Origin: Falsirhodobacter xinxiangensis
GTDB taxonomy: Bacteria > Pseudomonadota > Alphaproteobacteria > Rhodobacterales > Rhodobacteraceae
DNA: 64,000 nt
Direction of reading: 5' to 3'
NCBI RefSeq assembly: GCF_004959935.1
Contig: NZ_SMYN01000008.1
Span: 352 to 64,351 of the forward strand
In this document: positions 1-64,000 of the stretch, piece after piece
Layout of the letters: each line of letters opens with the position of its first letter
How positions within the stretch are numbered: the first letter of the stretch is position 1
Program-made: the position numbers and the translations under genes
The notes under the pieces: generated by a model
What the model was told of the DNA's origin: nothing
Databases searched by the model: none
The model's input: only the letters and a program-made list of their open reading frames with translations

Positions 1-1
1 G

Positions 2-1003
2 GGCGAATGCCTCGGCCCCGCCCGCGCCAATGCCGCCGTCGTGGCGACATATGCGAACTGGCTGATCGGCCAGAACCCGCTGGAACACGAGAAGATCTGG
101 GCCACGCTCTATAACGCGCTGCGCGATCAGGGCCAGCGCGGGCTGACGATCACCGCGCTGTCCGGCATCGACATCGCGCTGTGGGACATCAAGGGCAAGC
201 ATTTCGGTGCTTCGATCTCCACCCTCCTGGGCGGGCGTTTCCGCGAGTCGGTCCGCGCCTATGCCACGGGCAGCTTCAAGCGCGACGGGGTGGACCGCAT
301 CGAGGACAACGCCGCCGAGATGGCAGGCCACCGCGACGCCGGGTTCCACGCCTGCAAGATCAAGATCGGCTTCGATCCTGCCGAAGACCTGCGCGTGATC
401 CGCGCCGTGCGCGAGGCCATCGGCCCGGACATGCGCCTGATGATCGACGCCAACCACGGCTATACCGCGACCGAGGCGATCCGCGTCGGGCAAGCCGCTG
501 CCGAATACGAGATCGACTGGTTCGAGGAACCCGTCGTCCCCGAACAACTTGTCGCCTATCGCGAGGTTCGCGCCCGCCAGCCCATCCCGGTCGCCGGGGG
601 CGAGACGTGGCACACCCGCTGGGGCATGCGAGAGCCGATCGAGACCCGCGCGGTCGATATCATCCAGCCCGACCTGTGCGGCTGCGGCGGCATCTCGGAA
701 GCGAAACGCATCGCGGATCTTGCCAGCCTGCACGGCATCCGCACCGTCCCCCATGTCTGGGGAACGGCAGTGCAGATCGCCGCCGCGCTGCAATTCATGG
801 CCGCCCTGCCCCCCGACCCGATGCGCGGCAGGCCGCTGGACCCCATCCTTGAATTCGACCGCACGCACAATCCCTTCCGGCAGGCCGTGACGACGACGCC
901 GCTGGAACATCAGAACGGCATCGTCCACATTCCCGACGCGCCGGGACTGGGGATCGAGATCGACCGCGACGCACTGAAGGAATACAGGATGAAGGACGCA
1001 TGA
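2..1003 (+). CDS. gci: D-galactarolactone cycloisomerase (enolase superfamily), 5'-truncated by window edge
   Basis: Mandelate racemase/muconate lactonizing enzyme family. The frame is open from base 2, so the N-terminal capping domain is cut by the window edge; an internal GTG at 41 is not a credible start. Visible barrel residues include the KxK catalytic pair (codons at 356 and 362), a metal-binding Asp in LMIDANHGY, Glu in WFEEP, Glu in AGGETW and a His in PHVWGT. The protein closely resembles, from memory, Agrobacterium Gci, which converts D-galactaro-1,4-lactone to 3-deoxy-2-keto-hexarate in galacturonate oxidation. It overlaps the next gene by four bases (ATGA), and that gene looks like the partner isomerase Gli, which supports the assignment. 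Confidence 0.85.
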   Translation, partial: GECLGPARANAAVVATYANWLIGQNPLEHEKIWATLYNALRDQGQRGLTITALSGIDIALWDIKGKHFGASISTLLGGRFRESVRAYATGSFKRDGVDRIEDNAAEMAGHRDAGFHACKIKIGFDPAEDLRVIRAVREAIGPDMRLMIDANHGYTATEAIRVGQAAAEYEIDWFEEPVVPEQLVAYREVRARQPIPVAGGETWHTRWGMREPIETRAVDIIQPDLCGCGGISEAKRIADLASLHGIRTVPHVWGTAVQIAAALQFMAALPPDPMRGRPLDPILEFDRTHNPFRQAVTTTPLEHQNGIVHIPDAPGLGIEIDRDALKEYRMKDA

Positions 1004-1860
1004 CGATCACCCGCAAGCTGACCGGAGAGCCTCCGAAAACCCGTCTGCCCAAAGGCACCGTCGATGCGCAGATGCATATGTATCTGCCCGGATACCCCGC
1101 GCAGGATGGCGGCCCGCCGCTGCCCGGTGGCACCCTGCCCGGCCCCGCCGAATATCGCCAGTTGATGGCATGGCTGGGGATCGACCGCGTCATCATCACC
1201 CAAGGCAATGCGCATCAGCGCGACAACGCCAACCTCGTCGCCTGTGTGCGCGAAATGGGGGACGTGGCGCGCGGCGTCTGCGTCATCACGCCCGACACGC
1301 CGAAGGCCGAGCTGACATCGTTGGCCGATGCCGGGATCGTGGGCGCGCGGATCATGGACCTGCCGGGCGGCGGCATCGGACTTGACGCGCTGGAAGGCGT
1401 CGATGCGCTGGCCGCCGACATGGGCTGGGCGCTGGCGGTGCAGTTCCACGGGTCCGACCTGCTGACCCACCTGCCCCGGCTGCAAAAGCTGAAATCGCGC
1501 TGGATGCTGGACCATCACGGCAAGTTCTTCGACGGCATCACGCCCGCACATGTGGACGCGCTGAAAGGGCTGATCGATCAAGGCAACGCATGGTTCAAAT
1601 TCGCGGGCTGCTATGAATCGTCCAAGACCGGCGCGCCCTATGAGGACATTGCCGAAACCGCCCGCGCCATTGCCGCCCACGCGCCGGAACGCATCGTATG
1701 GGGCACCAACTGGCCGCACAACCTTGCCAAGACGACCGAGGAATATCCCGACGACGCGGCGCTGACCGATACCGTGCTGTCGTGGTTCCCGTCCGAATCC
1801 GCGATGCACAAGGCGCTTGTCGAAAACCCCGAAGACCTGTTCGGCCTCCCGAAGCTGTAA
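1000..1860 (+). CDS. gli: D-galactarolactone isomerase-like amidohydrolase
   Basis: A 286-residue TIM-barrel protein of the amidohydrolase-2 group. Near the N-terminus the usual HxH metal motif is replaced by DAQMHMYL, and the C-terminal part carries WGTNWPHN, as in lactone isomerases and hydrolases related to LigI. Known Gli enzymes interconvert 1,5- and 1,4-galactarolactone without needing a metal. The ATG overlaps the stop of the Gci-like gene, so the two are probably co-translated and act in sequence on oxidised galacturonate. Another lactonase of the same fold is the main alternative. Confidence 0.75.
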   Translation: MTITRKLTGEPPKTRLPKGTVDAQMHMYLPGYPAQDGGPPLPGGTLPGPAEYRQLMAWLGIDRVIITQGNAHQRDNANLVACVREMGDVARGVCVITPDTPKAELTSLADAGIVGARIMDLPGGGIGLDALEGVDALAADMGWALAVQFHGSDLLTHLPRLQKLKSRWMLDHHGKFFDGITPAHVDALKGLIDQGNAWFKFAGCYESSKTGAPYEDIAETARAIAAHAPERIVWGTNWPHNLAKTTEEYPDDAALTDTVLSWFPSESAMHKALVENPEDLFGLPKL

Positions 1861-1873
1861 GAAAGACCCGACC

Positions 1874-3025
1874 ATGATTATCACCGACGTTTCGGTCCGC
1901 ATCTTCAACACCACGACCCGCCGCCATTCCGACAGCGCGGGCCACGCCCATCCCGGCCCGGCGCACAAGGTCAAGCAGGCGATCCTGACCATCCGCACCG
2001 AGGATGGGCACGAGGGCCATTCCTTCACCGCGCCGGAAATCGTCCGCCCCCACCTGATCGAGAAATTCGTCAAAAAGGTGCTGATCGGGCAGGACCACCG
2101 CGACCGCGAACGGCTGTGGCAGGATCTGGCGCATTGGCAGCGCGGATCGGCGGCGCAGCTGACCGACCGCACGCTGGCCGCCGTGGACGTGGCGCTGTGG
2201 GACCTTGCGGGCCGCACGCTGAACCAGCCGGTGCACAAGCTGATCGGCGCGTATCGCGACAAGGTCCGCGCCTATGGTTCGATCATGTGCGGCGACGAGC
2301 TTGAGGGCGGTCTGGCGACGCCGGAAGATTACGGCCGTTTCGCCGAAACGCTGGTGAAACGCGGCTACAAGGGCATCAAGCTGCACACCTGGATGCCGCC
2401 GGTGTCGTGGGCGCCGAACGTGAAGATGGACCTGAAAGCCTGCGCCGCCGTGCGCGAGGCGGTCGGGCCGGACATCCACCTGATGATCGACGCCTTCCAC
2501 TGGTATAGCCGCGTCGATTCGCTGGAGCTGGGCCGCGGGCTTGAAAAGCTGGGCTTCGACTGGATCGAGGAGTCGATGGACGAGCAGTCCATGTCCTCCT
2601 ACAAATGGCTGGCGGACAATCTGGACATTCCGGTGCTTGGCCCGGAAAGCATGGGCGGCAAGCACTGGCACCGGGCGGAATGGATCACCTCGGGCGCCGT
2701 GGACATCCTGCGCACCGGCGTGAACGACGTGGGCGGCATCACCCCGGCGCTGAAGACGATGCGTCTGGCCGAAGCCTTCGGCATGGATTGCGAAGTCCAC
2801 GGCAACACGGCGATGAACCTGATGGTCGTGGCCGCGTCGAAGAACTGCCGCTGGTATGAGCGCGGTCTGCTGCACCCCTTCCTCGAATATGACGACGGGC
2901 ATGATTACCTGAACCAGCTGTCGGACCCGATGGATGCGGATGGCTATGTCCACGTGTCCGACCGTCCGGGCATCGGCGAGGATATCAACTTCGAGTTCAT
3001 CGAAAACAACCTGACGACGGCGTAA
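1874..3025 (+). CDS. Mandelate racemase/enolase-superfamily sugar-acid dehydratase
   Basis: A 383-residue enolase-superfamily protein, 13 bases downstream of the isomerase gene and probably in the same operon. ATG 1874 is preferred over in-frame upstream starts because those lie inside the previous gene. The metal ligands appear to be Asp206 (LMIDAFHW), Glu232/233 (WIEES) and Glu258 (GPESMGG), with a candidate catalytic His309 (EVHGNTA). The second strand has Lys169-x-His171 (KLH) rather than the KxK of Gci, so it belongs to a different subgroup and probably dehydrates another aldarate or aldonate. The exact substrate cannot be read from the sequence. Confidence 0.8.
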   Translation: MIITDVSVRIFNTTTRRHSDSAGHAHPGPAHKVKQAILTIRTEDGHEGHSFTAPEIVRPHLIEKFVKKVLIGQDHRDRERLWQDLAHWQRGSAAQLTDRTLAAVDVALWDLAGRTLNQPVHKLIGAYRDKVRAYGSIMCGDELEGGLATPEDYGRFAETLVKRGYKGIKLHTWMPPVSWAPNVKMDLKACAAVREAVGPDIHLMIDAFHWYSRVDSLELGRGLEKLGFDWIEESMDEQSMSSYKWLADNLDIPVLGPESMGGKHWHRAEWITSGAVDILRTGVNDVGGITPALKTMRLAEAFGMDCEVHGNTAMNLMVVAASKNCRWYERGLLHPFLEYDDGHDYLNQLSDPMDADGYVHVSDRPGIGEDINFEFIENNLTTA

Positions 3026-3026
3026 A

Positions 3027-3063
3027 CGGCCCTCGGGGGGGCGTCGAGCCCCCGCTCGGGCCG
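3027..3063. terminator. Hairpin between convergent operons
   Basis: CGGCCC (3027-3032) pairs with GGGCCG (3058-3063), and an inner G run pairs with the C run at 3049-3053. It directly follows the stop at 3025 and lies before the convergent hydrolase gene, so it can serve as a bidirectional terminator. No U-tract is visible. Confidence 0.5.
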
Positions 3064-3079
3064 GGCCGCAGTGGCGGCC

Positions 3080-4012
3080 TCAGCGCAGGTGGCGGTCGAG
3101 AAAATCGACCGCCATTTCCTGTTGCACCAATGGAAAGACATGCGCGCCCGCGAATGTGGCCGCATCGACCGAAGCGATCTGGCGGATGCGGTCGAAAGCA
3201 GCCTCGGGGTGCGGGAAGTGGCGATCCGCGTCGCCGACGCGCAGGTAGAGCGGACGGTCGCAAGCCAAAGCCGCGAGGTCCGGGTACTCGGCATCCAGAA
3301 ACGGATGCAGCGTATGGAAGGCTGACTGACCCTTTACCAGCGTGCCATCGCGCAGCAGATCGGCACGAAATCCCATCCAGCCAATGCTGACGGTCGCGCG
3401 AACACGCGGGCAAAGCGCCGCAAGCTGCCATGCGCGAAAGCCGCCGAAGGAGAATCCCATTGCGCCGATCCGGGCCGGGTCGATCCCCGGCTGCCGCGCC
3501 AGCCATTCGGCACAGCCCAGATCCTCGGCAGCGGTGATCCCGGCCAGCGACCAGCCGGCCTGCATCGCCTGCGCCGCCAATGCCTGCTGTTCGTCATAGC
3601 CGCCCGCAAAACGCGACCCCCAGCCAAGCGCGTCATGGCACAGCACGGCATAGCCGCGCGCGACCAGCCAATCCGCCAGATGCCGGCCTTCGTAAAGCGC
3701 GGCGTCGCTGCCTTGCCCCGACACCATCTTGCGCCAACCGATATCGAAGCGCCCGCCATGATCGTGCAGCAACATGATTGCGGGATGGGGGCCTTCGCCC
3801 TCGGGGCGCATCAGGATGAATTCGCCCACATCGCCCGTGACGTGCCGGAGCCTGTCACCCTGCAGAACGGTCTCGCCCTGCGGCAAAGACGCCTGCCACA
3901 CTTGGCGCACCCGCGTCTGCCATTGGGTAAAGGGCGGCTGGAACGCCAATGACTGCGCCCTTTCCAGCCTTGCAGCCAGAAAGGGCAGCATCGCCTCAGA
4001 CGGCGCTGTCAT
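3080..4012 (-). CDS. Alpha/beta hydrolase (dienelactone hydrolase-like)
   Basis: A 310-residue alpha/beta hydrolase. The nucleophile elbow is G186-F-S188-F-G190-G; a likely acid lies at Asp261 (VGDADRH) and the likely His at 291 (GAHVF). HDHGG near residue 83 fits an oxyanion-hole region. No signal peptide is evident, so it is probably cytoplasmic. It is the last gene of the minus-strand transporter operon and overlaps the preceding ATPase gene by 17 bases, so it may de-esterify the imported compound. The substrate is unknown. Confidence 0.75.
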   Translation of the reverse strand: MTAPSEAMLPFLAARLERAQSLAFQPPFTQWQTRVRQVWQASLPQGETVLQGDRLRHVTGDVGEFILMRPEGEGPHPAIMLLHDHGGRFDIGWRKMVSGQGSDAALYEGRHLADWLVARGYAVLCHDALGWGSRFAGGYDEQQALAAQAMQAGWSLAGITAAEDLGCAEWLARQPGIDPARIGAMGFSFGGFRAWQLAALCPRVRATVSIGWMGFRADLLRDGTLVKGQSAFHTLHPFLDAEYPDLAALACDRPLYLRVGDADRHFPHPEAAFDRIRQIASVDAATFAGAHVFPLVQQEMAVDFLDRHLR

Positions 4013-4754
4013 ATTCCAGCGACGCTTCGATCAGCTGCCGGGCATAGGGCTTCGTCGCCTTGTTCCCGTCCAGCGCCTCGCGGTCGAGGATCTCCACGAT
4101 CTCGCCCGCCTGCATCACGGCGAAACGGTCGCACATGTAATCAACGACGGCCAGATCATGGCTGACCATGATATAGGTGAAGCCGCGTTTGGCCCGCAGA
4201 TCGGACAGCAGGTTCAGGATCTCGGCCTGGACCGACACGTCCAGCGCGCTTGTCGGCTCGTCCAGCAGCAGGACCGACGGCTCCAGGATCAGCGCGCGGG
4301 CGATGGCGACGCGCTGGCGCTGCCCGCCCGAAAGCTGGTGCGGATAGCGGTCAAGGAAATCGACCGGCAGGCCGACCTCGGTGATCGCGCGTTCCATCCG
4401 TTCTTGCCGGTTGTCCATGCCGTGGATCCGCAGCGGCTCGTGCAGCACCGTGCGCACCGACTGGCGCGGGTGAAGCGAGCCATAGGGGTCCTGAAACACC
4501 ATCTGGAGCGTCCGGCAGCGTTCGATCAGCGGCATCTGGCGCACATCCTTGCCGCCGATGGTGATCTTGCCGTCCCACTGGGTCAGCAGCAGCGACATGC
4601 AGCGCAGGATGGTGGACTTGCCCGAACCGGATTCGCCGACCAGCCCGAAGCATTCGCCTTTCGCCACGCTGAAGGACACGTCGGGCAGGATCTTCACCGC
4701 CTTGGCGCCATGACCCAGCGTGATCGACAGGTTCCTGATATCGACCGACTTCAT
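3996..4754 (-). CDS. Dpp/Opp-type ABC importer ATPase (DppF-like)
   Basis: A 252-residue nucleotide-binding subunit of a peptide/nickel-type importer, with Walker A GESGSGKST, signature LSGGQRQR, Walker B LLLDEP and an H-loop in MVSHD. ATG 4754 overlaps the stop of the preceding ATPase gene in an ATGA, which decides the start over a 5' extension. It forms a heterodimer-type pair with the DppD-like subunit. The substrate is not evident; proximity to galactarolactone genes suggests an oligosaccharide or sugar acid as readily as a peptide. Confidence 0.9.
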   Translation of the reverse strand: MKSVDIRNLSITLGHGAKAVKILPDVSFSVAKGECFGLVGESGSGKSTILRCMSLLLTQWDGKITIGGKDVRQMPLIERCRTLQMVFQDPYGSLHPRQSVRTVLHEPLRIHGMDNRQERMERAITEVGLPVDFLDRYPHQLSGGQRQRVAIARALILEPSVLLLDEPTSALDVSVQAEILNLLSDLRAKRGFTYIMVSHDLAVVDYMCDRFAVMQAGEIVEILDREALDGNKATKPYARQLIEASLEYDSAV

Positions 4755-5602
4755 GCCTGCACCTCGATCGGTTCTTTCCATTCGGGCCGGCGGTTCAGCA
4801 CCGAAAGCCGCCCGCGTCCGCCGCCGATGCGCGGCTGCGCGGCCAGCAGGCCCTGGGTATAGGGGTGCTGCGCCAGATGCAGCTCCGACGCTTTCAGGCT
4901 TTCGACCACCTGCCCGGCATACATGATCAGCACCCGGTCGCAGAAGTTCCGCACCAGATTGAGGTCGTGCGAGATCATGATCAGCCCGATCCCCCGATCG
5001 CTGACCAGCTTGTCGAGGATGTTCAGCACCTGCAGCCGCACCGTCACGTCCAACGCGCTGGTCGGCTCGTCCGCGATCACCAGATCGGGGTCGGTCAGCA
5101 GCATCATCGCGATCATGATGCGCTGGCCCATCCCGCCCGACACCTCGTGCGGGTAAAGGTCATAGACCCGTTCGCAGTCGCGGATCTGCACGGCTTCCAG
5201 CATCGAAATCGCCTTGGCCCGTGCCTCGGCCTTGGTGCATTTGAAATGCGTCAGATACGCCTCGGACACCTGTTCGCCCACGCGGCGGATCGGGTTCAGC
5301 GAAAACTTCGGGTCCTGCAGGATCATCGACATCCGACGCCCGCGCACCTTCAGCATCTCCTTCTCGCGCAGCTTCAGAACGTCCAGTTCCTCGAACCGCA
5401 GCGTGTCGGCGGTGATCTCGGCCGTGGGCAGCAGGCGCAGCAGCGCCCGGCCGACGGTGGATTTGCCGGAACCGGATTCGCCCACGATGCCCAGCTTTTC
5501 GCGTCCCAGCGTGAAGCTGACATTGCGGACCGCGTGGTTGTAACCGCCCTCGCCGCGATAGCTGACGCACAGCTTCTTCACATCCAGAATGGTATCGCTC
5601 AT
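4751..5602 (-). CDS. Dpp/Opp-type ABC importer ATPase (DppD-like)
   Basis: A 283-residue ATPase with Walker A GESGSGKST, a VSGGMGQR signature, Walker B DLVIADEP and H-loop MISHD. The C-terminal extension, with AQHPYTQGLLAAQPRIGG, is typical of the oligopeptide/dipeptide family C-terminal region. ATG 5602 is chosen because upstream in-frame sequence is antisense to the permease gene. Five bases separate it from the permease stop. It works with the DppF-like subunit to drive uptake through the two adjacent permeases. Confidence 0.9.
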   Translation of the reverse strand: MSDTILDVKKLCVSYRGEGGYNHAVRNVSFTLGREKLGIVGESGSGKSTVGRALLRLLPTAEITADTLRFEELDVLKLREKEMLKVRGRRMSMILQDPKFSLNPIRRVGEQVSEAYLTHFKCTKAEARAKAISMLEAVQIRDCERVYDLYPHEVSGGMGQRIMIAMMLLTDPDLVIADEPTSALDVTVRLQVLNILDKLVSDRGIGLIMISHDLNLVRNFCDRVLIMYAGQVVESLKASELHLAQHPYTQGLLAAQPRIGGGRGRLSVLNRRPEWKEPIEVQA

Positions 5603-5607
5603 GGCCC

Positions 5608-6492
5608 TTACTTCCGGTTCATCTGCTTGGGGTCCAGCGCGTCGCGCAGACCGTCGCCCAAAAGGTTGAAGGCAAGGCTGACGCACAGGATCGCGATGCC
5701 GGGGAAGGTCACCAGCCACCAGCTGTCGATCATGTAACGGCGGCCCATCGCGATCATCGCGCCCCATTCCGGCATCGGCGGCTGCGCGCCAAGGCCAAGG
5801 AAGCCAAGCCCGGCTGCGGTCAGGATCACCGTCGCCATGTTCAGCGTGATGCGGATCAGCACCGACGGCAAGCACATCGGCACGATGGATTTGAAGATGA
5901 TCCGCCCGGTCGATGCGCCTTGCAGCCGCGCCGCCGCGACGTAATCGGCACTGCGGAAGGTCAGCGTTTCGGCCCGAGCCAAGCGTGCGATCGGCGGCCA
6001 CGAGGTCAGCGCGATCGCGATGATGGCGTTGTTCAGGCTTGGCCCAAGTGCGGCCACGAAGGCCAGCGAAAGGATCAGCGACGGGAAGGACAGGAAGATG
6101 TCCGTGATCCGCATCATCACCGTGTCGAACTTGCCGCCGATATAGCCGGAGGTCGTCCCCACCGCCAAACCGATCGGCCCCACCACGATGGAGACGAGGA
6201 AGATGATCGTCAGCGTGATCCGCGTGCCCCAGACGATGCGGCTGAAGATGTCGCGGCCAAGCTCGTCCGTGCCGAACAGATGCGCCCCGCCGGGGGCCTG
6301 CAACACGTTCTGCAGATCCTGCGCGTAAGGGTCATGCGTCGCGATCCACGGCGCCAGCAATGCCACGATCACCAGAACCGCGATCACGATCAGACCGAAA
6401 GCCGAGGTCGGGCTTTTCAGCAGGAAGCGGACGATGTTCCAGAGCGCCTGCATGGGGCCGGGAATGGAGGATTTTGCAATCTGTGCGGTCAT
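5608..6492 (-). CDS. Dpp-type ABC importer permease (DppC-like)
   Basis: A 294-residue inner-membrane permease with an N-terminal TM segment, the periplasmic motif HLFGTDELGRDIFSR that marks DppC/OppC proteins, and an EAA loop. About six hydrophobic segments are visible. ATG 6492 sits in an ATGA overlap with the DppB-like gene stop. Confidence 0.9.
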   Translation of the reverse strand: MTAQIAKSSIPGPMQALWNIVRFLLKSPTSAFGLIVIAVLVIVALLAPWIATHDPYAQDLQNVLQAPGGAHLFGTDELGRDIFSRIVWGTRITLTIIFLVSIVVGPIGLAVGTTSGYIGGKFDTVMMRITDIFLSFPSLILSLAFVAALGPSLNNAIIAIALTSWPPIARLARAETLTFRSADYVAAARLQGASTGRIIFKSIVPMCLPSVLIRITLNMATVILTAAGLGFLGLGAQPPMPEWGAMIAMGRRYMIDSWWLVTFPGIAILCVSLAFNLLGDGLRDALDPKQMNRK

Positions 6493-7568
6493 CGCGTCCT
6501 CGGATCGAAAATGCGGTAGAGCATGTCGGAGATCAGGTTCAGCGCGATGAAGATCACGCCCACGATCAGAACGCAGGTCATCACCGCGTTCATGTCCCCG
6601 ATCAGCAGGTTCGACGTCAGGTATTGCCCGAAGCCCGGCCACGCAAAGACCGTCTCGATCAGCACCGCGCCTTCCAGCAAGGACCCATAGGCCAGCGCCA
6701 CGATCGTCACCAGCTGCACGCGGATGTTCAGGAAGGCGTGGCGCCAGATGGTCTGGCGGGACGACAGCCCCTTCACGCGGGCGGTGGTGATGTATTCCTG
6801 ATTGATCTGATCCAGCATGAAGCTGCGCGTCATCCGCGTGATATAGGCCGAAGACGAATAGCCGAGGATCGACGCCGGCAGGATCAGGTGGTTCACCGCC
6901 GACCAGAACACTTCCCAATCGCCCGCAATGATCGAATCGATCAGCAGGAACCCGGTCACGTCATCGACGAGGCCGATATAGAAGGACTCCATCCGGCCCG
7001 ACCCGCCGACCCAGCCGAAATAGGCATAGAACAGCAAAAGACCGATCATCCCGGTCCAGAAGATGGGCATCGAATGGCCCATCAGGCTGAACACGCGCAC
7101 CAGATGATCCGGCCAGCGGTCCTTGTTCACGGCGGCGATCACACCCAGCGTGACGCCCAGGGTCGCGCCGATGATGATGGCGAAGGTCGCAAGCTCGATG
7201 GTGGCGGGCAGAACGTGCAGGATGTCCTGGATCACCGGCTGGCCGGTGCGGATGGACAAGCCGAAGTTCCCCGTCAGCACATCGCGCAGATAGATGAAGA
7301 ACTGCTCCCAGATCGGCCGGTCGAGGCCAAGCTGGCGGAACACCATCTCGTATGTCTCGCGCGTCGCATCCTCGCCCACGATGGCGCGGACCGGATCGGC
7401 GGGCATCATGCGCCCGATCACGAAGGTCAGGACGAGCAGCCCGAACAACGTCACGCCAACGGTGAAAAGCTGCGCGCCGATGGGCCGCAGATTCAGCTTG
7501 CGCCTCGGGGCCGGCGCCTCTCCCGCAGCCGGGAACAGACCCCAGCGGGCGATTTTCGATCTTCGCAA
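6489..7568 (-). CDS. Dpp-type ABC importer permease (DppB-like), TTG start
   Basis: A 359-residue permease with the family hallmarks DPVRAIVGEDA, LGLDRPIWEQF and a C-terminal DMLYRIFDPR. TTG at 7568 is chosen because GGGGAGGT (7580-7573) lies at a suitable distance upstream; the longer frame beginning with TTG at 7589 has no ribosome site. It is the first transport gene after the cupin gene. No periplasmic binding protein gene is adjacent, which is unusual for this importer type. Confidence 0.85.
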   Translation of the reverse strand: MRRSKIARWGLFPAAGEAPAPRRKLNLRPIGAQLFTVGVTLFGLLVLTFVIGRMMPADPVRAIVGEDATRETYEMVFRQLGLDRPIWEQFFIYLRDVLTGNFGLSIRTGQPVIQDILHVLPATIELATFAIIIGATLGVTLGVIAAVNKDRWPDHLVRVFSLMGHSMPIFWTGMIGLLLFYAYFGWVGGSGRMESFYIGLVDDVTGFLLIDSIIAGDWEVFWSAVNHLILPASILGYSSSAYITRMTRSFMLDQINQEYITTARVKGLSSRQTIWRHAFLNIRVQLVTIVALAYGSLLEGAVLIETVFAWPGFGQYLTSNLLIGDMNAVMTCVLIVGVIFIALNLISDMLYRIFDPRTR

Positions 7569-7605
7569 ATTTACCTCCCCGGCACGCAAGCCTGCCGCGC
7601 AGTCC

Positions 7606-7635
7606 TGTCATACATGTATTCAATGCTTGTCATAC
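7606..7635. promoter_or_regulatory. Operator-like direct repeats TGTCATAC with ATACATGTAT palindrome
   Basis: The octamer TGTCATAC occurs at 7606-7613 and 7628-7635, spaced 22 bp (two helical turns), and the first copy runs into the perfect palindrome ATACATGTAT (7610-7619). It lies in the 80-bp gap between the cupin gene and the DppB-like gene, so the transporter may have its own regulated promoter. GntR-family sites often look like this; that link is inferred. Confidence 0.4.
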
Positions 7636-7648
7636 GAAGATGCGTCTG

Positions 7649-7993
7649 TCAATTCCCGGCCAGTGGATAGGAAACGATCATGTTCAGCTCCTCCTCCCCC
7701 ATCTGCCATATCCCGACCTCCTCGCCGGTATAAAGATAGGCCATCATCCCCGGCTCCAGCACGTGGCGCACGCCATCGGCCACCACTTCGCCACGCCCTG
7801 AAATCACATAGTAAACTTCGTCATGGTCGATCAAATGCAGACCGATCGCCGCGCCTTTGTGCAGCGCGCGGCGACGAAATTCCATCGTCCGCCGCGGCAC
7901 ATCCGCCGTCAGCCGCCAGGCGGTCGACATCCCGATGCGTCCATGCGGCACAGGTTCCTCACGCCGCACATCCCGTTCATCCACGATTTGCAT
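7649..7993 (-). CDS. Cupin-domain protein
   Basis: A 114-residue single cupin barrel. The first motif is visible as HLIDHDEVYYVISGRGEV, with the metal-binding His and Glu spacing, and the second motif around EPGMMAYLY lacks an obvious His. Such small cupins act as isomerases or ligand-binding proteins in sugar-acid pathways. It is upstream of, and co-directional with, the importer operon. The 279-bp gap to the divergent FAD gene (7994-8272) should contain both promoters; no clear boxes were resolved there. Confidence 0.75.
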   Translation of the reverse strand: MQIVDERDVRREEPVPHGRIGMSTAWRLTADVPRRTMEFRRRALHKGAAIGLHLIDHDEVYYVISGRGEVVADGVRHVLEPGMMAYLYTGEEVGIWQMGEEELNMIVSYPLAGN

Positions 7994-8272
7994 GATTCCC
8001 TCCGATTCCCGACTATCGCGCCAAAGTCATGCGGCAAAGGTCTGGCAAGATCAAGAAAGCCATCATACAGGCTTCCGACAGGGCCGCCATTCCGGCCAGC
8101 GCCGCATTCGCAGAAGATGTTTCCACGCGCATCGCCCCATGCGGAATGAAATTCCCTTGAAATGCGCCCAGCCCCGGCCCATCCTTTACTTATCACGACC
8201 AACTTGATCGATATTCTTTCCGGATCATTTTCCATTGCCAATCGTTGATGCCGAAGAACCGAGGATGAACGC

Positions 8273-9589
8273 ATGAAGGACCTGCCCTCCCCCGCATCCC
8301 ATATCCTCGTCATCGGCGGCGGCGCCAGCGGCGTGCTGATGGCGGCCCATCTGCTGTTGCAAGGCGGAACGCGCGTCACGCTGGTGGAAAAGGGCGATCT
8401 GCTGGGCTGCGGCATCGCCTATTCCACCACCGATCCCGATCACATCCTGAACACCCGCGTCCATAACATGAGCGCGTTTCCCGACCGCCCTCACCATTTC
8501 CACGACTGGCTGATCGCGCGCGGCACCGATCCCGGCCCCAACGGCTTCGTCAGCCGCTCCACCTATGGCGATTACATGAGTGATCTTCTTGCCCCGTGGC
8601 AGGATGACGACCGCCTCGTGATCCGCCGGGGGGAAATCACCTCGCTCGACCTAGAAGGCGCGGGCGTCAGTGCCACGCTCGCCTCGGGCGAAGCCATTCG
8701 TGCCGACCGCGCGATCCTTGCCACCGGCCATGCCGTTCCCGATCCGCAGCCCGACCTCGACAGCGCATGGAGCTTCGATGGCGACGTGGACCGCGACGGG
8801 CGGGTGCTGATCGTCGGCTCCGGGCTCAGCATGATCGACCAGACGCTGTCATTGCTGAAGGCCGGGCACCGGGGGGAAATCGTTTCGCTGTCGCGCCACG
8901 GCCTCTTGCCACTGGCCCACGGTCACGCCCTGCCCCGCCCCCGCCCGGTCGATCCACCGCTTGGGGCCGAGGTGAGCGCGCTTCTGCATTGGGCCCGCGG
9001 CCTTGCCCGCGAGGCCGAGGCGAACGGCGGATCGTGGCGCGACGCCATCGACAGCATCCGCCCCCATGCCCACAGCCTGTGGCGCGCGATGTCCACCGAT
9101 CATCGCCGCCGCTTCATGCGCCACGCCGCCTCGTGGTGGGGCGTCCATCGCCACCGCATTCCGCCAGCCTCGTGGGAGACCGTGCTGGATGCGCTGACGC
9201 GCCGCCAATTAGTCATCCGGCGCGGAACGTTCAGCCATGTCACGCGGGAAAACGGCACCCGCATCGCACATATGCGCCTTGCCGATGGAACGCAGGAAAC
9301 GCTGCCCGCTGCGCGGATCATCGATTGCCGGGGCATCCTGCGCGATCTGGAATCGCATGGCAGCCCGCTGATCCGCGGGCTGCTGGCGCAAGGGGTCGCA
9401 CGGATGGACCCGTTGCGGATCGGGCTGGATGTCGGTCTCGATTGCCGCCTAATCGATGCGAACGGCAATCCGGTGGACCGCATCCTCGCGCTTGGCCCCG
9501 TCTCACGCGCGGCGTTCTGGGAGATCACGGCCATCCCCGACATCCGCGAACAGGCGGCGAGGCTGGCCGCGATCCCCGCGCATCAGTGA
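8273..9589 (+). CDS. FAD/NAD(P)-binding oxidoreductase-like protein
   Basis: A 438-residue protein with an N-terminal Rossmann dinucleotide motif (VIGGGASGVLMAAHLL) followed by VEKGDLLGCGIAYST, and a second nucleotide-binding stretch (VLIVGSGLSMIDQTL) near residue 180. This pattern fits the NAD_binding_9 / HI0933-like FAD protein family, whose members are mostly uncharacterised. It appears soluble. It is divergent from the cupin gene and overlaps the convergent PRC-barrel gene by 7 bases. The reaction is unknown. Confidence 0.75.
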   Translation: MKDLPSPASHILVIGGGASGVLMAAHLLLQGGTRVTLVEKGDLLGCGIAYSTTDPDHILNTRVHNMSAFPDRPHHFHDWLIARGTDPGPNGFVSRSTYGDYMSDLLAPWQDDDRLVIRRGEITSLDLEGAGVSATLASGEAIRADRAILATGHAVPDPQPDLDSAWSFDGDVDRDGRVLIVGSGLSMIDQTLSLLKAGHRGEIVSLSRHGLLPLAHGHALPRPRPVDPPLGAEVSALLHWARGLAREAEANGGSWRDAIDSIRPHAHSLWRAMSTDHRRRFMRHAASWWGVHRHRIPPASWETVLDALTRRQLVIRRGTFSHVTRENGTRIAHMRLADGTQETLPAARIIDCRGILRDLESHGSPLIRGLLAQGVARMDPLRIGLDVGLDCRLIDANGNPVDRILALGPVSRAAFWEITAIPDIREQAARLAAIPAHQ

Positions 9590-9879
9590 TGATGTTCCGG
9601 CAGATGTTTCAGGTCGTCCTTCGTCCATGATGTGACGGCGTGAACCTCGCCGCCTTCGTCATACATGAAGTCCAGTTGGCTGACCGGAACCGCGACCGGC
9701 TTCGCGCCAATGCCCAGAAAGCCGCCGACGTCGATGATGACCTCGGCCCCGGTCCCCATGCCGTGCATGTGCGAGACGGTGCCGACCTTCTCGTTCTCGG
9801 CGCCATAGACGGTCGCGCCCATCAGCTTGTCTTCGGTCAACTCTGCCGCATTCAGACGAATATGTTTCGAATGGTCCAT
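9583..9879 (-). CDS. PRC-barrel / DUF2171-like small protein
   Basis: A 98-residue soluble protein with a beta-rich PRC-barrel-like core: LMGATVYGAENEKVGTVS, then EVIIDVGGFLGIG and KPVAVPVSQLDF. It ends in a His-rich tail. ATG 9879 is preceded by AAGGAGGAAACC on the minus strand. Proteins of this type are often stress-related, but the function here is not known. Confidence 0.75.
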   Translation of the reverse strand: MDHSKHIRLNAAELTEDKLMGATVYGAENEKVGTVSHMHGMGTGAEVIIDVGGFLGIGAKPVAVPVSQLDFMYDEGGEVHAVTSWTKDDLKHLPEHHH

Positions 9880-10007
9880 GGGTTTCCTCCTTGTGATCGT
9901 GATGTCTGGAAAACAGCGCCCGGCGGCGGAAGTTCCGGGCCGCCCTCTGGAACCCGTGCGGCCCGGCCCATAGATCAGACCCGCATAACGGCATCCCGGA
10001 GGCAGCC

Positions 10008-11444
10008 ATGACCGATTATCCCAACACCCAGCTCTTGATCGACGGCGAATGGCGCGCCGCCCGTTCGGGCAAGACGATCCCCGTCCTGAACCCTGCGACG
10101 GGCGCAGAGATCGGCACGGTGGCACATGCCTCGACGGTGGATCTGGACGCAGCCCTCGCCGCCGTCGAAAAAGGCTTTGCGGTCTGGAAGGACACGTCCG
10201 CTTTCGAGCGGGCCAAGATCATGCGCAAGGCCGCCGAACTGCTGCGCGAGCGGGCCGATGCCATCGCGCCGATCATGACGCTGGAACAGGGCAAGCCGCT
10301 GGCGCAAGCCAAGATGGAAACCCTTGGCGCCGCCGACACGATCGACTGGTTCGCCGAGGAAGCGCGCCGCACCTATGGCCAGATCATCCCCGCCCGCGCC
10401 CCCGGCGTCATCCAGATGACGCTGAAGCTGCCGGTCGGGCCGGTCGCCGCGTTCACGCCGTGGAACTTCCCGATCAACCAGGTGGTGCGAAAGCTGTCGG
10501 CGGCGCTGGCGACGGGCTGCTCGATCATCGTCAAGGCGCCCGAGGAGACCCCGGCATCGCCCGCCGCGCTGATCCGCTGTTTCGTCGATGCAGGTGTCCC
10601 CGCCGGGGTCGTGAACCTCGTCTATGGCATTCCGGCCGAGGTTTCGGAATATCTGATTCCGCATCCGACGATCCGCAAGATCTCGTTCACCGGATCGACC
10701 CCCATCGGCAAGATGCTGGCGGGCCTTGCCGGACAGCACATGAAGCGCGCCACGATGGAGTTGGGCGGACACGCCCCGGTCATCGTCACCGCGGATGCCG
10801 ACATCGCCAAGGCGGTCGAGTTGATGGCGACGCACAAGTTCCGGAACGCCGGGCAGGTCTGCGTCTCGCCCACCCGTTTCCTGATCGAAGATGCCGCGTT
10901 CGAGCATTTTACCGAGGGCTTCACCGCCGCCGCCAAGGCGTTGAAGGTCGGCGCGGGCATGGATGCCGATACGGAGATGGGCCCGCTTGCCAATGACCGC
11001 CGCATCCCGGCGCTGGAAGCATTGGTGAACGACGCGGTGGATCACGGCGGCAAGCTGCTGACCGGCGGGCGGCGCATCGGCAATACGGGCTGGTTCTTCG
11101 AGCCGACCGTCCTTGCGGACGTGCCGACCGAAGCGCGGATCATGAACGAGGAACCCTTTGGCCCGGTCGCGGTCATCAACCGCTTCTCGCATCTGGATGA
11201 CGCCATCGTGGAGGCGAACCGCCTGCCCTTCGGCCTTGCCGCCTATGCCTTCACCGGATCGGGCGCGACGGCGACGCGGCTTGGCAACGAGGTCGAGGCG
11301 GGGATGCTGTCGATCAACCATCTTGGCCTCGCGCTGCCGGAACTGCCCTTTGGCGGCATCCGCGATTCCGGTTACGGCACCGAGGGCGGCTCGGAAGCTG
11401 TCGACGCCTATCTGGAGACGAAGCTGGTCACCCGGCTTGGATAG
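10008..11444 (+). CDS. NAD(P)-dependent semialdehyde dehydrogenase
   Basis: A 478-residue aldehyde dehydrogenase of full length. Visible are TPWNFP (150-155), the general base Glu251 in MELGGHAP and the catalytic Cys285 in GQVCVS, with EEPFGPV further on. It most resembles succinate-semialdehyde dehydrogenases (GabD type). Because Gci and Gli sit 7 kb away, 2-oxoglutarate semialdehyde, the end product of galactarate breakdown, is a reasonable alternative substrate. An AGGCAGCC purine stretch before ATG 10008 is a weak ribosome site. The gene is monocistronic. Confidence 0.85.
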
Positions 11445-11464
11445 GGGGGGGCGCGGCCCTCAAC

Positions 11465-11485
11465 CTCCCCCCGTGAAGGGGGGAG
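11465..11485 (+). terminator. Hairpin after the aldehyde dehydrogenase gene
   Basis: CTCCCCCC (11465-11472) and GGGGGGAG (11478-11485) form an 8-bp perfect stem with a GTGAA loop, 20 bases past the stop. No U-tract follows. The remaining bases up to 11614 hold no gene; they include an AT-rich run (AAAAGGTTTTTTTGC) before the palindrome. Confidence 0.55.
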
Positions 11486-11614
11486 CCATCGATCCGCGCG
11501 CAATCGCTGTCGCGCTTGCCGCCCTGCGCCAGCGTGGGTTTTCGGCAGGACAGGTTCGATTTCCCGCAGCGCGGATATCTGCATATCCATCTGTATTAAA
11601 AGGTTTTTTTGCAA

Positions 11615-11632
11615 AATTGCCAATTGGCAATT
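11615..11632. repeat. 18-bp perfect palindrome at the repB end (putative parS site, left)
   Basis: AATTGCCAATTGGCAATT is a perfect palindrome overlapping the repB stop codon. Its 14-bp core recurs immediately after the parB stop at 15366, so the two copies bracket the replication/partition module. A palindromic site next to parB is the expected form of a ParB-binding centromere; this is inferred, not shown. Confidence 0.6.
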
Positions 11633-12638
11633 ATAGGGGATTGGCCTCGGCATATTTGCGGAAGAACGCGAGATAGGCCTTGTCGGGGTCGGCAGCCTCG
11701 GGCTTTCCGGCGGCCCATGCGCGCCATTCGCCTTCGACGAAATAGATGTCATAGCCGGAATGGCGCATCCGGGCAGTCTCGTAGGTTTCGGTGCGAAGGG
11801 CCTGCCCGCGCGCGTCGAGCCAGGAGGGCCGCGCCCTGCCCTGCGGCGCGGCGCGTTCCTCGGCGCGGACTTTGCGGCCGACCTTGGAATATTGCAGCGC
11901 CCGGTCGGCGGCACCTGCTGCTTCGTCATCCTTGCGCCACCAGCGCAGTTCGACATGGGTCACGCTGCGCCCCGTCTTGATCGGATCAATGGCGACCATG
12001 AAATCGGACAATGCATTAACCTCGGCAACCGCCGGATCGATGGCGCGAAGCTTCAGGTTGGACCATGAGGTCAGCTTGCCCTTCGGCACGCCCAGAACGC
12101 CGCGAAGTGCCTCAAGCGCGAACTTCTCGGAACTGCGCCAACGAAGGTTGCCGCGTTTCTGAACCATCTCGTAAAGTGTCAATGCGTATTTCGAGGAAAG
12201 CGCGAACATCACCTCGCGCTGAAGGCGCGCGAAGACGGTGGAGTTGCCGATGATACGGCGAAGTCGTGCGGGGATTTCGTATTCGAACAGCCCATCGGCG
12301 CGGTTCGCCTCGACGTTGCCGCCCAGAAGCTGAACGCGTTCGATTGCGGATTCACCGTCCCATGTCACGGCGACCTTGACGATGGCGGACATCAAGCGTT
12401 CGATACTCTCGCCAATCCGGTCGTTGGAGTTGTGCGATCCGCGCAGCGCCGATTTCGCGATGACATGGCTGACGGGTTTGTCGATCGCCTCCCACGCATT
12501 CTCCAGAAGCTGGTTGTAGATTCGGCGGTCGTTCAGCGTCAGTGGCGTCACCTCGATCAGGTCGACCAGCTCGCCGGGTTTGATGAGACTTTCGGCATTG
12601 GGCCGGGCTTCGATCGTTCGATAGGATTTCTCGGCCAT
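11631..12638 (-). CDS. repB: Plasmid replication initiator, Rep_3/RepB family
   Basis: A 335-residue Rep_3-type initiator. The N-terminal winged-helix region has KPGELVDLIEVTPLTLNDRRIYN, typical of this family, and the second winged helix includes FALSSKYALTLYEMVQKRG followed by the FALEALRGVLGV block. It binds iterons and opens the origin. It is divergent from parA with the iteron region between them, the standard layout of RepB-type replicons in Rhodobacterales. The product would control copy number of the replicon that carries this window. ATG 12638 is the only well-placed start. Confidence 0.9.
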   Translation of the reverse strand: MAEKSYRTIEARPNAESLIKPGELVDLIEVTPLTLNDRRIYNQLLENAWEAIDKPVSHVIAKSALRGSHNSNDRIGESIERLMSAIVKVAVTWDGESAIERVQLLGGNVEANRADGLFEYEIPARLRRIIGNSTVFARLQREVMFALSSKYALTLYEMVQKRGNLRWRSSEKFALEALRGVLGVPKGKLTSWSNLKLRAIDPAVAEVNALSDFMVAIDPIKTGRSVTHVELRWWRKDDEAAGAADRALQYSKVGRKVRAEERAAPQGRARPSWLDARGQALRTETYETARMRHSGYDIYFVEGEWRAWAAGKPEAADPDKAYLAFFRKYAEANPL

Positions 12639-13206
12639 GTCCTTACCTCAAAACTCTTACTTTTGTAGGCCGACGGGGGTAAGTTTTCAAGGGATTCGGG
12701 TAGCGTCGCGATGTCAGCACCCAAAAGGTAAGGGATAAGTTATCGAACCGCGCGGCACCACTTGGCAACATGCTGGTTTCAAATGGCTTTTCTTGCCGCG
12801 CTCCTTTCAGGTTCGACCACGCCCGATACGTAAGCTTTCGAGGCATCCCGAAGCGTAAGGAGAATCGCCCCGATTCGTAAGGCGAACCCGCCCGAACCGT
12901 AAGGATTGGCACCCGACTTGTAAGAAATGCGGATTATTGTCTCATGATCTCGAATACTTACCTTTGGCGAACAAAGAATCTTCTAGAATCCAGAACAAGG
13001 GTTTTTCATTGTTTTCCACTGGAAGGCAGAAACGGACCCTCTAGCCTTACAAATTGGATGCCCCGACCTGCGATTCGGCTTCACAGATACGCACCTGACG
13101 ACCCAGATTCGCAACTTCCGGCTTTTTCAGCATCACCGCGTTTTTTCCGAACTTTACGCCGAGCGTCGCATGTCGCATGATAGCAAGCGCAAGTCTTCGA
13201 GGCATC
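12639..13206. other. Putative origin of replication region
   Basis: A 568-bp gene-free interval between divergent repB and parA. It holds five iterons (12822-12924), then an AT-richer stretch (about 12925-13020) and a near-match to a DnaA box, TTTTCCACT at 13012-13020. Additional GTAAG half-units occur near 12680 and 12729, close to the repB start, where Rep autoregulation would be expected. An alternative parA ATG at 13177 lies at the right end. Confidence 0.75.
12822..12924 (+). repeat. Five iterons, consensus CCCGANNCGTAAG
   Basis: Copies begin at 12822, 12847, 12869, 12891 and 12912 (13 bp each; spacing 25, 22, 22, 21 bp). The variable two bases are TA, AG, TT, AC and CT; the last copy has TTG for the CG-containing step. 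Near two-turn spacing on one helix face is typical of Rep_3 initiator binding sites. Confidence 0.85.
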
Positions 13207-14406
13207 ATGACCCCTGTCCTTCCCCCCGTCACCCTTGGCGAATTGACGCAACTGACCCGGCGCGCCAGCACAGTGATCGAACGTCTGCGCGAGCGGGTCT
13301 TCTCCCCGGGTCACGAAAAGCGGCTGGATCTGCGCTTCAACGTCCGGACAGCGGCCGAGATGGTTGGACGGACCGAGAAAGCCATTCGCGACGCCGAAGG
13401 CGATGGACGGCTGCCGGAGCCGGACAAGGACAGCGAAACGCAGCGCAGAACGGGATATACCCTGTCGCAAGTAAACCGGATGCGCGAGGTTTTCGGCACG
13501 CTTCCGCATCGGGCGGCGGATGATCCCGCGCTGGTCATGGCGGTGCAGAACTTCAAGGGCGGTGTCGGGAAGTCGACCGTCGTGTGCCATCTGGCGCAGT
13601 ATTTCGCGCTGCGCGGATACCGGGTTTGCGTAATCGATTGCGATAGCCAGGCCTCGACCACGGCGATGTTCGGGATGAACCCGGATGTGGATGTCGACGA
13701 GGAGGAGGACACGCTCTATCCCTTCCTGCGCCATGGCGGGCCGAAGACGCTCCACTATGCGCTGCGGGCGACGTATTGGCCCGGAATTGCGCTGATCCCG
13801 GCGAATCTGGGGCTCTATGACGCGGAATACGAGTTCGCGGCGCGGATGGCGCGCGAGCCGACCTTCATACTGGACCGTCTGCGCGACGGGGTCGAAAGCA
13901 TCGCGGACCAGTTCGACGTGATCCTGCTGGACCCGCCGCCGGCGCTCGGGATGCTTTCGCTTTCGGTGCTGCGGGCGGCCAATGCGCTGCTGATCCCGGC
14001 GCCGCCGAACAACATCGATTTCGCCTCCACCGCGCATTTCCTGAAGATGATGGAGGCGACGTTGTCGGAGCTGGCGCAGCACGGGGGTGCGCGCGAGTAT
14101 AGTTTTGTTAAAATTCTTGCGTCAAAGATGAACGACCAGAAATCGGCGCACTTGGCGATCAAGCGGATGATGGACGCGGTCTTTCCGCAGGACATGCTGC
14201 AAGCCACGTTGAAAGACAGTGCCGAGATCGACAACGCAACCGCGAACCTGTCCACGGTGTATGAGCTGACCGGGCCGGCGACCAGAACCGAAACGCACAA
14301 ACGCTGCCGCGCCTATCTGGACGCGGTGGGGCGCGAGGTGGAGCTTCTGGCGCGCAAGACCTGGCCCAGCCATCACAAGGCGCTTCGCAAGGAGGGACTG
14401 CTGTGA
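13207..14406 (+). CDS. parA: ParA-type partition ATPase
   Basis: A 399-residue plasmid ParA with an N-terminal helix-turn-helix region (TAAEMVGRTEKAIRDAE) before the ATPase domain, as in large type Ia ParA/RepA proteins. The deviant Walker A motif KGGVGKST spans about residues 117-124; LLDPPPALG is the later switch/Walker B region. ATG 13207 is preferred because GAGG precedes it; ATG 13177 would add ten residues without a clear ribosome site. It pairs with ParB, whose GTG overlaps the stop. It likely represses its own promoter and segregates the replicon. Confidence 0.9.
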   Translation: MTPVLPPVTLGELTQLTRRASTVIERLRERVFSPGHEKRLDLRFNVRTAAEMVGRTEKAIRDAEGDGRLPEPDKDSETQRRTGYTLSQVNRMREVFGTLPHRAADDPALVMAVQNFKGGVGKSTVVCHLAQYFALRGYRVCVIDCDSQASTTAMFGMNPDVDVDEEEDTLYPFLRHGGPKTLHYALRATYWPGIALIPANLGLYDAEYEFAARMAREPTFILDRLRDGVESIADQFDVILLDPPPALGMLSLSVLRAANALLIPAPPNNIDFASTAHFLKMMEATLSELAQHGGAREYSFVKILASKMNDQKSAHLAIKRMMDAVFPQDMLQATLKDSAEIDNATANLSTVYELTGPATRTETHKRCRAYLDAVGREVELLARKTWPSHHKALRKEGLL

Positions 14407-15365
14407 GCAAACGTCACGACGCCATCGACGACATCCTCAAGGGTTTCGAGCCTGCCGCCGCGCCAGAAGAAAAGGCGGGGGCGCGTTTCCTGAAACGGTC
14501 GAACGCATTGGCCGAGACGGGCGAGCGCGAGGAGAAGGTGCTGCGTTGGGTGGACCCGGCGCAATGCGTCATGTGGGAACGGCACAACCGCGAATATGCG
14601 CTGCTGACGGAACAGAACTGCGCCGACCTGATCAGCTCGATGAAGGCGCAGGGGCGGCAGGAATTTCCCGCCATCGTCCGCCGCAAGGGCGAGGGGTATG
14701 AGGTCATCTGCGGCGCGCGGCGGCACTTTGCGGTGTCCTGGCTGCGCGCGAACAATTACCCGCAATTTCGTTACCTGATCGACGTTCGCAACCTGACCGA
14801 CGAAGAAGCCTTCCGTCTGGCCGATATCGAAAACCGGGACCGCGAGGACATCTCGGATTACGAACGCGCTCGCGACTATGCGCAGGCGCTGGAGGCCTAT
14901 TACGGTGGCCGCCAGAAGGCTATGGCCGAGCGGCTGGAAGTGTCCGAAGGTTGGCTCTCGCGCTATCTGCAACTGGCGCGGCTGCCCGAGGAGATCATCC
15001 AGGCCTATGCTTCGTTGCGCGAGATCAGGGAGCTTCATGCGCGGGTGCTGAAACCGCTGCTGGCCGATCCGAAGACGCAAGGCGCGGTCATGGATGTCGC
15101 CGCGAATCTGGCGAAAGAGCAGGGCGCGGCGCGGGCAGGGGAGGGCGCTCCGATCCCGGCGGCGCAGGTCCTGGCGCGACTGAAGGCCGCCGCGGCGACG
15201 CCGAAACGCGCCAAGCCGGCACAGGTCTTTCGCCGCAACATCCACGAAAGCGGCGTGCGGATGACGCGCAAGGGCGGCAAGGTCACGCTGGAATTTGCGG
15301 AGACGCTTTCGGAAGATGCGCTGCGGGTCGCGTTCGATCAGTTTCTGGAAAGCCGCCGCGGATAG
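14403..15365 (+). CDS. parB: ParB/Spo0J-type partition protein
   Basis: A 320-residue ParB. The N-terminal ParB-like domain has the GARRHFAVSWLR box, followed by ADIENRDREDIS and a helix-turn-helix (MAERLEVSEGWLSRYLQLARLP). It starts with GTG inside the parA stop (GTGA). The 14-bp palindrome TTGCCAATTGGCAA begins directly after its TAG and is the obvious candidate target. Confidence 0.92.
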   Translation: MSKRHDAIDDILKGFEPAAAPEEKAGARFLKRSNALAETGEREEKVLRWVDPAQCVMWERHNREYALLTEQNCADLISSMKAQGRQEFPAIVRRKGEGYEVICGARRHFAVSWLRANNYPQFRYLIDVRNLTDEEAFRLADIENRDREDISDYERARDYAQALEAYYGGRQKAMAERLEVSEGWLSRYLQLARLPEEIIQAYASLREIRELHARVLKPLLADPKTQGAVMDVAANLAKEQGAARAGEGAPIPAAQVLARLKAAAATPKRAKPAQVFRRNIHESGVRMTRKGGKVTLEFAETLSEDALRVAFDQFLESRRG

Positions 15366-15379
15366 TTGCCAATTGGCAA
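15366..15379. repeat. 14-bp palindrome after parB (putative parS site, right)
   Basis: TTGCCAATTGGCAA starts at the base after the parB stop and equals the core of the 18-bp palindrome at the repB stop, 3.75 kb away on the other side of the module. Confidence 0.6.
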
Positions 15380-15410
15380 TTTCCAACAAAAGTGCATCAT
15401 TATCAATGAC

Positions 15411-15448
15411 TTGACGATTTTATCCCGCGGGTGACCGTTTTTGTCACC
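15411..15448 (+). promoter_or_regulatory. Promoter/operator element, copy 1 (TTGACG-N15-TGACCGTTTTTGTC)
   Basis: TTGACG (15411-15416) precedes TGACCGTTTTTGTC (15432-15445), which lies in the inverted repeat GGTGAC-CGTTTTT-GTCACC. A second copy occurs at 19981-20014. It lies in the 266-bp gap between parB and the acyltransferase gene. In the rest of the gap a 52-codon GTG frame (15468-15626) exists, but without ribosome site or recognisable motif, so it is not called as a gene. Confidence 0.5.
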
Positions 15449-15645
15449 GCAAGGGGGATAGTCTCCCGTGAGTGCACCAAGGAAAGGACATTCGCGTTCT
15501 GCAACGCAGCATTCGCAAAAGGGCCAGACCGCTTTCCCAGAATGTGAAGATCGCGCAGCGGAGAAATTAAATCTTTTCAAGCAGAAAGCTGCCGAATATC
15601 CAGCTTCAGTGCATTGCAATACGTAGCCAGTTTCAGGAGTTTCTT

Positions 15646-16101
15646 ATGTCGATCGTTGCGAAGGTGCGAACCTTTCTGTTCCGCAATGTCATCCTGCCGG
15701 GTTCGGCGTTCAAGTACCGCCGTATCTATGGCATGAACATCGGCGAAGGGGTCCGCATTTCGCGCGGGGCCAAGCTGGATCGCACTTTCCCGGCCGGCGT
15801 CAATATCGGCGATTACACCGCGATCACTTCCAATGCGTCCGTGCTGACGCATGACTTCATCAACCGCCGCCATGTGAATGTTCACATCGGCAAGAATTGC
15901 TTCCTCGGGTTCGGGGCGGTCGTTCTGCCGGGTGTCACCATCGGCGATTCCGTCATCATCACGGCCAATTCGGTGGTGGGGCGCGACATTCCGTCGAACT
16001 GCGTCGTGATGGGCAATCCCGCCAAGATCGTCGAAAGCAATATCGTCACCGGCCCGTGGGGCATTCGCCTGGACAAGGGCAACGCGGCGCCGGTCAAGTA
16101 A
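15646..16101 (+). CDS. Hexapeptide-repeat acyltransferase
   Basis: A 151-residue left-handed beta-helix acetyltransferase. Hexapeptide turns are visible (IGEGVRISRGAKL, VNIGDYTAI, VHIGKNCFLGFGAVVLPGVTIGDSVIITA, NSVVGRDIPSNCVVMGNPAKIV), and the catalytic His is probably in the LTHDF stretch. AGGAG precedes ATG 15646. It resembles sugar O- or N-acetyltransferases of surface polysaccharide loci. It heads a four-gene set with ACP, AMP-ligase and SDR genes, which suggests acyl transfer to an envelope glycan or lipid. Confidence 0.85.
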   Translation: MSIVAKVRTFLFRNVILPGSAFKYRRIYGMNIGEGVRISRGAKLDRTFPAGVNIGDYTAITSNASVLTHDFINRRHVNVHIGKNCFLGFGAVVLPGVTIGDSVIITANSVVGRDIPSNCVVMGNPAKIVESNIVTGPWGIRLDKGNAAPVK

Positions 16102-16112
16102 AAGGTATCATC

Positions 16113-16364
16113 ATGCTCGAAAATTCCATCAAATCCGTTTTCAACTCGGTCTGGGCCAGCGAAAAGACCTCGCCCCCGCCGGAGCTTTCGGCAGATACCG
16201 TGCTGCTGAATACCGGGCTGGACAGCCTTGGCTTTGCGATCTTCGTCTCCTCGCTGGAGGATGAGCTGGGATACGATCCTTTCACGATTTCGCAGGACGC
16301 CTATTATCCGCAGACCTTTGCCGAATTCGTCGCCTTCTACGAAAAGTTCCGGCCGGCGGCATGA
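16113..16364 (+). CDS. Acyl carrier protein
   Basis: An 83-residue acidic ACP. The phosphopantetheine attachment site is Ser38 in TGLDSLGF. It is dedicated to this cluster rather than being fatty-acid-synthase AcpP, whose sequence around the site differs. The stop overlaps the start of the AMP-ligase gene by four bases (ATGA), so the ligase probably loads this carrier. Confidence 0.85.
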   Translation: MLENSIKSVFNSVWASEKTSPPPELSADTVLLNTGLDSLGFAIFVSSLEDELGYDPFTISQDAYYPQTFAEFVAFYEKFRPAA

Positions 16365-17524
16365 TCCTTTCGCAGTCGATTGCACCAGGCGCCACCGTCG
16401 AGGGGTTGGCGCCCGAAGACTTGCGCGCCGTGGCAGGGTCGGTTCCAGCGGCACGGGTGGCGCTGATGGTGCGCGATCCGCTGATCCTGATCCGGGGGCT
16501 TTGCGCGCTGGACGGGCGGGTGGGCGCGATCCTGCTGCTGTCGCACGCGCTGCCGGCTGAAACCGCGGTGGCGCTGGCCGAGCAGGCGGGGTGTTCGCGC
16601 ATCCTGACCGATGCGGATATCGCGCGGCTTCCCTCCGGCCCGGCCTCGGCGCCGGAGGTCGAGACGGAGTGGCTGATGACCACCTCGGGCACCACCGGGA
16701 TGCCCAAGATCGTGCCGCATACGCTTGCCTCGCTTGCGCGCAGCGTGCGTCCGCACCCGGATGCGGTTTGGGGACTGATCTATGACCCGACGCGGTTCGC
16801 CGGGTTGCAGGTGGTTCTTCAGGCGCTGATCGGGGGCGGACGGCTGGTGGTCGCGCAGGGCAGTCCGGCGCAGCAGGTCGCGGCGCTGGCGGGATGCACC
16901 CATCTTTCGGCAACGCCGACATGGTGGCGGCGGGTGCTGATGTTGCCCGAACGGCCCCAGGGCCTGCGCCAGATCACGCTGGGGGGCGAGATCGCCGACC
17001 AGCCCACGCTGAGCGCGCTGGCAGCGGCGTTTCCAGACGCGCGGCTGACGCATATCTATGCCTCGACCGAGGCGGGGGTGGGCTTTTCCGTCAAGGATGG
17101 GCGCGAGGGGTTTCCGGCGGATTACCTGACGGGCGACATCCGGATCGAAGGCGGTGTGCTGTGGCTGCACGGCATCGATTCCGGCGACCGGGTGGAACGG
17201 GACGGCGACCGCGTGCGCTTTCTGGGCCGCGAGAACGGCATGATGAACATCGGCGGCGTCAAGGTCTATCCCGAGGCGGTGGAAAGCGTACTGCTGTCCG
17301 TTCCGGATGTCGTCATGGCCAAGGTTTCGGCCAAGCGCAGCCCTGTGACCGGGGCGCTGGTCATGGCCGAGGTCAAACTGGCCGAGGGGGCCGATCCCGA
17401 CGCCGCCCGCGCGCGCATCCAGACCGCCAGCCGCGCCGCGCTGGTGCGCGAGGCGGTCCCCGCCATCATCCGTTTCGTCGAGGAGTTCCATGTGAACGCC
17501 GCCGGCAAGATCGTCAGGAGCTGA
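16361..17524 (+). CDS. Short AMP-forming acyl ligase (ANL superfamily)
   Basis: A 387-residue adenylate-forming enzyme, shorter than the usual 500 or more residues. The P-loop TSGTTGMPK, the YASTEAG motif (A5), GDRVERDGDRVRFLGR (A7/A8) and a C-terminal Lys in NAAGKIVR (A10) are all present, so the catalytic core is intact; the missing part is N-terminal. It probably activates a carboxylic acid for transfer to the adjacent ACP. It is separated from the SDR gene by one base. Confidence 0.8.
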   Translation: MILSQSIAPGATVEGLAPEDLRAVAGSVPAARVALMVRDPLILIRGLCALDGRVGAILLLSHALPAETAVALAEQAGCSRILTDADIARLPSGPASAPEVETEWLMTTSGTTGMPKIVPHTLASLARSVRPHPDAVWGLIYDPTRFAGLQVVLQALIGGGRLVVAQGSPAQQVAALAGCTHLSATPTWWRRVLMLPERPQGLRQITLGGEIADQPTLSALAAAFPDARLTHIYASTEAGVGFSVKDGREGFPADYLTGDIRIEGGVLWLHGIDSGDRVERDGDRVRFLGRENGMMNIGGVKVYPEAVESVLLSVPDVVMAKVSAKRSPVTGALVMAEVKLAEGADPDAARARIQTASRAALVREAVPAIIRFVEEFHVNAAGKIVRS

Positions 17525-17525
17525 C

Positions 17526-18242
17526 ATGAAAACCGTTATGATCACCGGCGTGTCGCGTGGGCTTGGCCTTGCGACCGCCGATCTGCTGCTGCGCCGGGGG
17601 TATCGGGTCATCGGCCTGAGCCGAGGGGCAGGGGGCTTTGCCGCGCTGTGCGAGGCCTATCCGAATGCCGCCGAATTCATCGCCTTCGACGTGGGCGATC
17701 TGGACGCGATCCCCGATATGGTCCGGGGCGTGACGGATCGGCACGGGCCGCTTTGGGGGCTGGTCAACAATGCCGGGATGGGGATGGACGGCGTTCTGGC
17801 GACCATGCACCGCACCGACATCGAAAAGGTTCTGGCCGTTAACCTGACAGCGCCGCTGATCCTGGCGAAATACGCCTCGCGCGGGATGCTGACGGCGCGG
17901 GCGGGGCGGATCGTCAACATCTCGTCGATCATTGCATCGACCGGGTTCAACGGGCTGGCGGCCTATGCCGCGTCGAAGGCCGGGCTGGAGGGGATGACCC
18001 GGTCGCTGTCGCGCGAGCTGGGCAAGCGCGGCATCACCGTGAACTGCGTCGCGCCGGGATATATGGAAACCGAGATGACCGAGGGTCTGGGCGAGGCGCA
18101 GATGACCTCGATCCGCCGCCGCGCGCCCTTGGGTCTTGCCCGACCCGAGGATGCCGCCGCCGCCGTCGTCTATTTGCTGGGCGACGAGGCCGAACGCGTC
18201 ACGGGCACAATCCTGACCGTGGATGGGGGCAGCACGGCCTGA
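17526..18242 (+). CDS. Short-chain dehydrogenase/reductase (FabG-like)
   Basis: A 238-residue classical SDR with the cofactor motif TGVSRGLG, NNAG, catalytic Ser in NISSI, and YAASK (Tyr and Lys). The C-terminal TGTILTVDGG is typical of FabG-like ketoacyl-ACP reductases. In this operon it may reduce an ACP-bound intermediate. Its 3' end overlaps the convergent SGNH hydrolase gene by 44 bases. Confidence 0.88.
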   Translation: MKTVMITGVSRGLGLATADLLLRRGYRVIGLSRGAGGFAALCEAYPNAAEFIAFDVGDLDAIPDMVRGVTDRHGPLWGLVNNAGMGMDGVLATMHRTDIEKVLAVNLTAPLILAKYASRGMLTARAGRIVNISSIIASTGFNGLAAYAASKAGLEGMTRSLSRELGKRGITVNCVAPGYMETEMTEGLGEAQMTSIRRRAPLGLARPEDAAAAVVYLLGDEAERVTGTILTVDGGSTA

Positions 18243-18828
18243 TCGCCTCGGCATAGGCGCGGGCGATGTGGCGGGCGGCCTCGGGCGAGGTGTGCAGCCC
18301 GTCCGGCATCGCGTTCCCTTCGGGCAGGTGGCGGCCTTCGTCGATCACGCCGCCCGGCAGCGCCGCGACCGCCGCCGCATAGGCCCGCGCGCCGGGTCGC
18401 ACCCATCCGCGCGGGCCGTGAAATCGCGGCCCGCCGATCACATGCGCCACCGATGCACCGCCCCGCTGCGCGCGGGCCAGCAGCTCGCGGTGGTTCGCCA
18501 CGCTGCGGGACAGCGGAACGCCCCGGTGCAGCGCCGCGTCGTTGCCGGTGAAGGCGATGATGACAAGGCCGCCCGCATCAAACGCATCGGGGCGGGTCAG
18601 CGCCCAATCGCTGTTCGCTCCCGCCTTTGCGATCACCCGCACTTCGCATCCTGTCAGGGCGCGAATTTCGTCCGCCAGCGGCGGGCGGCTGAAATTGCTG
18701 GCACCGAACAGGGTGATGATCGGCGCGGGTGACACGGGCCGGGTCTGCGCCGCCGTGGGGGCAAACGCGCCGTAGCGGGCCAGCTGCCACAGCGCCAGCA
18801 CCGCCAGAAGCGCAAGCGCCCATTTCAT
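18199..18828 (-). CDS. SGNH/GDSL-type hydrolase, membrane anchored
   Basis: A 209-residue protein with an N-terminal hydrophobic anchor (residues 3-17). SGNH blocks are visible: G42-A-S44-N (Ser nucleophile, GAS instead of GDS), G95-N96-D97, and D176-G-L-H179. Such enzymes de-acetylate polysaccharides or lipids in the periplasm. The start overlaps the stop of the glycosyltransferase gene (ATGA), so the two are co-expressed. It may trim or edit acyl groups added by the neighbouring acyltransferase; that link is inferred. Confidence 0.78.
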   Translation of the reverse strand: MKWALALLAVLALWQLARYGAFAPTAAQTRPVSPAPIITLFGASNFSRPPLADEIRALTGCEVRVIAKAGANSDWALTRPDAFDAGGLVIIAFTGNDAALHRGVPLSRSVANHRELLARAQRGGASVAHVIGGPRFHGPRGWVRPGARAYAAAVAALPGGVIDEGRHLPEGNAMPDGLHTSPEAARHIARAYAEAIRPCCPHPRSGLCP

Positions 18829-19910
18829 GTCAACAGCCGGTCGTGCAGCGCGGCATAGGTGCGGGTCAGATCTGCGGGCGGCGCGTCGAACAGGGCGTCG
18901 ATGGCGCCCAGTGCGGTGCGGGTTCCGCGGAACCCCGCGCGGGCGCTGCGCGAGGACAGCTTGGGCACCAGCATCCCCATTCGGGCAAGGGCATAGTTCC
19001 GCGTCTTGCGCCGAAGCATCCGCGCCTCGGGGTGGCCATGTGAATGGCGGGCCATGACGAATGCGCGGTTCAACACCGTCATCAGCGCGAAGTTGAACGG
19101 ATCGGGCCGCCCGCCGGGAAAGCGGTGATGATGGATGCGCGCCCTGTTCGCACCGACCAGCAGGCCGTGGCGCATCGCCTTGAAGCTGGCGTCGATGTCT
19201 TCGTAAAGGCCGTAGCCGCGAAACGTCTCCTCGAACCCGTCATCTATGATGGCATCGGTGCGGAAGGACATGCGGAACCCGGTCATCCATTCGACCGGAA
19301 CCGCATCTTCCTGCGCCAGCCAGTCGGGCACGGGATGGGGGCGCTGCAAGACCCGGGCCAGCGCAAGGAACGGGTTCAGGTCGGTCACGCGCTTTTCCAC
19401 GCGGTTGCGCAGCGACATGTGCCGCGCTGCGCGCCGGTGGTCGCGCTGCATGTCGTAACCTTCGGTGCGGATCGGCGATTCGGGTGCATTGGCCGCGCAG
19501 ACCCCGGCGATGCGATGGTCGGGATCGCGGCTGTAGACGCGCATCATCGCTTCGGTCGTGCCGGGATGGCAGAGCGAATCGTCGTCGGGAAAGAATACGA
19601 CGGGGGCGGTGACGTGGCGCAGGCCAAGGTTGCGCTGATGCGTCAGCCCGCGCGCGCTGTGTTCATAGGCGATCGGCACGCCCTGTTGCGCGATGACCTG
19701 CTGCACCGGGTCCGGATTGTCCGAGCTGTCGATCACCACGATCCGCTGCGCCCGTTCGGATTGCGCGATCAGCAGGGGCAGCGACAGGTGCAGCGCCTCG
19801 GGGCGGTTGCGGGTGGCGATGACCACGTCGAACGGGGTGGAGCCGTTCGCGAAATGAAGGGTCGGGGCGGGAAACGCCGAGGCGCGCCCGTGGGAGGAGG
19901 AGACGTTCAT
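18825..19910 (-). CDS. Family 2 glycosyltransferase
   Basis: A 361-residue GT-A fold transferase. Near the N-terminus are FDVVIATRNRPEAL (nucleotide-sugar binding) and the DxD-type PDDDS around residue 107, then EWMTGFRMSFR and the acceptor-side YEDID. No TM helices are seen, so it is probably peripheral to the inner membrane. ATG 19910 is the best start; the longer frame runs through an AT-rich promoter region. It is divergent from the M15-like gene and its upstream region carries copy 2 of the shared promoter element. Confidence 0.85.
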   Translation of the reverse strand: MNVSSSHGRASAFPAPTLHFANGSTPFDVVIATRNRPEALHLSLPLLIAQSERAQRIVVIDSSDNPDPVQQVIAQQGVPIAYEHSARGLTHQRNLGLRHVTAPVVFFPDDDSLCHPGTTEAMMRVYSRDPDHRIAGVCAANAPESPIRTEGYDMQRDHRRAARHMSLRNRVEKRVTDLNPFLALARVLQRPHPVPDWLAQEDAVPVEWMTGFRMSFRTDAIIDDGFEETFRGYGLYEDIDASFKAMRHGLLVGANRARIHHHRFPGGRPDPFNFALMTVLNRAFVMARHSHGHPEARMLRRKTRNYALARMGMLVPKLSSRSARAGFRGTRTALGAIDALFDAPPADLTRTYAALHDRLLT

Positions 19911-19980
19911 GGCACTCGTTACGAAAAGGACACTACACGAATACCTAAACACGGCGGGACGGATGTCAAAAGTGGTGATT

Positions 19981-20014
19981 TTGACGCAATGGCAGGGGGA
20001 TGACCGTTTTTGTC
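19981..20014 (+). promoter_or_regulatory. Promoter/operator element, copy 2 (TTGACG-N14-TGACCGTTTTTGTC)
   Basis: TTGACG (19981-19986) is followed after 14 bp by TGACCGTTTTTGTC (20001-20014), identical to the core of copy 1 at 15432-15445. GGGGGAT/GGGCGGCAT-like sequence and AnCTC follow both copies at similar distance. It faces the M15-like gene, in the 255-bp gap 19911-20165. Confidence 0.5.
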
Positions 20015-20058
20015 GCACCGGGGCGGCATAACTCGAATCGTCACCGAAAGGCAGACAG

Positions 20059-20112
20059 GCGGGCCGTGGAAGTTATTTCATCACCAGTGCATTTCCGTTG
20101 CGCACGGCCCGC
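20059..20112. repeat. 10-bp inverted repeat in the leader of the M15-like gene
   Basis: GCGGGCCGTG (20059-20068) pairs perfectly with CACGGCCCGC (20103-20112) across a 34-nt loop, between promoter element copy 2 and the gene at 20166. It may be an RNA hairpin in the 5' leader. Confidence 0.4.
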
Positions 20113-20165
20113 TTCATTGCCCCAAGTGGCAGGGGAGAGGTAAGCTTCGTCCAAAAGGAGGAAGG

Positions 20166-20804
20166 ATGCGAAAACCCGGCAGCGTTCGCGGTCTGGAGGC
20201 TTTGGGTCGCGAGCGGCTTTCGCGCCATTTCTTCATGCGCGATTTCCTGTGCTCCGAGATCGGCAATTTCCACGGCATCCCCAATATCCCGGACGATCCG
20301 GACCTTGCGCTTCATACCGAACGGATGCTGGCGGGCGAGCTTCTGGACCCGCTGGTCGAAACCTTCGGGCCGATTGCCATCCGGTCGGCCTATCGCGCGC
20401 CTGCGGTGAACGCCCATGGCTCGGAACACGGGTTGGGCTGTGCGTCGAATGCGGCCAGCCGGGCGGATCACATCTGGGACCAGCGCGATGCGGCGGGGCG
20501 CTGCGGGGCCTGCGCCAGCGTCGTGATCCCGTGGTTCGCGGACCAGTATGAGCGGGGTCGGGACTGGCTGGACCTTGCGTGGTGGATGTTCGACCATCTT
20601 GAGTTTCACGCCATCACGTTCTTTCCCAAACGCGCCGCGTTCAACCTTGGCTGGCGAGAGCAGCCCGAGAAGCGGATATCGTCGTGGATCGGGCCGCGGC
20701 GGCGCATCCACCGGCCCGGCGATGTGCCGCCCGCCGATCGCGCGGGGCGTTACGCCGATTTTCCGCCGTTCCGGGGGATCGCCTATCCGCCGCTGCCGCT
20801 ATGA
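20166..20804 (+). CDS. Peptidase M15-like protein of unknown function
   Basis: A 212-residue protein. The central RSAYRAPAVNAHGSEHG followed by ADHIWD resembles the M15A/M15_3 D-Ala-D-Ala carboxypeptidase zinc site (SGYRSP...H...D). HFFMRDFLCSEI near the N-terminus is also seen in such proteins. No signal peptide is visible. AGGAGG before ATG 20166 fixes the start over the longer frame. Its promoter matches that of the acyltransferase operon, so it is probably part of the same envelope function. Confidence 0.6.
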   Translation: MRKPGSVRGLEALGRERLSRHFFMRDFLCSEIGNFHGIPNIPDDPDLALHTERMLAGELLDPLVETFGPIAIRSAYRAPAVNAHGSEHGLGCASNAASRADHIWDQRDAAGRCGACASVVIPWFADQYERGRDWLDLAWWMFDHLEFHAITFFPKRAAFNLGWREQPEKRISSWIGPRRRIHRPGDVPPADRAGRYADFPPFRGIAYPPLPL

Positions 20805-21161
20805 CTTGGCCTCCAGCACCGATTCCACCGCGGCGACGAGGGCTGCATTCCTGAACGGTTTGGACAGGATCGCCGCGCCTTCGACCAACGTTCCGCGCTG
20901 CGCCACATCGTCGGGTGCGTATCCGGTGACGTGCAAGATCGGCAGGCCGGGCCGCAGCGCCCTTGCCGCCAGCGCGACGTCCAGCCCCGACATGCCATTG
21001 GGGAGCCCGATATCGGAAACCAGCATCATGATCTGCGGGTGAGAGGCGAGGAGGGCAAGGCCCGCGGGACCGTCGCCCGCCTCGATCGTGCGGTATCCGG
21101 CATCGCGCAGGACGGTGGTCAGGATCATGCGCATCACCGGCTCGTCGTCGATGATCAGCAC
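20799..21161 (-). CDS. Single-domain response regulator receiver
   Basis: A 120-residue CheY-like receiver: acidic pair IIDDE, phospho-acceptor Asp50 (VSDIGLP), Thr in HVTGYAP and Lys in LSKPF. No output domain follows. The GTG start (21161) overlaps the end of the histidine kinase frame (GTGCTGA). The kinase family is often fused to a C-terminal receiver, so this may be a split-off receiver. It ends overlapping the convergent M15-like gene by six bases. Confidence 0.8.
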   Translation of the reverse strand: MLIIDDEPVMRMILTTVLRDAGYRTIEAGDGPAGLALLASHPQIMMLVSDIGLPNGMSGLDVALAARALRPGLPILHVTGYAPDDVAQRGTLVEGAAILSKPFRNAALVAAVESVLEAKS

Positions 21162-22333
21162 CAGACGCTCGCACGGTGCGGCAAGCCCGGCTTCGCAGGG
21201 CTCGCCTCGCTTTGGGCGGGCAGCGGTCCGGCGGGGAACAGCATCTGCACGCAGGTGCCGCTGCCGGGCTGCGAGGTGATGGACAGCGTGCCGCCCGATT
21301 GTTCGACGAAGCCATAGGCCATCGACAGGCCAAGCCCCGTTCCGGCCCCGACCGGCTTGGTGGTGAAGAACGGCTCGATCGCGCGTTCGGCGACGTCGGC
21401 GGTCATCCCGATGCCGGTATCGGCGACCGAGATGGCGACGTATTGTTCGTCATCCGACGCCTGGGCCGAGGTTTCGCGATGCGAGGTGATGGTGATCGTC
21501 CCACCGCGCGGCATGGCATCGCGCGCGTTCAGGCACAGGTTCAGCAACGCATTCTCGAACTGGTTGTCATCGGCGAAGATGGTGAGCGCCGGGCATTCGC
21601 AGGTGAACTCGACATTCATCGTCGGCCCGATGGAGCGGCGGATCAGGTCGAGGAAGCCTTCGATCTGCCGCGCGACATTCATCTGCTTGGGTTGCAGCGT
21701 CTGCTTGCGCGAGAATGCCAGAAGCCGGTGCGTCAGTGCGGCGGCTTTGTCGATGGCGGCCTCTGCCGCGTCCAGAAGCGATGTGGCATCCTGCGGTTTC
21801 TGCTGCACGATGCGGGTGCGGGCCAGATCCACCAGCCCCGAGATGCCGCCGATCAGGTTGTTGAAGTCATGCGCGATGCCGCCGGTCAACTGGCCGACGG
21901 CTTCCATCTTCTGGGCTTGGCGCAGACTGGCCTGCGCATCCCGCAGGGCGCTTGCGCGGCAGCGTTCCTCGGTCACGTCCCGGGCAGATCAATAGAGGTG
22001 ATCGCCCGACGGGACCGCGTGCCATGCAAGGTGGCGGTAGCTGCCGTCCTTGGCCCGCATCCGGTTTTCGAATGCCAGCGTCTTCTCCCCGGCGGCAAGG
22101 TCCTCGATCTGTTTCCGGGTGGCGGCGACATCGTCCGGATGTTCGATCCATTCGGACGTGCGGCCGATCAGTTCCTCGCGGGTCCAGCCGGTGACGCGTT
22201 CCCATGCGGGGTTCACATTCGTCCAGACGCCGTTCAGATCCGCGACCATCAGCATTTCCTGGCTGACCTCCCAGATCCTAACCCGATCGGTGACGCTGCT
22301 TGCATCCTGTTCGTTTGCGTCGATGACGTCCAA
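21155..22333 (-). pseudogene. PAS-histidine kinase interrupted by an in-frame TGA
   Basis: Reading from TTG 22333, a PAS domain (MLMVADLNGVWTNVNPAWER, then WIEHPDDVAA and FENRMRAKDGSYRHLAWH) ends at a TGA at 21991-21989. The same frame continues without shift into SARDVTEER and a complete kinase core: H-box GGIAHDFNN (His), N-box LNLCLNARDAM, DTGIGM and GTGLGLSM. The kinase half could restart at GTG 21976 but has no ribosome site. One nonsense codon between the PAS and kinase parts is the simplest reading; read-through or two separate proteins are alternatives. Confidence 0.65.
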
Positions 22334-22398
22334 TCCCTGCCCCCGCGAGAGTTTCGGCGCTCGCGAATAGGATGTAATTGGCGCGGCGAAATTCAAGC

Positions 22399-23055
22399 TC
22401 AGGTTGTGCTCACCACATTCCGCAACGACTCCTCGATCTTGCCGTCGCACCATGCGGCGCCGAACCTTTTGCGGCTGTCCGCTGCCTGCGCGGCAAGGTT
22501 GGGCTGGGCGCGCAGGCGGTCTGTCAGATCGGTGGTGGCGGGGGCCTCGGCCTCCAGCAGCGGTCGCAGGTCGGGCAGCCGGTCGGTCATCGTGCCCCAC
22601 AGCGTGGCGGTGACGATCTGCGACAGCGGATCGGGCATCGGGCCGTGTTCCCATATCTGCATCCAGCGCCGGAGCCGGGGCAGGTAGTCCGTCCAGCTTT
22701 GCCGCGTCCACATCTGCTTGCCGCCATCCAGCGTCATCTCGTCCAGCACGTCGTTGGCATTGCAGACGATCCGGAGCGCGGGGGCGGCGTCCTTGGGCAG
22801 CAGATCGAAGGTCTGGCCCAGCCAGAGGCAGATGGCCGGCATCTGCGCCATCGCCTTGCCCGTCGGATTGTGGACCAGCATCGGCGGGGCCATGTGCGGC
22901 GTCGGCTGATCCTGCGGGGCTGCGGCCATCATCGCGCCGATGGCATCGCTGTCGGGTTCGGTCACGGTCGCGCCCTGATGGGCAAGGATGGCGCGGATGA
23001 ATTCGCCCCGGAACGGGACGGGCCAGTAATAAAGGGTGTAATCCGGGGCGGTCAT
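22399..23055 (-). CDS. Glutathione S-transferase-like protein
   Basis: A 218-residue protein with an N-terminal thioredoxin-fold region (YTLYYWPVPFRGEFIRAILAH) and an all-helical C-terminal part. The Tyr/Trp-rich start matches GST N-terminal domains; the glutathione-binding P-S motif is not clearly seen (PPMLVHNPTGKAM lies at that place). ATG 23055 is chosen over a longer frame that begins in the regulator's upstream region. Substrate unknown. Confidence 0.75.
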   Translation of the reverse strand: MTAPDYTLYYWPVPFRGEFIRAILAHQGATVTEPDSDAIGAMMAAAPQDQPTPHMAPPMLVHNPTGKAMAQMPAICLWLGQTFDLLPKDAAPALRIVCNANDVLDEMTLDGGKQMWTRQSWTDYLPRLRRWMQIWEHGPMPDPLSQIVTATLWGTMTDRLPDLRPLLEAEAPATTDLTDRLRAQPNLAAQAADSRKRFGAAWCDGKIEESLRNVVSTT

Positions 23056-23201
23056 CGGCGGCTCCTTTGTGGTTGGCATGGGGAAACGGGTCGGGCGGCG
23101 ATAAGTTCGGTCGGCGTGCAATCGCCGGGTGCGACGCGGGCGCTTGCCAATGGCTGCGCGATTGCCCTAGCTGCGCCCGCACAGGTTCCGGAAAGGGCTG
23201 G

Positions 23202-24065
23202 ATGATGGACGGCATGTCGGGGCGCATGGTCGCGCGGATACAGGCGCAGTCGGATGCGCTGACCCCCAGCGAGACGCGGCTGGTCAGCGAGCTGATGCGC
23301 GTGCCACGAGAGATCGCGCTGGTCACATCCGCCGAATTCGCGGGCCGGGTCGGGGTGCACGAGGCGACGACTTCGCGCCTTGCCCGCAAGCTTGGATTTT
23401 CGGGCTATGCCGCCTTTCGCGACGCGCTGCGGCAGGAATATGTCCAGCGGAGCGAACCGGCGGATCGGCTGTCGCTGACGCTGGAGGCGGCAGAGGGCGA
23501 TCATCTGGCGCATCTGGTGGCAAGCGAGATGGCGGCCCTTGCCTCGGTATCGGATCATGTGACCGACCACGCGATCGCCGAGGCGGCGGCACTGCTGCAC
23601 GGGCGGCGGGTGTTCGTGTTCGCGCATGGACATGCAACCTCGCTGGCCGACATGGCGGAACGGCGGATGCGGCGCATGGGGATCGACACGCGCAGCCTGC
23701 GCGGCAATGCGCGCGATCTGGCCGAACAGGCGCTGCCGATGCGGGCGGGGGATGCGCTGCTGGCCTTTGCGTTCCGGCGACAGCCGCAGGGATATGCGCC
23801 GCTTTTGCGGCTGGCGGATGAGGTGGGGGCGGCGACGCTGACGATTTCCGACACGGTCGGCGCGCAGCTTCGGCCCGCGCCACAGCTTTTGCTGGCCGCG
23901 CCGCGATCGGGGGTGGCGGGCGGTTTCCAGACGTTGACGGTGCCGATGGTGGTGACGAACGCGCTGATCCTTGCGCTTGGCGCGGCGGGGCAGGGGGCAG
24001 CGATGGAGCCGCTGGACCGCTTGGGCAGCCTGATCGAAAACTTCGAAAACAGTTTTGCAAGATAG
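23202..24065 (+). CDS. MurR/RpiR-family transcriptional regulator
   Basis: A 287-residue regulator: N-terminal helix-turn-helix (FAGRVGVHEATTSRLARKLGFSGY) and a C-terminal SIS-type domain (VFVFAHGHATSLADM) that usually binds a phosphosugar. GGAAAGGG precedes ATG 23202. An inverted repeat at its 3' end, just before the importer operon, is the likely operator. The phosphosugar-binding domain fits the adjacent AfuABC-like importer and phosphatase. Confidence 0.88.
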   Translation: MMDGMSGRMVARIQAQSDALTPSETRLVSELMRVPREIALVTSAEFAGRVGVHEATTSRLARKLGFSGYAAFRDALRQEYVQRSEPADRLSLTLEAAEGDHLAHLVASEMAALASVSDHVTDHAIAEAAALLHGRRVFVFAHGHATSLADMAERRMRRMGIDTRSLRGNARDLAEQALPMRAGDALLAFAFRRQPQGYAPLLRLADEVGAATLTISDTVGAQLRPAPQLLLAAPRSGVAGGFQTLTVPMVVTNALILALGAAGQGAAMEPLDRLGSLIENFENSFAR

Positions 24066-24091
24066 CTTGCATGTCATGTAAATGTTGCAAG
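24056..24091. promoter_or_regulatory. RpiR-type operator TGCAAG-ATAG-CTTGCA plus third half-site
   Basis: A perfect inverted repeat TGCAAG (24056-24061) / CTTGCA (24066-24071) overlaps the regulator stop, with another TGCAAG at 24086-24091. It precedes the binding-protein gene by about 45 bp, so the upstream regulator probably acts here. Confidence 0.55.
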
Positions 24092-24136
24092 TCGAGGCTA
24101 CTGCTGGCACGAACACAGCAGCCCTTGGGGAATCAC

Positions 24137-25237
24137 ATGCGTTTTCTGCCGCTTCTTGCCACGCTTGCCATGACCGTGCCCGCCTGGGCGCAGGATCTGG
24201 ACACCATGCCCGCCGCAGACCTTCTTCCGCTGGCGCAGGCCGAGGGCACGGTGACCGTCTATGCCTTCACCAGCCGGATCGGCCGGGTCGAAGCGGCGTT
24301 CGAAGCCGCCTATCCCGGCATCGACATGGTCAGCTTCGACATGTCCTCGACCGAGCAGATCGCGCGGATCAAGTCCGAGGCGGGTGCGGGGATCGCCGGG
24401 GCCGATGTCGTCTACATTTCCGACGCGCCGGTGGTGCTGACGGAGCTGTTCGCCGAAGGGCTGGTCGCGCAATATGTGCCGCCGCGCGTGGCCGAACTGG
24501 TGCCCGAGGCGCTGCAATCGCCGCTTCTGGCGCAGCGCCTGTCCACCAAGGTTCTGATGTACAACGAGGAAACCTATCCCGACGGCGCGCCGGTGGACAA
24601 CCTGTGGGACCTGACGAAGCCCGAATGGGCAGGCAAGGTGATCATGGTCGATCCGCTTCAACGGGGCGACTATCTGGACCTGATGACGGAAATCGTGCTG
24701 CGCAAGGACGAAATGGCGGCGGCATACCAGACCGAGTTCGGCGAGGCGCTGCCCGAGGGCGAAGATGCGGGTAAACGCTTCATCGCCGATCTGTTCGCCA
24801 ACGATCTGGTGCTGGTCGGATCGACCGACGACGTGAACGCCGCGATCGGCGCCAAGGGACAGGAGGCGGCGCCGATCGGCTTCACCTCCTATTCCGACCG
24901 CCGCGACAACGAGGACGAGGGCTGGGCGCTGCAAGTCGCGAACGAGGTGGCCCCGGCGAACGGGATCGTGTTCCCGGCGCTGCTGGCCGTGAACCCCAAG
25001 GCGGCAAACCCGGCGGCGGCGCGTCTGGCCATCGACTTCATGATGGGCGACGATACCGAGACGGGCGGAGACGGGTTCAAACCCTTCTATGTCGCGGGTG
25101 ACTGGGCCACGCGCACCGACATCGCGCCGCACCCCGATGCGATCCCGCTGGACGATTTCAACGGCTGGACCATCGACGCGGCGGAAACCGCGAAGATCCG
25201 CGCCGAAGTGGCCGACCTGATCCTGACGCTGCAGTAA
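24137..25237 (+). CDS. AfuA/FbpA-like periplasmic binding protein
   Basis: A 366-residue secreted protein with a signal peptide ending at AWA (about residue 18). It belongs to the type 2 periplasmic-binding family used for Fe3+, thiamine, phosphonates and hexose phosphates; TVYAFTSRIGRVEAAFEAAYPG and MYNEETYPDGAPVDNLWDL are family-like. No paired Tyr iron ligands were recognised. The permease starts at the next base after the stop. With an RpiR regulator upstream and a phosphatase downstream, a phosphorylated substrate is inferred. Confidence 0.85.
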   Translation: MRFLPLLATLAMTVPAWAQDLDTMPAADLLPLAQAEGTVTVYAFTSRIGRVEAAFEAAYPGIDMVSFDMSSTEQIARIKSEAGAGIAGADVVYISDAPVVLTELFAEGLVAQYVPPRVAELVPEALQSPLLAQRLSTKVLMYNEETYPDGAPVDNLWDLTKPEWAGKVIMVDPLQRGDYLDLMTEIVLRKDEMAAAYQTEFGEALPEGEDAGKRFIADLFANDLVLVGSTDDVNAAIGAKGQEAAPIGFTSYSDRRDNEDEGWALQVANEVAPANGIVFPALLAVNPKAANPAAARLAIDFMMGDDTETGGDGFKPFYVAGDWATRTDIAPHPDAIPLDDFNGWTIDAAETAKIRAEVADLILTLQ

Positions 25238-26926
25238 ATGTTCGCGCTTCCTCGTGGCTTTGGGCTGACTTTCGGGGTCTTGGCCATCCTGGCGGTGCTG
25301 GTTGCGGCACCGCTGACGACCATCGTCATCGACACGTTGGGCAGCGCGGCATGGCGGGAGGTTCTGGCCTCGAACCTGTCGCGCAACCTGACGTGGCTGC
25401 CCTTGAAGAACACGATGATCCTTGGGCTGGCGACGGCGGTGGGTTCGGTTCTGATCGGGGGGTTCCTTGCCTGGCTGGTGGTGATGACGGATGTTCCGTT
25501 CCGCCGCACGCTTGGGGTGCTGGCGACCTTGCCGTTCATGATCCCCAGCTTTGCCACCGCGCTGGCCTGGGGCAGCCTGTTCCGAAACAGCCGCGCGGGC
25601 GGCAGCGTCGGGATGCTGGAAGGGTGGGGGATGTCCGTGCCCGACTGGCTGGCATGGGGCATGGTGCCGACGGCATTCGTGCTGATCTCGCAATATTTCG
25701 CGCTGGCTTTCACGGTGGTGGCCGCCTCGCTGGCCTCGCTGAACGGCGATGTGGTGGAGGCGGGGCAGATGGCGGGTGCGTCCCGCAGGCGGATCGTGTT
25801 CGGGATCGTGTTGCCGATGGTGACGCCGGCGCTTCTGGCGGGCGGATCGCTGGCCTTTGCGGCGGGGGTGTCGAACTTTGCCGCGCCGGCCTTGCTGGGT
25901 CTGCCGGTGCGGATGCAGACGCTGTCCACCCGCCTGTTCGGCATGGTCGAGATCGGGCAGACCGAGCGGGGGTATATCCTTGCGATGCTGCTGATCGTCG
26001 TGTCGGCGGTGTTTCTGGGCGCGGGCAACCGGCTGCTGGCGGGGCGGCGCAGTTTCGCGACCATCGGCGGCAAGGGCGCGCGGGCGAAGCGGATGGCTTT
26101 GGGCGGCGCGCGCGGTCCGCTCTGTGCGCTGGCGCTTGGCCTGTGTTTCGTGACGACCGTGCTGCCGATCATCCTGCTGGTGGCGGCGTCTCTGGCTCCG
26201 CAGGGCTCGGCGCTGTTTTCGAACTGGACGCTGCATTTCTGGATCGGCGCATCCGATCCGGGGTTTGCGCGCGGGCAGGCGGGCATCTTCCGCAACCCGC
26301 AGCTGATGACCGCGCTGTGGATGACGCTGGCGCTGGGCGTGGGGGTGGCAGTCGTGTCGGTTCTGATCGGGCTGCTGGCGGCGGTGGTGCTGAACGGCAA
26401 GCGCATTCCGGTGCTGACCGAGGCGGTGTCGCAACTGGCGTTCCTGCCGATGCTGCTGCCGGGAATCGCGTTCGGCGCGGCCTATATCGCGCTGTATGGC
26501 GCGCCGATCGGCCCGTTCCCGGCGCTGTATGGCACGCCGTGGCTGCTGGCGCTGGCGCTGGTGGCGGCGACGCTGCCCTTTGCGGTGCAGACGGGTCGGG
26601 CGACGGTCGCGCAGATTTCCGGCGATGTGGACGAGGCGGCGCGGATGACCGGCGCGGGGTTCGTTCGGCGGCTGTTCGCGATCACCCTGCCGCTGGCGTC
26701 CAAGGGGATGATCGCGGGGGCGCTTCTGGCCTTCGTCAACGTGATCGGCGATCTGGCTATCGTCGTGCTGCTTTATACGCCGCAGGTGCCGGTGCTTTCG
26801 GTGCTGTCCTACCGCTATGCCTCGGACGGGTTTCATCAGTTCGCCAATGCGGTGACGCTGCTGATCCTGCTGATTTCGGTGCTGGCGACGGTGCTGGCGA
26901 ATGCGCTGAAGGGGCGCGGGAAATGA
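25238..26926 (+). CDS. Fused two-domain ABC permease (AfuB/FbpB type)
   Basis: A 562-residue inner-membrane protein with about 12 TM segments, made of two homologous permease halves. EAA-type loops appear twice: VEAGQMAGASRRRIVFGIVL in the first half and DEAARMTGAGFVRRLF in the second. A single fused permease is usual for iron/organophosphate importers. It starts immediately after the binding-protein stop and overlaps the ATPase start in ATGA. Confidence 0.9.
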   Translation: MFALPRGFGLTFGVLAILAVLVAAPLTTIVIDTLGSAAWREVLASNLSRNLTWLPLKNTMILGLATAVGSVLIGGFLAWLVVMTDVPFRRTLGVLATLPFMIPSFATALAWGSLFRNSRAGGSVGMLEGWGMSVPDWLAWGMVPTAFVLISQYFALAFTVVAASLASLNGDVVEAGQMAGASRRRIVFGIVLPMVTPALLAGGSLAFAAGVSNFAAPALLGLPVRMQTLSTRLFGMVEIGQTERGYILAMLLIVVSAVFLGAGNRLLAGRRSFATIGGKGARAKRMALGGARGPLCALALGLCFVTTVLPIILLVAASLAPQGSALFSNWTLHFWIGASDPGFARGQAGIFRNPQLMTALWMTLALGVGVAVVSVLIGLLAAVVLNGKRIPVLTEAVSQLAFLPMLLPGIAFGAAYIALYGAPIGPFPALYGTPWLLALALVAATLPFAVQTGRATVAQISGDVDEAARMTGAGFVRRLFAITLPLASKGMIAGALLAFVNVIGDLAIVVLLYTPQVPVLSVLSYRYASDGFHQFANAVTLLILLISVLATVLANALKGRGK

Positions 26927-27945
26927 TTTCGATTGAAAACCTGACCAAGCGGTTCGATACCGCCTTTGCCGTCGAGGATGTGTCGCTTCAGGTGCCCGAG
27001 GGCGGCTTTCTGGTGCTGCTTGGCCCTTCGGGCTGCGGCAAAAGCACGATGCTGCGGATGCTTGCGGGGCTGGAGGCACCAAGCAGCGGCGCGATCCGGT
27101 TCGGCGGGCGCTTGGTGGCCGATGGGCGCATGTCGATGCCGCCAGAGAAACGCGGGGCGGGGCTGGTGTTCCAATCCTATGCCCTTTGGCCGCATATGAC
27201 GGTGGCGGGGAATGTGGAGTGGCCGCTGAAGGTGGGCCGGGTGCATGGCCGCGCAGCCCTGGTGGCCGAGGCGTTGGAGATGATGGGGCTGGGCGCGCTC
27301 GCGGCCCGCTATCCGTCCGAGATTTCGGGCGGGCAGCAGCAGCGCGTGGCCTTGGCGCGGATGATCGCCGCGCGGCCGAAATACATGCTGTTCGACGAGC
27401 CTTTGTCGAACCTCGACGCCACGCTGCGGGTGGAGATGCGGCACGAGATCGCGCGCATCCACCGCATGACCGGCGCGACCGCCGTCTATGTCACGCATGA
27501 CCAGACCGAGGCGATGACGCTGGCCAGCCATGTCGCCGTGATGCGGGCGGGCCGCGTCGAACAGTTCGGCACGCCCGAGGATCTGTTGGCGCGGCCTGCA
27601 TCGGCCTTTGTCGCAGGGTTTGTCGGCACGCCGCCCGCCAACCTGATCCCGGTGCGGGATGGGTCGTGGTTCGCGCGGATGCCGGATGCCGCCCTGCGCG
27701 GCGCGACGGGTCATGCCATGGTCCGGGCCGAGGATATGTCGCTGGCCGAACCCGGACCGCGCACCGTTCAGGCCGAACTGGTCGAGGCGATCCCGATGGT
27801 CGGGCGGCGGCTGGTGACCGTCCGGGCCGAGGGGATGCGCCTGTCGGTCGTGGCCCCCGCCTTCGGGGCCTTGCCCCCGACCGTGCATCTGATGCTGCCT
27901 GCCGCACCTGCGGCGATTTTCGATATCGAAGGAAGACCCGTTTGA
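26923..27945 (+). CDS. ABC importer ATPase (AfuC/FbpC type)
   Basis: A 340-residue ATPase with Walker [11 protein letters not shown]-loop, signature ISGGQQQR, Walker B MLFDEP and THDQTEAM. The last 100 residues form a TOBE-like regulatory domain. ATG 26923 overlaps the permease stop. Its stop overlaps the TTG start of the phosphatase gene, so all four genes form one transcript. Confidence 0.9.
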   Translation: MISIENLTKRFDTAFAVEDVSLQVPEGGFLVLLGPSGCGKSTMLRMLAGLEAPSSGAIRFGGRLVADGRMSMPPEKRGAGLVFQSYALWPHMTVAGNVEWPLKVGRVHGRAALVAEALEMMGLGALAARYPSEISGGQQQRVALARMIAARPKYMLFDEPLSNLDATLRVEMRHEIARIHRMTGATAVYVTHDQTEAMTLASHVAVMRAGRVEQFGTPEDLLARPASAFVAGFVGTPPANLIPVRDGSWFARMPDAALRGATGHAMVRAEDMSLAEPGPRTVQAELVEAIPMVGRRLVTVRAEGMRLSVVAPAFGALPPTVHLMLPAAPAAIFDIEGRPV

Positions 27946-28529
27946 AACGTCTTGTTCTTGTCCGTCATGGGGAAACCGAATGGAACGCGCTGCGCCGGTT
28001 GCAGGGGCAGACGGACATCGCCCTGAACGACCGGGGGCGGGGGCAGGCGCGGGCGCTGGCGCCGATGGTGGGCGGGCTCGCCCCCGATCTGGCGGTTTCG
28101 TCGGACCTGAAGCGCGCGGCAGAAACGGCCCTGCTGTTGGGCGTGGATGCGCGGCCCGAGCCTCGGCTGCGCGAACAGGATCTGGGCGACTGGTCGGGGC
28201 GCGAAATCGCGGCGCTGGATGCGGGCGAATATCAGGCGTGGCGCGCGGGGCAGTTCGTTCCCGAAGGCGCCGAGACCTGGGCCGTGTTCCGCGCCCGCGT
28301 CGCGCTGGCGATGCGCGATGCGCTGGCGGCGGCAGAGCGGACGGCGGTTCTGATCTGCCACGGCGGCGTGATCCGCGCCGCGCTGGATGCGGCGCTGGAG
28401 CTGGCACCCTCGCGCATCATTCCGGTTGGGCCGGGCAGCATGACGGTGCTGGCCTATCCCTCGGGCGGGGCGCGGCTGGAGGCGTTCAACCTGCGTGGCG
28501 GCAGTCTGGAACTGAACGCGCCCGATTAA
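27942..28529 (+). CDS. Histidine phosphatase (phosphoglycerate mutase-like), TTG start
   Basis: A 195-residue enzyme with the phospho-His motif R8-H9-G10-E11 and the second His in VLICHGG; the Glu/Arg positions of the family are present (REQDLGDWSG). It starts at TTG 27942 in a TTGA overlap with the ATPase stop. It probably dephosphorylates the compound brought in by the importer, in the cytoplasm; CobC-like or generic phosphatase roles are alternatives. Confidence 0.85.
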   Translation: MKRLVLVRHGETEWNALRRLQGQTDIALNDRGRGQARALAPMVGGLAPDLAVSSDLKRAAETALLLGVDARPEPRLREQDLGDWSGREIAALDAGEYQAWRAGQFVPEGAETWAVFRARVALAMRDALAAAERTAVLICHGGVIRAALDAALELAPSRIIPVGPGSMTVLAYPSGGARLEAFNLRGGSLELNAPD

Positions 28530-29095
28530 TTCAGCGGGATGTCGTTCGCCGATTTGCCCTGTTGGTAAAGATCCGACAGGCGGTCGTATTCGGCGCGGAT
28601 ACGGGTCGCGCGGGCGGCGTCGTCGGGCGTGCGGATCATCTCGGGGATGGACCGCGCGGTCCAGAAGGCGTTCTGCTTGCGATATCCGCCGGGGGGAAGG
28701 GTGAAGACCTCCTGCAATATCTTCAGGTCATGCGGGATCGCGAAGGCGTCGCGCGAATCCTCGTGGCTGAAGAAATAGAAGAAGTTGTCGAACCCCGCCC
28801 ATGTGATCGCGGACAGGCACATCGAACACGGCTCGTGCGTGGACAGGAAGATCAGGTCCCTGGGATCGGGATGGCTGGGCATCTCGTGGAACAGCTTGAT
28901 CGTATGAACCTCGCCATGCCAAAGCGGGTTCTCCGTCTCGTTATTGGTCCCGGCAAGGATCGTGGCGCCCGTGCGCTTGTCCAGCAGCGCGGCGCCGAAG
29001 ATCTTGTTGCCTGCCGCGACGCCTTTTTCCGTCAGCGGCAGGACATCCCGTTCCAGCGCGGTCAGCAGGTGATCGAGGAGCGTTGCATCTTCCAT
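28526..29095 (-). CDS. Cytidine/guanine-type deaminase family protein
   Basis: A 189-residue zinc deaminase. The zinc site is H60-G-E62 and P89-C90-x-x-C93. It is slightly longer than tRNA adenosine or guanine deaminases, with a C-terminal extension from about residue 130 containing FTLPPGGYRKQ. The convergent stop overlaps the phosphatase gene by four bases. The base it deaminates is not evident. Confidence 0.75.
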   Translation of the reverse strand: MEDATLLDHLLTALERDVLPLTEKGVAAGNKIFGAALLDKRTGATILAGTNNETENPLWHGEVHTIKLFHEMPSHPDPRDLIFLSTHEPCSMCLSAITWAGFDNFFYFFSHEDSRDAFAIPHDLKILQEVFTLPPGGYRKQNAFWTARSIPEMIRTPDDAARATRIRAEYDRLSDLYQQGKSANDIPLN

Positions 29096-29132
29096 TCCCC
29101 CACCATAGCAGGCGCAGCCCAGCGGACAAGGA

Positions 29133-30317
29133 TCACGTCAGCGGTCTCGATCCGGCCCATGGGGGGGAAAGCGGGGCAGGCAACTCGTCGGGGTCGAAAA
29201 CTGCGCCGTCGAAGAATGGATCGGGCAGCAGCATCACGCGCCCGGCGGCGGCGGGATGTAGGCTGGGTTCCGTCACCGCGCCCTCCAGCCGCGAGGATGC
29301 GGCGGGCAGGTCCGCGCCCGCAGGGCCGAGGTTCCGGCGATACAGGTCGGTGCGAAACACCGACATGGCGGTGTCTCGGGCGGCGGCGATGTCCAGCCCG
29401 TGCCGCGCGGCCAGGCGCGTGCCGATCCAAGTCGCCTGACTGCGCCAGGGGAATGTCGCGCAGCCGTCGAAGAATTGCAGGAACTGCGGCGCGCGGCGTT
29501 CTTCCCCCTCGGGCGAGATGACGAGGCGGTGGGCCATGATGCGCTCGATCACCTCGGGCGGGACGTCGATATGCCGGGCGAGGATTTCGGAAGCGGGCAG
29601 ACGGTTGGCGGGGTGTTCCAGCCAGCGGCAGGACCGCCAGACCGCACGCATCAGCCGCGCGGTCAGATCGGGGGCGCCCTCGGCCCGGTCGCGGCGCATG
29701 GCCAGCACCTTTTCCGGCGCGCCGCGCCAGATGGCGGTGCCGGGCAGCAGCAGTTCCGCCTTGCCGCGTTCCACCGCCATCGACGCCCACGGCTCGCCCA
29801 CGATGAAGGCGTCGATCTCGCCCGCGTCCAGCGCCTCGGCCATTTGCGGCGGGGGAACGGTGCGCAGGTCCAGCGCATCGCCGAAGGCGCGGCGCAACAG
29901 TTCCACATGCAGCGACAGCGCGAAGGGGATGCCGATGCGCAGGCGTTCCGCGCCCAGCGCCGCGCGGGCGGCGGGCACGTCGGCGAAATCGAACCCATAT
30001 CCCGCATCGCGCATCCGGCGCGCGACGGGGCGCGACACGGCCAGCATCTCGCCCCCTTGCGAGGTCATCATCAGCGCGTCGATGGGCATGCGGATGCCGC
30101 CGATGCCAAGGCTGGCCGCGACCGGCACGGCGGACAGCATATGGGCGGCATCCACCGACCCGAAGGCCAGCAGATCGCGCAGCGCGGACCATGACGGGGC
30201 GCGGGTCAGGGACAGGTCCAACCCTTCTTCGGCCGCGAAGCCCAGCTCGCGCGCGATGATGAAGGGGGCGGCATCGACCAAGGGCAGGAACCCGGCGGAA
30301 ACGGGCGTCAGGCTCAT
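29133..30317 (-). CDS. nasS: NasS-like cytoplasmic nitrate/nitrite sensor
   Basis: A 394-residue protein of the NrtA/CmpA binding-protein family but without signal peptide, as expected for NasS. The start overlaps the NasT stop in ATGA. In the NasST system, NasS holds NasT inactive until nitrate or nitrite binds. VSAGFLPLVDAAPFIIARE and EIDAFIVGEPWASMAV are the ligand-domain blocks. It is the second gene after nasT. Confidence 0.85.
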   Translation of the reverse strand: MSLTPVSAGFLPLVDAAPFIIARELGFAAEEGLDLSLTRAPSWSALRDLLAFGSVDAAHMLSAVPVAASLGIGGIRMPIDALMMTSQGGEMLAVSRPVARRMRDAGYGFDFADVPAARAALGAERLRIGIPFALSLHVELLRRAFGDALDLRTVPPPQMAEALDAGEIDAFIVGEPWASMAVERGKAELLLPGTAIWRGAPEKVLAMRRDRAEGAPDLTARLMRAVWRSCRWLEHPANRLPASEILARHIDVPPEVIERIMAHRLVISPEGEERRAPQFLQFFDGCATFPWRSQATWIGTRLAARHGLDIAAARDTAMSVFRTDLYRRNLGPAGADLPAASSRLEGAVTEPSLHPAAAGRVMLLPDPFFDGAVFDPDELPAPLSPPWAGSRPLT

Positions 30318-30889
30318 TTCAGCAGCTCCGCCGCGGTGATGATGGCTTGGGCCATGTCGATGATCTTGCGTTTCTGGTCCATCGCGCCGCGCCGCATCAG
30401 TGCATAGGCCTCGTCCTCGCCGATCCCCTTGGCTTTCATCAGGATGCCCTTGGCGCGGTCGATGATCTTGCGTTCCTCCAGCGCGGCGCGGGTGGCGGCA
30501 AGTTCGGCCCGGATGCGCTGGAACATGTGGAACCGCGCGATGGCGGCGTCGAGGATCGGGGTGATCCGTTCCGCCCGCAGCCCGTCCACGACATAGGCGG
30601 ACACCCCCGCCTCGATCGCGGCGCGGGTCAGGCCCTGGTCAGACCGGTCCACGAACATCGCAACGGGCCGCTCCATCGGCGATGACGCGAGGCTCAACTC
30701 CTCCAGCACGTCGCGCGACGGGTTGGCAAGGTCGATCAGCACCAGATCCGGCGCAAGGTCGGCGATCCGGCGGGCAAGGCCCTTGTCAGTGTCGATGACG
30801 GTCAGGTCGTGGTCGCGGCCCAGCGCCTCGGCGATCAGGGCGGCGCGTTCGGGAAGCTTTTCGACAAGCACGATGGAAAGACGTTTCAT
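30314..30889 (-). CDS. nasT: NasT-like ANTAR antiterminator
   Basis: A 191-residue response-regulator-like protein: receiver domain with Asp in LVLIDLANP, then a C-terminal ANTAR RNA-binding domain (ERKIIDRAKGILMKAKGIGEDEAYALMRRGAM). It binds paired hairpins in leaders and allows read-through into nitrogen-assimilation genes. The divergent FNT gene 325 bp away has a suitable structured leader. Confidence 0.88.
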   Translation of the reverse strand: MKRLSIVLVEKLPERAALIAEALGRDHDLTVIDTDKGLARRIADLAPDLVLIDLANPSRDVLEELSLASSPMERPVAMFVDRSDQGLTRAAIEAGVSAYVVDGLRAERITPILDAAIARFHMFQRIRAELAATRAALEERKIIDRAKGILMKAKGIGEDEAYALMRRGAMDQKRKIIDMAQAIITAAELLK

Positions 30890-31106
30890 CCGGGGTTCCG
30901 CAAAAGGGGCTGACCTCTGGTGGCCATGCCGGGCGGGCGGGGGCAATCGCGGGCGGGGCTTGCGCCGGGATTTTCCGCCCTCTGCCCGTTGCCGTGCAGA
31001 TTGCGGGCGGTTCTGCCCAATTTTGCGGCGGCGGGGCGTTCCCTTGCCGGGGACTGCGCGGTGCGGCTTGCCACGGGCGGGCTCGCGATTCCACGGATTG
31101 CCTATG

Positions 31107-31191
31107 GGCCGCAACGGCGCGGCCATCACGGCAATGGCGCTGCAAGGAGGGTTTTCCCACCGCTGCGCCATGTGGACCCCCTCCTTGCAGC
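31107..31191 (+). promoter_or_regulatory. Structured leader of the FNT gene, candidate NasT target
   Basis: GGCCGC (31107-31112) and GCGGCC (31119-31124) enclose the hexaloop AACGGC, which has the A1 and G4 expected of ANTAR target loops. Fifteen bases on, GCTGCAAGGAGGG (31139-31151) pairs perfectly with CCCTCCTTGCAGC (31179-31191) in a long hairpin just before the AGGAGG ribosome site. GCCATCACGGCA occurs at 31122 and again at 31190. The second ANTAR hairpin was not resolved. The rest of 30890-31213 has no gene. Confidence 0.55.
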
Positions 31192-31213
31192 CATCACGGC
31201 AGGAGGAATGCCA

Positions 31214-32050
31214 ATGGCCTATGTCCCACCCTCGGATTTCGTGACCCGGATGATCGACGCCGGCGAGGCGAAAGTCTTCATGTCCACCCGCGATACGGTG
31301 ATCCGCGCCTATATGGCCGGGGCGATCCTTGCGCTGGCGGCGGTGTTCGCCGTCACAGTCACGGTGCAGACGGGCGTGCCGATCATCGGCGCGATCCTGT
31401 TCCCGGTCGGGTTCTGCATGCTTTACCTGATGGGCTTCGATCTTTTGACCGGGGTATTCACGCTGGTTCCGCTGGCGCTGATCGACAAGCGGCCCGGCGT
31501 GACGATGCGGGGGATGCTGCGGAACTGGAGCCTTGTGTTCGTCGGCAATTTCGCCGGGGCGTTCACGGTGGCGGTGATGATGGCCATCGTCTTCACCTAT
31601 GGCTTCTCGCAGGCGCCCGATGCCGTCGGCCAGAAGATCGGCGAAATCGGCCATTCGCGCACCGTCGGCTATGCCGATCACGGCGCGGCGGGGATGCTGA
31701 CGCTGTTCATCCGCGGCGTGCTTTGCAACTGGATGGTGTCCACGGGGGTCGTGGCGGCGATGATGTCCACCAGCGTGTCGGGCAAGGTCATCGGGATGTG
31801 GATGCCGATCATGCTGTTCTTTGCCATGGCCTTCGAACATTCGGTGGTGAACATGTTCCTGTTCCCCTCGGGCATCCTGCTGGGCGGCGATTTTTCGGTG
31901 ATGGATTACCTGATCTGGAACGAGATCCCGACCGTGGCCGGGAACCTCGTGGGCGGGCTCGCCTTCGTCGGGCTGACGCTTTACGCAACGCATCACCGGA
32001 CCGCGCCGAAGCGCGATGCCAAGGGGCCGGTGGGCGTTCCGGCAGAGTAA
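31214..32050 (+). CDS. Formate/nitrite transporter (FNT) family channel
   Basis: A 278-residue pentameric-channel subunit with six TM segments; FDLLTGVFTLVPLAL and CNWMVSTGV...FEHSVVNMF are the FNT signatures. AGGAGG at 31201 is seven bases from ATG 31214, so the earlier in-frame ATG 31208 is rejected. The nasST pair points to nitrite as substrate. The nitrate and nitrite reductase genes are not in this window. Confidence 0.9.
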   Translation: MAYVPPSDFVTRMIDAGEAKVFMSTRDTVIRAYMAGAILALAAVFAVTVTVQTGVPIIGAILFPVGFCMLYLMGFDLLTGVFTLVPLALIDKRPGVTMRGMLRNWSLVFVGNFAGAFTVAVMMAIVFTYGFSQAPDAVGQKIGEIGHSRTVGYADHGAAGMLTLFIRGVLCNWMVSTGVVAAMMSTSVSGKVIGMWMPIMLFFAMAFEHSVVNMFLFPSGILLGGDFSVMDYLIWNEIPTVAGNLVGGLAFVGLTLYATHHRTAPKRDAKGPVGVPAE

Positions 32051-32061
32051 CCCCTAGGGGT
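32050..32061. terminator. Palindrome ACCCCTAGGGGT between convergent genes
   Basis: The 12-bp palindrome lies across the ends of the convergent FNT and MarR genes (stops at 32050 and 32054). It is short for a terminator, but no other candidate lies between them. Confidence 0.35.
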
Positions 32062-32509
32062 AGAGGCGGATCAGCAACCGCGACAGATCATAGGCCTCGT
32101 CCACCGTCAGGCGGTGGGCGAATTCGGTCTGGATCGCCTCCATATAGGCGGGCCAGATGCGGTCGTGCAGCCCCATGGCTTCGGGCGTCAGATAAAGCTG
32201 TCGGGCACGGCCCGATCCGGGGCGCGGATCGCTGCGCAGGAACCCGGCGGCAGACAGGCGCGAGACGTGGCGCGACAGGGCGTATTGCGGCAAGAACAGG
32301 CGCCCCTCCAGTTCGGCCATCCGCAATCCGCCCGGACCGGCGCGTTCGACCTCCAGCAGGATCTCGTACCAGATCGGATCTTCGATCCCGATGGCCTCCA
32401 GCGCGCGGGCGATGCGGGGGGCGATGCTGCGCTGGATGCGGGCAAGGTTGAACCACACGCGGTTATGCGCGATGCGCGGATCGTCGTCGTCGAACGGTGT
32501 CTGGCTCAC
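32054..32509 (-). CDS. MarR-family transcriptional regulator
   Basis: A 151-residue winged-helix regulator: GGLRMAELEGRLFLPQYAL then SRHVSRLSAAGFLRSDPRPGSGR gives the recognition helix and wing. Two adjacent GTG codons (32512, 32509) are the start options; the ATG-containing upstream frame is antisense to the oxidase gene. It is divergent from the FAD oxidase gene with a 72-bp gap, so it probably controls that operon. Confidence 0.85.
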   Translation of the reverse strand: MSQTPFDDDDPRIAHNRVWFNLARIQRSIAPRIARALEAIGIEDPIWYEILLEVERAGPGGLRMAELEGRLFLPQYALSRHVSRLSAAGFLRSDPRPGSGRARQLYLTPEAMGLHDRIWPAYMEAIQTEFAHRLTVDEAYDLSRLLIRLYP

Positions 32510-32581
32510 CACGGGCTTCCCGTTGTCTTTGGCTGATGGTCGCGATAGCAGGAATGATCCCCCGCATGAAGGAGCCTTGCC

Positions 32582-33910
32582 ATGCCCGGACCCGAGGTCG
32601 TTCCCGTTCACGGCGACGCGGCGCTGCCGCCCGAGGTCGATGTGGTGGTCATCGGCGGTGGGATCATCGGCACGTCCACGGCGCTGGAACTGGCCGAAAG
32701 CGGGCTGCGCGTCGCGCTGTGCGAAAAGGGCGTGATCGCGGGCGAGCAGTCCAGCCGCAACTGGGGCTGGGTGCGCATCACCCGCCGCGACCCGCGCGAG
32801 GTGCCGCTGATGGCCGAGGCGTTGCGGATGTGGTCCGGCATGGCCGAACGGGTGGGGCGCGACGTCGGATATACCCGCGCGGGGATCATGTTCACCTGCA
32901 TGACGGATCGGGATTTCGCGGATCACGAAGGCTGGGTCGGCAATGTCGCGGGCCGGGGTCTTGGGACGCGCATGATCTCGGGGGCGGAGTTCGCGGCCAT
33001 GAATCCGGGCGGGACGATGGTGCCGAAGGGCGCGCTCTATACCCCCGAGGATGGGCGGGCCGAGCCGCAGAAGGCGGCGCCCGCGATTGCCGAAGCGGCG
33101 CGGGCGCGCGGCGCGCATCTGCTGACCGGCTGCGCTGTGCGGGGGATCGAGACCGCTGGCGGCAAGGTCAGCGGCGTCGTGACGGAACGCGGGGCGATCC
33201 GCTGCGGCGCGGTGGTGCTGGCGGGCGGGGCATGGTCGAACCTGTTCGCGGGGAACCTCGGGGTGGATCTGCCACAGCTCAAGGTGCTGAATTCGGTCAT
33301 GCGGACTGCGCCGCTGGACGGGCCGGAGCACACGATCTGGGCGATGGGGTTCGCCATCCGCAAGCGGCAGGACGGCGGATACACCATCGCCTCCGGGCAC
33401 GAGAACGTGGTGAACATCGTGCCGAAGACGTTCCGTTACGCGCTGCCTTTCCTGCCCGCGCTGCGGCATGAATGGCGGTCGCTCAAACTGCGCATCGGGC
33501 GGGAGTTTCTGGACGAGGCGCGGATGGCGACGCGCTGGACGCTGGACGGCGCGACCCCGTTCGAGGCGTGCCGCGTGCTGGACCCCGAACCGAACCGCGC
33601 GATTCTGGACCGCGTGCTGAAAAACCTGCGCACCGCCTTTCCGGTCTTCGGGCAGGCGCAGGTGGCGCAGCGTTGGGCGGGATATATCGACGCGACGCCG
33701 GATGCGGTCCCGGTGATCTCGGGCGTGGATGCGGTGCCGGGATTCTTCATCGCGACCGGGTTGTCGGGCCATGGATTCGGGATCGGCCCCGCGGCGGGGC
33801 GGCTGATGGCCGATCTGGTCACTGGTGCCGCGCCGCTGGTCGATCCGCATGATTTCCGCTTGTCGCGCTTTTCCGACGGCAGCCCGATCCGGCTCGTCAC
33901 CGGCTTTTGA
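32582..33910 (+). CDS. FAD-dependent amino-acid oxidase (DAO family)
   Basis: A 442-residue DAO-family enzyme. VVVIGGGIIGTSTALEL (residues about 21-37) is the FAD-binding motif, and the C-terminal GHGFGIGPAAGRLMADL is the second FAD contact. SSRNWGWVRITRRDP follows the dinucleotide fold. Members oxidise D-amino acids, sarcosine or hydroxyproline-type amines. The MarR gene is divergent; the hydratase and epimerase genes follow after 55 bp. Confidence 0.85.
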   Translation: MPGPEVVPVHGDAALPPEVDVVVIGGGIIGTSTALELAESGLRVALCEKGVIAGEQSSRNWGWVRITRRDPREVPLMAEALRMWSGMAERVGRDVGYTRAGIMFTCMTDRDFADHEGWVGNVAGRGLGTRMISGAEFAAMNPGGTMVPKGALYTPEDGRAEPQKAAPAIAEAARARGAHLLTGCAVRGIETAGGKVSGVVTERGAIRCGAVVLAGGAWSNLFAGNLGVDLPQLKVLNSVMRTAPLDGPEHTIWAMGFAIRKRQDGGYTIASGHENVVNIVPKTFRYALPFLPALRHEWRSLKLRIGREFLDEARMATRWTLDGATPFEACRVLDPEPNRAILDRVLKNLRTAFPVFGQAQVAQRWAGYIDATPDAVPVISGVDAVPGFFIATGLSGHGFGIGPAAGRLMADLVTGAAPLVDPHDFRLSRFSDGSPIRLVTGF

Positions 33911-33965
33911 TCTTGCATGGGCGCGGCTGGCGCTGTTTTCTCGCGTCTGACAAGAGGGGGGAAAC

Positions 33966-34700
33966 ATGTCAGACATCGCGATCCAAGCCGCCGAACTGCT
34001 GCGCCGTGCCGAAACCGGCGACAAGCTTGACCGCCTGCCCGACGGGTTGGTGCCGACGGACGAGGCGCAGGCCTATGCCATTCAGGATGCGGTTCTGGGC
34101 GATCTGCCCGTCGCCGCGTGGAAGGTCGCCGCGATCCGCGCGCCGGGGCCGCTGCAAACCTCGCCGCTTTCGGACGACATGGTGATCGAGGGCAGCCTGC
34201 CGCCCCATCTGCGCGCGCCCGAGATCGAGGTGGAAATCGCCATCCGCATCGACACCGACCTTCCCCCGCGCGAGGGCGATTATGACGAGGCCGAGGTTCT
34301 GGCCGCGCTTGGCCCCGCCTATGCCGCGATCGAGGTGATCGAGTCGCGCTTCGTCAGCCGGAAGGAGGCCGAGAAGGTTTCCGTTCTGGCCGACCGCGCC
34401 AGCAGCGGCGGCGTCGTCATCGGGTCGGGCGTGTCGGATTGGCTGGATCTGGATTTCACCGCGCTGAACGTCTCGCTGGTGGGCGATGGGCCGATTGCGA
34501 CCGCCTCGGGGAATGCGACGGTGCAGCAGACGGTGCAGGCGCTGGTCTGGCTGGCGAACCACGCCTCGCGCCGGGGGATCGGGCTGCGGGCGGGGCAGTT
34601 CGTCATCACCGGATCGCGTATCGGGCCGATGCCGGTCGCGCCGGGCCAGCGGCTTGTCGCGGCGATCGAACGGATCGGCGAAGTGACGCTGGCCGTCTGA
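33966..34700 (+). CDS. 2-keto-4-pentenoate hydratase / FAH-family protein
   Basis: A 244-residue hydratase/fumarylacetoacetase family member. PEIEVEIAIRID and IEVIESRFV carry the acidic metal-ligand cluster typical of MhpD-like hydratases. It acts on 2-oxo acids with an enol form. It ends one base into the epimerase start (TGATG), so the two are translated together. Confidence 0.8.
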   Translation: MSDIAIQAAELLRRAETGDKLDRLPDGLVPTDEAQAYAIQDAVLGDLPVAAWKVAAIRAPGPLQTSPLSDDMVIEGSLPPHLRAPEIEVEIAIRIDTDLPPREGDYDEAEVLAALGPAYAAIEVIESRFVSRKEAEKVSVLADRASSGGVVIGSGVSDWLDLDFTALNVSLVGDGPIATASGNATVQQTVQALVWLANHASRRGIGLRAGQFVITGSRIGPMPVAPGQRLVAAIERIGEVTLAV

Positions 34701-35506
34701 TGTGGCTTGAGGCGGGCGATTATCGGCTGGAGGTTGCGCCGGAACGGGGCGCGAGCATCCTGCGCGCCGAATGGAGGGGCCGGCCGATCCTCGTGCCGCC
34801 CGAAGGGTGGCCGGCGATGAAGTCGGGGTGTTTCGTGATGGCGCCCTTTGCGAACCGGATTGCGGATGGGTGGTTCAGCTGGCGGGGGCGGGACCGGCAA
34901 CTGCCGTTGAACAGCCCGGACGAAGGGATGGCCGTGCATGGCTTCGTGCGCGACCGTCCGTGGCGGGTGGCGGGCGAAGGGGTGTTCGTGCTGGACTGGG
35001 GCGGCAACTGGCCGTTTCGGATCGAACAACGCATCGAGGTCACGCCCGGCGGGATCGCAATAAGCCTTTCGTTGCACAACACCGGAGATGCGGAAATGCC
35101 GTTCGGCATCGGTCTGCATCCATGGTTCTTCCGGCCCAAGGGAACGCGGCTGGTCTTCGCGTCGGGCGGGGCGCATTTGCGCGACGAAAGGGGACTGCCG
35201 CTGCCGGAACGCCGGGATTATCCGGAATTTACCGCGGGCGATACGCCCCCGTATCTGGATGGTTGTTTCACCGGATGGGATGGCCAAGCGCGCATTCTCT
35301 GGCCGGGTGCGGTGCTGGACATGCAGGCGGACGGGGCGTTGCGGTATCTGCATGTGTTCAACCCCGCCCATCGCGACGCGATCTGCGTCGAGCCGGTGAG
35401 CCATCTGCCCGATGCGGTCAACCGGCCGACCCTGCCGCAGATGGATGTGCTGGCCCCCGGCGAGATGCTTTCGGGGGCCATGTATCTGCGGGTGTCAGCC
35501 GTCTGA
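34700..35506 (+). CDS. Aldose 1-epimerase-like (galactose mutarotase family)
   Basis: A 268-residue beta-sandwich protein. HGFVRDRPW and GIGLHPWFF carry the two family His residues, with Glu in CVEPVSHLPDA as the likely base. It interconverts anomers of an aldose, and could help feed the sugar-acid route at the left of the window. ATG 34700 overlaps the previous stop by one base. Confidence 0.85.
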   Translation: MWLEAGDYRLEVAPERGASILRAEWRGRPILVPPEGWPAMKSGCFVMAPFANRIADGWFSWRGRDRQLPLNSPDEGMAVHGFVRDRPWRVAGEGVFVLDWGGNWPFRIEQRIEVTPGGIAISLSLHNTGDAEMPFGIGLHPWFFRPKGTRLVFASGGAHLRDERGLPLPERRDYPEFTAGDTPPYLDGCFTGWDGQARILWPGAVLDMQADGALRYLHVFNPAHRDAICVEPVSHLPDAVNRPTLPQMDVLAPGEMLSGAMYLRVSAV

Positions 35507-35716
35507 ATCCTCGTCCGGCGGCGACATCGGCGCGGCCTCGGGCTGGCCGGAACTGCCGCGTCCGGCGCCTTCCTCGTTCGGGGCGGGAGGCTGTTCCACC
35601 TCCGGCTCCGGCTGGGTTTCGGGCGGCGGCGGGGGAGGGGGCGCGGGCTGTTCCTGCGCATGGGCCGCACCGCCCAAAGCCAGAAGGATCGCCGTCGCGG
35701 CAAGCTGAAGTCGCAT
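35495..35716 (-). CDS. Small secreted Pro/Glu-rich protein
   Basis: A 73-residue protein with a signal peptide (cleavage after AHA, about residue 20) and then a low-complexity acidic proline-rich tail with seven prolines in a row. AAGGAAAGGA precedes ATG 35716. Its end overlaps the epimerase gene by 12 bases. No family recognised; likely periplasmic and disordered. Confidence 0.6.
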   Translation of the reverse strand: MRLQLAATAILLALGGAAHAQEQPAPPPPPPPETQPEPEVEQPPAPNEEGAGRGSSGQPEAAPMSPPDEDSDG

Positions 35717-35825
35717 CTGTTTTCCTTTCCTTGCTTTGGGGTGCAACCGGAAGGGCGGCGCAAGGTTCCCTTGCCAAGCGCGGTCCCCGGTGCGATGCCG
35801 GGCGCAGACATGAAGGAGAGATGAC

Positions 35826-36734
35826 ATGAAGATCCTCACCCTTGGGGCGATGCTTCTTTCGTCCGGCGCGGCATTTGCCGCCGATCTTGGCCCGCTGGTG
35901 ACCCCGGCGGAGGTGCAAAGCGCAGACCAGCCGCTGGTGCTGGACATCCGCGGCGAAGCTTACGGGCAGGGCCATATCGCAGGGGCGGTCGCCGCCCCCT
36001 ATGCGCTGTTCCGCGGCCCGGCCGAAAACCCCGGCGCGCTGGTGCCCGAGGATCAGCTGGAGGCGACGCTGCGGTCCTTGGGCGTCACCACCGACCGCCC
36101 CATCGTGATCGTGCATCAGGGCAAGGACGATTCCGATTTCGGATCGGCGGCGCGGGTCTATTGGACGCTGAAATCCTCGGGGCTGGAGCATCTGTCGATC
36201 CTGAATGGCGGGATGGCGGCCTGGGCCGATGCCGGCCTGCCGCTGGAGACGCGGGCGGTCGAGCCGGTGCCATCCGACATCAACATCGAGTTTTCCGACC
36301 GCTGGCTGGCCAAGGGTGACGAGGTGGCGCAGATCGTCGGCGGCCAGCGTCCGGCGCGGCTGCTGGATGCGCGGCCCGTCGCATTCTATCAGGGGCAGCA
36401 GTCGCACCCCGCCGCCACCAAGCCCGGCACGCTGCCGGGGGCGGAAAGCGTCGAACACTCCGTCTGGTTCAGCGGCCCGACCGAGGTGCTGGACGCCGCC
36501 GGTGCCGCCCGCGTCGCGAACGGTCTGGGCCTGAAGGACGGCGAGGAGGTCGTGGCCTTCTGCAACACCGGCCATTGGGCTGCGACCGAATGGTTCGCGC
36601 TGTCGGAACTGGCCGGGGTGCCGAACGTGAAACTCTATCCCGATTCCGTCGTAGGCTGGTCGCAGCAGGGGAACGAGATGGCGAACACGCCGGGGCTGCT
36701 GCAGAACCTCGTGAACCAGATCCGGGGGAATTGA
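35826..36734 (+). CDS. Periplasmic two-domain rhodanese (sulfurtransferase)
   Basis: A 302-residue protein with a signal peptide (cleavage near AFA, residue 18) and two rhodanese domains. Only the second has the active Cys (C246 in CNTGHWA); the first has Gln in its place, as usual for tandem rhodaneses. AAGGAGA precedes the start. Its stop overlaps the YeeE start (TGATG), suggesting it hands sulfane sulfur or thiosulfate to that transporter. Confidence 0.88.
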   Translation: MKILTLGAMLLSSGAAFAADLGPLVTPAEVQSADQPLVLDIRGEAYGQGHIAGAVAAPYALFRGPAENPGALVPEDQLEATLRSLGVTTDRPIVIVHQGKDDSDFGSAARVYWTLKSSGLEHLSILNGGMAAWADAGLPLETRAVEPVPSDINIEFSDRWLAKGDEVAQIVGGQRPARLLDARPVAFYQGQQSHPAATKPGTLPGAESVEHSVWFSGPTEVLDAAGAARVANGLGLKDGEEVVAFCNTGHWAATEWFALSELAGVPNVKLYPDSVVGWSQQGNEMANTPGLLQNLVNQIRGN

Positions 36735-37840
36735 TGACGGCAGTGGTGGCAAGTCCGGCGCTGGCGCGTCCGGCTTTGATCGCGGGGGCGCTGGCGGCGG
36801 TGCTGGCCGTCGCGCTGTTCGCGGGGGCGCGGTTCGGGCTGCTGCTGGCCATCGGCCTCGGCTTCGGCATGGTGCTGGAGGGGCTGCGCTTCGGCTTTGC
36901 TGGGCCGTGGCGGGCGATGATCCTGCGGCGCGAACCGGGGGGCATACTGGCGCAGCTTCTGGCGATCGGGCTGGTGGCGGTGGCGGCGTTCCCGCTGATC
37001 GCCGCCCATCCGGGCGAGATCGGCGGCGCGGCGGCTCCCATCGGCTGGGCGATGGCGGGGGGCGCCTTCGTCTTCGGCGCGGCGATGCAGGTTGTGCTGG
37101 GCTGCGGGTCGGGCACGCTGGTCAATGCCGGAAGCGGCAATCCGGTCGGGCTGCTGGCACTGCCCTTCTTTGCCATCGGCAGCTTCGCGGGGGCCTATCA
37201 TCTGATGTGGTGGACGGGGCTGGGCGCGCTGCCCGTTCTGGTGCTGGAGGGGACGGGCGGGCTGATGCTGACGCTGGGCCTTCTGGCGGCGGTGGCGGTG
37301 GTCGTGCTGGCCCTGGCCGCGCCGGGCACGCGGCGGGTGCCGGGGCGGCTGGTGCTGGCGGCAGCCTTGGTCGCGGCACTGGCGGTGGGCAATCTGGTCG
37401 TGTCGGGGCAGCCTTGGGGCGTCGTCTATGGCCTTGGGCTGTGGGCGGCGAAGGGGGCGGTTGCGCTTGGGGCGGACCTGTCGGGGTCGCCCTTCTGGGC
37501 TGCGCCGGGCAATGCCGCGCGGTTGCAGGCAAGCATCCTGACCGACGTGACCACGCTGACCAACCTTGGCCTGATCGGCGGCGCGTTCCTGATCGCAAGC
37601 TGGCGGGGGCTGGGGCAGGCGCTGCCGAAGCTGCCGCTGCGGGCATGGATCGCGACGGCGGTGGCGGGGCTGGTGCTGGGCTATTCCTCGCGCCTTGCCT
37701 TCGGCTGCAATGTGGGGGCGTTCTTCTCCGGCATCTCGACCGGGAGCCTGCATGGCTGGGTCTGGTTCGCCGCCGGGTTCGCGGGATCGTTCGTGGGCGT
37801 GCGTTTGCGCCCCGCCCTTGGGTTGGAGGGTCGGGCATGA
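36734..37840 (+). CDS. YeeE/YedE-family (TsuA-like) sulfur-compound transporter
   Basis: A 368-residue inner-membrane protein with about ten TM segments and the family Cys motifs GCGSGTLVNAGSGN and LAFGCNVGAFFSG, in which the Cys residues relay thiosulfate through the channel. It follows the rhodanese gene without gap and overlaps the small downstream gene in ATGA. Confidence 0.9.
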   Translation: MTAVVASPALARPALIAGALAAVLAVALFAGARFGLLLAIGLGFGMVLEGLRFGFAGPWRAMILRREPGGILAQLLAIGLVAVAAFPLIAAHPGEIGGAAAPIGWAMAGGAFVFGAAMQVVLGCGSGTLVNAGSGNPVGLLALPFFAIGSFAGAYHLMWWTGLGALPVLVLEGTGGLMLTLGLLAAVAVVVLALAAPGTRRVPGRLVLAAALVAALAVGNLVVSGQPWGVVYGLGLWAAKGAVALGADLSGSPFWAAPGNAARLQASILTDVTTLTNLGLIGGAFLIASWRGLGQALPKLPLRAWIATAVAGLVLGYSSRLAFGCNVGAFFSGISTGSLHGWVWFAAGFAGSFVGVRLRPALGLEGRA

Positions 37841-38001
37841 CGCGCCGCACCACCGCCCCCTTGGCCCTCGCGCTGCTTGGGCTGCTGATCCTGTTCGACC
37901 ACGCGACGTCCGATCTGAACCCCTATCGCGCGCCGCCGATGCTGGCGCTCGGCTCCGGCACGGCGGCGGTTGGGGGCTTCTGCGGCGCGCTGCCGCAATG
38001 A
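37837..38001 (+). CDS. Small membrane protein linked to YeeE
   Basis: A 54-residue protein with one N-terminal hydrophobic helix (residues 8-20) and a Gly-rich end, GSGTAAVGGFCGALPQ. The ATG overlaps the YeeE stop. No family recognised. Its stop abuts the convergent glutaredoxin gene. Confidence 0.6.
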   Translation: MTRRTTAPLALALLGLLILFDHATSDLNPYRAPPMLALGSGTAAVGGFCGALPQ

Positions 38002-38718
38002 TCAATGCGCGGTGGCCAGCATCCAGCCGGCCATCGCCACCATCATCACGTTTTCGGTCAGCGACAGGAACCCGAGCGGGACCGTGCTGGACCCGCCGAC
38101 GCAGGCGCATTTCAGGTCGCGCCGGTCGATATAGACCGCCTTCAGCACCGACACCGCCCCGATCGTGCCGATGACCAGTGCCAATGGCGCCGACAGCCAT
38201 GTCAGCACCCCCGCGATCATCAGCACCCCGGCCAGCCCTTCGGCAAAGGGATAGGCATAGGCGTAAGGCACCCACCGCCGCGCCAGCAGGTCGTAGTTCA
38301 GGAACATCGTCGCGAACCCGTCGAGGTTCTGAAGCTTGATCAGCGCCAGCGCCACCATGCTGAAGGCGACGAACCATTCGGCGGCGCGCAGGGTCAGGGC
38401 GCTGCCGAACGCGGCATGGCTGGCGGCAAGCGCCATCAGCGCCGTCATCGCGAACAGCGCGATCACCGGGCGATAGCGGTTGGCCGGGCGCAGGCCGAAA
38501 TGACGACGCAGATCGTCAATGCCGCCGATCCGCGTGCCGCCGATGAAGACCTGCGGCACCGTCGCGACGCCGTGTTCGGCCTTGAACGCATCCACCTGCG
38601 GGCGGGTGGTCAGGTGCCGATCCTCCACCCGGTAGCCTTTGCGGCGCAGCAGGTGTTTCGCCTTCATCCCGTGCGGGCAGGAAAGCGTGCGAAAGATGGT
38701 GGCGGTTCTGTCTGTCAT
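38002..38718 (-). CDS. Glutaredoxin-MauE fusion membrane protein
   Basis: A 238-residue protein: an N-terminal glutaredoxin domain (residues 1-75) with TVPQVFIGG, the cis-Pro region, and active site C14-P-H-G17 with only one Cys; then four TM segments matching the MauE/DoxX redox family (EWFVAFSMVALALIKL). CACVGGS near residue 210 supplies more cysteines. It is transcribed from a mer-like promoter divergent from a MerR gene. A role in thiol or metal handling is inferred. Confidence 0.8.
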   Translation of the reverse strand: MTDRTATIFRTLSCPHGMKAKHLLRRKGYRVEDRHLTTRPQVDAFKAEHGVATVPQVFIGGTRIGGIDDLRRHFGLRPANRYRPVIALFAMTALMALAASHAAFGSALTLRAAEWFVAFSMVALALIKLQNLDGFATMFLNYDLLARRWVPYAYAYPFAEGLAGVLMIAGVLTWLSAPLALVIGTIGAVSVLKAVYIDRRDLKCACVGGSSTVPLGFLSLTENVMMVAMAGWMLATAH

Positions 38719-38745
38719 GGGATTGCCGATGTTGCCTCGGCACGG

Positions 38746-38776
38746 GTATAACTTCCGGACCATGGTACGGAGTCAA
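38746..38776 (-). promoter_or_regulatory. mer-type operator/promoter with 19-bp spacer
   Basis: On the minus strand TTGACT (38776-38771) and TTATAC (38751-38746) are 19 bp apart, the over-long spacing of MerR-activated promoters. The spacer has the dyad CCGTACC-ATG-GTCCGG, almost the classical merO sequence. It lies between the divergent MerR and glutaredoxin-MauE genes. Confidence 0.85.
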
Positions 38777-38778
38777 GC

Positions 38779-39150
38779 ATGAAAATCGGTGCTTTCGCGC
38801 AAGCGGGCGGCGTCGGGGTGGAAACCGTCCGTTTCTATCAACGCAGGGGGCTGCTGGCGGTGCCGGATGCGGAAGGGGTGCGCCGGTATTCCGCCGCCGA
38901 CCTGCGCCGCCTGCTGTTCATCCGCAAGGCCCAAGGCGCGGGCTTCACGCTGGAGGAGATCCGCGAGTTGCTGGCGCTGGATTCGGGCCATGACCATGCG
39001 CGGGCGCGCGAATTGGCGGCGGCACGGCTGGGCGCGCTGGACCGGCAGATCGCGGAACTGACGCAGGCGCGGGCTGCGCTGCACCGGCTGGCCGATTGCT
39101 GTGCGCGGCAGGCGTCGGGACCGTGCCCGATCCTTGCCGCCTTCGACTAA
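38779..39150 (+). CDS. MerR-family regulator, Hg-type without Cys82
   Basis: A 123-residue MerR: HTH (AGGVGVETVRFYQRRGLL), long dimerisation helix, and a metal loop with Cys107, Cys108 and Cys116 (DCCARQASGPCPI). These align with Cys117 and Cys126 of Tn501 MerR, but the third Hg ligand, Cys82, is replaced by His73 in SGHDH. It may sense a different metal or a thiol compound. ATG 38779 lies at the edge of the operator. Confidence 0.88.
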   Translation: MKIGAFAQAGGVGVETVRFYQRRGLLAVPDAEGVRRYSAADLRRLLFIRKAQGAGFTLEEIRELLALDSGHDHARARELAAARLGALDRQIAELTQARAALHRLADCCARQASGPCPILAAFD

Positions 39151-39548
39151 CGCCGGTCATAGGCCGCCTGCGCGGCGGCGACCTCGGGCATCTTCGCCTC
39201 GGCCCAGTCGATCATCAGGCGCAGCGCATCCAGAAGGCCGCGACCCAGCGGGGTAATGCGGTATTCGACCTCGACCGGGACGGTGGGGCGGACGTGGCGC
39301 GTGACCAGCCCGTCGCGTTCCAGCGACCGCAGCGTCTGGCTCAGCATCTTTTGCGATATGCCTTGGATGCGGCGCTTCAGGGCGTTGTGGCGCAGATCCT
39401 GCCCGCCCAGAAGGGTCAGGATCAGGACGCTCCATTTGTCGCCGATGCGGTCCAGAAGCTGCCGCGTCGGGCAATCGGCGGCAAAGACATCGCCATGGCG
39501 GGCGGTCACCTCGGGGTGACCTTGTAGGGTGCAGGTGCCGTCTTGCAT
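39147..39548 (-). CDS. HxlR-family transcriptional regulator
   Basis: A 133-residue winged-helix protein: DCPTRQLLDRIGDKWSVLILTLL and the wing RHVRPTVPVEVEYRITPLG are hallmarks. Cys in CPTRQ is the conserved redox/ligand Cys of the family. It is divergent from the NAD(P)-binding gene with an operator-like repeat between. Confidence 0.9.
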   Translation of the reverse strand: MQDGTCTLQGHPEVTARHGDVFAADCPTRQLLDRIGDKWSVLILTLLGGQDLRHNALKRRIQGISQKMLSQTLRSLERDGLVTRHVRPTVPVEVEYRITPLGRGLLDALRLMIDWAEAKMPEVAAAQAAYDRR

Positions 39549-39571
39549 GGCCGGTATCCGATGTGATCCAA

Positions 39572-39586
39572 GTAACCATCAGTTAC
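39572..39586. promoter_or_regulatory. HxlR-type operator GTAAC-CATCA-GTTAC
   Basis: A perfect 5-bp inverted repeat in the 54-bp gap between the divergent HxlR and oxidoreductase genes. HxlR proteins usually bind such sites and control the divergent oxidoreductase. Confidence 0.55.
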
Positions 39587-39602
39587 CACAAGGAGCCGGG
39601 AT

Positions 39603-40205
39603 ATGAAAGTCGCAGTATTGGGTGCAAGCGGTCGCGCCGGGTCGGAGATCGTGCAGGAACTGGCCCGCCGGGGGCATGAGGTGCGGGCCATCGCCCGCCA
39701 CCCCGGAAGCGTTCCGGCAGGGGTCACGGCGGTGGCGGGGGATGCGTCGGATGCCGGGGCGCTGGCCGGGCTGATCGCGGGATCGGATGCGGTGATCAGC
39801 GCGCTGCATCACGACATCCCGGCCAGCACGATCCTTGCTGCGCTGCGCGAGGCGGGCGTGCCACGGCTTCTGGTGACGGGCGGCGCAGGCAGTCTTCAGG
39901 TCGCGGATGGCACGCGGCTGATCGATACGCCGGACTTCCCCGAGGAATGGCGTGCCTTTGCGCAGAAGGGCGTCGCGTTTCTGCAAGACCTGCGGGCCGA
40001 GACGCAGATCGACTGGACCTTCTTTTCCCCCGCCGCCCTGATCTTCGAAGGGCCGCGCACGGGGGTGTTCCGGCTGGGCACCGACAGGCTGGTCGTGAAT
40101 GACAAGGGCGACAGCAGCATCAGCTTTGCCGACTTCGCCATCGCGATGGTGGACGAGCTGGAGCAGCACCGCCACCCCCGCGCGCGCTTCACCGCCGCGT
40201 ATTGA
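39603..40205 (+). CDS. NAD(P)H-binding atypical SDR
   Basis: A 200-residue NAD(P)-binding protein with VLGASGRAGSEIV at the start and LVTGGAGSL mid-way, similar to YwnB/NmrA-like proteins. No catalytic YxxxK is visible, so it may be a sensor or an unusual reductase. AAGGAG precedes it. It is divergent from, and probably regulated by, HxlR. Confidence 0.8.
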   Translation: MKVAVLGASGRAGSEIVQELARRGHEVRAIARHPGSVPAGVTAVAGDASDAGALAGLIAGSDAVISALHHDIPASTILAALREAGVPRLLVTGGAGSLQVADGTRLIDTPDFPEEWRAFAQKGVAFLQDLRAETQIDWTFFSPAALIFEGPRTGVFRLGTDRLVVNDKGDSSISFADFAIAMVDELEQHRHPRARFTAAY

Positions 40206-40211
40206 AGATGT

Positions 40212-40231
40212 GCCGCCCCGGTGGGGGCGGC
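40212..40231. terminator. Strong hairpin between convergent genes
   Basis: GCCGCCCC-GGTG-GGGGCGGC, an 8-bp GC stem with a 4-nt loop, between stops at 40205 and 40239. Confidence 0.7.
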
Positions 40232-40238
40232 GCTTTCG

Positions 40239-41678
40239 TCAGATCTTGGGGATGATCGGCTGCGGCCGGGTCAGCATTTCCGGGCGCAGCACGGCGTCCA
40301 GCTGCTCTTTCGGCATCAGACCCTTTTCCAGCACCAGCTCATACACGCCGCGCCCGGTCTGGTGGGCCTCCAGCGCGATGTCGGTCGCGTGACGATAGCC
40401 GATATAGGGGTTCAGCGCGGTGACGATGCCGATGGACTGCTCGACCATCTCGCGCAGGCGTTCGCGGTTGGCGGTGATGCCGCGCACGCAATGCACCTCC
40501 AGCGTCCGGCAGGCGGCGGTCAGGTGGGCGATGGACCGTGCGAGAGAGTAGAAGATGATCGGCTCGAACGCATTCAGCTGAAGCTGGCCCGCCTCGGCGG
40601 CCATGGTGATGGTGACGTCGTTGCCGATCACTTCGAACGCGACCTGGTTCACCACCTCGGGGATCACCGGGTTCACCTTGCCGGGCATGATCGACGATCC
40701 CGCCTGACGCGCGGGCAGGTTTATCTCGTTGAACCCGGCGCGGGGGCCGGAGGACAGAAGGCGCAGGTCATTGCAGGTCTTGGACAGCTTGACCGCAACG
40801 CGTTTCAGCACGCCCGAAAGCTGCACGAAGGCGCCGCAATCCTGCGTCGCTTCGATCAGATCGGGCGAGGTTACAAGCTCCACCCCCACGATGGCCGACA
40901 GTTTCGCGCGCACGGTCGCGGCGTAATCGGGGTGGGCGGTGATGCCGGTGCCGATGGCGGTGGCGCCAAGGTTGATCTCGCGGATCAGCTGGACGGCTTC
41001 GGTCAGGCGGGATTCATCCTCGGACAGCATCAGCGCATAGGTGCCGAATTCCTGTCCCAGCGTCATCGGAACGGCGTCCTGAAGCTGCGTGCGGCCCATC
41101 TTCAGAACGTCGGCGAATTCGGCGGATTTGCCGGCGAAGGCGTCGCGCAGGCTGCCCATCGCGGAAACCAGCCGCGCGATGCCGACCCATGCCGCCAGTT
41201 TCAGCGCGGTGGGATAGACGTCGTTGGTCGATTGGCCAAGGTTCACATGTTCGTTCGGGTGCAGGTGGCGATAGTCGCCCCGCTGATGGCCCATGAGTTC
41301 CAGCGCGCGGTTGGCGATGACTTCGTTGGCGTTCATGTTGGTGGAGGTGCCCGCGCCGCCCTGGATCAGGTCCACGACGAACTGATCGCGCAGCGCGCCA
41401 GCGCGGATTTCGCGGCAGGCGGCGACGATGGCGTTGCCGCGCGGCTCGTCCAGAAGCCCAAGCTCCATGTTCGCCTCGGCTGCGGCTTCCTTGATCGCGG
41501 CAAGGGCGACGATCAGGTCCGGCGTGTCCAGCAGGCGCTGGCCCGAGATCGGGAAGTTCTCTACGGCCCGCAGGGTGTGGACGCCGTAATAGACGGCCTG
41601 GGGAACGTCGCGGTCGCCGATCAAATCATGCTCGATCCGGGTGCGGAGAGGTTCGATGGCGGCGTCGGGGGATGACAT
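40239..41678 (-). CDS. aspA: Aspartate ammonia-lyase
   Basis: A 479-residue fumarase/aspartase family enzyme with the signature GSSIMPGKVNP, TSTNMNANEVIANRA and HPNEHVNLGQSTNDVYPTA. These match aspartase rather than class II fumarase. It converts aspartate to fumarate and ammonia in the cytoplasm. AAGGAAAT precedes ATG 41678; a 12-residue longer frame is less likely. It is downstream of a LysR gene on the same strand. Confidence 0.88.
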   Translation of the reverse strand: MSSPDAAIEPLRTRIEHDLIGDRDVPQAVYYGVHTLRAVENFPISGQRLLDTPDLIVALAAIKEAAAEANMELGLLDEPRGNAIVAACREIRAGALRDQFVVDLIQGGAGTSTNMNANEVIANRALELMGHQRGDYRHLHPNEHVNLGQSTNDVYPTALKLAAWVGIARLVSAMGSLRDAFAGKSAEFADVLKMGRTQLQDAVPMTLGQEFGTYALMLSEDESRLTEAVQLIREINLGATAIGTGITAHPDYAATVRAKLSAIVGVELVTSPDLIEATQDCGAFVQLSGVLKRVAVKLSKTCNDLRLLSSGPRAGFNEINLPARQAGSSIMPGKVNPVIPEVVNQVAFEVIGNDVTITMAAEAGQLQLNAFEPIIFYSLARSIAHLTAACRTLEVHCVRGITANRERLREMVEQSIGIVTALNPYIGYRHATDIALEAHQTGRGVYELVLEKGLMPKEQLDAVLRPEMLTRPQPIIPKI

Positions 41679-41756
41679 CGTGATTTCCTTCGAAATGGTC
41701 ACGAAGGAAGACATAGGTCCAGTGCCGCCGGACCGCCAATGCTGTTGCGTTCTGGG

Positions 41757-42653
41757 TTATTCCGTTTGCGCATAGTTCCGGGCCGCCGCCGCCCAGACCT
41801 TTTCCAGCAGCCCGCGCCCGCGTTCGGCGTCGCGGTAAAGGCGTATCTCCATCGGCAGCTCGGGGGCGACCACCTCCAGCCGTCCTGCCGCGATGTCCGC
41901 TTCGACCAGCGATTTGGGCAGCCATGCGATGCCGTGCCCCTCCAACGCCATGAACTTAAGCGCCTCGGCCATCGAGTTTTCGTTGATATGCGCGATATAG
42001 GTTTCAGGCGCGCCCGGTTGCCCCTGCGCCAGCGACGACAGCAGCCCAAGGAAAGATCCCTTGGAATATTGCAGCATCGGCAGGCGCGCACCGCCGGCGC
42101 GCCAATACGGGATGCGCGCGGGGTCGGCCACGGCGACCAGACGATCCTCGCCCACCGTCAGAAAGGGAAAGCGCGACGGGTTCAGCGGCACCGGCACGCT
42201 GGGATGGTGGAAGGTCAGCATCAGGTCATACCCGCCCTCGACCAGCGCCTGAATGCAGATGGTGTAATTTTCGGGCAGCACCCGGCTGGGAATGTCGCCC
42301 ATCAGCGCGCGGATCTGGTTCAGCCAGCGCGGCAGGAACGTGACCGTCAGCGTGTGCAGCGCGGTGATCGCGACGGTTGCGGGGCGGCCCCCGTCCTTGC
42401 GCCCGCCAAGGCTGGCACGGGTCTGATAGGTCAGGCGCACGATCTCCTCCGCCGCCTCGCGGAAGGCGCGGCCATCGGCGGTCAGCGTGACGGGATAGGT
42501 GCCGCGGTCGAACAGGTCCGCGCCCAGCCACACCTCCAGCGACCGGATGCGGCGGCTGAAGGCCGATTGCGTGACGTTCCGCGCCTCGGCCGAGCGGGAG
42601 AAGCTGCGCGTTTCGGCCAGCGACAGGAAATCCTCCAGCCATTTGAGTTCCAT
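41757..42653 (-). CDS. LysR-family transcriptional regulator
   Basis: A 298-residue LysR protein: winged HTH (FLSLAETRSFSRSAEARNVTQSAFSRRIRSLE) and a substrate-binding domain. It lies 78 bp upstream of aspA on the same strand and is divergent from the response regulator gene. It could control aspA; no T-N11-A site was resolved with confidence. Confidence 0.88.
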   Translation of the reverse strand: MELKWLEDFLSLAETRSFSRSAEARNVTQSAFSRRIRSLEVWLGADLFDRGTYPVTLTADGRAFREAAEEIVRLTYQTRASLGGRKDGGRPATVAITALHTLTVTFLPRWLNQIRALMGDIPSRVLPENYTICIQALVEGGYDLMLTFHHPSVPVPLNPSRFPFLTVGEDRLVAVADPARIPYWRAGGARLPMLQYSKGSFLGLLSSLAQGQPGAPETYIAHINENSMAEALKFMALEGHGIAWLPKSLVEADIAAGRLEVVAPELPMEIRLYRDAERGRGLLEKVWAAAARNYAQTE

Positions 42654-42758
42654 CGCCCGCCCCCTTGATGCCGCCCCCATGATAGAAGCCGTGCGCGGCG
42701 GGCGGAAGGGTTGACGGGACGCGCGTCTGCCATGAAGACAAGGCGGCGGAGGATTGCG

Positions 42759-43433
42759 ATGCGGCTTTTGCTGATCGAGGACGACCAGGATCTGGCGGAA
42801 TGGCTAGTCCGCTCGCTGGAACAGCGCGGGCTCATGGCCGAATGGGAGGAAGACGGCGCGCGCGCCCTGACCCGCGCCGCGGGCGGGGGGTTCGATGCGA
42901 TCATCCTTGATCTGGGCCTGCCCGGGCTGGGCGGCGCGGCGCTTCTGGCCCGTCTGCGCGAGCAGGGCGACACGACGCCGGTGATCGTCGCGACCGCGCG
43001 GCACGAACTGCCCGAACGGGTGGCATTGCTGCATGCGGGGGCGGATGATTTCCTGCCCAAGCCCTTCGCGGTCGAGGAGCTGGAGGCGCGTCTGGTCGCG
43101 CTGGTCCGCCGCAGCCGGGGGCATGGGCATGGCGTCTATGACTGCGGGCCGCTGGTGTTCAACCATCCGGCGCAGCGGTTCACGCTGGATGGCCAGCCGC
43201 TGCTGCTGACCCCGCGCGAACATGCCGTTCTGCGCATCCTGATCCAGCGCGTGGGCGAGCCGATGTCGAAGCAGGACATCCTCGACCGTCTGGTGGGGGC
43301 CGAGGACGACATGCAGCTGGAGGCGGTGGAGGTGATGATCTATCGCCTGCGCAAACGGCTGGAAGGGTCGAGCGTGGGCATCGTGACCCTGCGCGGGCTT
43401 GGCTATTTCCTCGAAGATCGCGTGGATGAGTGA
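42759..43433 (+). CDS. OmpR-family response regulator (TctD-like)
   Basis: A 224-residue regulator: receiver with phospho-Asp51 (IILDLGLPG) and FLPKPF, then an OmpR winged helix (LTPREHAVLRILIQR, VEVMIYRLRKRLEG, GLGYFLE). GGAGG is six bases before ATG 42759. It overlaps the sensor kinase gene by eight bases. It is likely to activate the adjacent citrate-type transport genes. Confidence 0.9.
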   Translation: MRLLLIEDDQDLAEWLVRSLEQRGLMAEWEEDGARALTRAAGGGFDAIILDLGLPGLGGAALLARLREQGDTTPVIVATARHELPERVALLHAGADDFLPKPFAVEELEARLVALVRRSRGHGHGVYDCGPLVFNHPAQRFTLDGQPLLLTPREHAVLRILIQRVGEPMSKQDILDRLVGAEDDMQLEAVEVMIYRLRKRLEGSSVGIVTLRGLGYFLEDRVDE

Positions 43434-44784
43434 ACGGTCGCTGACGCGCGCGCTTTTGTGGTGGATCGCGCCCGCGCTGGCGGTGCTGGTGGGCGGCGCG
43501 ATGTTTCTGGCCGTGTCCACCGCCAGCCGTCTGGCCGACCGCGCCTATGACCGCTCGCTTGCCGGGGCGATCCGCGCGATCGAGATGAACATTTCCACCG
43601 AAGGCGGAGGGCTGAGCGTGGAGCTCCCCTATCCCCTGTTCGAAAGTTTCGAGCTGACGGCGGCGGGAGAGGTCTATTTCCGCGTGTCCACCGAGGATGG
43701 GCTGGTGATGATCGGGGATACGTTCCTGCCCGATCCGCCCCCGGTGGCCGAAGGGGCGTTCAGGTTCTACAACGAGGAATATCTGGGCCTGCCGGTGCGG
43801 GTCGGCGCCTATCGCAGCCGCCTGCCTTCGCCGCTTTATGGCGGGGCGGGGCCGGAAAGCGTGCTGGTGGAGGTGGCCGAAAGCACCGCCTCGCGCGCTG
43901 CGTTCCGGCAGGGCATCCTGCGCGACGCCGCGATCCTGAACGTCGCCTTCGTCGGCGCGGTGATCGTGCTGCTGATCGCGGGGCTGCGGTTCGCGCTGCG
44001 CCCGCTCGTGGCGCTGCGGGCGGGGTTCGACCGCCGCGCGCCCGACGATCTGTCCCCCGTCGCCACGGCGGGCCTGCCACGAGAGACGCGCCCGCTGATA
44101 GACGCGTTCAACCGTCTGCTGGACCGCCATTCGCGGCAGGCGGCGGTGCAGCGGCAGTTCCTTGACGACGCCTCGCACCAGTTGAAGACGCCCATCGCGG
44201 TGCTGCGGACCCAGATCGACCACGCCCTGCGTGCCGAAGACCCGCGACGGACGCTGGAGGCGATGCGCGGCATTGCCGACCGAGCGGGGCGGACGACCGA
44301 TCTGTTCCTGAGCCTTGCCCGCGCCCGCAACTTTGCCCAGGAAGGCGGCGCGCGGGTGCCTGTCGCCCTTGGCCCGATGATCACTGAATTGGCGCGGATG
44401 CACCTGCCCGCCGCGCGGCGCAAGCGGATCGACCTGGCGCTGGACCTGCCGGACGGCGGCGCGACCGTGCGCGCATCCGAGGCGCTGTTGTTCGAGGCGG
44501 TCAGCAACCTTCTGGACAATGCCATTCGCGTCTCGCCCAAGGGCGGCACGGTGACGGTTTCGGTGCAGACGGGTCCGCTGCGTATCGCGGTGGCCGATCA
44601 GGGGCCGGGGATGAATGCCGCGCAGATGGGGCGGGTGGGCGATCGGTTCTTCGGCAACGAGGGCACGGGATCGGGCCTTGGCCTTGCGGTCGTCTCGGCG
44701 ATTGCCGAAGGGCATGGGGGCAGCTTTGCCGTCCGCAATCTGGACGGCGGCGGGCTGGTGGCGGAAATCGTGCTGCCGATGTAA
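43426..44784 (+). CDS. Sensor histidine kinase (TctE-like)
   Basis: A 452-residue kinase: N-terminal TM, a periplasmic domain of about 130 residues, a second TM, a HAMP-like linker, H-box DDASHQLKTPIAVLRTQ, N-box LLDNAIRV, ADQGPGM and GTGSGLGLAVV. The layout fits TctE kinases that sense tricarboxylates. The TctC-like protein encoded next may present ligand to its periplasmic domain. Confidence 0.9.
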   Translation: MSERSLTRALLWWIAPALAVLVGGAMFLAVSTASRLADRAYDRSLAGAIRAIEMNISTEGGGLSVELPYPLFESFELTAAGEVYFRVSTEDGLVMIGDTFLPDPPPVAEGAFRFYNEEYLGLPVRVGAYRSRLPSPLYGGAGPESVLVEVAESTASRAAFRQGILRDAAILNVAFVGAVIVLLIAGLRFALRPLVALRAGFDRRAPDDLSPVATAGLPRETRPLIDAFNRLLDRHSRQAAVQRQFLDDASHQLKTPIAVLRTQIDHALRAEDPRRTLEAMRGIADRAGRTTDLFLSLARARNFAQEGGARVPVALGPMITELARMHLPAARRKRIDLALDLPDGGATVRASEALLFEAVSNLLDNAIRVSPKGGTVTVSVQTGPLRIAVADQGPGMNAAQMGRVGDRFFGNEGTGSGLGLAVVSAIAEGHGGSFAVRNLDGGGLVAEIVLPM

Positions 44785-44787
44785 TTT

Positions 44788-44804
44788 CGCCGCGCGGCGG
44801 TTTT
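44788..44804 (+). terminator. Palindrome CGCCGCGCGGCG followed by GTTTT
   Basis: It follows the kinase stop at 44784 by three bases. The stem is short, but a T run follows, so partial termination before the TctC-like gene is plausible. Confidence 0.4.
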
Positions 44805-44877
44805 GAAAGCCTGCTGACAGGTCCGTTCGTATATCTGTCGCGGTCAGGATAGCGGGCGCCTTGGGGGAGGGGTGGAT

Positions 44878-45822
44878 TTGCGTATCATCATCTTTCTTCT
44901 TGGCCTGATGCTGGCCGGCGCGGTGCGTGCGCAGCCGTCGGACCCGGCCTGCATCGTGCCGTCCGAACCCAATGGCGGCTTTCAGATCACCTGCGAACTG
45001 GCGCTTCAGGCGCTGGCCGAGATTGGCGCGGCGCCCGACGGAATGCGGATCGAACGGATGCCGGGCGGGGTGGGGGCGGTCGCCTTCAACACGTTCACCG
45101 GCAGTCGGCGGGCCGAGGGGAACACCCTCGTCGCCTTCTCCGAAGGCTCGCTTCACAATCTGGCCATCGGCAAATACGGCGATCACGGCTGGCAGGATGT
45201 CCGCTGGGTCGCGTCCCTGGGGCAGGATCACGGCGCCGTCGTGGTGCGCGGCGATGCGCCGTGGCAGGATCTGGGCCAGCTGATGGCGGCGCTGCGCGAG
45301 GCACCGCGCGCGATCGCCTTCGGCGGCAGCGGCACGATCGAAGGGCGCGACTGGGTGCGCGCGCGTCAGACCGCCGAACATGCCGGGGTCGATGTCCGCC
45401 TCGTCCGCTTCGTCTCGTTCGAGGGCGGGGGCGATTGCGTCGCCGCGCTTCTGGGCGGCCATGTGCAGGTCTGCATGAGCGATGTGAGCCAGACGCAGGC
45501 GCGCATGGATGCGGGCGCGGATCTGCGGATGCTGGCCGTCTATGCCGAGGATCGCCTGCCCGGCGCGCTGGCGCAGGTGCCCACGGCCCGAGAGCAGGGA
45601 TACGACATCGTCTGGCCCGTGATGCGTGGCCTGTATGTCGGCCCCGACGTCAGCGATGCCGATTACCGCTGGTGGGTCGATACCTTCGACCGCGCCCTTG
45701 CATCGCCCGGATATGCCGCCGCCCTGCGCGCGCGGCACATGATCCCCTTGCCATTGACCGGCGCCGCGCTGACCGACCACGTCGCCGCCCGCGCCGAGAC
45801 GATCAGAAGCCGCGGCTTCTAG
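44878..45822 (+). CDS. TctC-like periplasmic solute-binding protein, TTG start
   Basis: A 314-residue Bug/TctC-family protein with signal peptide (LAGAVRA). TTG 44878 is chosen because GGGGGAGG (44863-44870) is seven bases away; GTG 44872 would be too close. Family blocks are GGVGAVAFNTF and PTAREQGYDIVW; two Cys pairs (Cys in SDPACIVP and ITCEL, DCVAALL and QVCMS) may form disulfides. No tctA or tctB gene is present, so it may work as a ligand-presenting sensor. Confidence 0.82.
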   Translation: MRIIIFLLGLMLAGAVRAQPSDPACIVPSEPNGGFQITCELALQALAEIGAAPDGMRIERMPGGVGAVAFNTFTGSRRAEGNTLVAFSEGSLHNLAIGKYGDHGWQDVRWVASLGQDHGAVVVRGDAPWQDLGQLMAALREAPRAIAFGGSGTIEGRDWVRARQTAEHAGVDVRLVRFVSFEGGGDCVAALLGGHVQVCMSDVSQTQARMDAGADLRMLAVYAEDRLPGALAQVPTAREQGYDIVWPVMRGLYVGPDVSDADYRWWVDTFDRALASPGYAAALRARHMIPLPLTGAALTDHVAARAETIRSRGF

Positions 45823-45883
45823 CCATTTCCACAGCCAGACAAAGACGAGGGCGCCCCGATGCGGGCGGCGCCGAGGAGGTCGT

Positions 45884-47191
45884 TTGCTTACCGTTCTAGC
45901 CTATTCCATGATCACGGTCTTCATGGCCGCCATCATGACCAACCGCATGTCGGCGTTGATCGCGCTGATTTCCGTGCCGATCCTGTTCGCGGTGATCGGC
46001 GGCTTCGGCCCGCAGGTCCCCGACATGGTGATCGAGGGCGTGACCAAGATCGCGCCCACGGCGGTTCTGCTGTTGTTCGCGATCCTGTATTTCGGGCTGA
46101 TGATCGACGTGGGGCTGTTCGATCCGCTGGTGCGGTTCGTGGTGCGGGTATGCCATGGCGATCCGCTGCGGGTGATCGTGGGATCGACCATCCTGTCGAT
46201 GATCATCTCTCTGGATGGGGATGGCAGCACGACGTATCTTCTGTGCGTCACCGCGATGTTGCCGCTGCACCGGCGGCTGGGCATCAACCCGTTGATCCTG
46301 CCGGCGGTGACGGTCATGCCCAACAGCATCATCAACATCGCGCCATGGGGCGGGCCGACCGCGCGGGTGATGGCGGCGCTGGATCTGGACGCCTCACAGG
46401 TGTTCGTGCCGCTGATCCCGGCGATGCTGATGGCCTGCGCGGGGGCGATCGCGATCGCCATGTTCTTCGGCCTGCGCGAGCGCAAGCGCCTTGGCCGCAT
46501 CACCTTCGACGGTGCCGAGGCCGAAGCCGAGGTGGAGGCCGTGACCAACGCCGCCACCCGCGCCGTCGTCACCCGCGGCCCGGCGCTTCAGGCGTTCAAC
46601 GCGGCGCTGACCATTGCCGTGATGATCGGGCTGATCCTGCACGTGATGCCGCTGTCGCTGATCTTCATGCTGGGTTTCGTCATCGCGATGACCGTGAACT
46701 TCCCCGACGTGATCGCCCAGCGCGAGCGGATCGAATCCCATGCAGGCAGCGTTCTGGCCGTGGTGGCGGTCGTGTTCGGCGCGGGGGTCTTTACCGGCAT
46801 CCTGTCGGGCACGGGCATGACCGATGCGCTGGCGCAAAGCGTGGTGTATATGATCCCGGACGCGGCAGGGCCGTATCTGGCCCTGATCACCGCCGTCATC
46901 AGCGCGCCGTTCACGTTCTTTCTGTCGAACGACGCATTCTATTTCGGGGTGGTTCCGGTGCTGGCGCAGGCGGCATCCGCCTATGGCATCCCGCCCGAGG
47001 TCATCGCCCGCGCGTCGCTGATCGGGCAGCCGGTCCACATGCTCAGCCCGCTGGTCGCTGCGGCCTATGTTCTGACCGGGCTGGCCAAGGTCGAATTCGG
47101 CGCGCATCAGCGATTCACGCTGAAATGGGCGTCGCTTCTGTGCCTTGTCTTGATGGCGGGGGCGCTGCTGACCGGGGCGCTGGTCGCCTAA
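45884..47191 (+). CDS. CitMHS-family citrate/metal-citrate transporter, TTG start
   Basis: A 435-residue secondary transporter with about 11-12 TM segments; ISLDGDGSTTYLL, VMPNSIINIAPWGGPTARV and ISAPFTFFLSNDAFYFGV are family signatures. TTG 45884 has GAGGAGGT just upstream; the next ATG is 24 bases on with no ribosome site. It is placed after a TctDE-like pair and a TctC-like protein, in place of TctAB. Citrate with a metal ion is the likely substrate. Confidence 0.88.
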   Translation: MLTVLAYSMITVFMAAIMTNRMSALIALISVPILFAVIGGFGPQVPDMVIEGVTKIAPTAVLLLFAILYFGLMIDVGLFDPLVRFVVRVCHGDPLRVIVGSTILSMIISLDGDGSTTYLLCVTAMLPLHRRLGINPLILPAVTVMPNSIINIAPWGGPTARVMAALDLDASQVFVPLIPAMLMACAGAIAIAMFFGLRERKRLGRITFDGAEAEAEVEAVTNAATRAVVTRGPALQAFNAALTIAVMIGLILHVMPLSLIFMLGFVIAMTVNFPDVIAQRERIESHAGSVLAVVAVVFGAGVFTGILSGTGMTDALAQSVVYMIPDAAGPYLALITAVISAPFTFFLSNDAFYFGVVPVLAQAASAYGIPPEVIARASLIGQPVHMLSPLVAAAYVLTGLAKVEFGAHQRFTLKWASLLCLVLMAGALLTGALVA

Positions 47192-47874
47192 GCCCCGAAG
47201 CTCGCGCGCGACAGTTCCTCGCGCGCGAGCGTCTTGCAGGCCAGCAGATCGTCGTCGGACAGCGCATCGTTGGCCCCGGCGATGGTCAGAACGCCAAGGA
47301 ATGCTCCGTCCAGTTCACGCACCGGCAGGGAAATGGACGCGAAATGCCGCAGCCGTTCGCCGCGCGTGATCGAATGGCCGTCCGACAGGATCGCGCGCGT
47401 CGCATCGTCCGGCGGGCTGGTATGGGCCAACAGCACACGCGCCGCCGATCCGCCGTGATCCAGCGGGACCGAGGTGCCGACATCCACGAAATAACCGTAA
47501 TCGGCCCGCCTGCGGCTTCGCGCAAGGCAGACGCGGTTGCCGTCCGACCGGATGAAGAAGGACGTCGAATGTCCCGTGCGTTCGGCGATCGCGTCCAAGG
47601 GGCGCTCGATCCGCGCCACGAGCGAGGACGTCGCCTTGAAGATCGCCGCCAGCCGCAGGTTCATCGGTCCCGGAGAATAGCTGCCATCGGCGTGCTTTTC
47701 CAGAAACCCCCATTGCACCAGTGATTTGAGCGCACGCAGCGTGGTCGCCTTGTCCAGTCTGGAAAGGTCCGCCAATTCGCGCAGGTGCAGCCGGTTCCGG
47801 TCCATCGTGAACAGGTGCAGCAGCAAAAGCCCGCGATCCAGCACCCCTGCGGGCGGCGTTCCGATATCGTCCAT
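47188..47874 (-). CDS. IclR-family transcriptional regulator
   Basis: A 228-residue regulator: HTH (LRELADLSRLDKATTLRALKSLVQWGFLEK) and a ligand-binding domain (GHSTSFFIRSDGNRVCLARS). ATG 47874 with GAAGG is preferred; GTG 47934 would add 20 residues running through the presumed operator. It is divergent from the peptide-importer operon, its probable target. It overlaps the convergent CitMHS stop. Confidence 0.88.
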   Translation of the reverse strand: MDDIGTPPAGVLDRGLLLLHLFTMDRNRLHLRELADLSRLDKATTLRALKSLVQWGFLEKHADGSYSPGPMNLRLAAIFKATSSLVARIERPLDAIAERTGHSTSFFIRSDGNRVCLARSRRRADYGYFVDVGTSVPLDHGGSAARVLLAHTSPPDDATRAILSDGHSITRGERLRHFASISLPVRELDGAFLGVLTIAGANDALSDDDLLACKTLAREELSRASFGA

Positions 47875-47930
47875 TTCGGCGACCTTCGTTGACAAGATGC
47901 GGCGTTGCGTTTTATCCAATGATACAAGGA

Positions 47931-47941
47931 TCACTCAGTGA
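47931..47941. promoter_or_regulatory. Operator-like TCACT-C-AGTGA between IclR and importer operon
   Basis: A perfect 11-bp inverted repeat in the 177-bp divergent gap (47875-48051), next to the AT-rich stretch ATCCAATGATACAAGGAT. IclR proteins bind sites of this kind. Confidence 0.4.
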
Positions 47942-48051
47942 AATAAAGTTCTTTCTTCGGCTTGGAAAGGGAAAAAATGGTCTACCGCCTGACGTCCCGC
48001 TGGAACGCCGTTCCCCGCCCCGCCGAATCCGCTGCACATCGGGAGATGAAG

Positions 48052-49590
48052 ATGACGACCACACGCCGTAACGTTCTCCGCCTTCTGGGCAGTTCGGCGC
48101 TTGCGCCGGTCGTGCTGTCGGTGCCCTTCGCCGGCGCTGCGCTGGCACAGGCGCAGCAGGTCCTGACCATCGCGCAAAGCAACGACATCCTGTCGCTGGA
48201 CCCCGCCAACCACGGCAACAATTCGACCGAATCCGCGCTGATCAACATCTACGACTATCTGGTGCGCAAGGAATTCACCGACGGCCAGATGCATTTCGAG
48301 CCGAACCTCGCCCTGTCATGGGAGACGGAGGATCAGATCCGCTGGACCTTCGATCTGCGCGACGACGTGAAATGGCATGACGGCACGCCCTTCACCGCCG
48401 AGGATGTGAAGTTCACGGTGGAGCGGACCCAAGGCGACAGCAGCCTGCGCAACACGTCGAAATTCCACACCATCGCCGAAGTGAACGTGCTTGGCCCGCA
48501 CCGGCTTGAAGTGGTGACGGACGGGCGCGACCCGCTGCTGCTGCATGCTTTCGTCGGGAACGGCTCGCTCATCATCCCCAAACATGCGTTCGAGGCGGCT
48601 GCGGATGCCGAGGCGTTCTTCGCAAGCCCCATCGGCACCGGGGCTTATCGTTTCGGGCGGTGGCAGCGCGGCGACCGGCTGATCCTGGAGCGGAACGACG
48701 ACTGGTGGGGCGGCGCGCCGCATTGGAATCAGGTCGTGATCCGCGGGATTCCCGAAACCTCGACCCGCGTGGCGGAACTGCTGACCGGCGGCGCGGACAT
48801 CGCGACCAACATCCCGCCCGAGGATATCGAGCGCGTGACCGGCAACGGCGCGACCGACATCGCCTCGTTCAACATCGCGCGGAACTTCGCGCTGCATGTC
48901 CGCAACGAGGAAGGCTTCGTCACCCATGATCCGCGCGTGCGCGAGGCGATCGACCTTGCCATCAACCGCGAGGAAATCACGCAATACATCCTTGCAGGCT
49001 ATGGCACGCCGACCCGCGGCCTCTATCCGCCGGAGATTCCGGGCTACAACCCCGACCTGTCGGCGGATGGCGCCTATGATCCCGACCGTGCCATCGAACT
49101 GATCGAAGAAGCGGGCGCAGAGGGGGCCGAGATCGTCGTCAACACGCCGTCGGGCCGCTGGGTCAAGGACCGCGAGGTGGCCGAGGCCGTCGTGGGCTAT
49201 CTTCAGGACATCGGCCTGAACGCCCGGATCGAGGTTCTGGACTGGTCGGTGCTGAACGACCGGCTGCAATCGGATTCGCTGGCGGAAATCTATCTGTGGG
49301 GGATGGGGTCCTATATCGACGCCTCGCACCTGCTGAACCTTGGGCTGCTTGAACGCTTCAACCCGCACTGGACGGATGCCGAGTTCGAAAAGCTGTCCGG
49401 CGAGGTGGGCGATGCCGCCACCGAGGAGGACCGCGTCGCGATCCTGCGCCGGGCGCAGCAGATCATCACCGACGCGCGGGTGCGGATCGGTATCCTCTAT
49501 CCCAAGGGCATCTATGGCGTCAGCGACCGGGTCGTCTTCCCCGGACGCTTCGACGAGATGATCCCGGCAGAGCAGGTCCGCCTCGCATGA
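48052..49590 (+). CDS. Peptide-type ABC importer binding protein (Tat or Sec secreted)
   Basis: A 512-residue family 5 solute-binding protein. The N-terminus has twin Arg (TTRRNVLRLL) followed by a hydrophobic stretch ending ALA, so Tat export is likely. ATG 48052 is six bases from GGGAG; ATG 48046 would be too close. Family motifs include LALSWETEDQIRWTFDLRDDV and KWHDGTPFTAEDV. It feeds the DppBC/fused ATPase system encoded next. Confidence 0.9.
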   Translation: MTTTRRNVLRLLGSSALAPVVLSVPFAGAALAQAQQVLTIAQSNDILSLDPANHGNNSTESALINIYDYLVRKEFTDGQMHFEPNLALSWETEDQIRWTFDLRDDVKWHDGTPFTAEDVKFTVERTQGDSSLRNTSKFHTIAEVNVLGPHRLEVVTDGRDPLLLHAFVGNGSLIIPKHAFEAAADAEAFFASPIGTGAYRFGRWQRGDRLILERNDDWWGGAPHWNQVVIRGIPETSTRVAELLTGGADIATNIPPEDIERVTGNGATDIASFNIARNFALHVRNEEGFVTHDPRVREAIDLAINREEITQYILAGYGTPTRGLYPPEIPGYNPDLSADGAYDPDRAIELIEEAGAEGAEIVVNTPSGRWVKDREVAEAVVGYLQDIGLNARIEVLDWSVLNDRLQSDSLAEIYLWGMGSYIDASHLLNLGLLERFNPHWTDAEFEKLSGEVGDAATEEDRVAILRRAQQIITDARVRIGILYPKGIYGVSDRVVFPGRFDEMIPAEQVRLA

Positions 49591-50504
49591 TCCTACGGGC
49601 CCTCGGGCGGTTCGTGCTTCAGGCCGTGCCCGTCCTCTATATCGTGTCGCTGATCGTCTTCGTCCTCGTCTATCTGACGGGCGATCCGACGGTCATGCTC
49701 ATCCCCGAGGATGCGACCGAAGCGGACCGGCTGCGGCTTGTGGCGGCTTGGGGGCTCGACCAGCCTGCGCATGTTCAATACCTGCGATACATGGGCAACC
49801 TGCTGCGCGGCGATTTCGGGCAGTCCTATTACTATGGCACTTCGGCCCTGCCCGTGGTGCTGGAACGCCTGCCCGCAACGCTGCTGCTGACGGCGGGGGC
49901 GATGGTGGTCGCCATCGTCATCGCGGTTCCGGCGGGGATCTTCGCCGCCCTGCGCCGCAACACGCCGGTCGATTTCGCCGTGTCCGGCATGGCGGTGCTG
50001 AGCAAGGCGATGCCGAACTTCTGGGTCGGGATCATGCTGATCCTGATCTTCGGCGTGCAGCTTCGTCTGCTGCCGGTATCGGGCGCCGGCAGTTTCGCGC
50101 ATCTGATCCTGCCAGCCGTGACGCTGGGCACCGCATTTGCGGGCGATCTGGCGAAACTGGTCCGCGCCAGCCTGCTGGAGGCGTTGGGGCAGGATTACAT
50201 CCGCACCGCCCGCGCCAAGGGCATCCCGTCTTCCGTCATCGTCCTGAAACACGCGCTGCGCAACGCGGCGATCCCGGCGGTCACGATGACCTCGTTGAAC
50301 GTGATCGCGCTTCTGGGCGGCGCGCTGATCACCGAAACCGTGTTCGCATGGCCGGGGCTGGGGCAGCTTGTGGTGCAGGCGATCTATACCAAGGACATGG
50401 CCGTCATCCAGATCGCGATCCTCGTGATCACGGTGATGACGCTGCTGATCAATTTCATCACCGATCTTCTGTATCGGCTGATCGACCCGAGGATCCGCCT
50501 GTGA
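49587..50504 (+). CDS. Dpp-type ABC permease (DppB-like)
   Basis: A 305-residue permease with six TM segments. The EAA region is VRASLLEALGQDYIRTARAKGI and the C-terminus is DLLYRLIDPRIRL. The start overlaps the binding-protein stop in ATGA. Confidence 0.92.
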   Translation: MILRALGRFVLQAVPVLYIVSLIVFVLVYLTGDPTVMLIPEDATEADRLRLVAAWGLDQPAHVQYLRYMGNLLRGDFGQSYYYGTSALPVVLERLPATLLLTAGAMVVAIVIAVPAGIFAALRRNTPVDFAVSGMAVLSKAMPNFWVGIMLILIFGVQLRLLPVSGAGSFAHLILPAVTLGTAFAGDLAKLVRASLLEALGQDYIRTARAKGIPSSVIVLKHALRNAAIPAVTMTSLNVIALLGGALITETVFAWPGLGQLVVQAIYTKDMAVIQIAILVITVMTLLINFITDLLYRLIDPRIRL

Positions 50505-51370
50505 CCGATATGACCGAAACCCGGCGTGCCGGCTTCTTTCGCGCGCTGCTGTCCAGCCGGGCGGGGATGCTTGGGGCGGGGCTGCTGGCGCTGATCGTGC
50601 TGGCGGCGCTGCTGGCCGACTGGCTGCCCATCGCGAACCCGACCCGGCGCAGCCTTGCGATCCGCCTGCTGCCGCCGATCTGGGCCGAAGGCGGGGTGCC
50701 GGCGCATCTGCTTGGCACCGATGCCCAAGGGCGCGACATCCTTGCCCGTATCGTCCATGGCGCGCGCAGTTCGCTGATCGTGGGGATGGCGGCGGTGGCG
50801 CTGTCGGGGCTGATCGGCATGGTGCTGGGGCTGATCGCGGGGATGCGCGGCGGGATCGTGGACATCGTGCTGATGCGGATCGTGGATGCCATCCTCGCCA
50901 TTCCGACGATGCTTTTCATGCTGGTCGTGGCGCTGGTCGCGGGAACCGGGATCGCGCCGCTGGTTCTGGTGATCGCTGCGACGAACTGGGTCAACTATAC
51001 CCGCATCGTCCGGGCCGAGGTTCTGCGGGTCAAGGACATGGATTTCGTCGCCGCCGCCCGCATCAGCCGGGTCGGGACGATTCCGCTGATGCTGCGCCAT
51101 ATCGTGCCGAACATCCTGCCCGCCTTCGTGGTGGTCGCGACGTTGAACGTCGGCTCGGTGATCCTGACCGAAAGCTCGCTGTCCTTCCTTGGCTTCGGCA
51201 TCCAGCCGCCCGCGATTTCCTGGGGGCAGATGCTGTCCGAGGGGCGCGAGGTGCTGGCGACAAGCTGGTGGGTGTCCACCTTCCCCGGCGTCGCGCTGAC
51301 GCTGACGGTGTTCTCGATCATCCTGCTGGGCGACTGGCTGCGCGACCATCTTGACCCGAGGCTGCCATGA
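50501..51370 (+). CDS. Dpp-type ABC permease (DppC-like)
   Basis: A 289-residue permease with the family motif HLLGTDAQGRDILARIVHG and a final LRDHLDPRL. GTG 50501 overlaps the DppB-like stop (GTGA); ATG 50510 is the alternative. The next gene overlaps in ATGA. Confidence 0.92.
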   Translation: MTDMTETRRAGFFRALLSSRAGMLGAGLLALIVLAALLADWLPIANPTRRSLAIRLLPPIWAEGGVPAHLLGTDAQGRDILARIVHGARSSLIVGMAAVALSGLIGMVLGLIAGMRGGIVDIVLMRIVDAILAIPTMLFMLVVALVAGTGIAPLVLVIAATNWVNYTRIVRAEVLRVKDMDFVAAARISRVGTIPLMLRHIVPNILPAFVVVATLNVGSVILTESSLSFLGFGIQPPAISWGQMLSEGREVLATSWWVSTFPGVALTLTVFSIILLGDWLRDHLDPRLP

Positions 51371-52983
51371 CCGGTCCCGTCCTTCGTTATCGCAATGCCG
51401 GGATCGAGATCGGCGGCCGCAGCCTCGTGCGCGGCGTCGATCTGGAGGTGCACCGGAACGAGATCGTGGCGCTGGTGGGCGAATCCGGGTCCGGCAAGAC
51501 GCTGACCGCGCTGTCCACGCTGGGCCTGTTGCCACCCACGGCGCGGTTCACGGCGGATGAGGCGGTGCTGAACGGGCACGACCTGCGCGGCCTGCGGACC
51601 GAGGGCGACTGGCGTGCCCTGCGCGGGTCCGATGTGGGCATCGTGTTCCAGGAACCGCTGTCGTCGCTGAACCCCGTCCTGACCATCGGCGACCAGATCG
51701 GCGAGGTGCTGCGATACAAGCGCGGCATGCCCCGCCGCCAGCGTCGGACCGAGGCGGCGGACCTGCTTGCGCGGATGCATCTGGCCCGCCCGGCGGAACT
51801 GCTGGACGAATACCCGCACCAGCTTTCGGGCGGGATGCGGCAGCGGGTGATGCTGGCCATCGCCATGGCGGGCGAGCCGTCGCTGCTGGTGGCCGACGAG
51901 CCGACCACCGCGCTGGACAATTCCGTGCAGGCGCAGGTGCTGGAGCTGATCGTGGAGACAGCCGAGCAGACCGGGGTGGGGGTGCTGTTCATCACCCACG
52001 ATCTGTCGGTCGTGGCGCAGGTGGCCGACCGCGTGGCCGTGATGCGCGGCGGCGAGATATTGGAATCCGCGCCGGTGGGCCGCTTGTTCAAGGCCCCCGA
52101 GGATGATTACACCCGCCGCCTGATCCGCCTTGCGCCGAAGGTTCCCGCGGTGATGCGCGATGCGTCGCTTGCCCAGCCCGCACCGCCCGCGCCGAAGCCG
52201 CTGCTGGAATTGCGCGGCATCACCAAACGCTATTCCGCCGGCTGGCGGGGGCAGGGGACGCTGGCGCTGGACAACGTCTCGCTGATGGTGAACGAGGGCG
52301 AGACGCTGGGCCTTGTCGGCGAATCCGGGTCGGGGAAATCCTCGCTGGCGCGGATCGTCACGGGGCTGGCGCGGCCGGACAGCGGCACGGCCCTGTTCGA
52401 CGGGCGCGATCTGTTCGCCAGCACCGACAACAGCGATCTGCAGATGGTGTTTCAGGACCCGTTCTCCTCGCTCAACCCCCGTATGCGGATCGGCGACAGC
52501 ATCGTGGAGCCACTCCGCGCAAGGGGAATGCGGCGCGGGGCGCTGCGGGACCGCGCGGCGGACCTGCTGGAAACGGTGGGGCTGCGATCTGCGATGTTCG
52601 ACCGGCTGCCGCACGAGCTTTCGGGCGGACAGCGCCAGCGTGTCGGCATCGCCCGCGCGTTGAGCGTGAAGCCCCGGCTTCTGATCTGCGACGAGCCTGT
52701 TTCCGCGCTGGACGTGTCGGTTCAGGCCGACATCCTTGCGCTGCTGGAACGGCTGCGGGCGGAATTCCGGCTGACCACGATCTTCATCGCGCACGGGCTG
52801 GACAGCATCTATTCCGTATCCGACCGGGTGGCGGTGATGCAGAAGGGCCGCGTGGTCGAGGAAGGCCCGCGCGATGCGGTCTTCGGCGCCCCGCAGCATG
52901 ACTACACGCGCCGCCTGCTGGGCGCGATCCTCGATTCCGACCCCGACAACAGCCGCTTTCGTCGGCGTGAGGAGACATTATGA
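51367..52983 (+). CDS. Fused DppD-DppF dual ATPase
   Basis: A 538-residue protein with two nucleotide-binding domains in one chain, each with Walker A (GESGSGKT and GESGSGKS), signature (LSGGMRQR and LSGGQRQR) and Walker B (LLVADEP and LLICDEP). The second H-loop reads IAHGLDS rather than SHD-type. Fused Dpp ATPases are common in this importer class. The stop overlaps the monooxygenase start (ATGA). Confidence 0.92.
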   Translation: MTGPVLRYRNAGIEIGGRSLVRGVDLEVHRNEIVALVGESGSGKTLTALSTLGLLPPTARFTADEAVLNGHDLRGLRTEGDWRALRGSDVGIVFQEPLSSLNPVLTIGDQIGEVLRYKRGMPRRQRRTEAADLLARMHLARPAELLDEYPHQLSGGMRQRVMLAIAMAGEPSLLVADEPTTALDNSVQAQVLELIVETAEQTGVGVLFITHDLSVVAQVADRVAVMRGGEILESAPVGRLFKAPEDDYTRRLIRLAPKVPAVMRDASLAQPAPPAPKPLLELRGITKRYSAGWRGQGTLALDNVSLMVNEGETLGLVGESGSGKSSLARIVTGLARPDSGTALFDGRDLFASTDNSDLQMVFQDPFSSLNPRMRIGDSIVEPLRARGMRRGALRDRAADLLETVGLRSAMFDRLPHELSGGQRQRVGIARALSVKPRLLICDEPVSALDVSVQADILALLERLRAEFRLTTIFIAHGLDSIYSVSDRVAVMQKGRVVEEGPRDAVFGAPQHDYTRRLLGAILDSDPDNSRFRRREETL

Positions 52984-54260
52984 GACAGATGCACCTTGGG
53001 CTGTTCCACCTGCCGCTGGGCCGTCATCCCTTCGGCTGGCGAATGCCCGGCGCGGCCGGCCACCCCGAGGATCTGGCCTGGGCTGTCCGCACCGCCCGCA
53101 AGGCCGAGGAAGGGCTGTTCGACGTGTTCTTCCTTGCCGACAGCCTTGTCGGGCCGGTGAAGGGCGAACAGGGCCGCCCCGGCGGGTTCGAGCCGATCAC
53201 CCTTCTGGCCGCCATCGCCGCGACCACCAGCAAGATCGGGCTGGTCACGACCATCTCGACCTCGTTTTCCGAACCGTTCAACGTCGCGCGGATGCTGGCC
53301 TCGATCGACCATATGAGCGGCGGGCGCGTCGGCTGGAACGTGGTCACGTCGCAGTCCAACGTCGCGGCGCAGAATTTTGGGCAGGATTTCCTTGCCGCCC
53401 ATGCCGAACGCTATGCCCGCGCGACGGAATACCTGTCGGTGGTCAAGGCGCTGTGGGCCAGCTGGCAGCCGGGGGCGCTGGCGCTGGATGCCGAACGCGG
53501 CGTGATGGTGGATTACGACAAGGTCCATGCGATCGACCACAAGGGCGAATTCTATTCGGTGCGCGGGCCGCTGAACGTGTCGCGTTCGCCGCAGGGGCAT
53601 CCGGTGATCTTTCAGGCCGGATCGTCCGGCGACGGGATCAAGCTGGCGGGGGGCGCGTCGGATGTCGCCTTCACCGCGCAGGACACCATCGACGAGGCGC
53701 TGGCCTACAAGGCGGATTTGCACGCGGCAGCGGCGGGGCGTGCCGACGGGCACCTGCCGCTGGTGATGCCGGGGGTGATGGTCATCACCGCGAAGACGGG
53801 GCGTGATGCGCGCGAGAAATTCGCGCAGATGCAGGCCAATACCGACATCGCCGCCGGAATCCGCCAGCTTTCGGGCCGGTGGGGATACGATCTGTCCGGC
53901 CACGACCCGGACGGCCCGGTGCCGGAGCCGTCGGCGGTCGTGCATGGCCAAAGCCGGGTGAAGATGCTGATGCAGAAGGCGCGCGAGGAGAACTACTCGC
54001 TGCGCGATCTGGCCGCGCTGGCCATCGCCTCGCACGGGCACCGCATCCTTGTCGGATCGCCGGCCGAGATCGCGGACGATCTGCAACGCTGGTTCGAAAG
54101 CGGGGCTGCGGACGGGTTCAACGTGATCCCGGCCTCGATGCCCGATGGGGTGGATGATTTCGTCGATCTGATCGTGCCGGAGCTTCAGGCGCGCGGGCTG
54201 TTCCGCACCAGCTATGCCGAACATACGCTGCGCGAACGGCTGGGGCTGCCCGCCGTCTAA
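52980..54260 (+). CDS. LLM-class flavin monooxygenase (NtaA/SnaA/DszA type)
   Basis: A 426-residue luciferase-like TIM-barrel oxygenase. LFHLPLGRHPFGWRMP at the start, EEGLFDVFFLADS and HMSGGRVGWNVVTSQ are subgroup hallmarks. These enzymes use FMNH2 from a separate reductase to cleave C-S or C-N bonds (nitrilotriacetate, EDTA, sulfones). Translational coupling to the importer implies that its substrate is the imported compound. No flavin reductase gene is adjacent. Confidence 0.88.
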   Translation: MRQMHLGLFHLPLGRHPFGWRMPGAAGHPEDLAWAVRTARKAEEGLFDVFFLADSLVGPVKGEQGRPGGFEPITLLAAIAATTSKIGLVTTISTSFSEPFNVARMLASIDHMSGGRVGWNVVTSQSNVAAQNFGQDFLAAHAERYARATEYLSVVKALWASWQPGALALDAERGVMVDYDKVHAIDHKGEFYSVRGPLNVSRSPQGHPVIFQAGSSGDGIKLAGGASDVAFTAQDTIDEALAYKADLHAAAAGRADGHLPLVMPGVMVITAKTGRDAREKFAQMQANTDIAAGIRQLSGRWGYDLSGHDPDGPVPEPSAVVHGQSRVKMLMQKAREENYSLRDLAALAIASHGHRILVGSPAEIADDLQRWFESGAADGFNVIPASMPDGVDDFVDLIVPELQARGLFRTSYAEHTLRERLGLPAV

Positions 54261-54559
54261 CGCCGCTTGCGGGTGCCGCCCGGGACGCGCGACAGAAAGC
54301 CGGGCGGGCGGCGTTCGACCCATTGGATGAACGCCGCCAGTCTTGGATGGGTGCGCAGCGCCTCGATGGTGTTGAAGCGGCGGGCGAGGTCCGTCTCGCC
54401 CAGCGCCGCGTGGATTTCCTTGTGGCAGATGTGGTGAAGCAGCACGGTCGGACCCTTTGCGCCACCTTTGGCGCGGGGGATCAGGTGGTGCAGGCTTTGT
54501 GGAACGTCTGGCGGGATGGGCCGCTGGCAGAGGGGGCAGATCGGCGCACCCTCAGGCAA
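54257..54559 (-). CDS. HNH endonuclease-family protein, TTG start
   Basis: A 100-residue HNH protein: CPLCQRPI (zinc Cys pair), SLHHLIPRAKGG and LHHICHKEIHA (HNH core). TTG 54559 overlaps the DUF982 gene end by eight bases and is the only start covering the first Cys pair. Single-domain proteins of this kind are often of unknown nuclease target. Confidence 0.8.
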   Translation of the reverse strand: MPEGAPICPLCQRPIPPDVPQSLHHLIPRAKGGAKGPTVLLHHICHKEIHAALGETDLARRFNTIEALRTHPRLAAFIQWVERRPPGFLSRVPGGTRKRR

Positions 54560-54797
54560 GGCGGAATCCGGCCTCGCGCGCGGCCTCGATGAAGGCCAGC
54601 CGTGCCGCGCCGGGATCGGTCAGGCATTCGCGGGCCGCCCGCGCATAGGCGACGGCTTCGCCATGCTTCGGACCGCGGCGGTCGGGCCAGCGTTTTCCAA
54701 GGCGAAAAAGCGCCTGTTCGACCGTGGTGATGGATTTTGCAGCTCCGTCGGGGCCTTCGATCAAGGTGACGGGATTCCCCCAGTAAGTCTCTATCAT
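54552..54797 (-). CDS. DUF982-family protein
   Basis: An 81-residue protein; ALFRLGKRWPDRRGPKH followed by AARECLTDP is the DUF982 pattern seen widely in Rhizobiales/Rhodobacterales. Function unknown. ATG 54797 overlaps the UDG-type gene stop (ATGA). Confidence 0.78.
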   Translation of the reverse strand: MIETYWGNPVTLIEGPDGAAKSITTVEQALFRLGKRWPDRRGPKHGEAVAYARAARECLTDPGAARLAFIEAAREAGFRLA

Positions 54798-55393
54798 CCG
54801 CAAGATATGGGGGCGGCGGGCGGCGTTTCAAGCAGGTTGCGGACCCGTGCCTGCAGCGCGGGCAGCACCTCTGCCTCGAACCACGGGTTGCGGCGCATCC
54901 ATCCGGTCGAACGCCATGACGGATGCGGCAGCGGCAGGACATCGGGCAGATGGCGACGAAAATCGCGGACCCGTTCGGTCATCACCCCCGGCCCGAGCAC
55001 GTGGTTCTGCGCATGCGATCCGATCAGAAGCGTCAGCCGGATGCCGGTCGCCTGCCGCAACAGCCGGTCACGCCAGATCGGCGCGCATTCGCGGCGGGGC
55101 GGGGCATCGCCGCCTGCCCGCCGTCCGGGATAACACAGCCCCAGGGGCAGGATCGCGAAACCGGACGGATCGTAGAAAACCTCCGGCGTCACGCCCAGCC
55201 ATTCGCGCAACCGGCGGCCCGAGGCGTCGTCGAAGGGGATGCCCGTCGCATGGGCCTTCGTGCCCGGCGCCTGACTGGCGATCAGGATGCGCGCGCCGGG
55301 CGCGATGCTGAGGATCGGGCGGGGGCCAAGTGGCAGGTCCGCACAGCGATGGCAGGCGCGGACCTCCTCCAGCAGCGTTGCAAGGGTTTCCAT
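54794..55393 (-). CDS. Uracil-DNA glycosylase superfamily protein
   Basis: A 199-residue UDG-fold protein. LIASQAPGTKAHATGIPFDD is the active-site loop (family 4/5-like Gly-x-x-Pro region), and LPLPHPSWR near residue 160 is the His-Pro-Ser motif. It lacks an obvious four-Cys Fe-S set (one CHRC pair is near the N-terminus). It opens a three-gene operon with DUF982 and HNH genes. Confidence 0.82.
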   Translation of the reverse strand: METLATLLEEVRACHRCADLPLGPRPILSIAPGARILIASQAPGTKAHATGIPFDDASGRRLREWLGVTPEVFYDPSGFAILPLGLCYPGRRAGGDAPPRRECAPIWRDRLLRQATGIRLTLLIGSHAQNHVLGPGVMTERVRDFRRHLPDVLPLPHPSWRSTGWMRRNPWFEAEVLPALQARVRNLLETPPAAPISCG

Positions 55394-55432
55394 CGCCCTC
55401 AGATGGGGATGACGGGGCGTTGCGGGAAGGGG

Positions 55433-55558
55433 TTATCGCGCCAGCCCGTGCCGCGCGAACGAGGCGGCGACGGTGCCATCGGCCTTCATCGCGTCCACCA
55501 GTTCCGACGCGGATCGCGCCTTCGGGGGCGAGGCCAGCGTCAATCGCGCCGCAGCCTC
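55433..55558 (-). pseudogene. C-terminal remnant of a polar amino-acid binding protein
   Basis: Reading on the minus strand to the TAA at 55435-55433 gives LASPPKARSASELVDAMK then ADGTVAASFARHG, the usual end of family 3 solute-binding proteins. No start or upstream part remains: the frame runs straight into the end of the C39 ABC transporter gene. It is probably the stump left when the bacteriocin-type locus was inserted or when DNA was lost. Confidence 0.5.
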
Positions 55559-57695
55559 AGGCCGTGTGGATCACCTTGCTGGGGCGCTTGGGGATTTCCT
55601 CGACCCGGCCCTCGCCCACACGCAGCCAGCGGCTGGCGCGTTCGATCAGCGCCGGGCGGTGCGCGATCACGATGCGCGTCACGGGCAACGAGGAGATGAG
55701 GTCCGCGATCGCCCGCTCGGTGGATTCGTCCAGATTGGCGGTGCCTTCGTCCAGCAACAACAGGCGCGGCTGGCGGTAGAGGGCGCGAGCCAGCAGCACG
55801 CGCTGGCGCTGCCCGCCGGACAGGGCCGACCCCATGTCGCCCACCAGCGACAGGTATTGCATCGGCATCCGGGCGATATCCTCGTGAACCTGCGCAGCCA
55901 TCGCGGCGGCGGCGACACGCTCCATGTCCATCTCGGGGTCGAAGAAGGCGATGTTGTCGGCGATGCTGCCGGACAGAAGCTGATCGTCCTGCGCCACGAC
56001 GCCGATCTGGCCGCGCCATGCCCGCCACAGTTCCGGCGAGGCGGGCTGGCCGTCCAGCAGGATCTGGCCGGATTCCGCCTGGTGCAGGCCCAGAAGCAGT
56101 TTCGCCAGCGTGGTCTTGCCACCGCCCGACGCGCCGGTGATCGCGACGAAATCCCCCGGCGCGATCGACAGCGACACGTCCTTCAGCACCAAGGGCGAGC
56201 CGGCGCCATAGCGGAAATCCACGCTGCGCAGGTCGATCCCGCCCTTCACGTCGATCATGCGCTGCGGACGCCCCGAAACATGCGCCACGTCGGGCTCTGC
56301 GGTGACGATGTCGCCCAGCCGTTCCAGATGCAGCTTCAGCAGGCGGAACTGCATCACCTCGGCCACCAGCGATTGCGCGCGGTCGCTGAAGGTCTGGCGG
56401 AAGGACAGGAACGCCATCAGCATCCCGACCGAGAAGCCTTCGGCATTCAGGATCATCCGCGCGCCAAGATAGATGACCAGCACCGTCTGGATGCCGATGA
56501 CCACGTTCTGCAGGAACCGCAGCGTGATCTCGTATTTTCCGACCCGGACCGAGGCGTTGATGACCGAGGCGAAACGGTTGCGCCATTTGCCCTCTCGCTC
56601 CGTCTCGCCGCCCATCAGCTTGATCGTGGGCATAGCGCGGACGGTTTCGATCAGGTGCGACTGCTCCGACGCCATCGTGACGATGTTCTCCTCGGTCGCG
56701 GCGCGGGTCGCGGGATAGAAGGCGAAGCCAAGGCCCAGCACCATCAGCAGCGACAGGATCACCACCACCGCCAGCATCGGCGAATAAAGGAACAGCACCC
56801 CCGCCGCGATCACCGCCATCAGCCCGTCCACCATCGCGGAAACCATGCCCCGCGTCAGCGCATCCTGAATGGCGCTGGTGGATTCAATGCGGGACATGAT
56901 GTCGCCCACATGGCGTTTCTCGAAATAGGGCACCGGCAGGCGCATCAGGTGGCGCACGATGTTGCCGACGATCTGAAACGACATCATCGAGCCCAGAAGC
57001 CGCAGCACCCAGTTGCGCAGCGCCTCCAGCGCGGCATGCATCACGGTCAGCGCGCCGAAGCCCAGCGCCAGCACGGTCAGAAGGCTGCCATCGGCCCGCC
57101 CGATCGCCTCGTCCACCACAAGCTGGATGTGGAAGGGCATGGCGAAGGTCGCGATCTGGAACACCAGCGACAGGGCCAGCACCTGAAAGATCGCGCGGCC
57201 CATCCCTTCGGTTTTGGACCAGAGCGAGGTCAGCTTGACCGGGATCTTCGCCTCGGCCTTCTGGAAATGTTCGGCGGGCTGCACCTCCAGCACGACGCCG
57301 GTGAAATGGTTGGCGAATTCCTCCAGCGGCAGGGTGCGTGCGCCGCGGGCGGGGTCGTGGATGACGGCCTGTTTCGCGGTGATGGATTTCAGCACGACGA
57401 AATGGTTCAGGTCCCAATGCAGGATCGCCGGAAGCCGCACGTCCTTCAGGGCCTGAAGCCCGACCCGCAGCGCGCGCGGGGCCAGCGACAACTGTTCTGC
57501 CAGTTGCATCAGGTTGCGCAGCGTCGCCCCGGTCAAGGACAGCGAGAATTGCTGCCGCAGCCCGTTCAGGTCGATGTCATGCCCGTGATACCGCCCGACC
57601 ATCGCCATGCAGGCAAGCCCGCATTCGGCGGATTCGGACGCGCGGATTTCCGGCAGCCGGCGGCGGCCCATGAAGTTCAGCTCGGCAATGCTCAT
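55557..57695 (-). CDS. C39-peptidase-containing ABC exporter (PCAT)
   Basis: A 712-residue bacteriocin-type ABC transporter. The N-terminal C39 peptidase has a complete triad: Cys25 (ESAECGLAC), His98 (DLNHFVVL) and Asp114 (HDPARG). Next comes a six-TM exporter domain, then an ATPase with Walker A GASGGGKT, signature LSGGQRQR and LLLLDEG. Such proteins cleave double-glycine leaders and export the core. It is the last gene of the peptide operon; ATG 57695 overlaps the HlyD stop (ATGA). Confidence 0.92.
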   Translation of the reverse strand: MSIAELNFMGRRRLPEIRASESAECGLACMAMVGRYHGHDIDLNGLRQQFSLSLTGATLRNLMQLAEQLSLAPRALRVGLQALKDVRLPAILHWDLNHFVVLKSITAKQAVIHDPARGARTLPLEEFANHFTGVVLEVQPAEHFQKAEAKIPVKLTSLWSKTEGMGRAIFQVLALSLVFQIATFAMPFHIQLVVDEAIGRADGSLLTVLALGFGALTVMHAALEALRNWVLRLLGSMMSFQIVGNIVRHLMRLPVPYFEKRHVGDIMSRIESTSAIQDALTRGMVSAMVDGLMAVIAAGVLFLYSPMLAVVVILSLLMVLGLGFAFYPATRAATEENIVTMASEQSHLIETVRAMPTIKLMGGETEREGKWRNRFASVINASVRVGKYEITLRFLQNVVIGIQTVLVIYLGARMILNAEGFSVGMLMAFLSFRQTFSDRAQSLVAEVMQFRLLKLHLERLGDIVTAEPDVAHVSGRPQRMIDVKGGIDLRSVDFRYGAGSPLVLKDVSLSIAPGDFVAITGASGGGKTTLAKLLLGLHQAESGQILLDGQPASPELWRAWRGQIGVVAQDDQLLSGSIADNIAFFDPEMDMERVAAAAMAAQVHEDIARMPMQYLSLVGDMGSALSGGQRQRVLLARALYRQPRLLLLDEGTANLDESTERAIADLISSLPVTRIVIAHRPALIERASRWLRVGEGRVEEIPKRPSKVIHTA

Positions 57696-58954
57696 CCCAG
57701 ACGTCCCACTGCATAGATCGGATCGAGCAGCCATTCGACCAGCGTGCGGCGGTCGATCACGATGCTGGCCGACAGAAGCATCCCCGGCTGCACCGGAATG
57801 TCCTGCCCATAGGCGGTGACCGCATCGCGATCCAGTTCGACCTTCACGCGGAACACCGGCTCGTTCACCTCCAGCCCGGGAATGGCGACCTCGGTCGGGG
57901 CAAGGACGGTGCGCGAGACGCTGCGGACAGCGCCCTCGGCCGCGCCGAATTTCTGATAGGGGAAGGCCTGATACATCAACTGCACCTCCTGCCCTTCGGT
58001 GATGAACCCAGCAGAGCGGGAGGGGACGTAGAGTTCCGCCTCCAGCGTCGATCCTTCGGGGGTGACGACGGCCAGCACCTGCTGGGCGGCCACGGTCTGA
58101 CCCCGCGCGACCGGCACGGCGACCACGCGGCCCGCGACGGTCGCGCCCGCGTGATAGGTGTTCTGCACCGCCATTTCCGTCCCCTGCTGGGCCAGCTGCG
58201 CCTGGCTGGCGCGGGCCTGCGCATCGGCGGCGCGGATGGAAATCGGCAGGACATGAAGTTCGGCGTCGATCTGGTCGATCTGGCGTTCCATCGCCATGAC
58301 GCTGGCGCGGATGTCGACCAGTTCCTGTTCGGCGACCAGCACGGCCATCGCGGCTTCCTCGACGCTTTTGGTGCTGGCATATCCGCGCGCGGCAATCGTG
58401 CGGACGCGTTCGGCGTTGGAATGCATCAGGTCCACCCGTTCGGTCATCATCGAAACCCGGCCCCGCGACTGGTCCAGTTCGCGCTGCATCGCGTCGCGCT
58501 GCGACCGCAGGCCCTGCTCCTCGGCGATCAGCTTCTGCCGCTCCGCCTCGGCCGAGGCGCGGACGGCCTCGATCTGGGTGCGAAGCTGCGTCTCCAGCAT
58601 CTGGCCGACATTGCCGGTGTCCAGATCCGAGGACAGGCGCAGTTTCGCCATGGACTGCCCGGCGGCGACGGTGTCGCCCTCGCGGATCGGCAATTCCTCG
58701 ATCACGCCGCCGTTGCGGGCGGTGACGCGGATCAGCCCGCCCTCGGGCACGACCCAGCCCGGCACCGTTTCCATCCGGGCATAGGTGGCGGTGGTGGCGA
58801 AGATCACCGCACCGATGACGATGACGACCGCCAGCGCGATCAGAACCCGCATCCGCATGGACAGCGACAAGAGCACCTCGCCGTCCAGCGCGCGGGACTG
58901 GTATTGCACCGCCTGCTGGCGGAACAGCGGCGTGGGTTTGCGATCGTCGCTCAT
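57692..58954 (-). CDS. HlyD-family periplasmic adaptor
   Basis: A 420-residue membrane-fusion protein: one N-terminal TM (about residues 37-56), lipoyl half-motifs (GGVIEELPIREGDTVAAGQ and AGRVVAVPVARGQTVAAQQ) and a long alpha-hairpin between them. It bridges the C39 exporter to an outer-membrane TolC-type channel that is not encoded here. A strong hairpin (58979-58998) separates it from the precursor genes. Confidence 0.9.
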   Translation of the reverse strand: MSDDRKPTPLFRQQAVQYQSRALDGEVLLSLSMRMRVLIALAVVIVIGAVIFATTATYARMETVPGWVVPEGGLIRVTARNGGVIEELPIREGDTVAAGQSMAKLRLSSDLDTGNVGQMLETQLRTQIEAVRASAEAERQKLIAEEQGLRSQRDAMQRELDQSRGRVSMMTERVDLMHSNAERVRTIAARGYASTKSVEEAAMAVLVAEQELVDIRASVMAMERQIDQIDAELHVLPISIRAADAQARASQAQLAQQGTEMAVQNTYHAGATVAGRVVAVPVARGQTVAAQQVLAVVTPEGSTLEAELYVPSRSAGFITEGQEVQLMYQAFPYQKFGAAEGAVRSVSRTVLAPTEVAIPGLEVNEPVFRVKVELDRDAVTAYGQDIPVQPGMLLSASIVIDRRTLVEWLLDPIYAVGRLG

Positions 58955-58978
58955 GTCCGTGTCCCGTGAAATGGGGAA

Positions 58979-58998
58979 GGGGCGCCCGGTGGCGCCCC
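58979..58998 (-). terminator. Attenuator-like hairpin between precursor and exporter genes
   Basis: GGGGCGCC-CGGT/ACCG-GGCGCCCC, an 8-bp perfect stem with a 4-nt loop in the 50-bp gap before the HlyD gene. On the minus strand it is followed by TTCCCCATTT. It would give more precursor mRNA than exporter mRNA, as in many bacteriocin operons. Confidence 0.6.
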
Positions 58999-59004
58999 GC
59001 CCGG

Positions 59005-59190
59005 TCAGTCGTTGCGGTTGTCGCGTTCCGCCCGGTCCTTGCCGACGCCATAGCCGAAGGCGACACCGCCTGCCGCCGCCCCGGTGAAGACCGCGGCGAT
59101 CCCCCATGCGATGGGCAGCGCGGGCAGCACGCCCCCTGCAACGGCGTCGATGTTTGCGTTGTCCAGTTCGTGAATGGTCATCTCGTTCAT
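59005..59190 (-). CDS. Double-glycine precursor peptide A (61 aa)
   Basis: The leader ends ELDNANIDAVAGG (cleavage after Gly20), followed by a 41-residue core. The core is hydrophobic and glycine-rich with a charged tail, GYGVGKDRAERDN. GAAGGAGA precedes ATG 59190. It is the precursor closest to the export genes. The tail motif recurs in the 46-residue peptide encoded at 59204. Confidence 0.75.
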   Translation of the reverse strand: MNEMTIHELDNANIDAVAGGVLPALPIAWGIAAVFTGAAAGGVAFGYGVGKDRAERDNRND

Positions 59191-59203
59191 CTTGTCGTCT
59201 CCT

Positions 59204-59344
59204 TCAGTTTTCGCGGTTTTCGATCCGAGCGTCCGCGAGGTTGTCGCGCTTGGCGGCATCCGAGCCGACGCCGTAGCCGCCGAACAGGGCGACGAAGAAC
59301 ACCAGCGTCAGCCCCCCTACGGCCACTATCGTTGGCATAGACAT
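59204..59344 (-). CDS. Leaderless small membrane peptide (46 aa), possible immunity protein
   Basis: ATG 59344, with GGAG upstream, encodes 46 residues: one TM segment (residues 5-22) and a tail GYGVGSDAAKRDN that mirrors the end of precursor A. It lacks the ELxxxxIxxVSGG leader. Immunity proteins of membrane-active bacteriocins are often of this size and topology, so that is a reasonable guess; a second unprocessed component is the alternative. Confidence 0.55.
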   Translation of the reverse strand: MSMPTIVAVGGLTLVFFVALFGGYGVGSDAAKRDNLADARIENREN

Positions 59345-59366
59345 CCCAAATCTCCGTGTTTCGCTG

Positions 59367-59573
59367 TCAGTCGCGGTTGGCCCAGTATCCGATGCCGAAC
59401 CCGACGCCTGCGCCGACGGCGGCCGTGCCGGTCACCGCAGCGCCGATCTTGATGGCGGCGACGACGGCGACGGGAATGACCGCGCCCGACACTTCGTCCA
59501 CTTCAAGGCTGTCCAGTTCGATCAGCTCGGCTTCGTTTTCGACCAGTTTCAGTTGGGTGTTTTCGGCAAGCAT
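59367..59573 (-). CDS. Double-glycine-type precursor peptide B (68 aa)
   Basis: A longer leader of 31 residues ends LDSLEVDEVSGA (Gly-Ala instead of Gly-Gly), followed by a 37-residue core, VIPVAVVAAIK onward, that is very hydrophobic with a GxxxG-like GAGVGFGIGY region and ends in NRD. AAAGGAGG precedes ATG 59573. The core looks membrane-active. Confidence 0.72.
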   Translation of the reverse strand: MLAENTQLKLVENEAELIELDSLEVDEVSGAVIPVAVVAAIKIGAAVTGTAAVGAGVGFGIGYWANRD

Positions 59574-59611
59574 GATGCCTCCTTTCAGGTTGTGCCCCGG
59601 ATGGGCGGTCT

Positions 59612-59746
59612 TTATCCGGCGAGCTTCTGGAGCACCCAGAGGATCGGCGGATAAATCGGTGGAATGATCGGCCCCGTCAGCCCGCCCGAGACCGTTTCGA
59701 TCTGTGCGGCGTCCAGTTCGACCAAGGTTGTTTCGTCGTCCCGCAT
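59612..59746 (-). CDS. Double-glycine precursor peptide C (44 aa)
   Basis: The leader VELDAAQIETVSGG (cleavage after Gly22) is followed by a short 22-residue core with PIIPPIYPPILWVLQ, a proline-containing hydrophobic peptide. Below the length at which most gene finders call an ORF. It is separated from precursor D by three bases. Confidence 0.68.
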   Translation of the reverse strand: MRDDETTLVELDAAQIETVSGGLTGPIIPPIYPPILWVLQKLAG

Positions 59747-59749
59747 GGC

Positions 59750-59920
59750 TCAGACCAGCGGCAGGCGCGGATGCGGGATCGGAAGCGGCGCAGGCAGCCG
59801 CGGCAGGGGCAGCGGCAGGGCGATCGGCGGGAAGGGCAGCGGGAAGATGCCGTCCAGCGCGCCCCCCGAAACCATGTCGATCTGACGCGGCTCCAGTTCG
59901 GTAATCTCGGTATGGCTCAT
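59750..59920 (-). CDS. Double-glycine precursor peptide D, proline-rich core (56 aa)
   Basis: The leader ends TELEPRQIDMVSGG (cleavage after Gly20). The 36-residue core has 13 prolines in alternating patterns such as PLPLPRLPAPLPIPHP, with no Cys and two Arg. It resembles, in composition only, proline-rich antimicrobial peptides. GGAGA precedes ATG 59920. It is the first gene of the minus-strand peptide operon. Confidence 0.7.
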   Translation of the reverse strand: MSHTEITELEPRQIDMVSGGALDGIFPLPFPPIALPLPLPRLPAPLPIPHPRLPLV

Positions 59921-60199
59921 TGCTTTCTCCATCCGGTCGCATTCGAAGGCGACCGGGGACATCAAGCCATGAACCGGACGGGTTCCCTATTCGGCAGGGT
60001 GGCGTAAGCCCTTGGACAGATGACCTAGTCCGGGCGCCAATCCCGCCATCTTCGGCGGGAACTTGCGCAGGGCGAAGGCGCGAAACACGCAGAAAATCGC
60101 CTCGATCCCGTGTTTTGGGCGATCCGGGCTGCCCCTTGCGGGGAATCGGGGCATCTTTGCGAAACGTCTATTTTCTTCAGATGCCCAGAGGAGACACCC
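59921..60199. promoter_or_regulatory. Divergent control region of the peptide operon and LuxR gene
   Basis: This 279-bp gap has no gene. It contains a perfect hairpin, TCCCGCC-ATCTTC-GGCGGGA (60041-60060), and an AT-richer stretch just before the LuxR start (TCTATTTTCTTC). No promoter boxes were resolved with confidence. Confidence 0.5.
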
Positions 60200-60589
60200 G
60201 TGAAGGATTTGATGACGCCCGACGCCGAAGGGGAAGATATCCGCACCAAGATCATTATCGCCAATGCCAACCCCGCTTTTCAGGACGACATGCGCCAGAT
60301 CATCGAACAGCTGCACCCGGATGCGCAGGTCATCATGATCTCGCCGCAGGCCGAGGTCGCCGCGCCTTGCCCCGAGGATGCGCTGGCGCGCCTTTCGGGC
60401 CGTCAGCGCGACGTTCTGGAGCTGCTGGTCGAGGGGCACACCAACAAGACCATCGCGCGGCGGCTGAGCATTTCGCCATCGACCGTCCGCGTCCATGTCT
60501 CGGCGCTGTTGCGTGCGCTTGGGGTCAACACACGCACGGCCGCCGCCGCGCTGGCCGCCCGCGGCTTTCGGCCGGGATTGCAGGCGTGA
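60200..60589 (+). CDS. LuxR-type (GerE) transcriptional regulator
   Basis: A 129-residue protein: an N-terminal receiver-like remnant (residues 1-45) and a LuxR HTH (LSGRQRDVLELLVEGHTNKTIARRLSISPSTVRVHVSALLRALGV, split here as several blocks). GTG 60200 has AGAGGAGA upstream. It is much shorter than full NarL-type regulators and lacks the receiver core. It is divergent from the peptide operon and is its likely regulator. Confidence 0.78.
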   Translation: MKDLMTPDAEGEDIRTKIIIANANPAFQDDMRQIIEQLHPDAQVIMISPQAEVAAPCPEDALARLSGRQRDVLELLVEGHTNKTIARRLSISPSTVRVHVSALLRALGVNTRTAAAALAARGFRPGLQA

Positions 60590-61438
60590 TCAGGACATGT
60601 CCATGATCTCTTCCTTGATCGCCGCGATGATGTCGCTGCGCTGGAGCGCCGAAGCCCCGGCCTTGGCGGCATAGCTGAGCGCCAGAAGCCGGATCACGCT
60701 GGCCAGCGCCGTATTCGATGGGCCAAGCCCGAAGCTGGCGACATGGCAGGGCAGCACCACGTCCGACAGGCGCTGAAGCTCCAGCTGCGACCCGCGATCT
60801 GTCAAGGTCACGATCGACAGCCGGCTGGTGCGGGCATAGGACAGCAGCGGCTTCAGCATCGCCGCGTGGGGCGGCAGGGTGATCAGCAGCAGCACGTCCT
60901 TCGGGCCAAGCATCGCCAGCTCTTCGGCCAGCGCGCTTTGCCCGATGCCCAGCAGCAGCACCCCATGCCGCAGCCGCGCCAGTTGCAGCCGGGCATAGCG
61001 CGCCAGCCCTTCATCGAGGCCCAGACCCAGAACCCAGATGCGCGGCGCTTCCGCGATCAGGTCGGTCGCGGCGGCAAGGGTGTCGGAGCGCATCTCCTCG
61101 AAGGTGCGGGTCAGGTTCTTCAACTCCAGTTCCAGATGGGCGCCGATGGTGCGGCCCATCGCGACCTGTCCCGACTGCGCCAGCGACATCTCATACGGTG
61201 CCGCGCGGTCGCGTTCCTCGCGCGCCTGTGCCTTCACCTCGTTGAAATCGCTGTAACCCAGATGCTGAAAGAACCGAGCCGCCGTGGCCTTGGACACGCC
61301 CGCCAACCGCGCGATCTCGGACGCGGGAAAGGTCAGGATGTCGTCCTGCCGGTCAAGGATCAGCTGCGCCAGCTTCTGCTCGCCCGCCGTCAGCCGGTCG
61401 TAGTTTTCCTGAATCCTGAGGACCAGTCTTGATGCCAT
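60590..61438 (-). CDS. MurR/RpiR-family transcriptional regulator
   Basis: A 282-residue protein: HTH (SEIARLAGVSKATAARFFQHLGYSDF) and SIS domain (WVLGLGLDEGLARYARLQLARL). It is divergent from the COG0212-like gene, with four TGAAAC half-sites between them. The ligand is probably a phosphorylated metabolite; the nearby transport genes suggest a thiamine-pathway compound. Confidence 0.88.
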   Translation of the reverse strand: MASRLVLRIQENYDRLTAGEQKLAQLILDRQDDILTFPASEIARLAGVSKATAARFFQHLGYSDFNEVKAQAREERDRAAPYEMSLAQSGQVAMGRTIGAHLELELKNLTRTFEEMRSDTLAAATDLIAEAPRIWVLGLGLDEGLARYARLQLARLRHGVLLLGIGQSALAEELAMLGPKDVLLLITLPPHAAMLKPLLSYARTSRLSIVTLTDRGSQLELQRLSDVVLPCHVASFGLGPSNTALASVIRLLALSYAAKAGASALQRSDIIAAIKEEIMDMS

Positions 61439-61482
61439 CGGTCACCTCCGTCCGGAAAAGATTAGCACCCCTCTTGCAAAGA

Positions 61483-61518
61483 TGAAACATTGGTTTCATA
61501 GAAATGAAACACTGAAAC
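61483..61518. promoter_or_regulatory. Operator with four TGAAAC half-sites
   Basis: TGAAAC at 61483, inverted GTTTCA at 61493 (a 16-bp dyad TGAAACATTGGTTTCA), and direct TGAAAC copies at 61505 and 61513. It lies between the divergent RpiR gene and the transport operon and is the likely RpiR binding array. Confidence 0.65.
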
Positions 61519-61534
61519 CCCACACAGCGATTCC

Positions 61535-62260
61535 ATGCAGCATCCCCGCCTCATCCGCCAGCGCATCTGGGACAGGCTTGCGCCCGTCGCGCGGCCCGAT
61601 GCCCGGTTCCATTTGGATTTCGAACAGTTCGTTCCCGATTTCCAAGGATCGGACGTCGCCACGGGGCGGATCGCCCATCTGGCCGATGCGCTGTGCTTCG
61701 TCACCCCCGACAATGCGATGCTGGCCCTGCGCGCGCATCTGATCCGCGAAGGGCGCAGCTTCCTCATGGCCAGCTACAACCTGCGCCGGGGGTTCCTGCT
61801 GGTCGATCCCGCCGCGATGCCCGCCCTGGCCCCCGAGGATCTGGCGACGCTGGACGTGATCGAACGCCATGCCCGGCCGCTGGACCTTGCCGCATTGGCG
61901 GCGATGGGGCGGATCGGACTGGTCGCGACCGGCGCATCCGCGGTGTCGGTGGACGGTATCCGCTTTGGCCGCGGGCATACGTTCCTCGATCTGGAATGGG
62001 GCATCTTTTCGCATCTGGGTCTGGTGGACGAGCGCACGAAGATCGCAGCCATCACCCATGACGTGCAGCTTGTGGACGATCTTCTGCACCTGTCGGACGG
62101 CGATCTGCCCGTGGACCTGATCGCGACGCCGACCCGGTTGGTCGTCGTGGCGCGGCAGGGCCGCAGGCCGCGCGGCGTCCGCTGGGACGGGATCGACACG
62201 GATATGATCGACACAATCCCCCCGCTGCGCGAATTGGCGCAGGACCGGGGCATCGCCTGA
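61535..62260 (+). CDS. 5-formyltetrahydrofolate cyclo-ligase-like protein (COG0212)
   Basis: A 241-residue MTHFS-fold protein. GHTFLDLEWGIFSHLGLVD and THDVQLVDDLL match the C-terminal part of the fold, but the ATP-binding basic N-terminal motif is weak. COG0212 paralogs often sit with thiamine-salvage genes and are thought not to act on folate. That agrees with the THI5-type importer downstream. No good ribosome site precedes ATG 61535. Confidence 0.78.
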   Translation: MQHPRLIRQRIWDRLAPVARPDARFHLDFEQFVPDFQGSDVATGRIAHLADALCFVTPDNAMLALRAHLIREGRSFLMASYNLRRGFLLVDPAAMPALAPEDLATLDVIERHARPLDLAALAAMGRIGLVATGASAVSVDGIRFGRGHTFLDLEWGIFSHLGLVDERTKIAAITHDVQLVDDLLHLSDGDLPVDLIATPTRLVVVARQGRRPRGVRWDGIDTDMIDTIPPLRELAQDRGIA

Positions 62261-62282
62261 ACACCGAAGCCGGGAGCTTTCC

Positions 62283-63245
62283 ATGACCCTTTCCCTTGAC
62301 CGCCGCCTTTTCCTTGGCCTTGCGGGTGCAGCCGCGTTGATGCCGATGCGCGGGCGGGCGGCCACGCCCTTCGCGTTTCAGGCAAGCTGGATCAACGACG
62401 CGGAATTCGCGGGCTATTTCCTTGCCGCCGACAACGGCTATTACACCGCCGAGGGGCTGGATCTGACCTATCTGTCCGGCGGGCCGGACGTGATCCCGGA
62501 AAGCACGCTCATCACCGGGCGGGCGGATCTGACGCTGACGACGCCCGACACCACGATCAAGGCGATCACGGAACAGGGTGCCCCTTTCAAGATCATCGGC
62601 GCGCAATACCAGAAGAACCCGCTGGGCATCGTGTCGCTGGCCAAGGCCCCGATCAACGAGCCGAAGGACCTGATCGGCAAGACGCTGGCCGTGCCGCCCG
62701 TCAACGTCATCTCGGTCGAGGCGATGCTGGCCGCGAACGGCATCACGCGCAATCAGCTGACCATCGTCCCCTATGCCTATGATCCGACGCCGCTGATCCG
62801 GGGCGAGATCGACGCCTCGGTCGATTTCACGACCAACGTGCCCTATACGATCAAGCTGGCGGGCGAGGAGGCGACGTCCTTCCTGCTGTATGACCACGGC
62901 TATACCGTGTTCAACGACACGGTGGTCGTGACCGAAGACGTGCTGGCATCGCGGCGCGGCGAGTTGGTCGCCTTCCTGCGCGCATCCCGCAAGGGATGGG
63001 AGGAGAATCTGGTCGATCCGGCGAAATACCCGCCGACATGGGCCGATACCTGGTTCGCAGGCACGGGCCGCGAGATCGACAACGAGGTGTTCTTCAACAC
63101 CGCGCAGAAACCGCTGATCGAAGCCGAAGGCGGCATCTTCGCCATGTCCGAAGACGCGATCGCAGCCAATATCGAGGCGCTGGCCAAGGTCGGCATCGCC
63201 GCCACGCGCGATCACTTCGACACCACGTTGCTTGAAGAAATCTGA
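62283..63245 (+). CDS. NMT1/THI5-like ABC importer binding protein (ThiY-like)
   Basis: A 320-residue secreted protein; the signal peptide begins [16 protein letters not shown], with twin Arg, so Tat export is possible. [22 protein letters not shown] is the THI5/NMT1 ligand-domain start. The family binds formylaminopyrimidine or related thiamine precursors, and also sulfonates or riboflavin. It overlaps the ATPase start by one base (TGATG). Confidence 0.85.
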
Positions 63246-64000
63246 TGCCCGTCGGTCTGTCCCTTTCCGGCGTCTCGCGCCATTTCGACGGGCGCGGCGG
63301 CAGGGTCGCGGCGCTGTCGGGCGTCTCGCTGGAGGTTGCTCCGGGGGCGTTCACCGCGCTGATCGGTCCTTCGGGCTGCGGGAAATCCACGCTTCTGCGG
63401 CTGGCGGTCGGGCTGGACCTGCCGGATGCGGGGCGCGTCTCGGTCGGGGGGCTGTCCCCGGCCGAGGCGGCGCGCAAGGGGCTGACCGGGATCGCGTTTC
63501 AGGACGCCGCGCTGCTGCCGTGGCGCAGCGTCGAGGACAACATCGCGCTGCCCTTCGATGTGCTGCGCCGTCCGCATGATGCCGCGCGCATCGCGGAACT
63601 GATCGCGCTGGTCGGGCTGACCGGGTTCGAAAAGGCCCTGCCGGGAGAGCTTTCGGGCGGCATGCGCCAGCGCGTCGCCATCGCCCGCGCCCTGGTCAAC
63701 GACCCCGAGATGCTGTTTCTGGACGAGCCGTTCGGCGCGCTGGACCAGATCCTGCGCCGCCAGATGAATGTCGAATTGCAGCGCATCTGGATGGAGAGCC
63801 GCACGACGACGCTGCTGGTCACCCATGGCATCGACGAGGCGATCTTTCTGGCCGACCGCGTGGTGGTGATGGCCGCCCGTCCGGGGCGGATCGCGCGCGT
63901 GATCGACATCCCGTTCCCGCGCCCGCGCCGGGCAGAGCTGTTCGGCACGCCCGAATTCGCCGCGCTGGAGGCCGAAATCGCAGGGGCGCTCGATGGCCAT
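63245..64000 (+). CDS. ABC importer ATPase (SsuB/ThiZ-like), 3'-truncated by window edge
   Basis: At least 252 residues, no stop before the window end. Walker [10 protein letters not shown], signature LSGGMRQR, Walker B MLFLDEP and VTHGIDEA are present. The protein should be nearly complete at the edge. A permease gene (ThiX/SsuC-like) would be expected just beyond 64000. Confidence 0.88.

What the first reader, a model, noticed from the sequence alone, without database searches (positions are those of the whole stretch)
55557..60589. Uncharacterised multi-peptide bacteriocin-like locus with C39 exporter
Seen: a C39-peptidase ABC exporter with intact Cys25/His98/Asp114, an HlyD adaptor, and four short genes whose leaders share ELxxxxIxxVSGG (variants AGG, SGA), plus a leaderless membrane peptide and a divergent LuxR regulator. 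Family knowledge: C39 exporters cut double-glycine leaders. Inference: this is a class II microcin/bacteriocin-type system in an alphaproteobacterium with four unrelated cores and no modification enzyme, an arrangement I do not recognise.
Basis: partly seen in the sequence, partly recalled or inferred. Interest (0 to 1): 0.88.

Follow-up and report, generated by a model that had tools for sequence, protein, structure and literature searches.

The report
Two-peptide bacteriocin operon with leaderless mimic
A bacterium carries a compact exporter operon whose two pore-type peptides resemble a known kind of bacteriocin, but which also encodes two proline-rich peptides and an unexported membrane peptide that looks like a matched copy of one toxin's end, perhaps its antidote.

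Summary
On the minus strand, four small genes with double-glycine leaders (P1, P2, P3, P5) and one leaderless membrane peptide (P4) precede an HlyD adaptor and a C39 peptidase-ABC exporter with Cys25/His98/Asp114; a LuxR-type HTH gene is divergent. All five small genes are collinear in a sister species, with dN/dS 0.07-0.37. The cores are not four unrelated ones. P3 and P5 are homologous glycine-zipper peptides meeting the published Cdz-like sequence definition; three P5 orthologues pass NCBIfam's class IIb cut-off, the window's own P5 falls just short. P1 and P2 are proline-rich. P4 shares P5's GYxxGxDxAxRDN tail and lies between P3 and P5 in 8 of 8 Paracoccus-type loci; a distant Phenylobacterium pair lacks it. 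P4 resembles its own genome's P5 more than other genomes' P5 (4 of 40,320 permutations reach the observed score; P4-P3 and P3-P5 do not pair so). Best reading: a class IIb/Cdz-like type I-secreted two-peptide bacteriocin, P4 a cognate unexported mimic giving immunity, plus accessory proline-rich peptides. Killing, contact dependence and immunity are inferred, not shown. New variant of a known kind.

The parts
59750..59920 (-). P1: 56-aa precursor, leader ...ELEPRQIDMVSGG, 36-aa core with 13 prolines (36%)
   Evidence: ortholog in G003 (78% aa identity over 54 codons, dN/dS 0.37 whole, 0.26 core); GGAG before ATG 59920 read from the sequence; an in-frame upstream ATG at 59932 is an alternative start
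59612..59746 (-). P2: 44-aa precursor, leader ...ELDAAQIETVSGG, 22-aa core (5 prolines) with a Trp/Lys end
   Evidence: G003 84% identity, dN/dS 0.24; homologues in L150, L152, L170
59367..59573 (-). P3: 68-aa precursor, leader ending VSGA, glycine-zipper core; proposed bacteriocin subunit A
   Evidence: G003 93% identity, dN/dS 0.07
59204..59344 (-). P4: 46-aa leaderless peptide, one predicted membrane helix, GYxxGxDxA tail like P5; proposed cognate immunity peptide
   Evidence: G003 93% identity, dN/dS 0.26; AlphaFold2 single helix 3-45, mean pLDDT 83.8
59005..59190 (-). P5: 61-aa precursor, leader ending VAGG, glycine-zipper core; proposed bacteriocin subunit B (class IIb type)
   Evidence: G003 81% identity, dN/dS 0.23; TIGR03949 19.2 bits here (cut-off 21.5), 25.0, 22.5 and 26.8 in G003, L053, L150
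57692..58954 (-). HlyD-family periplasmic adaptor
   Evidence: start at MSDDRKP set by conservation with G003
55557..57695 (-). C39 peptidase-containing ABC exporter, 712 aa
   Evidence: best-scoring solved structure 4ry2, a bacteriocin transporter of PCAT1 type
60203..60589 (+). Divergent LuxR/GerE-type HTH protein, 128 aa, no receiver domain matched; proposed regulator
   Evidence: tblastn matches beside the operon or its exporter in G003, L053, L054, L056, L150, L153, L154, none found in L052, L055, L152

Best explanation
A type I-secreted two-peptide (class IIb / Cdz-like) bacteriocin operon. Shown by sequence: P3 and P5 carry C39 double-glycine leaders and homologous glycine-zipper cores; the exporter has an intact C39 triad; a TolC-type outer-membrane channel is encoded elsewhere in the genome. 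Inferred: the C39 domain cuts the leaders, P3 and P5 leave through the ABC-HlyD-TolC conduit and together insert into, and permeabilise, the inner membrane of related cells, possibly while staying on the producer surface as CdzC does. P4, which lacks a leader and so should stay in the producer, forms one membrane helix ending in the same GYxxGxDxAxRDN tail as P5; because it tracks the P5 of its own genome, I propose it binds incoming P5 in the membrane and blocks pore assembly (immunity by an unexported mimic). P1 and P2 are proline-rich accessory peptides sent out by the same exporter. The divergent LuxR-type protein is the likely regulator.
For: Exporter and adaptor families; C39 triad in 100 of 100 aligned exporters; leader positions -4/-7/-12 as in LahT150 (PMC6363468, passages); one C39 match in the whole genome; TolC-like 471-aa ORF with two OEP matches on contig C12. 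P3 and P5 meet the four sequence criteria for Cdz-like proteins of PMC5380434 section 13. P5 orthologues of G003, L053 and L150 pass the TIGR03949 class IIb cut-off, and so does one P3-type peptide, L153:5448-5606 (24.2 bits over part of the model). Small genes conserved with dN/dS below 0.4. P4 lies between P3 and P5 in 8 of 8 Paracoccus-type loci. In 125 genomes of the Paracoccus siganidrum genus, strong P4 hits (E <= 1.3e-9) occur in 6, the same 6 that have strong P3 hits (E <= 4.8e-25); 5 of the 6 are in both profiles, G499 is in neither. P4-P5 within-genome pairing: 4 of 40,320 permutations (8 loci), 1 of 720 (6 lineages); controls P4-P3 19,838 and P3-P5 4,247 of 40,320.
Against: No activity, secretion or immunity was measured. 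Window P5 itself is below the TIGR03949 (19.2 vs 21.5) and Pfam Bacteriocin_IIc (19 vs 27.1) cut-offs; P5 of L052 (14.7) and L153 (17.7) are below and those of L152 and L170 do not match; of 9 P3-type peptides scanned, 1 passes. A more distant Phenylobacterium locus (L061) has a P3-like and a P5-like peptide (resemblance of one of them judged by eye) but no ORF of 18 aa or more between them, so P4 is not universal. P4 has one predicted helix, CdzI has three. P4-P5 pairing could reflect a structural partnership or old gene conversion; it is not confined to the tail (P4 N-terminal part 332 of 40,320, and 6 of 720), and same-codon use at shared residues is slightly higher within genomes (34 of 56) than between (166 of 322). 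Adhesion genes were not looked for, so contact dependence rests on analogy. Roles of P1 and P2 are unknown.
Confidence: 0.58

Rival explanations
1. P3-P5 is the bacteriocin, but P4 is a third structural partner (membrane anchor, chaperone or pore subunit) of P5 instead of an immunity peptide; immunity comes from an unlinked gene or from membrane composition.
For: P4 pairs with P5 but not P3, as any obligate partner would; one long predicted helix; L061 has a P3/P5-like pair without P4, so P4 is not always needed; the Cdz paper found immunity genes of Cdz-like loci hard to identify.
Against: No leader, so it should not leave the producer with P5; it is the only other small gene in the operon left for immunity, and bacteriocin immunity genes normally sit next to the toxin genes (established knowledge).
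Confidence: 0.27
2. Self-lysis peptides like the Neisseria Naps: bacteriocin-like peptides that promote stationary-phase autolysis and do not inhibit competitors.
For: Naps are three bacteriocin-like peptides with no detectable antimicrobial activity that promote autolysis (PMC11798529, outline and abstract only); this operon also has several membrane-active-looking small peptides.
Against: P1, P2 and P5 diverge faster than the exporter between sister species and P4 follows P5, which fits toxin/antidote turnover better than a fixed self-lysis role; the exporter at ortholog level is in 2 of 7 genomes of the genus.
Confidence: 0.1
3. A set of secreted signal or surface peptides (communication, adhesion), regulated by the LuxR-type protein.
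For: A LuxR-type gene stays beside the operon in several relatives; C39 exporters also send out signals in Gram-positive bacteria (established knowledge).
Against: Glycine zippers and class IIb profile matches in P5 orthologues; no receptor or histidine kinase among the operon genes.
Confidence: 0.07
4. A diffusible class II microcin-type system in which P1/P2 are the active antimicrobials and P3/P5 are helpers.
For: P1-type cores are 34-36% proline in the window, G003, L152 (two) and L170, with 2-4 tryptophans in L152 and L170, resembling animal proline- and tryptophan-rich peptides (recalled).
Against: P1/P2-type peptides are missing between LuxR and P3 in L153 and L053; P1-type net charge is only +1 to +3, low for that class (recalled).
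Confidence: 0.1

Closest known systems
Cdz system of Caulobacter crescentus (CdzA/B exporter, CdzC/D glycine-zipper toxins, CdzI immunity; PMC5380434: abstract, passages and sections 13, 16, 18, 32 seen)
   Same: Type I exporter without linked TolC; two small glycine-zipper peptides with leaders ending G[G/A/S] and short charged tails; small membrane peptide; peptides more variable than the exporter. A Caulobacter exporter fetched here (C. vibrioides DSM 9893, L059) is 66% identical; whether L059 is the cdz locus itself was not tested.
   Different: Toxins 61-68 aa here versus 84-86; P4 is a 46-aa one-helix leaderless peptide between the toxin genes, not a three-helix CdzI; one co-directional operon, where cdz has two divergent ones; two extra proline-rich precursors; contact dependence untested.
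Class IIb two-peptide bacteriocins, lactobin A/cerein 7B family (NCBIfam TIGR03949)
   Same: Double-glycine leader and GxxxG core; P5 orthologues in G003, L053 and L150 and one P3-type peptide in L153 score above cut-off.
   Different: Export through a Gram-negative tripartite system; the window's P5 and P3 are below the cut-off; P4 matched no Pfam or NCBIfam family at E <= 1.
Class II microcins of Enterobacterales, e.g. MccV with CvaA/CvaB/TolC (PMC9746304 and PMC10233263 seen in search listings only; details recalled)
   Same: C39-ABC + HlyD + unlinked TolC, unmodified double-glycine peptides.
   Different: Two homologous toxin-type peptides with an in-operon leaderless look-alike.
Neisseria Nap peptides (PMC11798529, outline and abstract)
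   Same: Several bacteriocin-like small peptides in one horizontally acquired island.
   Different: Those act in autolysis; no sequence relation was tested here.

Membership tests
Cdz-like systems (PMC5380434 section 13) | Toxin 60-151 residues | tested here: met
   P3 68 aa, P5 61 aa. P5 orthologues of 52-58 aa in G003, L052, L053, L152, L153, L170 fall short; P1 (56) and P2 (44) do not meet it.
Cdz-like systems (PMC5380434 section 13) | Leader peptide ending G[G/A/S] | tested here: met
   P1 GG, P2 GG, P3 GA, P5 GG
Cdz-like systems (PMC5380434 section 13) | One or two glycine zippers not interrupted by proline or charge | tested here: met
   P3 core GxxxG at 23, 25, 27; P5 core at 17, 22, 26, no P or charge inside; none in P1 or P2
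[quoted passage not shown]
   P3 ...YWANRD, P5 ...GKDRAERDNRND
Cdz-like systems (PMC5380434 section 13) | Type I secretion genes nearby | tested here: met
Cdz-like systems (PMC5380434 section 13) | Contact-dependent, surface-retained killing | not testable with these tools
   Needs competition and split-well assays
Cdz system proper | CdzI-type immunity protein with three membrane helices | tested here: not met
   Only P4, one predicted helix; the paper does not require a CdzI homologue for Cdz-like loci
Class IIb bacteriocin, TIGR03949 | Score above curated cut-off 21.5 | tested here: inconclusive
   Window P5 19.2 and P3 12 bits, below. P5 of G003 25.0, L053 22.5, L150 26.8 above; L153 17.7 and L052 14.7 below; L152 and L170 no match. 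P3-type: L153 first copy 24.2 above; L170 17.6, G003 12.8 below; L052, L053, L150, L152 and the second L153 copy no match
Class II bacteriocin PF10439 | Score above gathering cut-off 27.1 | tested here: not met
   Window P5 19 bits
C39 peptidase-containing ABC exporter (PCAT) | Cys/His/Asp triad, ABC membrane and ATPase domains | tested here: met
Bacteriocin immunity protein (P4) | Protects a sensitive cell | not testable with these tools
   Only sequence pairing with P5 shown

The most novel reading that the evidence does not exclude
Self-protection here works by an unexported copy of the toxin's own membrane end: P4 is a leaderless, co-evolving decoy of P5 that caps incoming P5 in the producer membrane, i.e. 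bacteriocin immunity by toxin mimicry; and the same operon ships bacterially made proline-rich (in relatives also tryptophan-rich) peptides, P1 type with 34-36% proline, a composition otherwise known mainly from insect and mammalian defence peptides (recalled), that work together with the pore-forming pair.
Probability: 0.25. Interest if true: 0.78.

Novelty: new variant of a known kind. Interest (0 to 1): 0.55.

Why it matters
The Cdz paper states that immunity proteins of Cdz-like loci were hard to identify (section 13). This locus family offers a concrete, testable candidate with a clear signature: an unexported peptide between the two toxin genes that matches its own P5. If right, immunity genes of other small-peptide bacteriocins could be sought as leaderless look-alikes. 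It also adds proline-rich double-glycine peptides. In the listings (the top 1-20 papers of each, judged by title and start of abstract; only three papers were opened) I saw none describing this operon or such peptides, so novelty in print is not proven.

Tried and rejected
Rejected: 'four unrelated cores'. Rejected for the window: a modified peptide (RiPP); Pfam of the operon and seven flanking ORFs gives RpiR, NMT1, luciferase-like, HNH, DUF982, UDG and 5-FTHF ligase families for the flanks; relatives L150 and L153 do carry an ATP-grasp-like gene beside the LuxR gene. Rejected: coding artefact of high GC (codon-position bias, dN/dS 0.07-0.37 for the small genes). In one search the P1 comparison failed because I gave a wrong start; redone. 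Promoter-like 1 and terminator-like 4 sites against 0.4 and 2.7 in shuffles; inverted repeats in the LuxR-P1 gap were not found in G003: no operator claim. PADLOC gave ABC-ATPase and HTH-type matches only. The combined P3/P5 profile in 394 family genomes gave 5 genomes with a match at E <= 0.01, strong only in the window's own. In plasmids no copy covering more than about 2% of 45000-64000 and, among the 5000 records kept, no exporter at 60% identity or more. AlphaFold model of P5 is weak (mean pLDDT 63.4); no fold search was run. A by-eye P4-P5 tail test was replaced by automatic whole-peptide tests. For L153 and L170, which have two P3 copies, I used the copy next to P4. Brevundimonas L067 shows a toxin / leaderless membrane peptide / toxin order, judged by eye and left out of counts; Phenylobacterium L061 has no P4. 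G514 and G502 had weak P3-profile hits (3.7e-4, 0.0035), not counted as P3.
Full report
Anatomy. On the minus strand, reading 5' to 3': P1 (59920-59750), P2 (59746-59612), P3 (59573-59367), P4 (59344-59204), P5 (59190-59005), HlyD (58954-57692), C39-ABC exporter (57695-55557, overlapping the HlyD stop). A LuxR/GerE-type HTH gene (60203-60589) is divergent. The exporter carries Peptidase_C39, ABC_membrane and ABC_tran domains; its best-scoring solved relative is 4ry2, a bacteriocin transporter of PCAT1 type. Cys25, His98 and Asp114 are kept in 100 of 100 exporters aligned (two rows are one sequence). PF03412 has one match in the genome. A TolC-type ORF lies on another contig.

Leaders. P1, P2, P3 and P5 have hydrophobic residues at -4, -7 and -12 before GG, GG, GA and GG, the positions shown to enter the C39 groove in LahT150 (PMC6363468, passages). 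A leader matrix trained on 33 leaders finds 113 hits in 88 relative loci against 8 in shuffled copies, and in the window exactly four, all here; the window's leaders and many of the relatives' are in the training set, so these counts are partly circular.

Conservation. In sister species G003 (exporter 98%, HlyD 97%) all five small genes are present in order, with identities of 78, 84, 93, 93 and 81% for P1 to P5 over aligned codons and dN/dS of 0.37, 0.24, 0.07, 0.26 and 0.23, against 0.04 for the exporter and 0.26 for LuxR. So the small genes are real and under selection, and P1, P2 and P5 change faster than the exporter.

Distribution. The exporter at ortholog level is in 2 of 7 genomes of the genus. 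A C39 match to its first 150 residues is in 29 of 394 family genomes and in 21 of 125 genomes of the genus of Paracoccus siganidrum. Genus-mate G004 keeps the right-hand flank (RpiR, 89%, and the two next genes, 78 and 82%) but has neither the LuxR gene, the exporter nor the tested left-hand genes within 8.5 kb, and no C39 match in its genome; so the operon is variably present, with the left border not defined. Exporters of 73-85% identity are in Paracoccus-type loci and of about 58-66% in Caulobacterales, Hyphomicrobium and some other alphaproteobacterial records.

The conserved module. P3-P4-P5 in that order occurs in the window, G003, L052, L053, L150, L152, L153 and L170: 8 of 8 Paracoccus-type loci with both P3 and P5. 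In 125 genomes of the P. siganidrum genus, strong P4 hits (E <= 1.3e-9) are in 6 and strong P3 hits (E <= 4.8e-25) in the same 6; 5 of these 6 contributed to both profiles, G499 to neither. P4 hits at E 0.008-0.05 in 13 further genomes are taken as chance. A distant Phenylobacterium pair (L061) has no ORF of 18 aa or more between its two peptides. L150 and L170 break off inside HlyD at a contig end, so their exporter is not seen in place; the contig of L150 has an exporter about 28 kb away beside a cysteine-rich peptide (L054).

P3 and P5 are homologous (BLAST 44% over 50 residues, E about 1e-9 against a 9-kb stretch, leader included; alignment) and have GxxxG zippers followed by a short charged tail. 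They meet the published sequence criteria for Cdz-like proteins (PMC5380434 section 13). P5 of G003, L053 and L150 and one P3-type peptide of L153 pass the NCBIfam class IIb cut-off; window P5 (19.2 of 21.5) falls short, as do the other eight P3-type peptides scanned.

P4. It has no leader, is predicted as one helix and ends in GYGVGSDAAKRDN (then a further charged stretch) against P5's GYGVGKDRAERDN. I tested whether P4 matches the P5 of its own genome: summed local alignment score 429 against a permuted mean of 312, reached by 4 of 40,320 permutations with 8 loci, and by 1 of 720 with the two close pairs collapsed. The same test gives 19,838 and 4,247 of 40,320 for P4-P3 and P3-P5. The signal is strongest in the C-terminal part (3 of 40,320) but also present in the N-terminal part (332). 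Shared residues use the same codon in 34 of 56 cases within and 166 of 322 between genomes, so recent gene conversion is not evident. This is what a cognate binding partner would show; immunity is my inference because P4 lacks an export signal and no other small gene in the operon is left for that task.

P1 and P2. P1-type cores (34-36% proline, net charge +1 to +3) stand before P3 in the window, G003, L152 (two copies) and L170; P2-type cores (0-23% proline, a Trp and a cationic end) in the window, G003, L150 (two), L152 and L170 (two). Neither is present in L153 and L053, and L052 cannot be judged because its contig starts at P3: so P1 in 4 and P2 in 5 of 7 assessable loci. P2 keeps PIYPPIxWxxxxLAG between the window, G003 and L152. 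Likeness to animal proline/tryptophan-rich antimicrobial peptides is recalled and rests on composition only.

Mechanism, with confidence. Export by the C39 system about 0.85; two-peptide membrane-acting bacteriocin about 0.7; P4 as immunity about 0.42; surface-retained, contact-dependent action as in Cdz about 0.3; P1/P2 antimicrobial about 0.4.

Verdict. The finding is real and mostly falls into a known kind (type I-secreted class IIb / Cdz-like bacteriocins). What looks new is the leaderless, toxin-matched peptide inside the toxin pair and the added proline-rich peptides.

Noticed in passing
L150:2038-3167, L153:6521-7638 (also precursors at L152:47-247, L053:2121-2327): In other Paracoccus-type loci stands a double-glycine precursor with TTLAxGEEDGG-type repeats; in L150 and L153 it is followed by an ORF with sub-cut-off NCBIfam matches to ATP-grasp peptide maturases (MvdC/MvdD and relatives; no Pfam match): a graspetide-like cluster, possibly sharing the exporter. 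Not seen in the window.
   Followed up: partly
L075:4497-4565, L079:8257-8325, L081:8220-8288, L082:8259-8327, L083:8278-8346, L089:8259-8327, L112:8273-8341; variants L084, L099, L076: Shortly after a C39 exporter in Hellea/Robiginitomaculum/Algimonas-type records: 22-aa ORFs, roughly MRELTxEExEIVTGG plus a 7-aa core such as RPIIVEW or TPIVIRN; L099 has the core IPVIDF four times, L076 RSIKT four times. Very small double-glycine peptides of unknown role.
   Followed up: partly
Exporter residue 19 (window 57641-57639, -): The position six residues before the catalytic Cys, a Gln proposed as oxyanion residue in other C39 enzymes (PMC6363468 passages), is Ala, Gly or Ser in 26 of 100 exporters aligned, the closest relatives L132, L052-L071, L074 and L152-L155, and Gln in the other 74.
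   Followed up: partly
L085:5078-5848: Five 38-41-aa double-glycine precursors in a row with 9-12-aa cores PQVxND... upstream of a C39 exporter in a Rubrivivax MAG.
   Followed up: no
L054:4373-4606, L055:4380-4631, L056:1499-1720, L154:4807-4995: Paracoccus-type exporters of 73-81% identity beside cysteine-rich or Gly/His/Cys-rich cargo instead of P3-P5: similar exporter, different payload.
   Followed up: no
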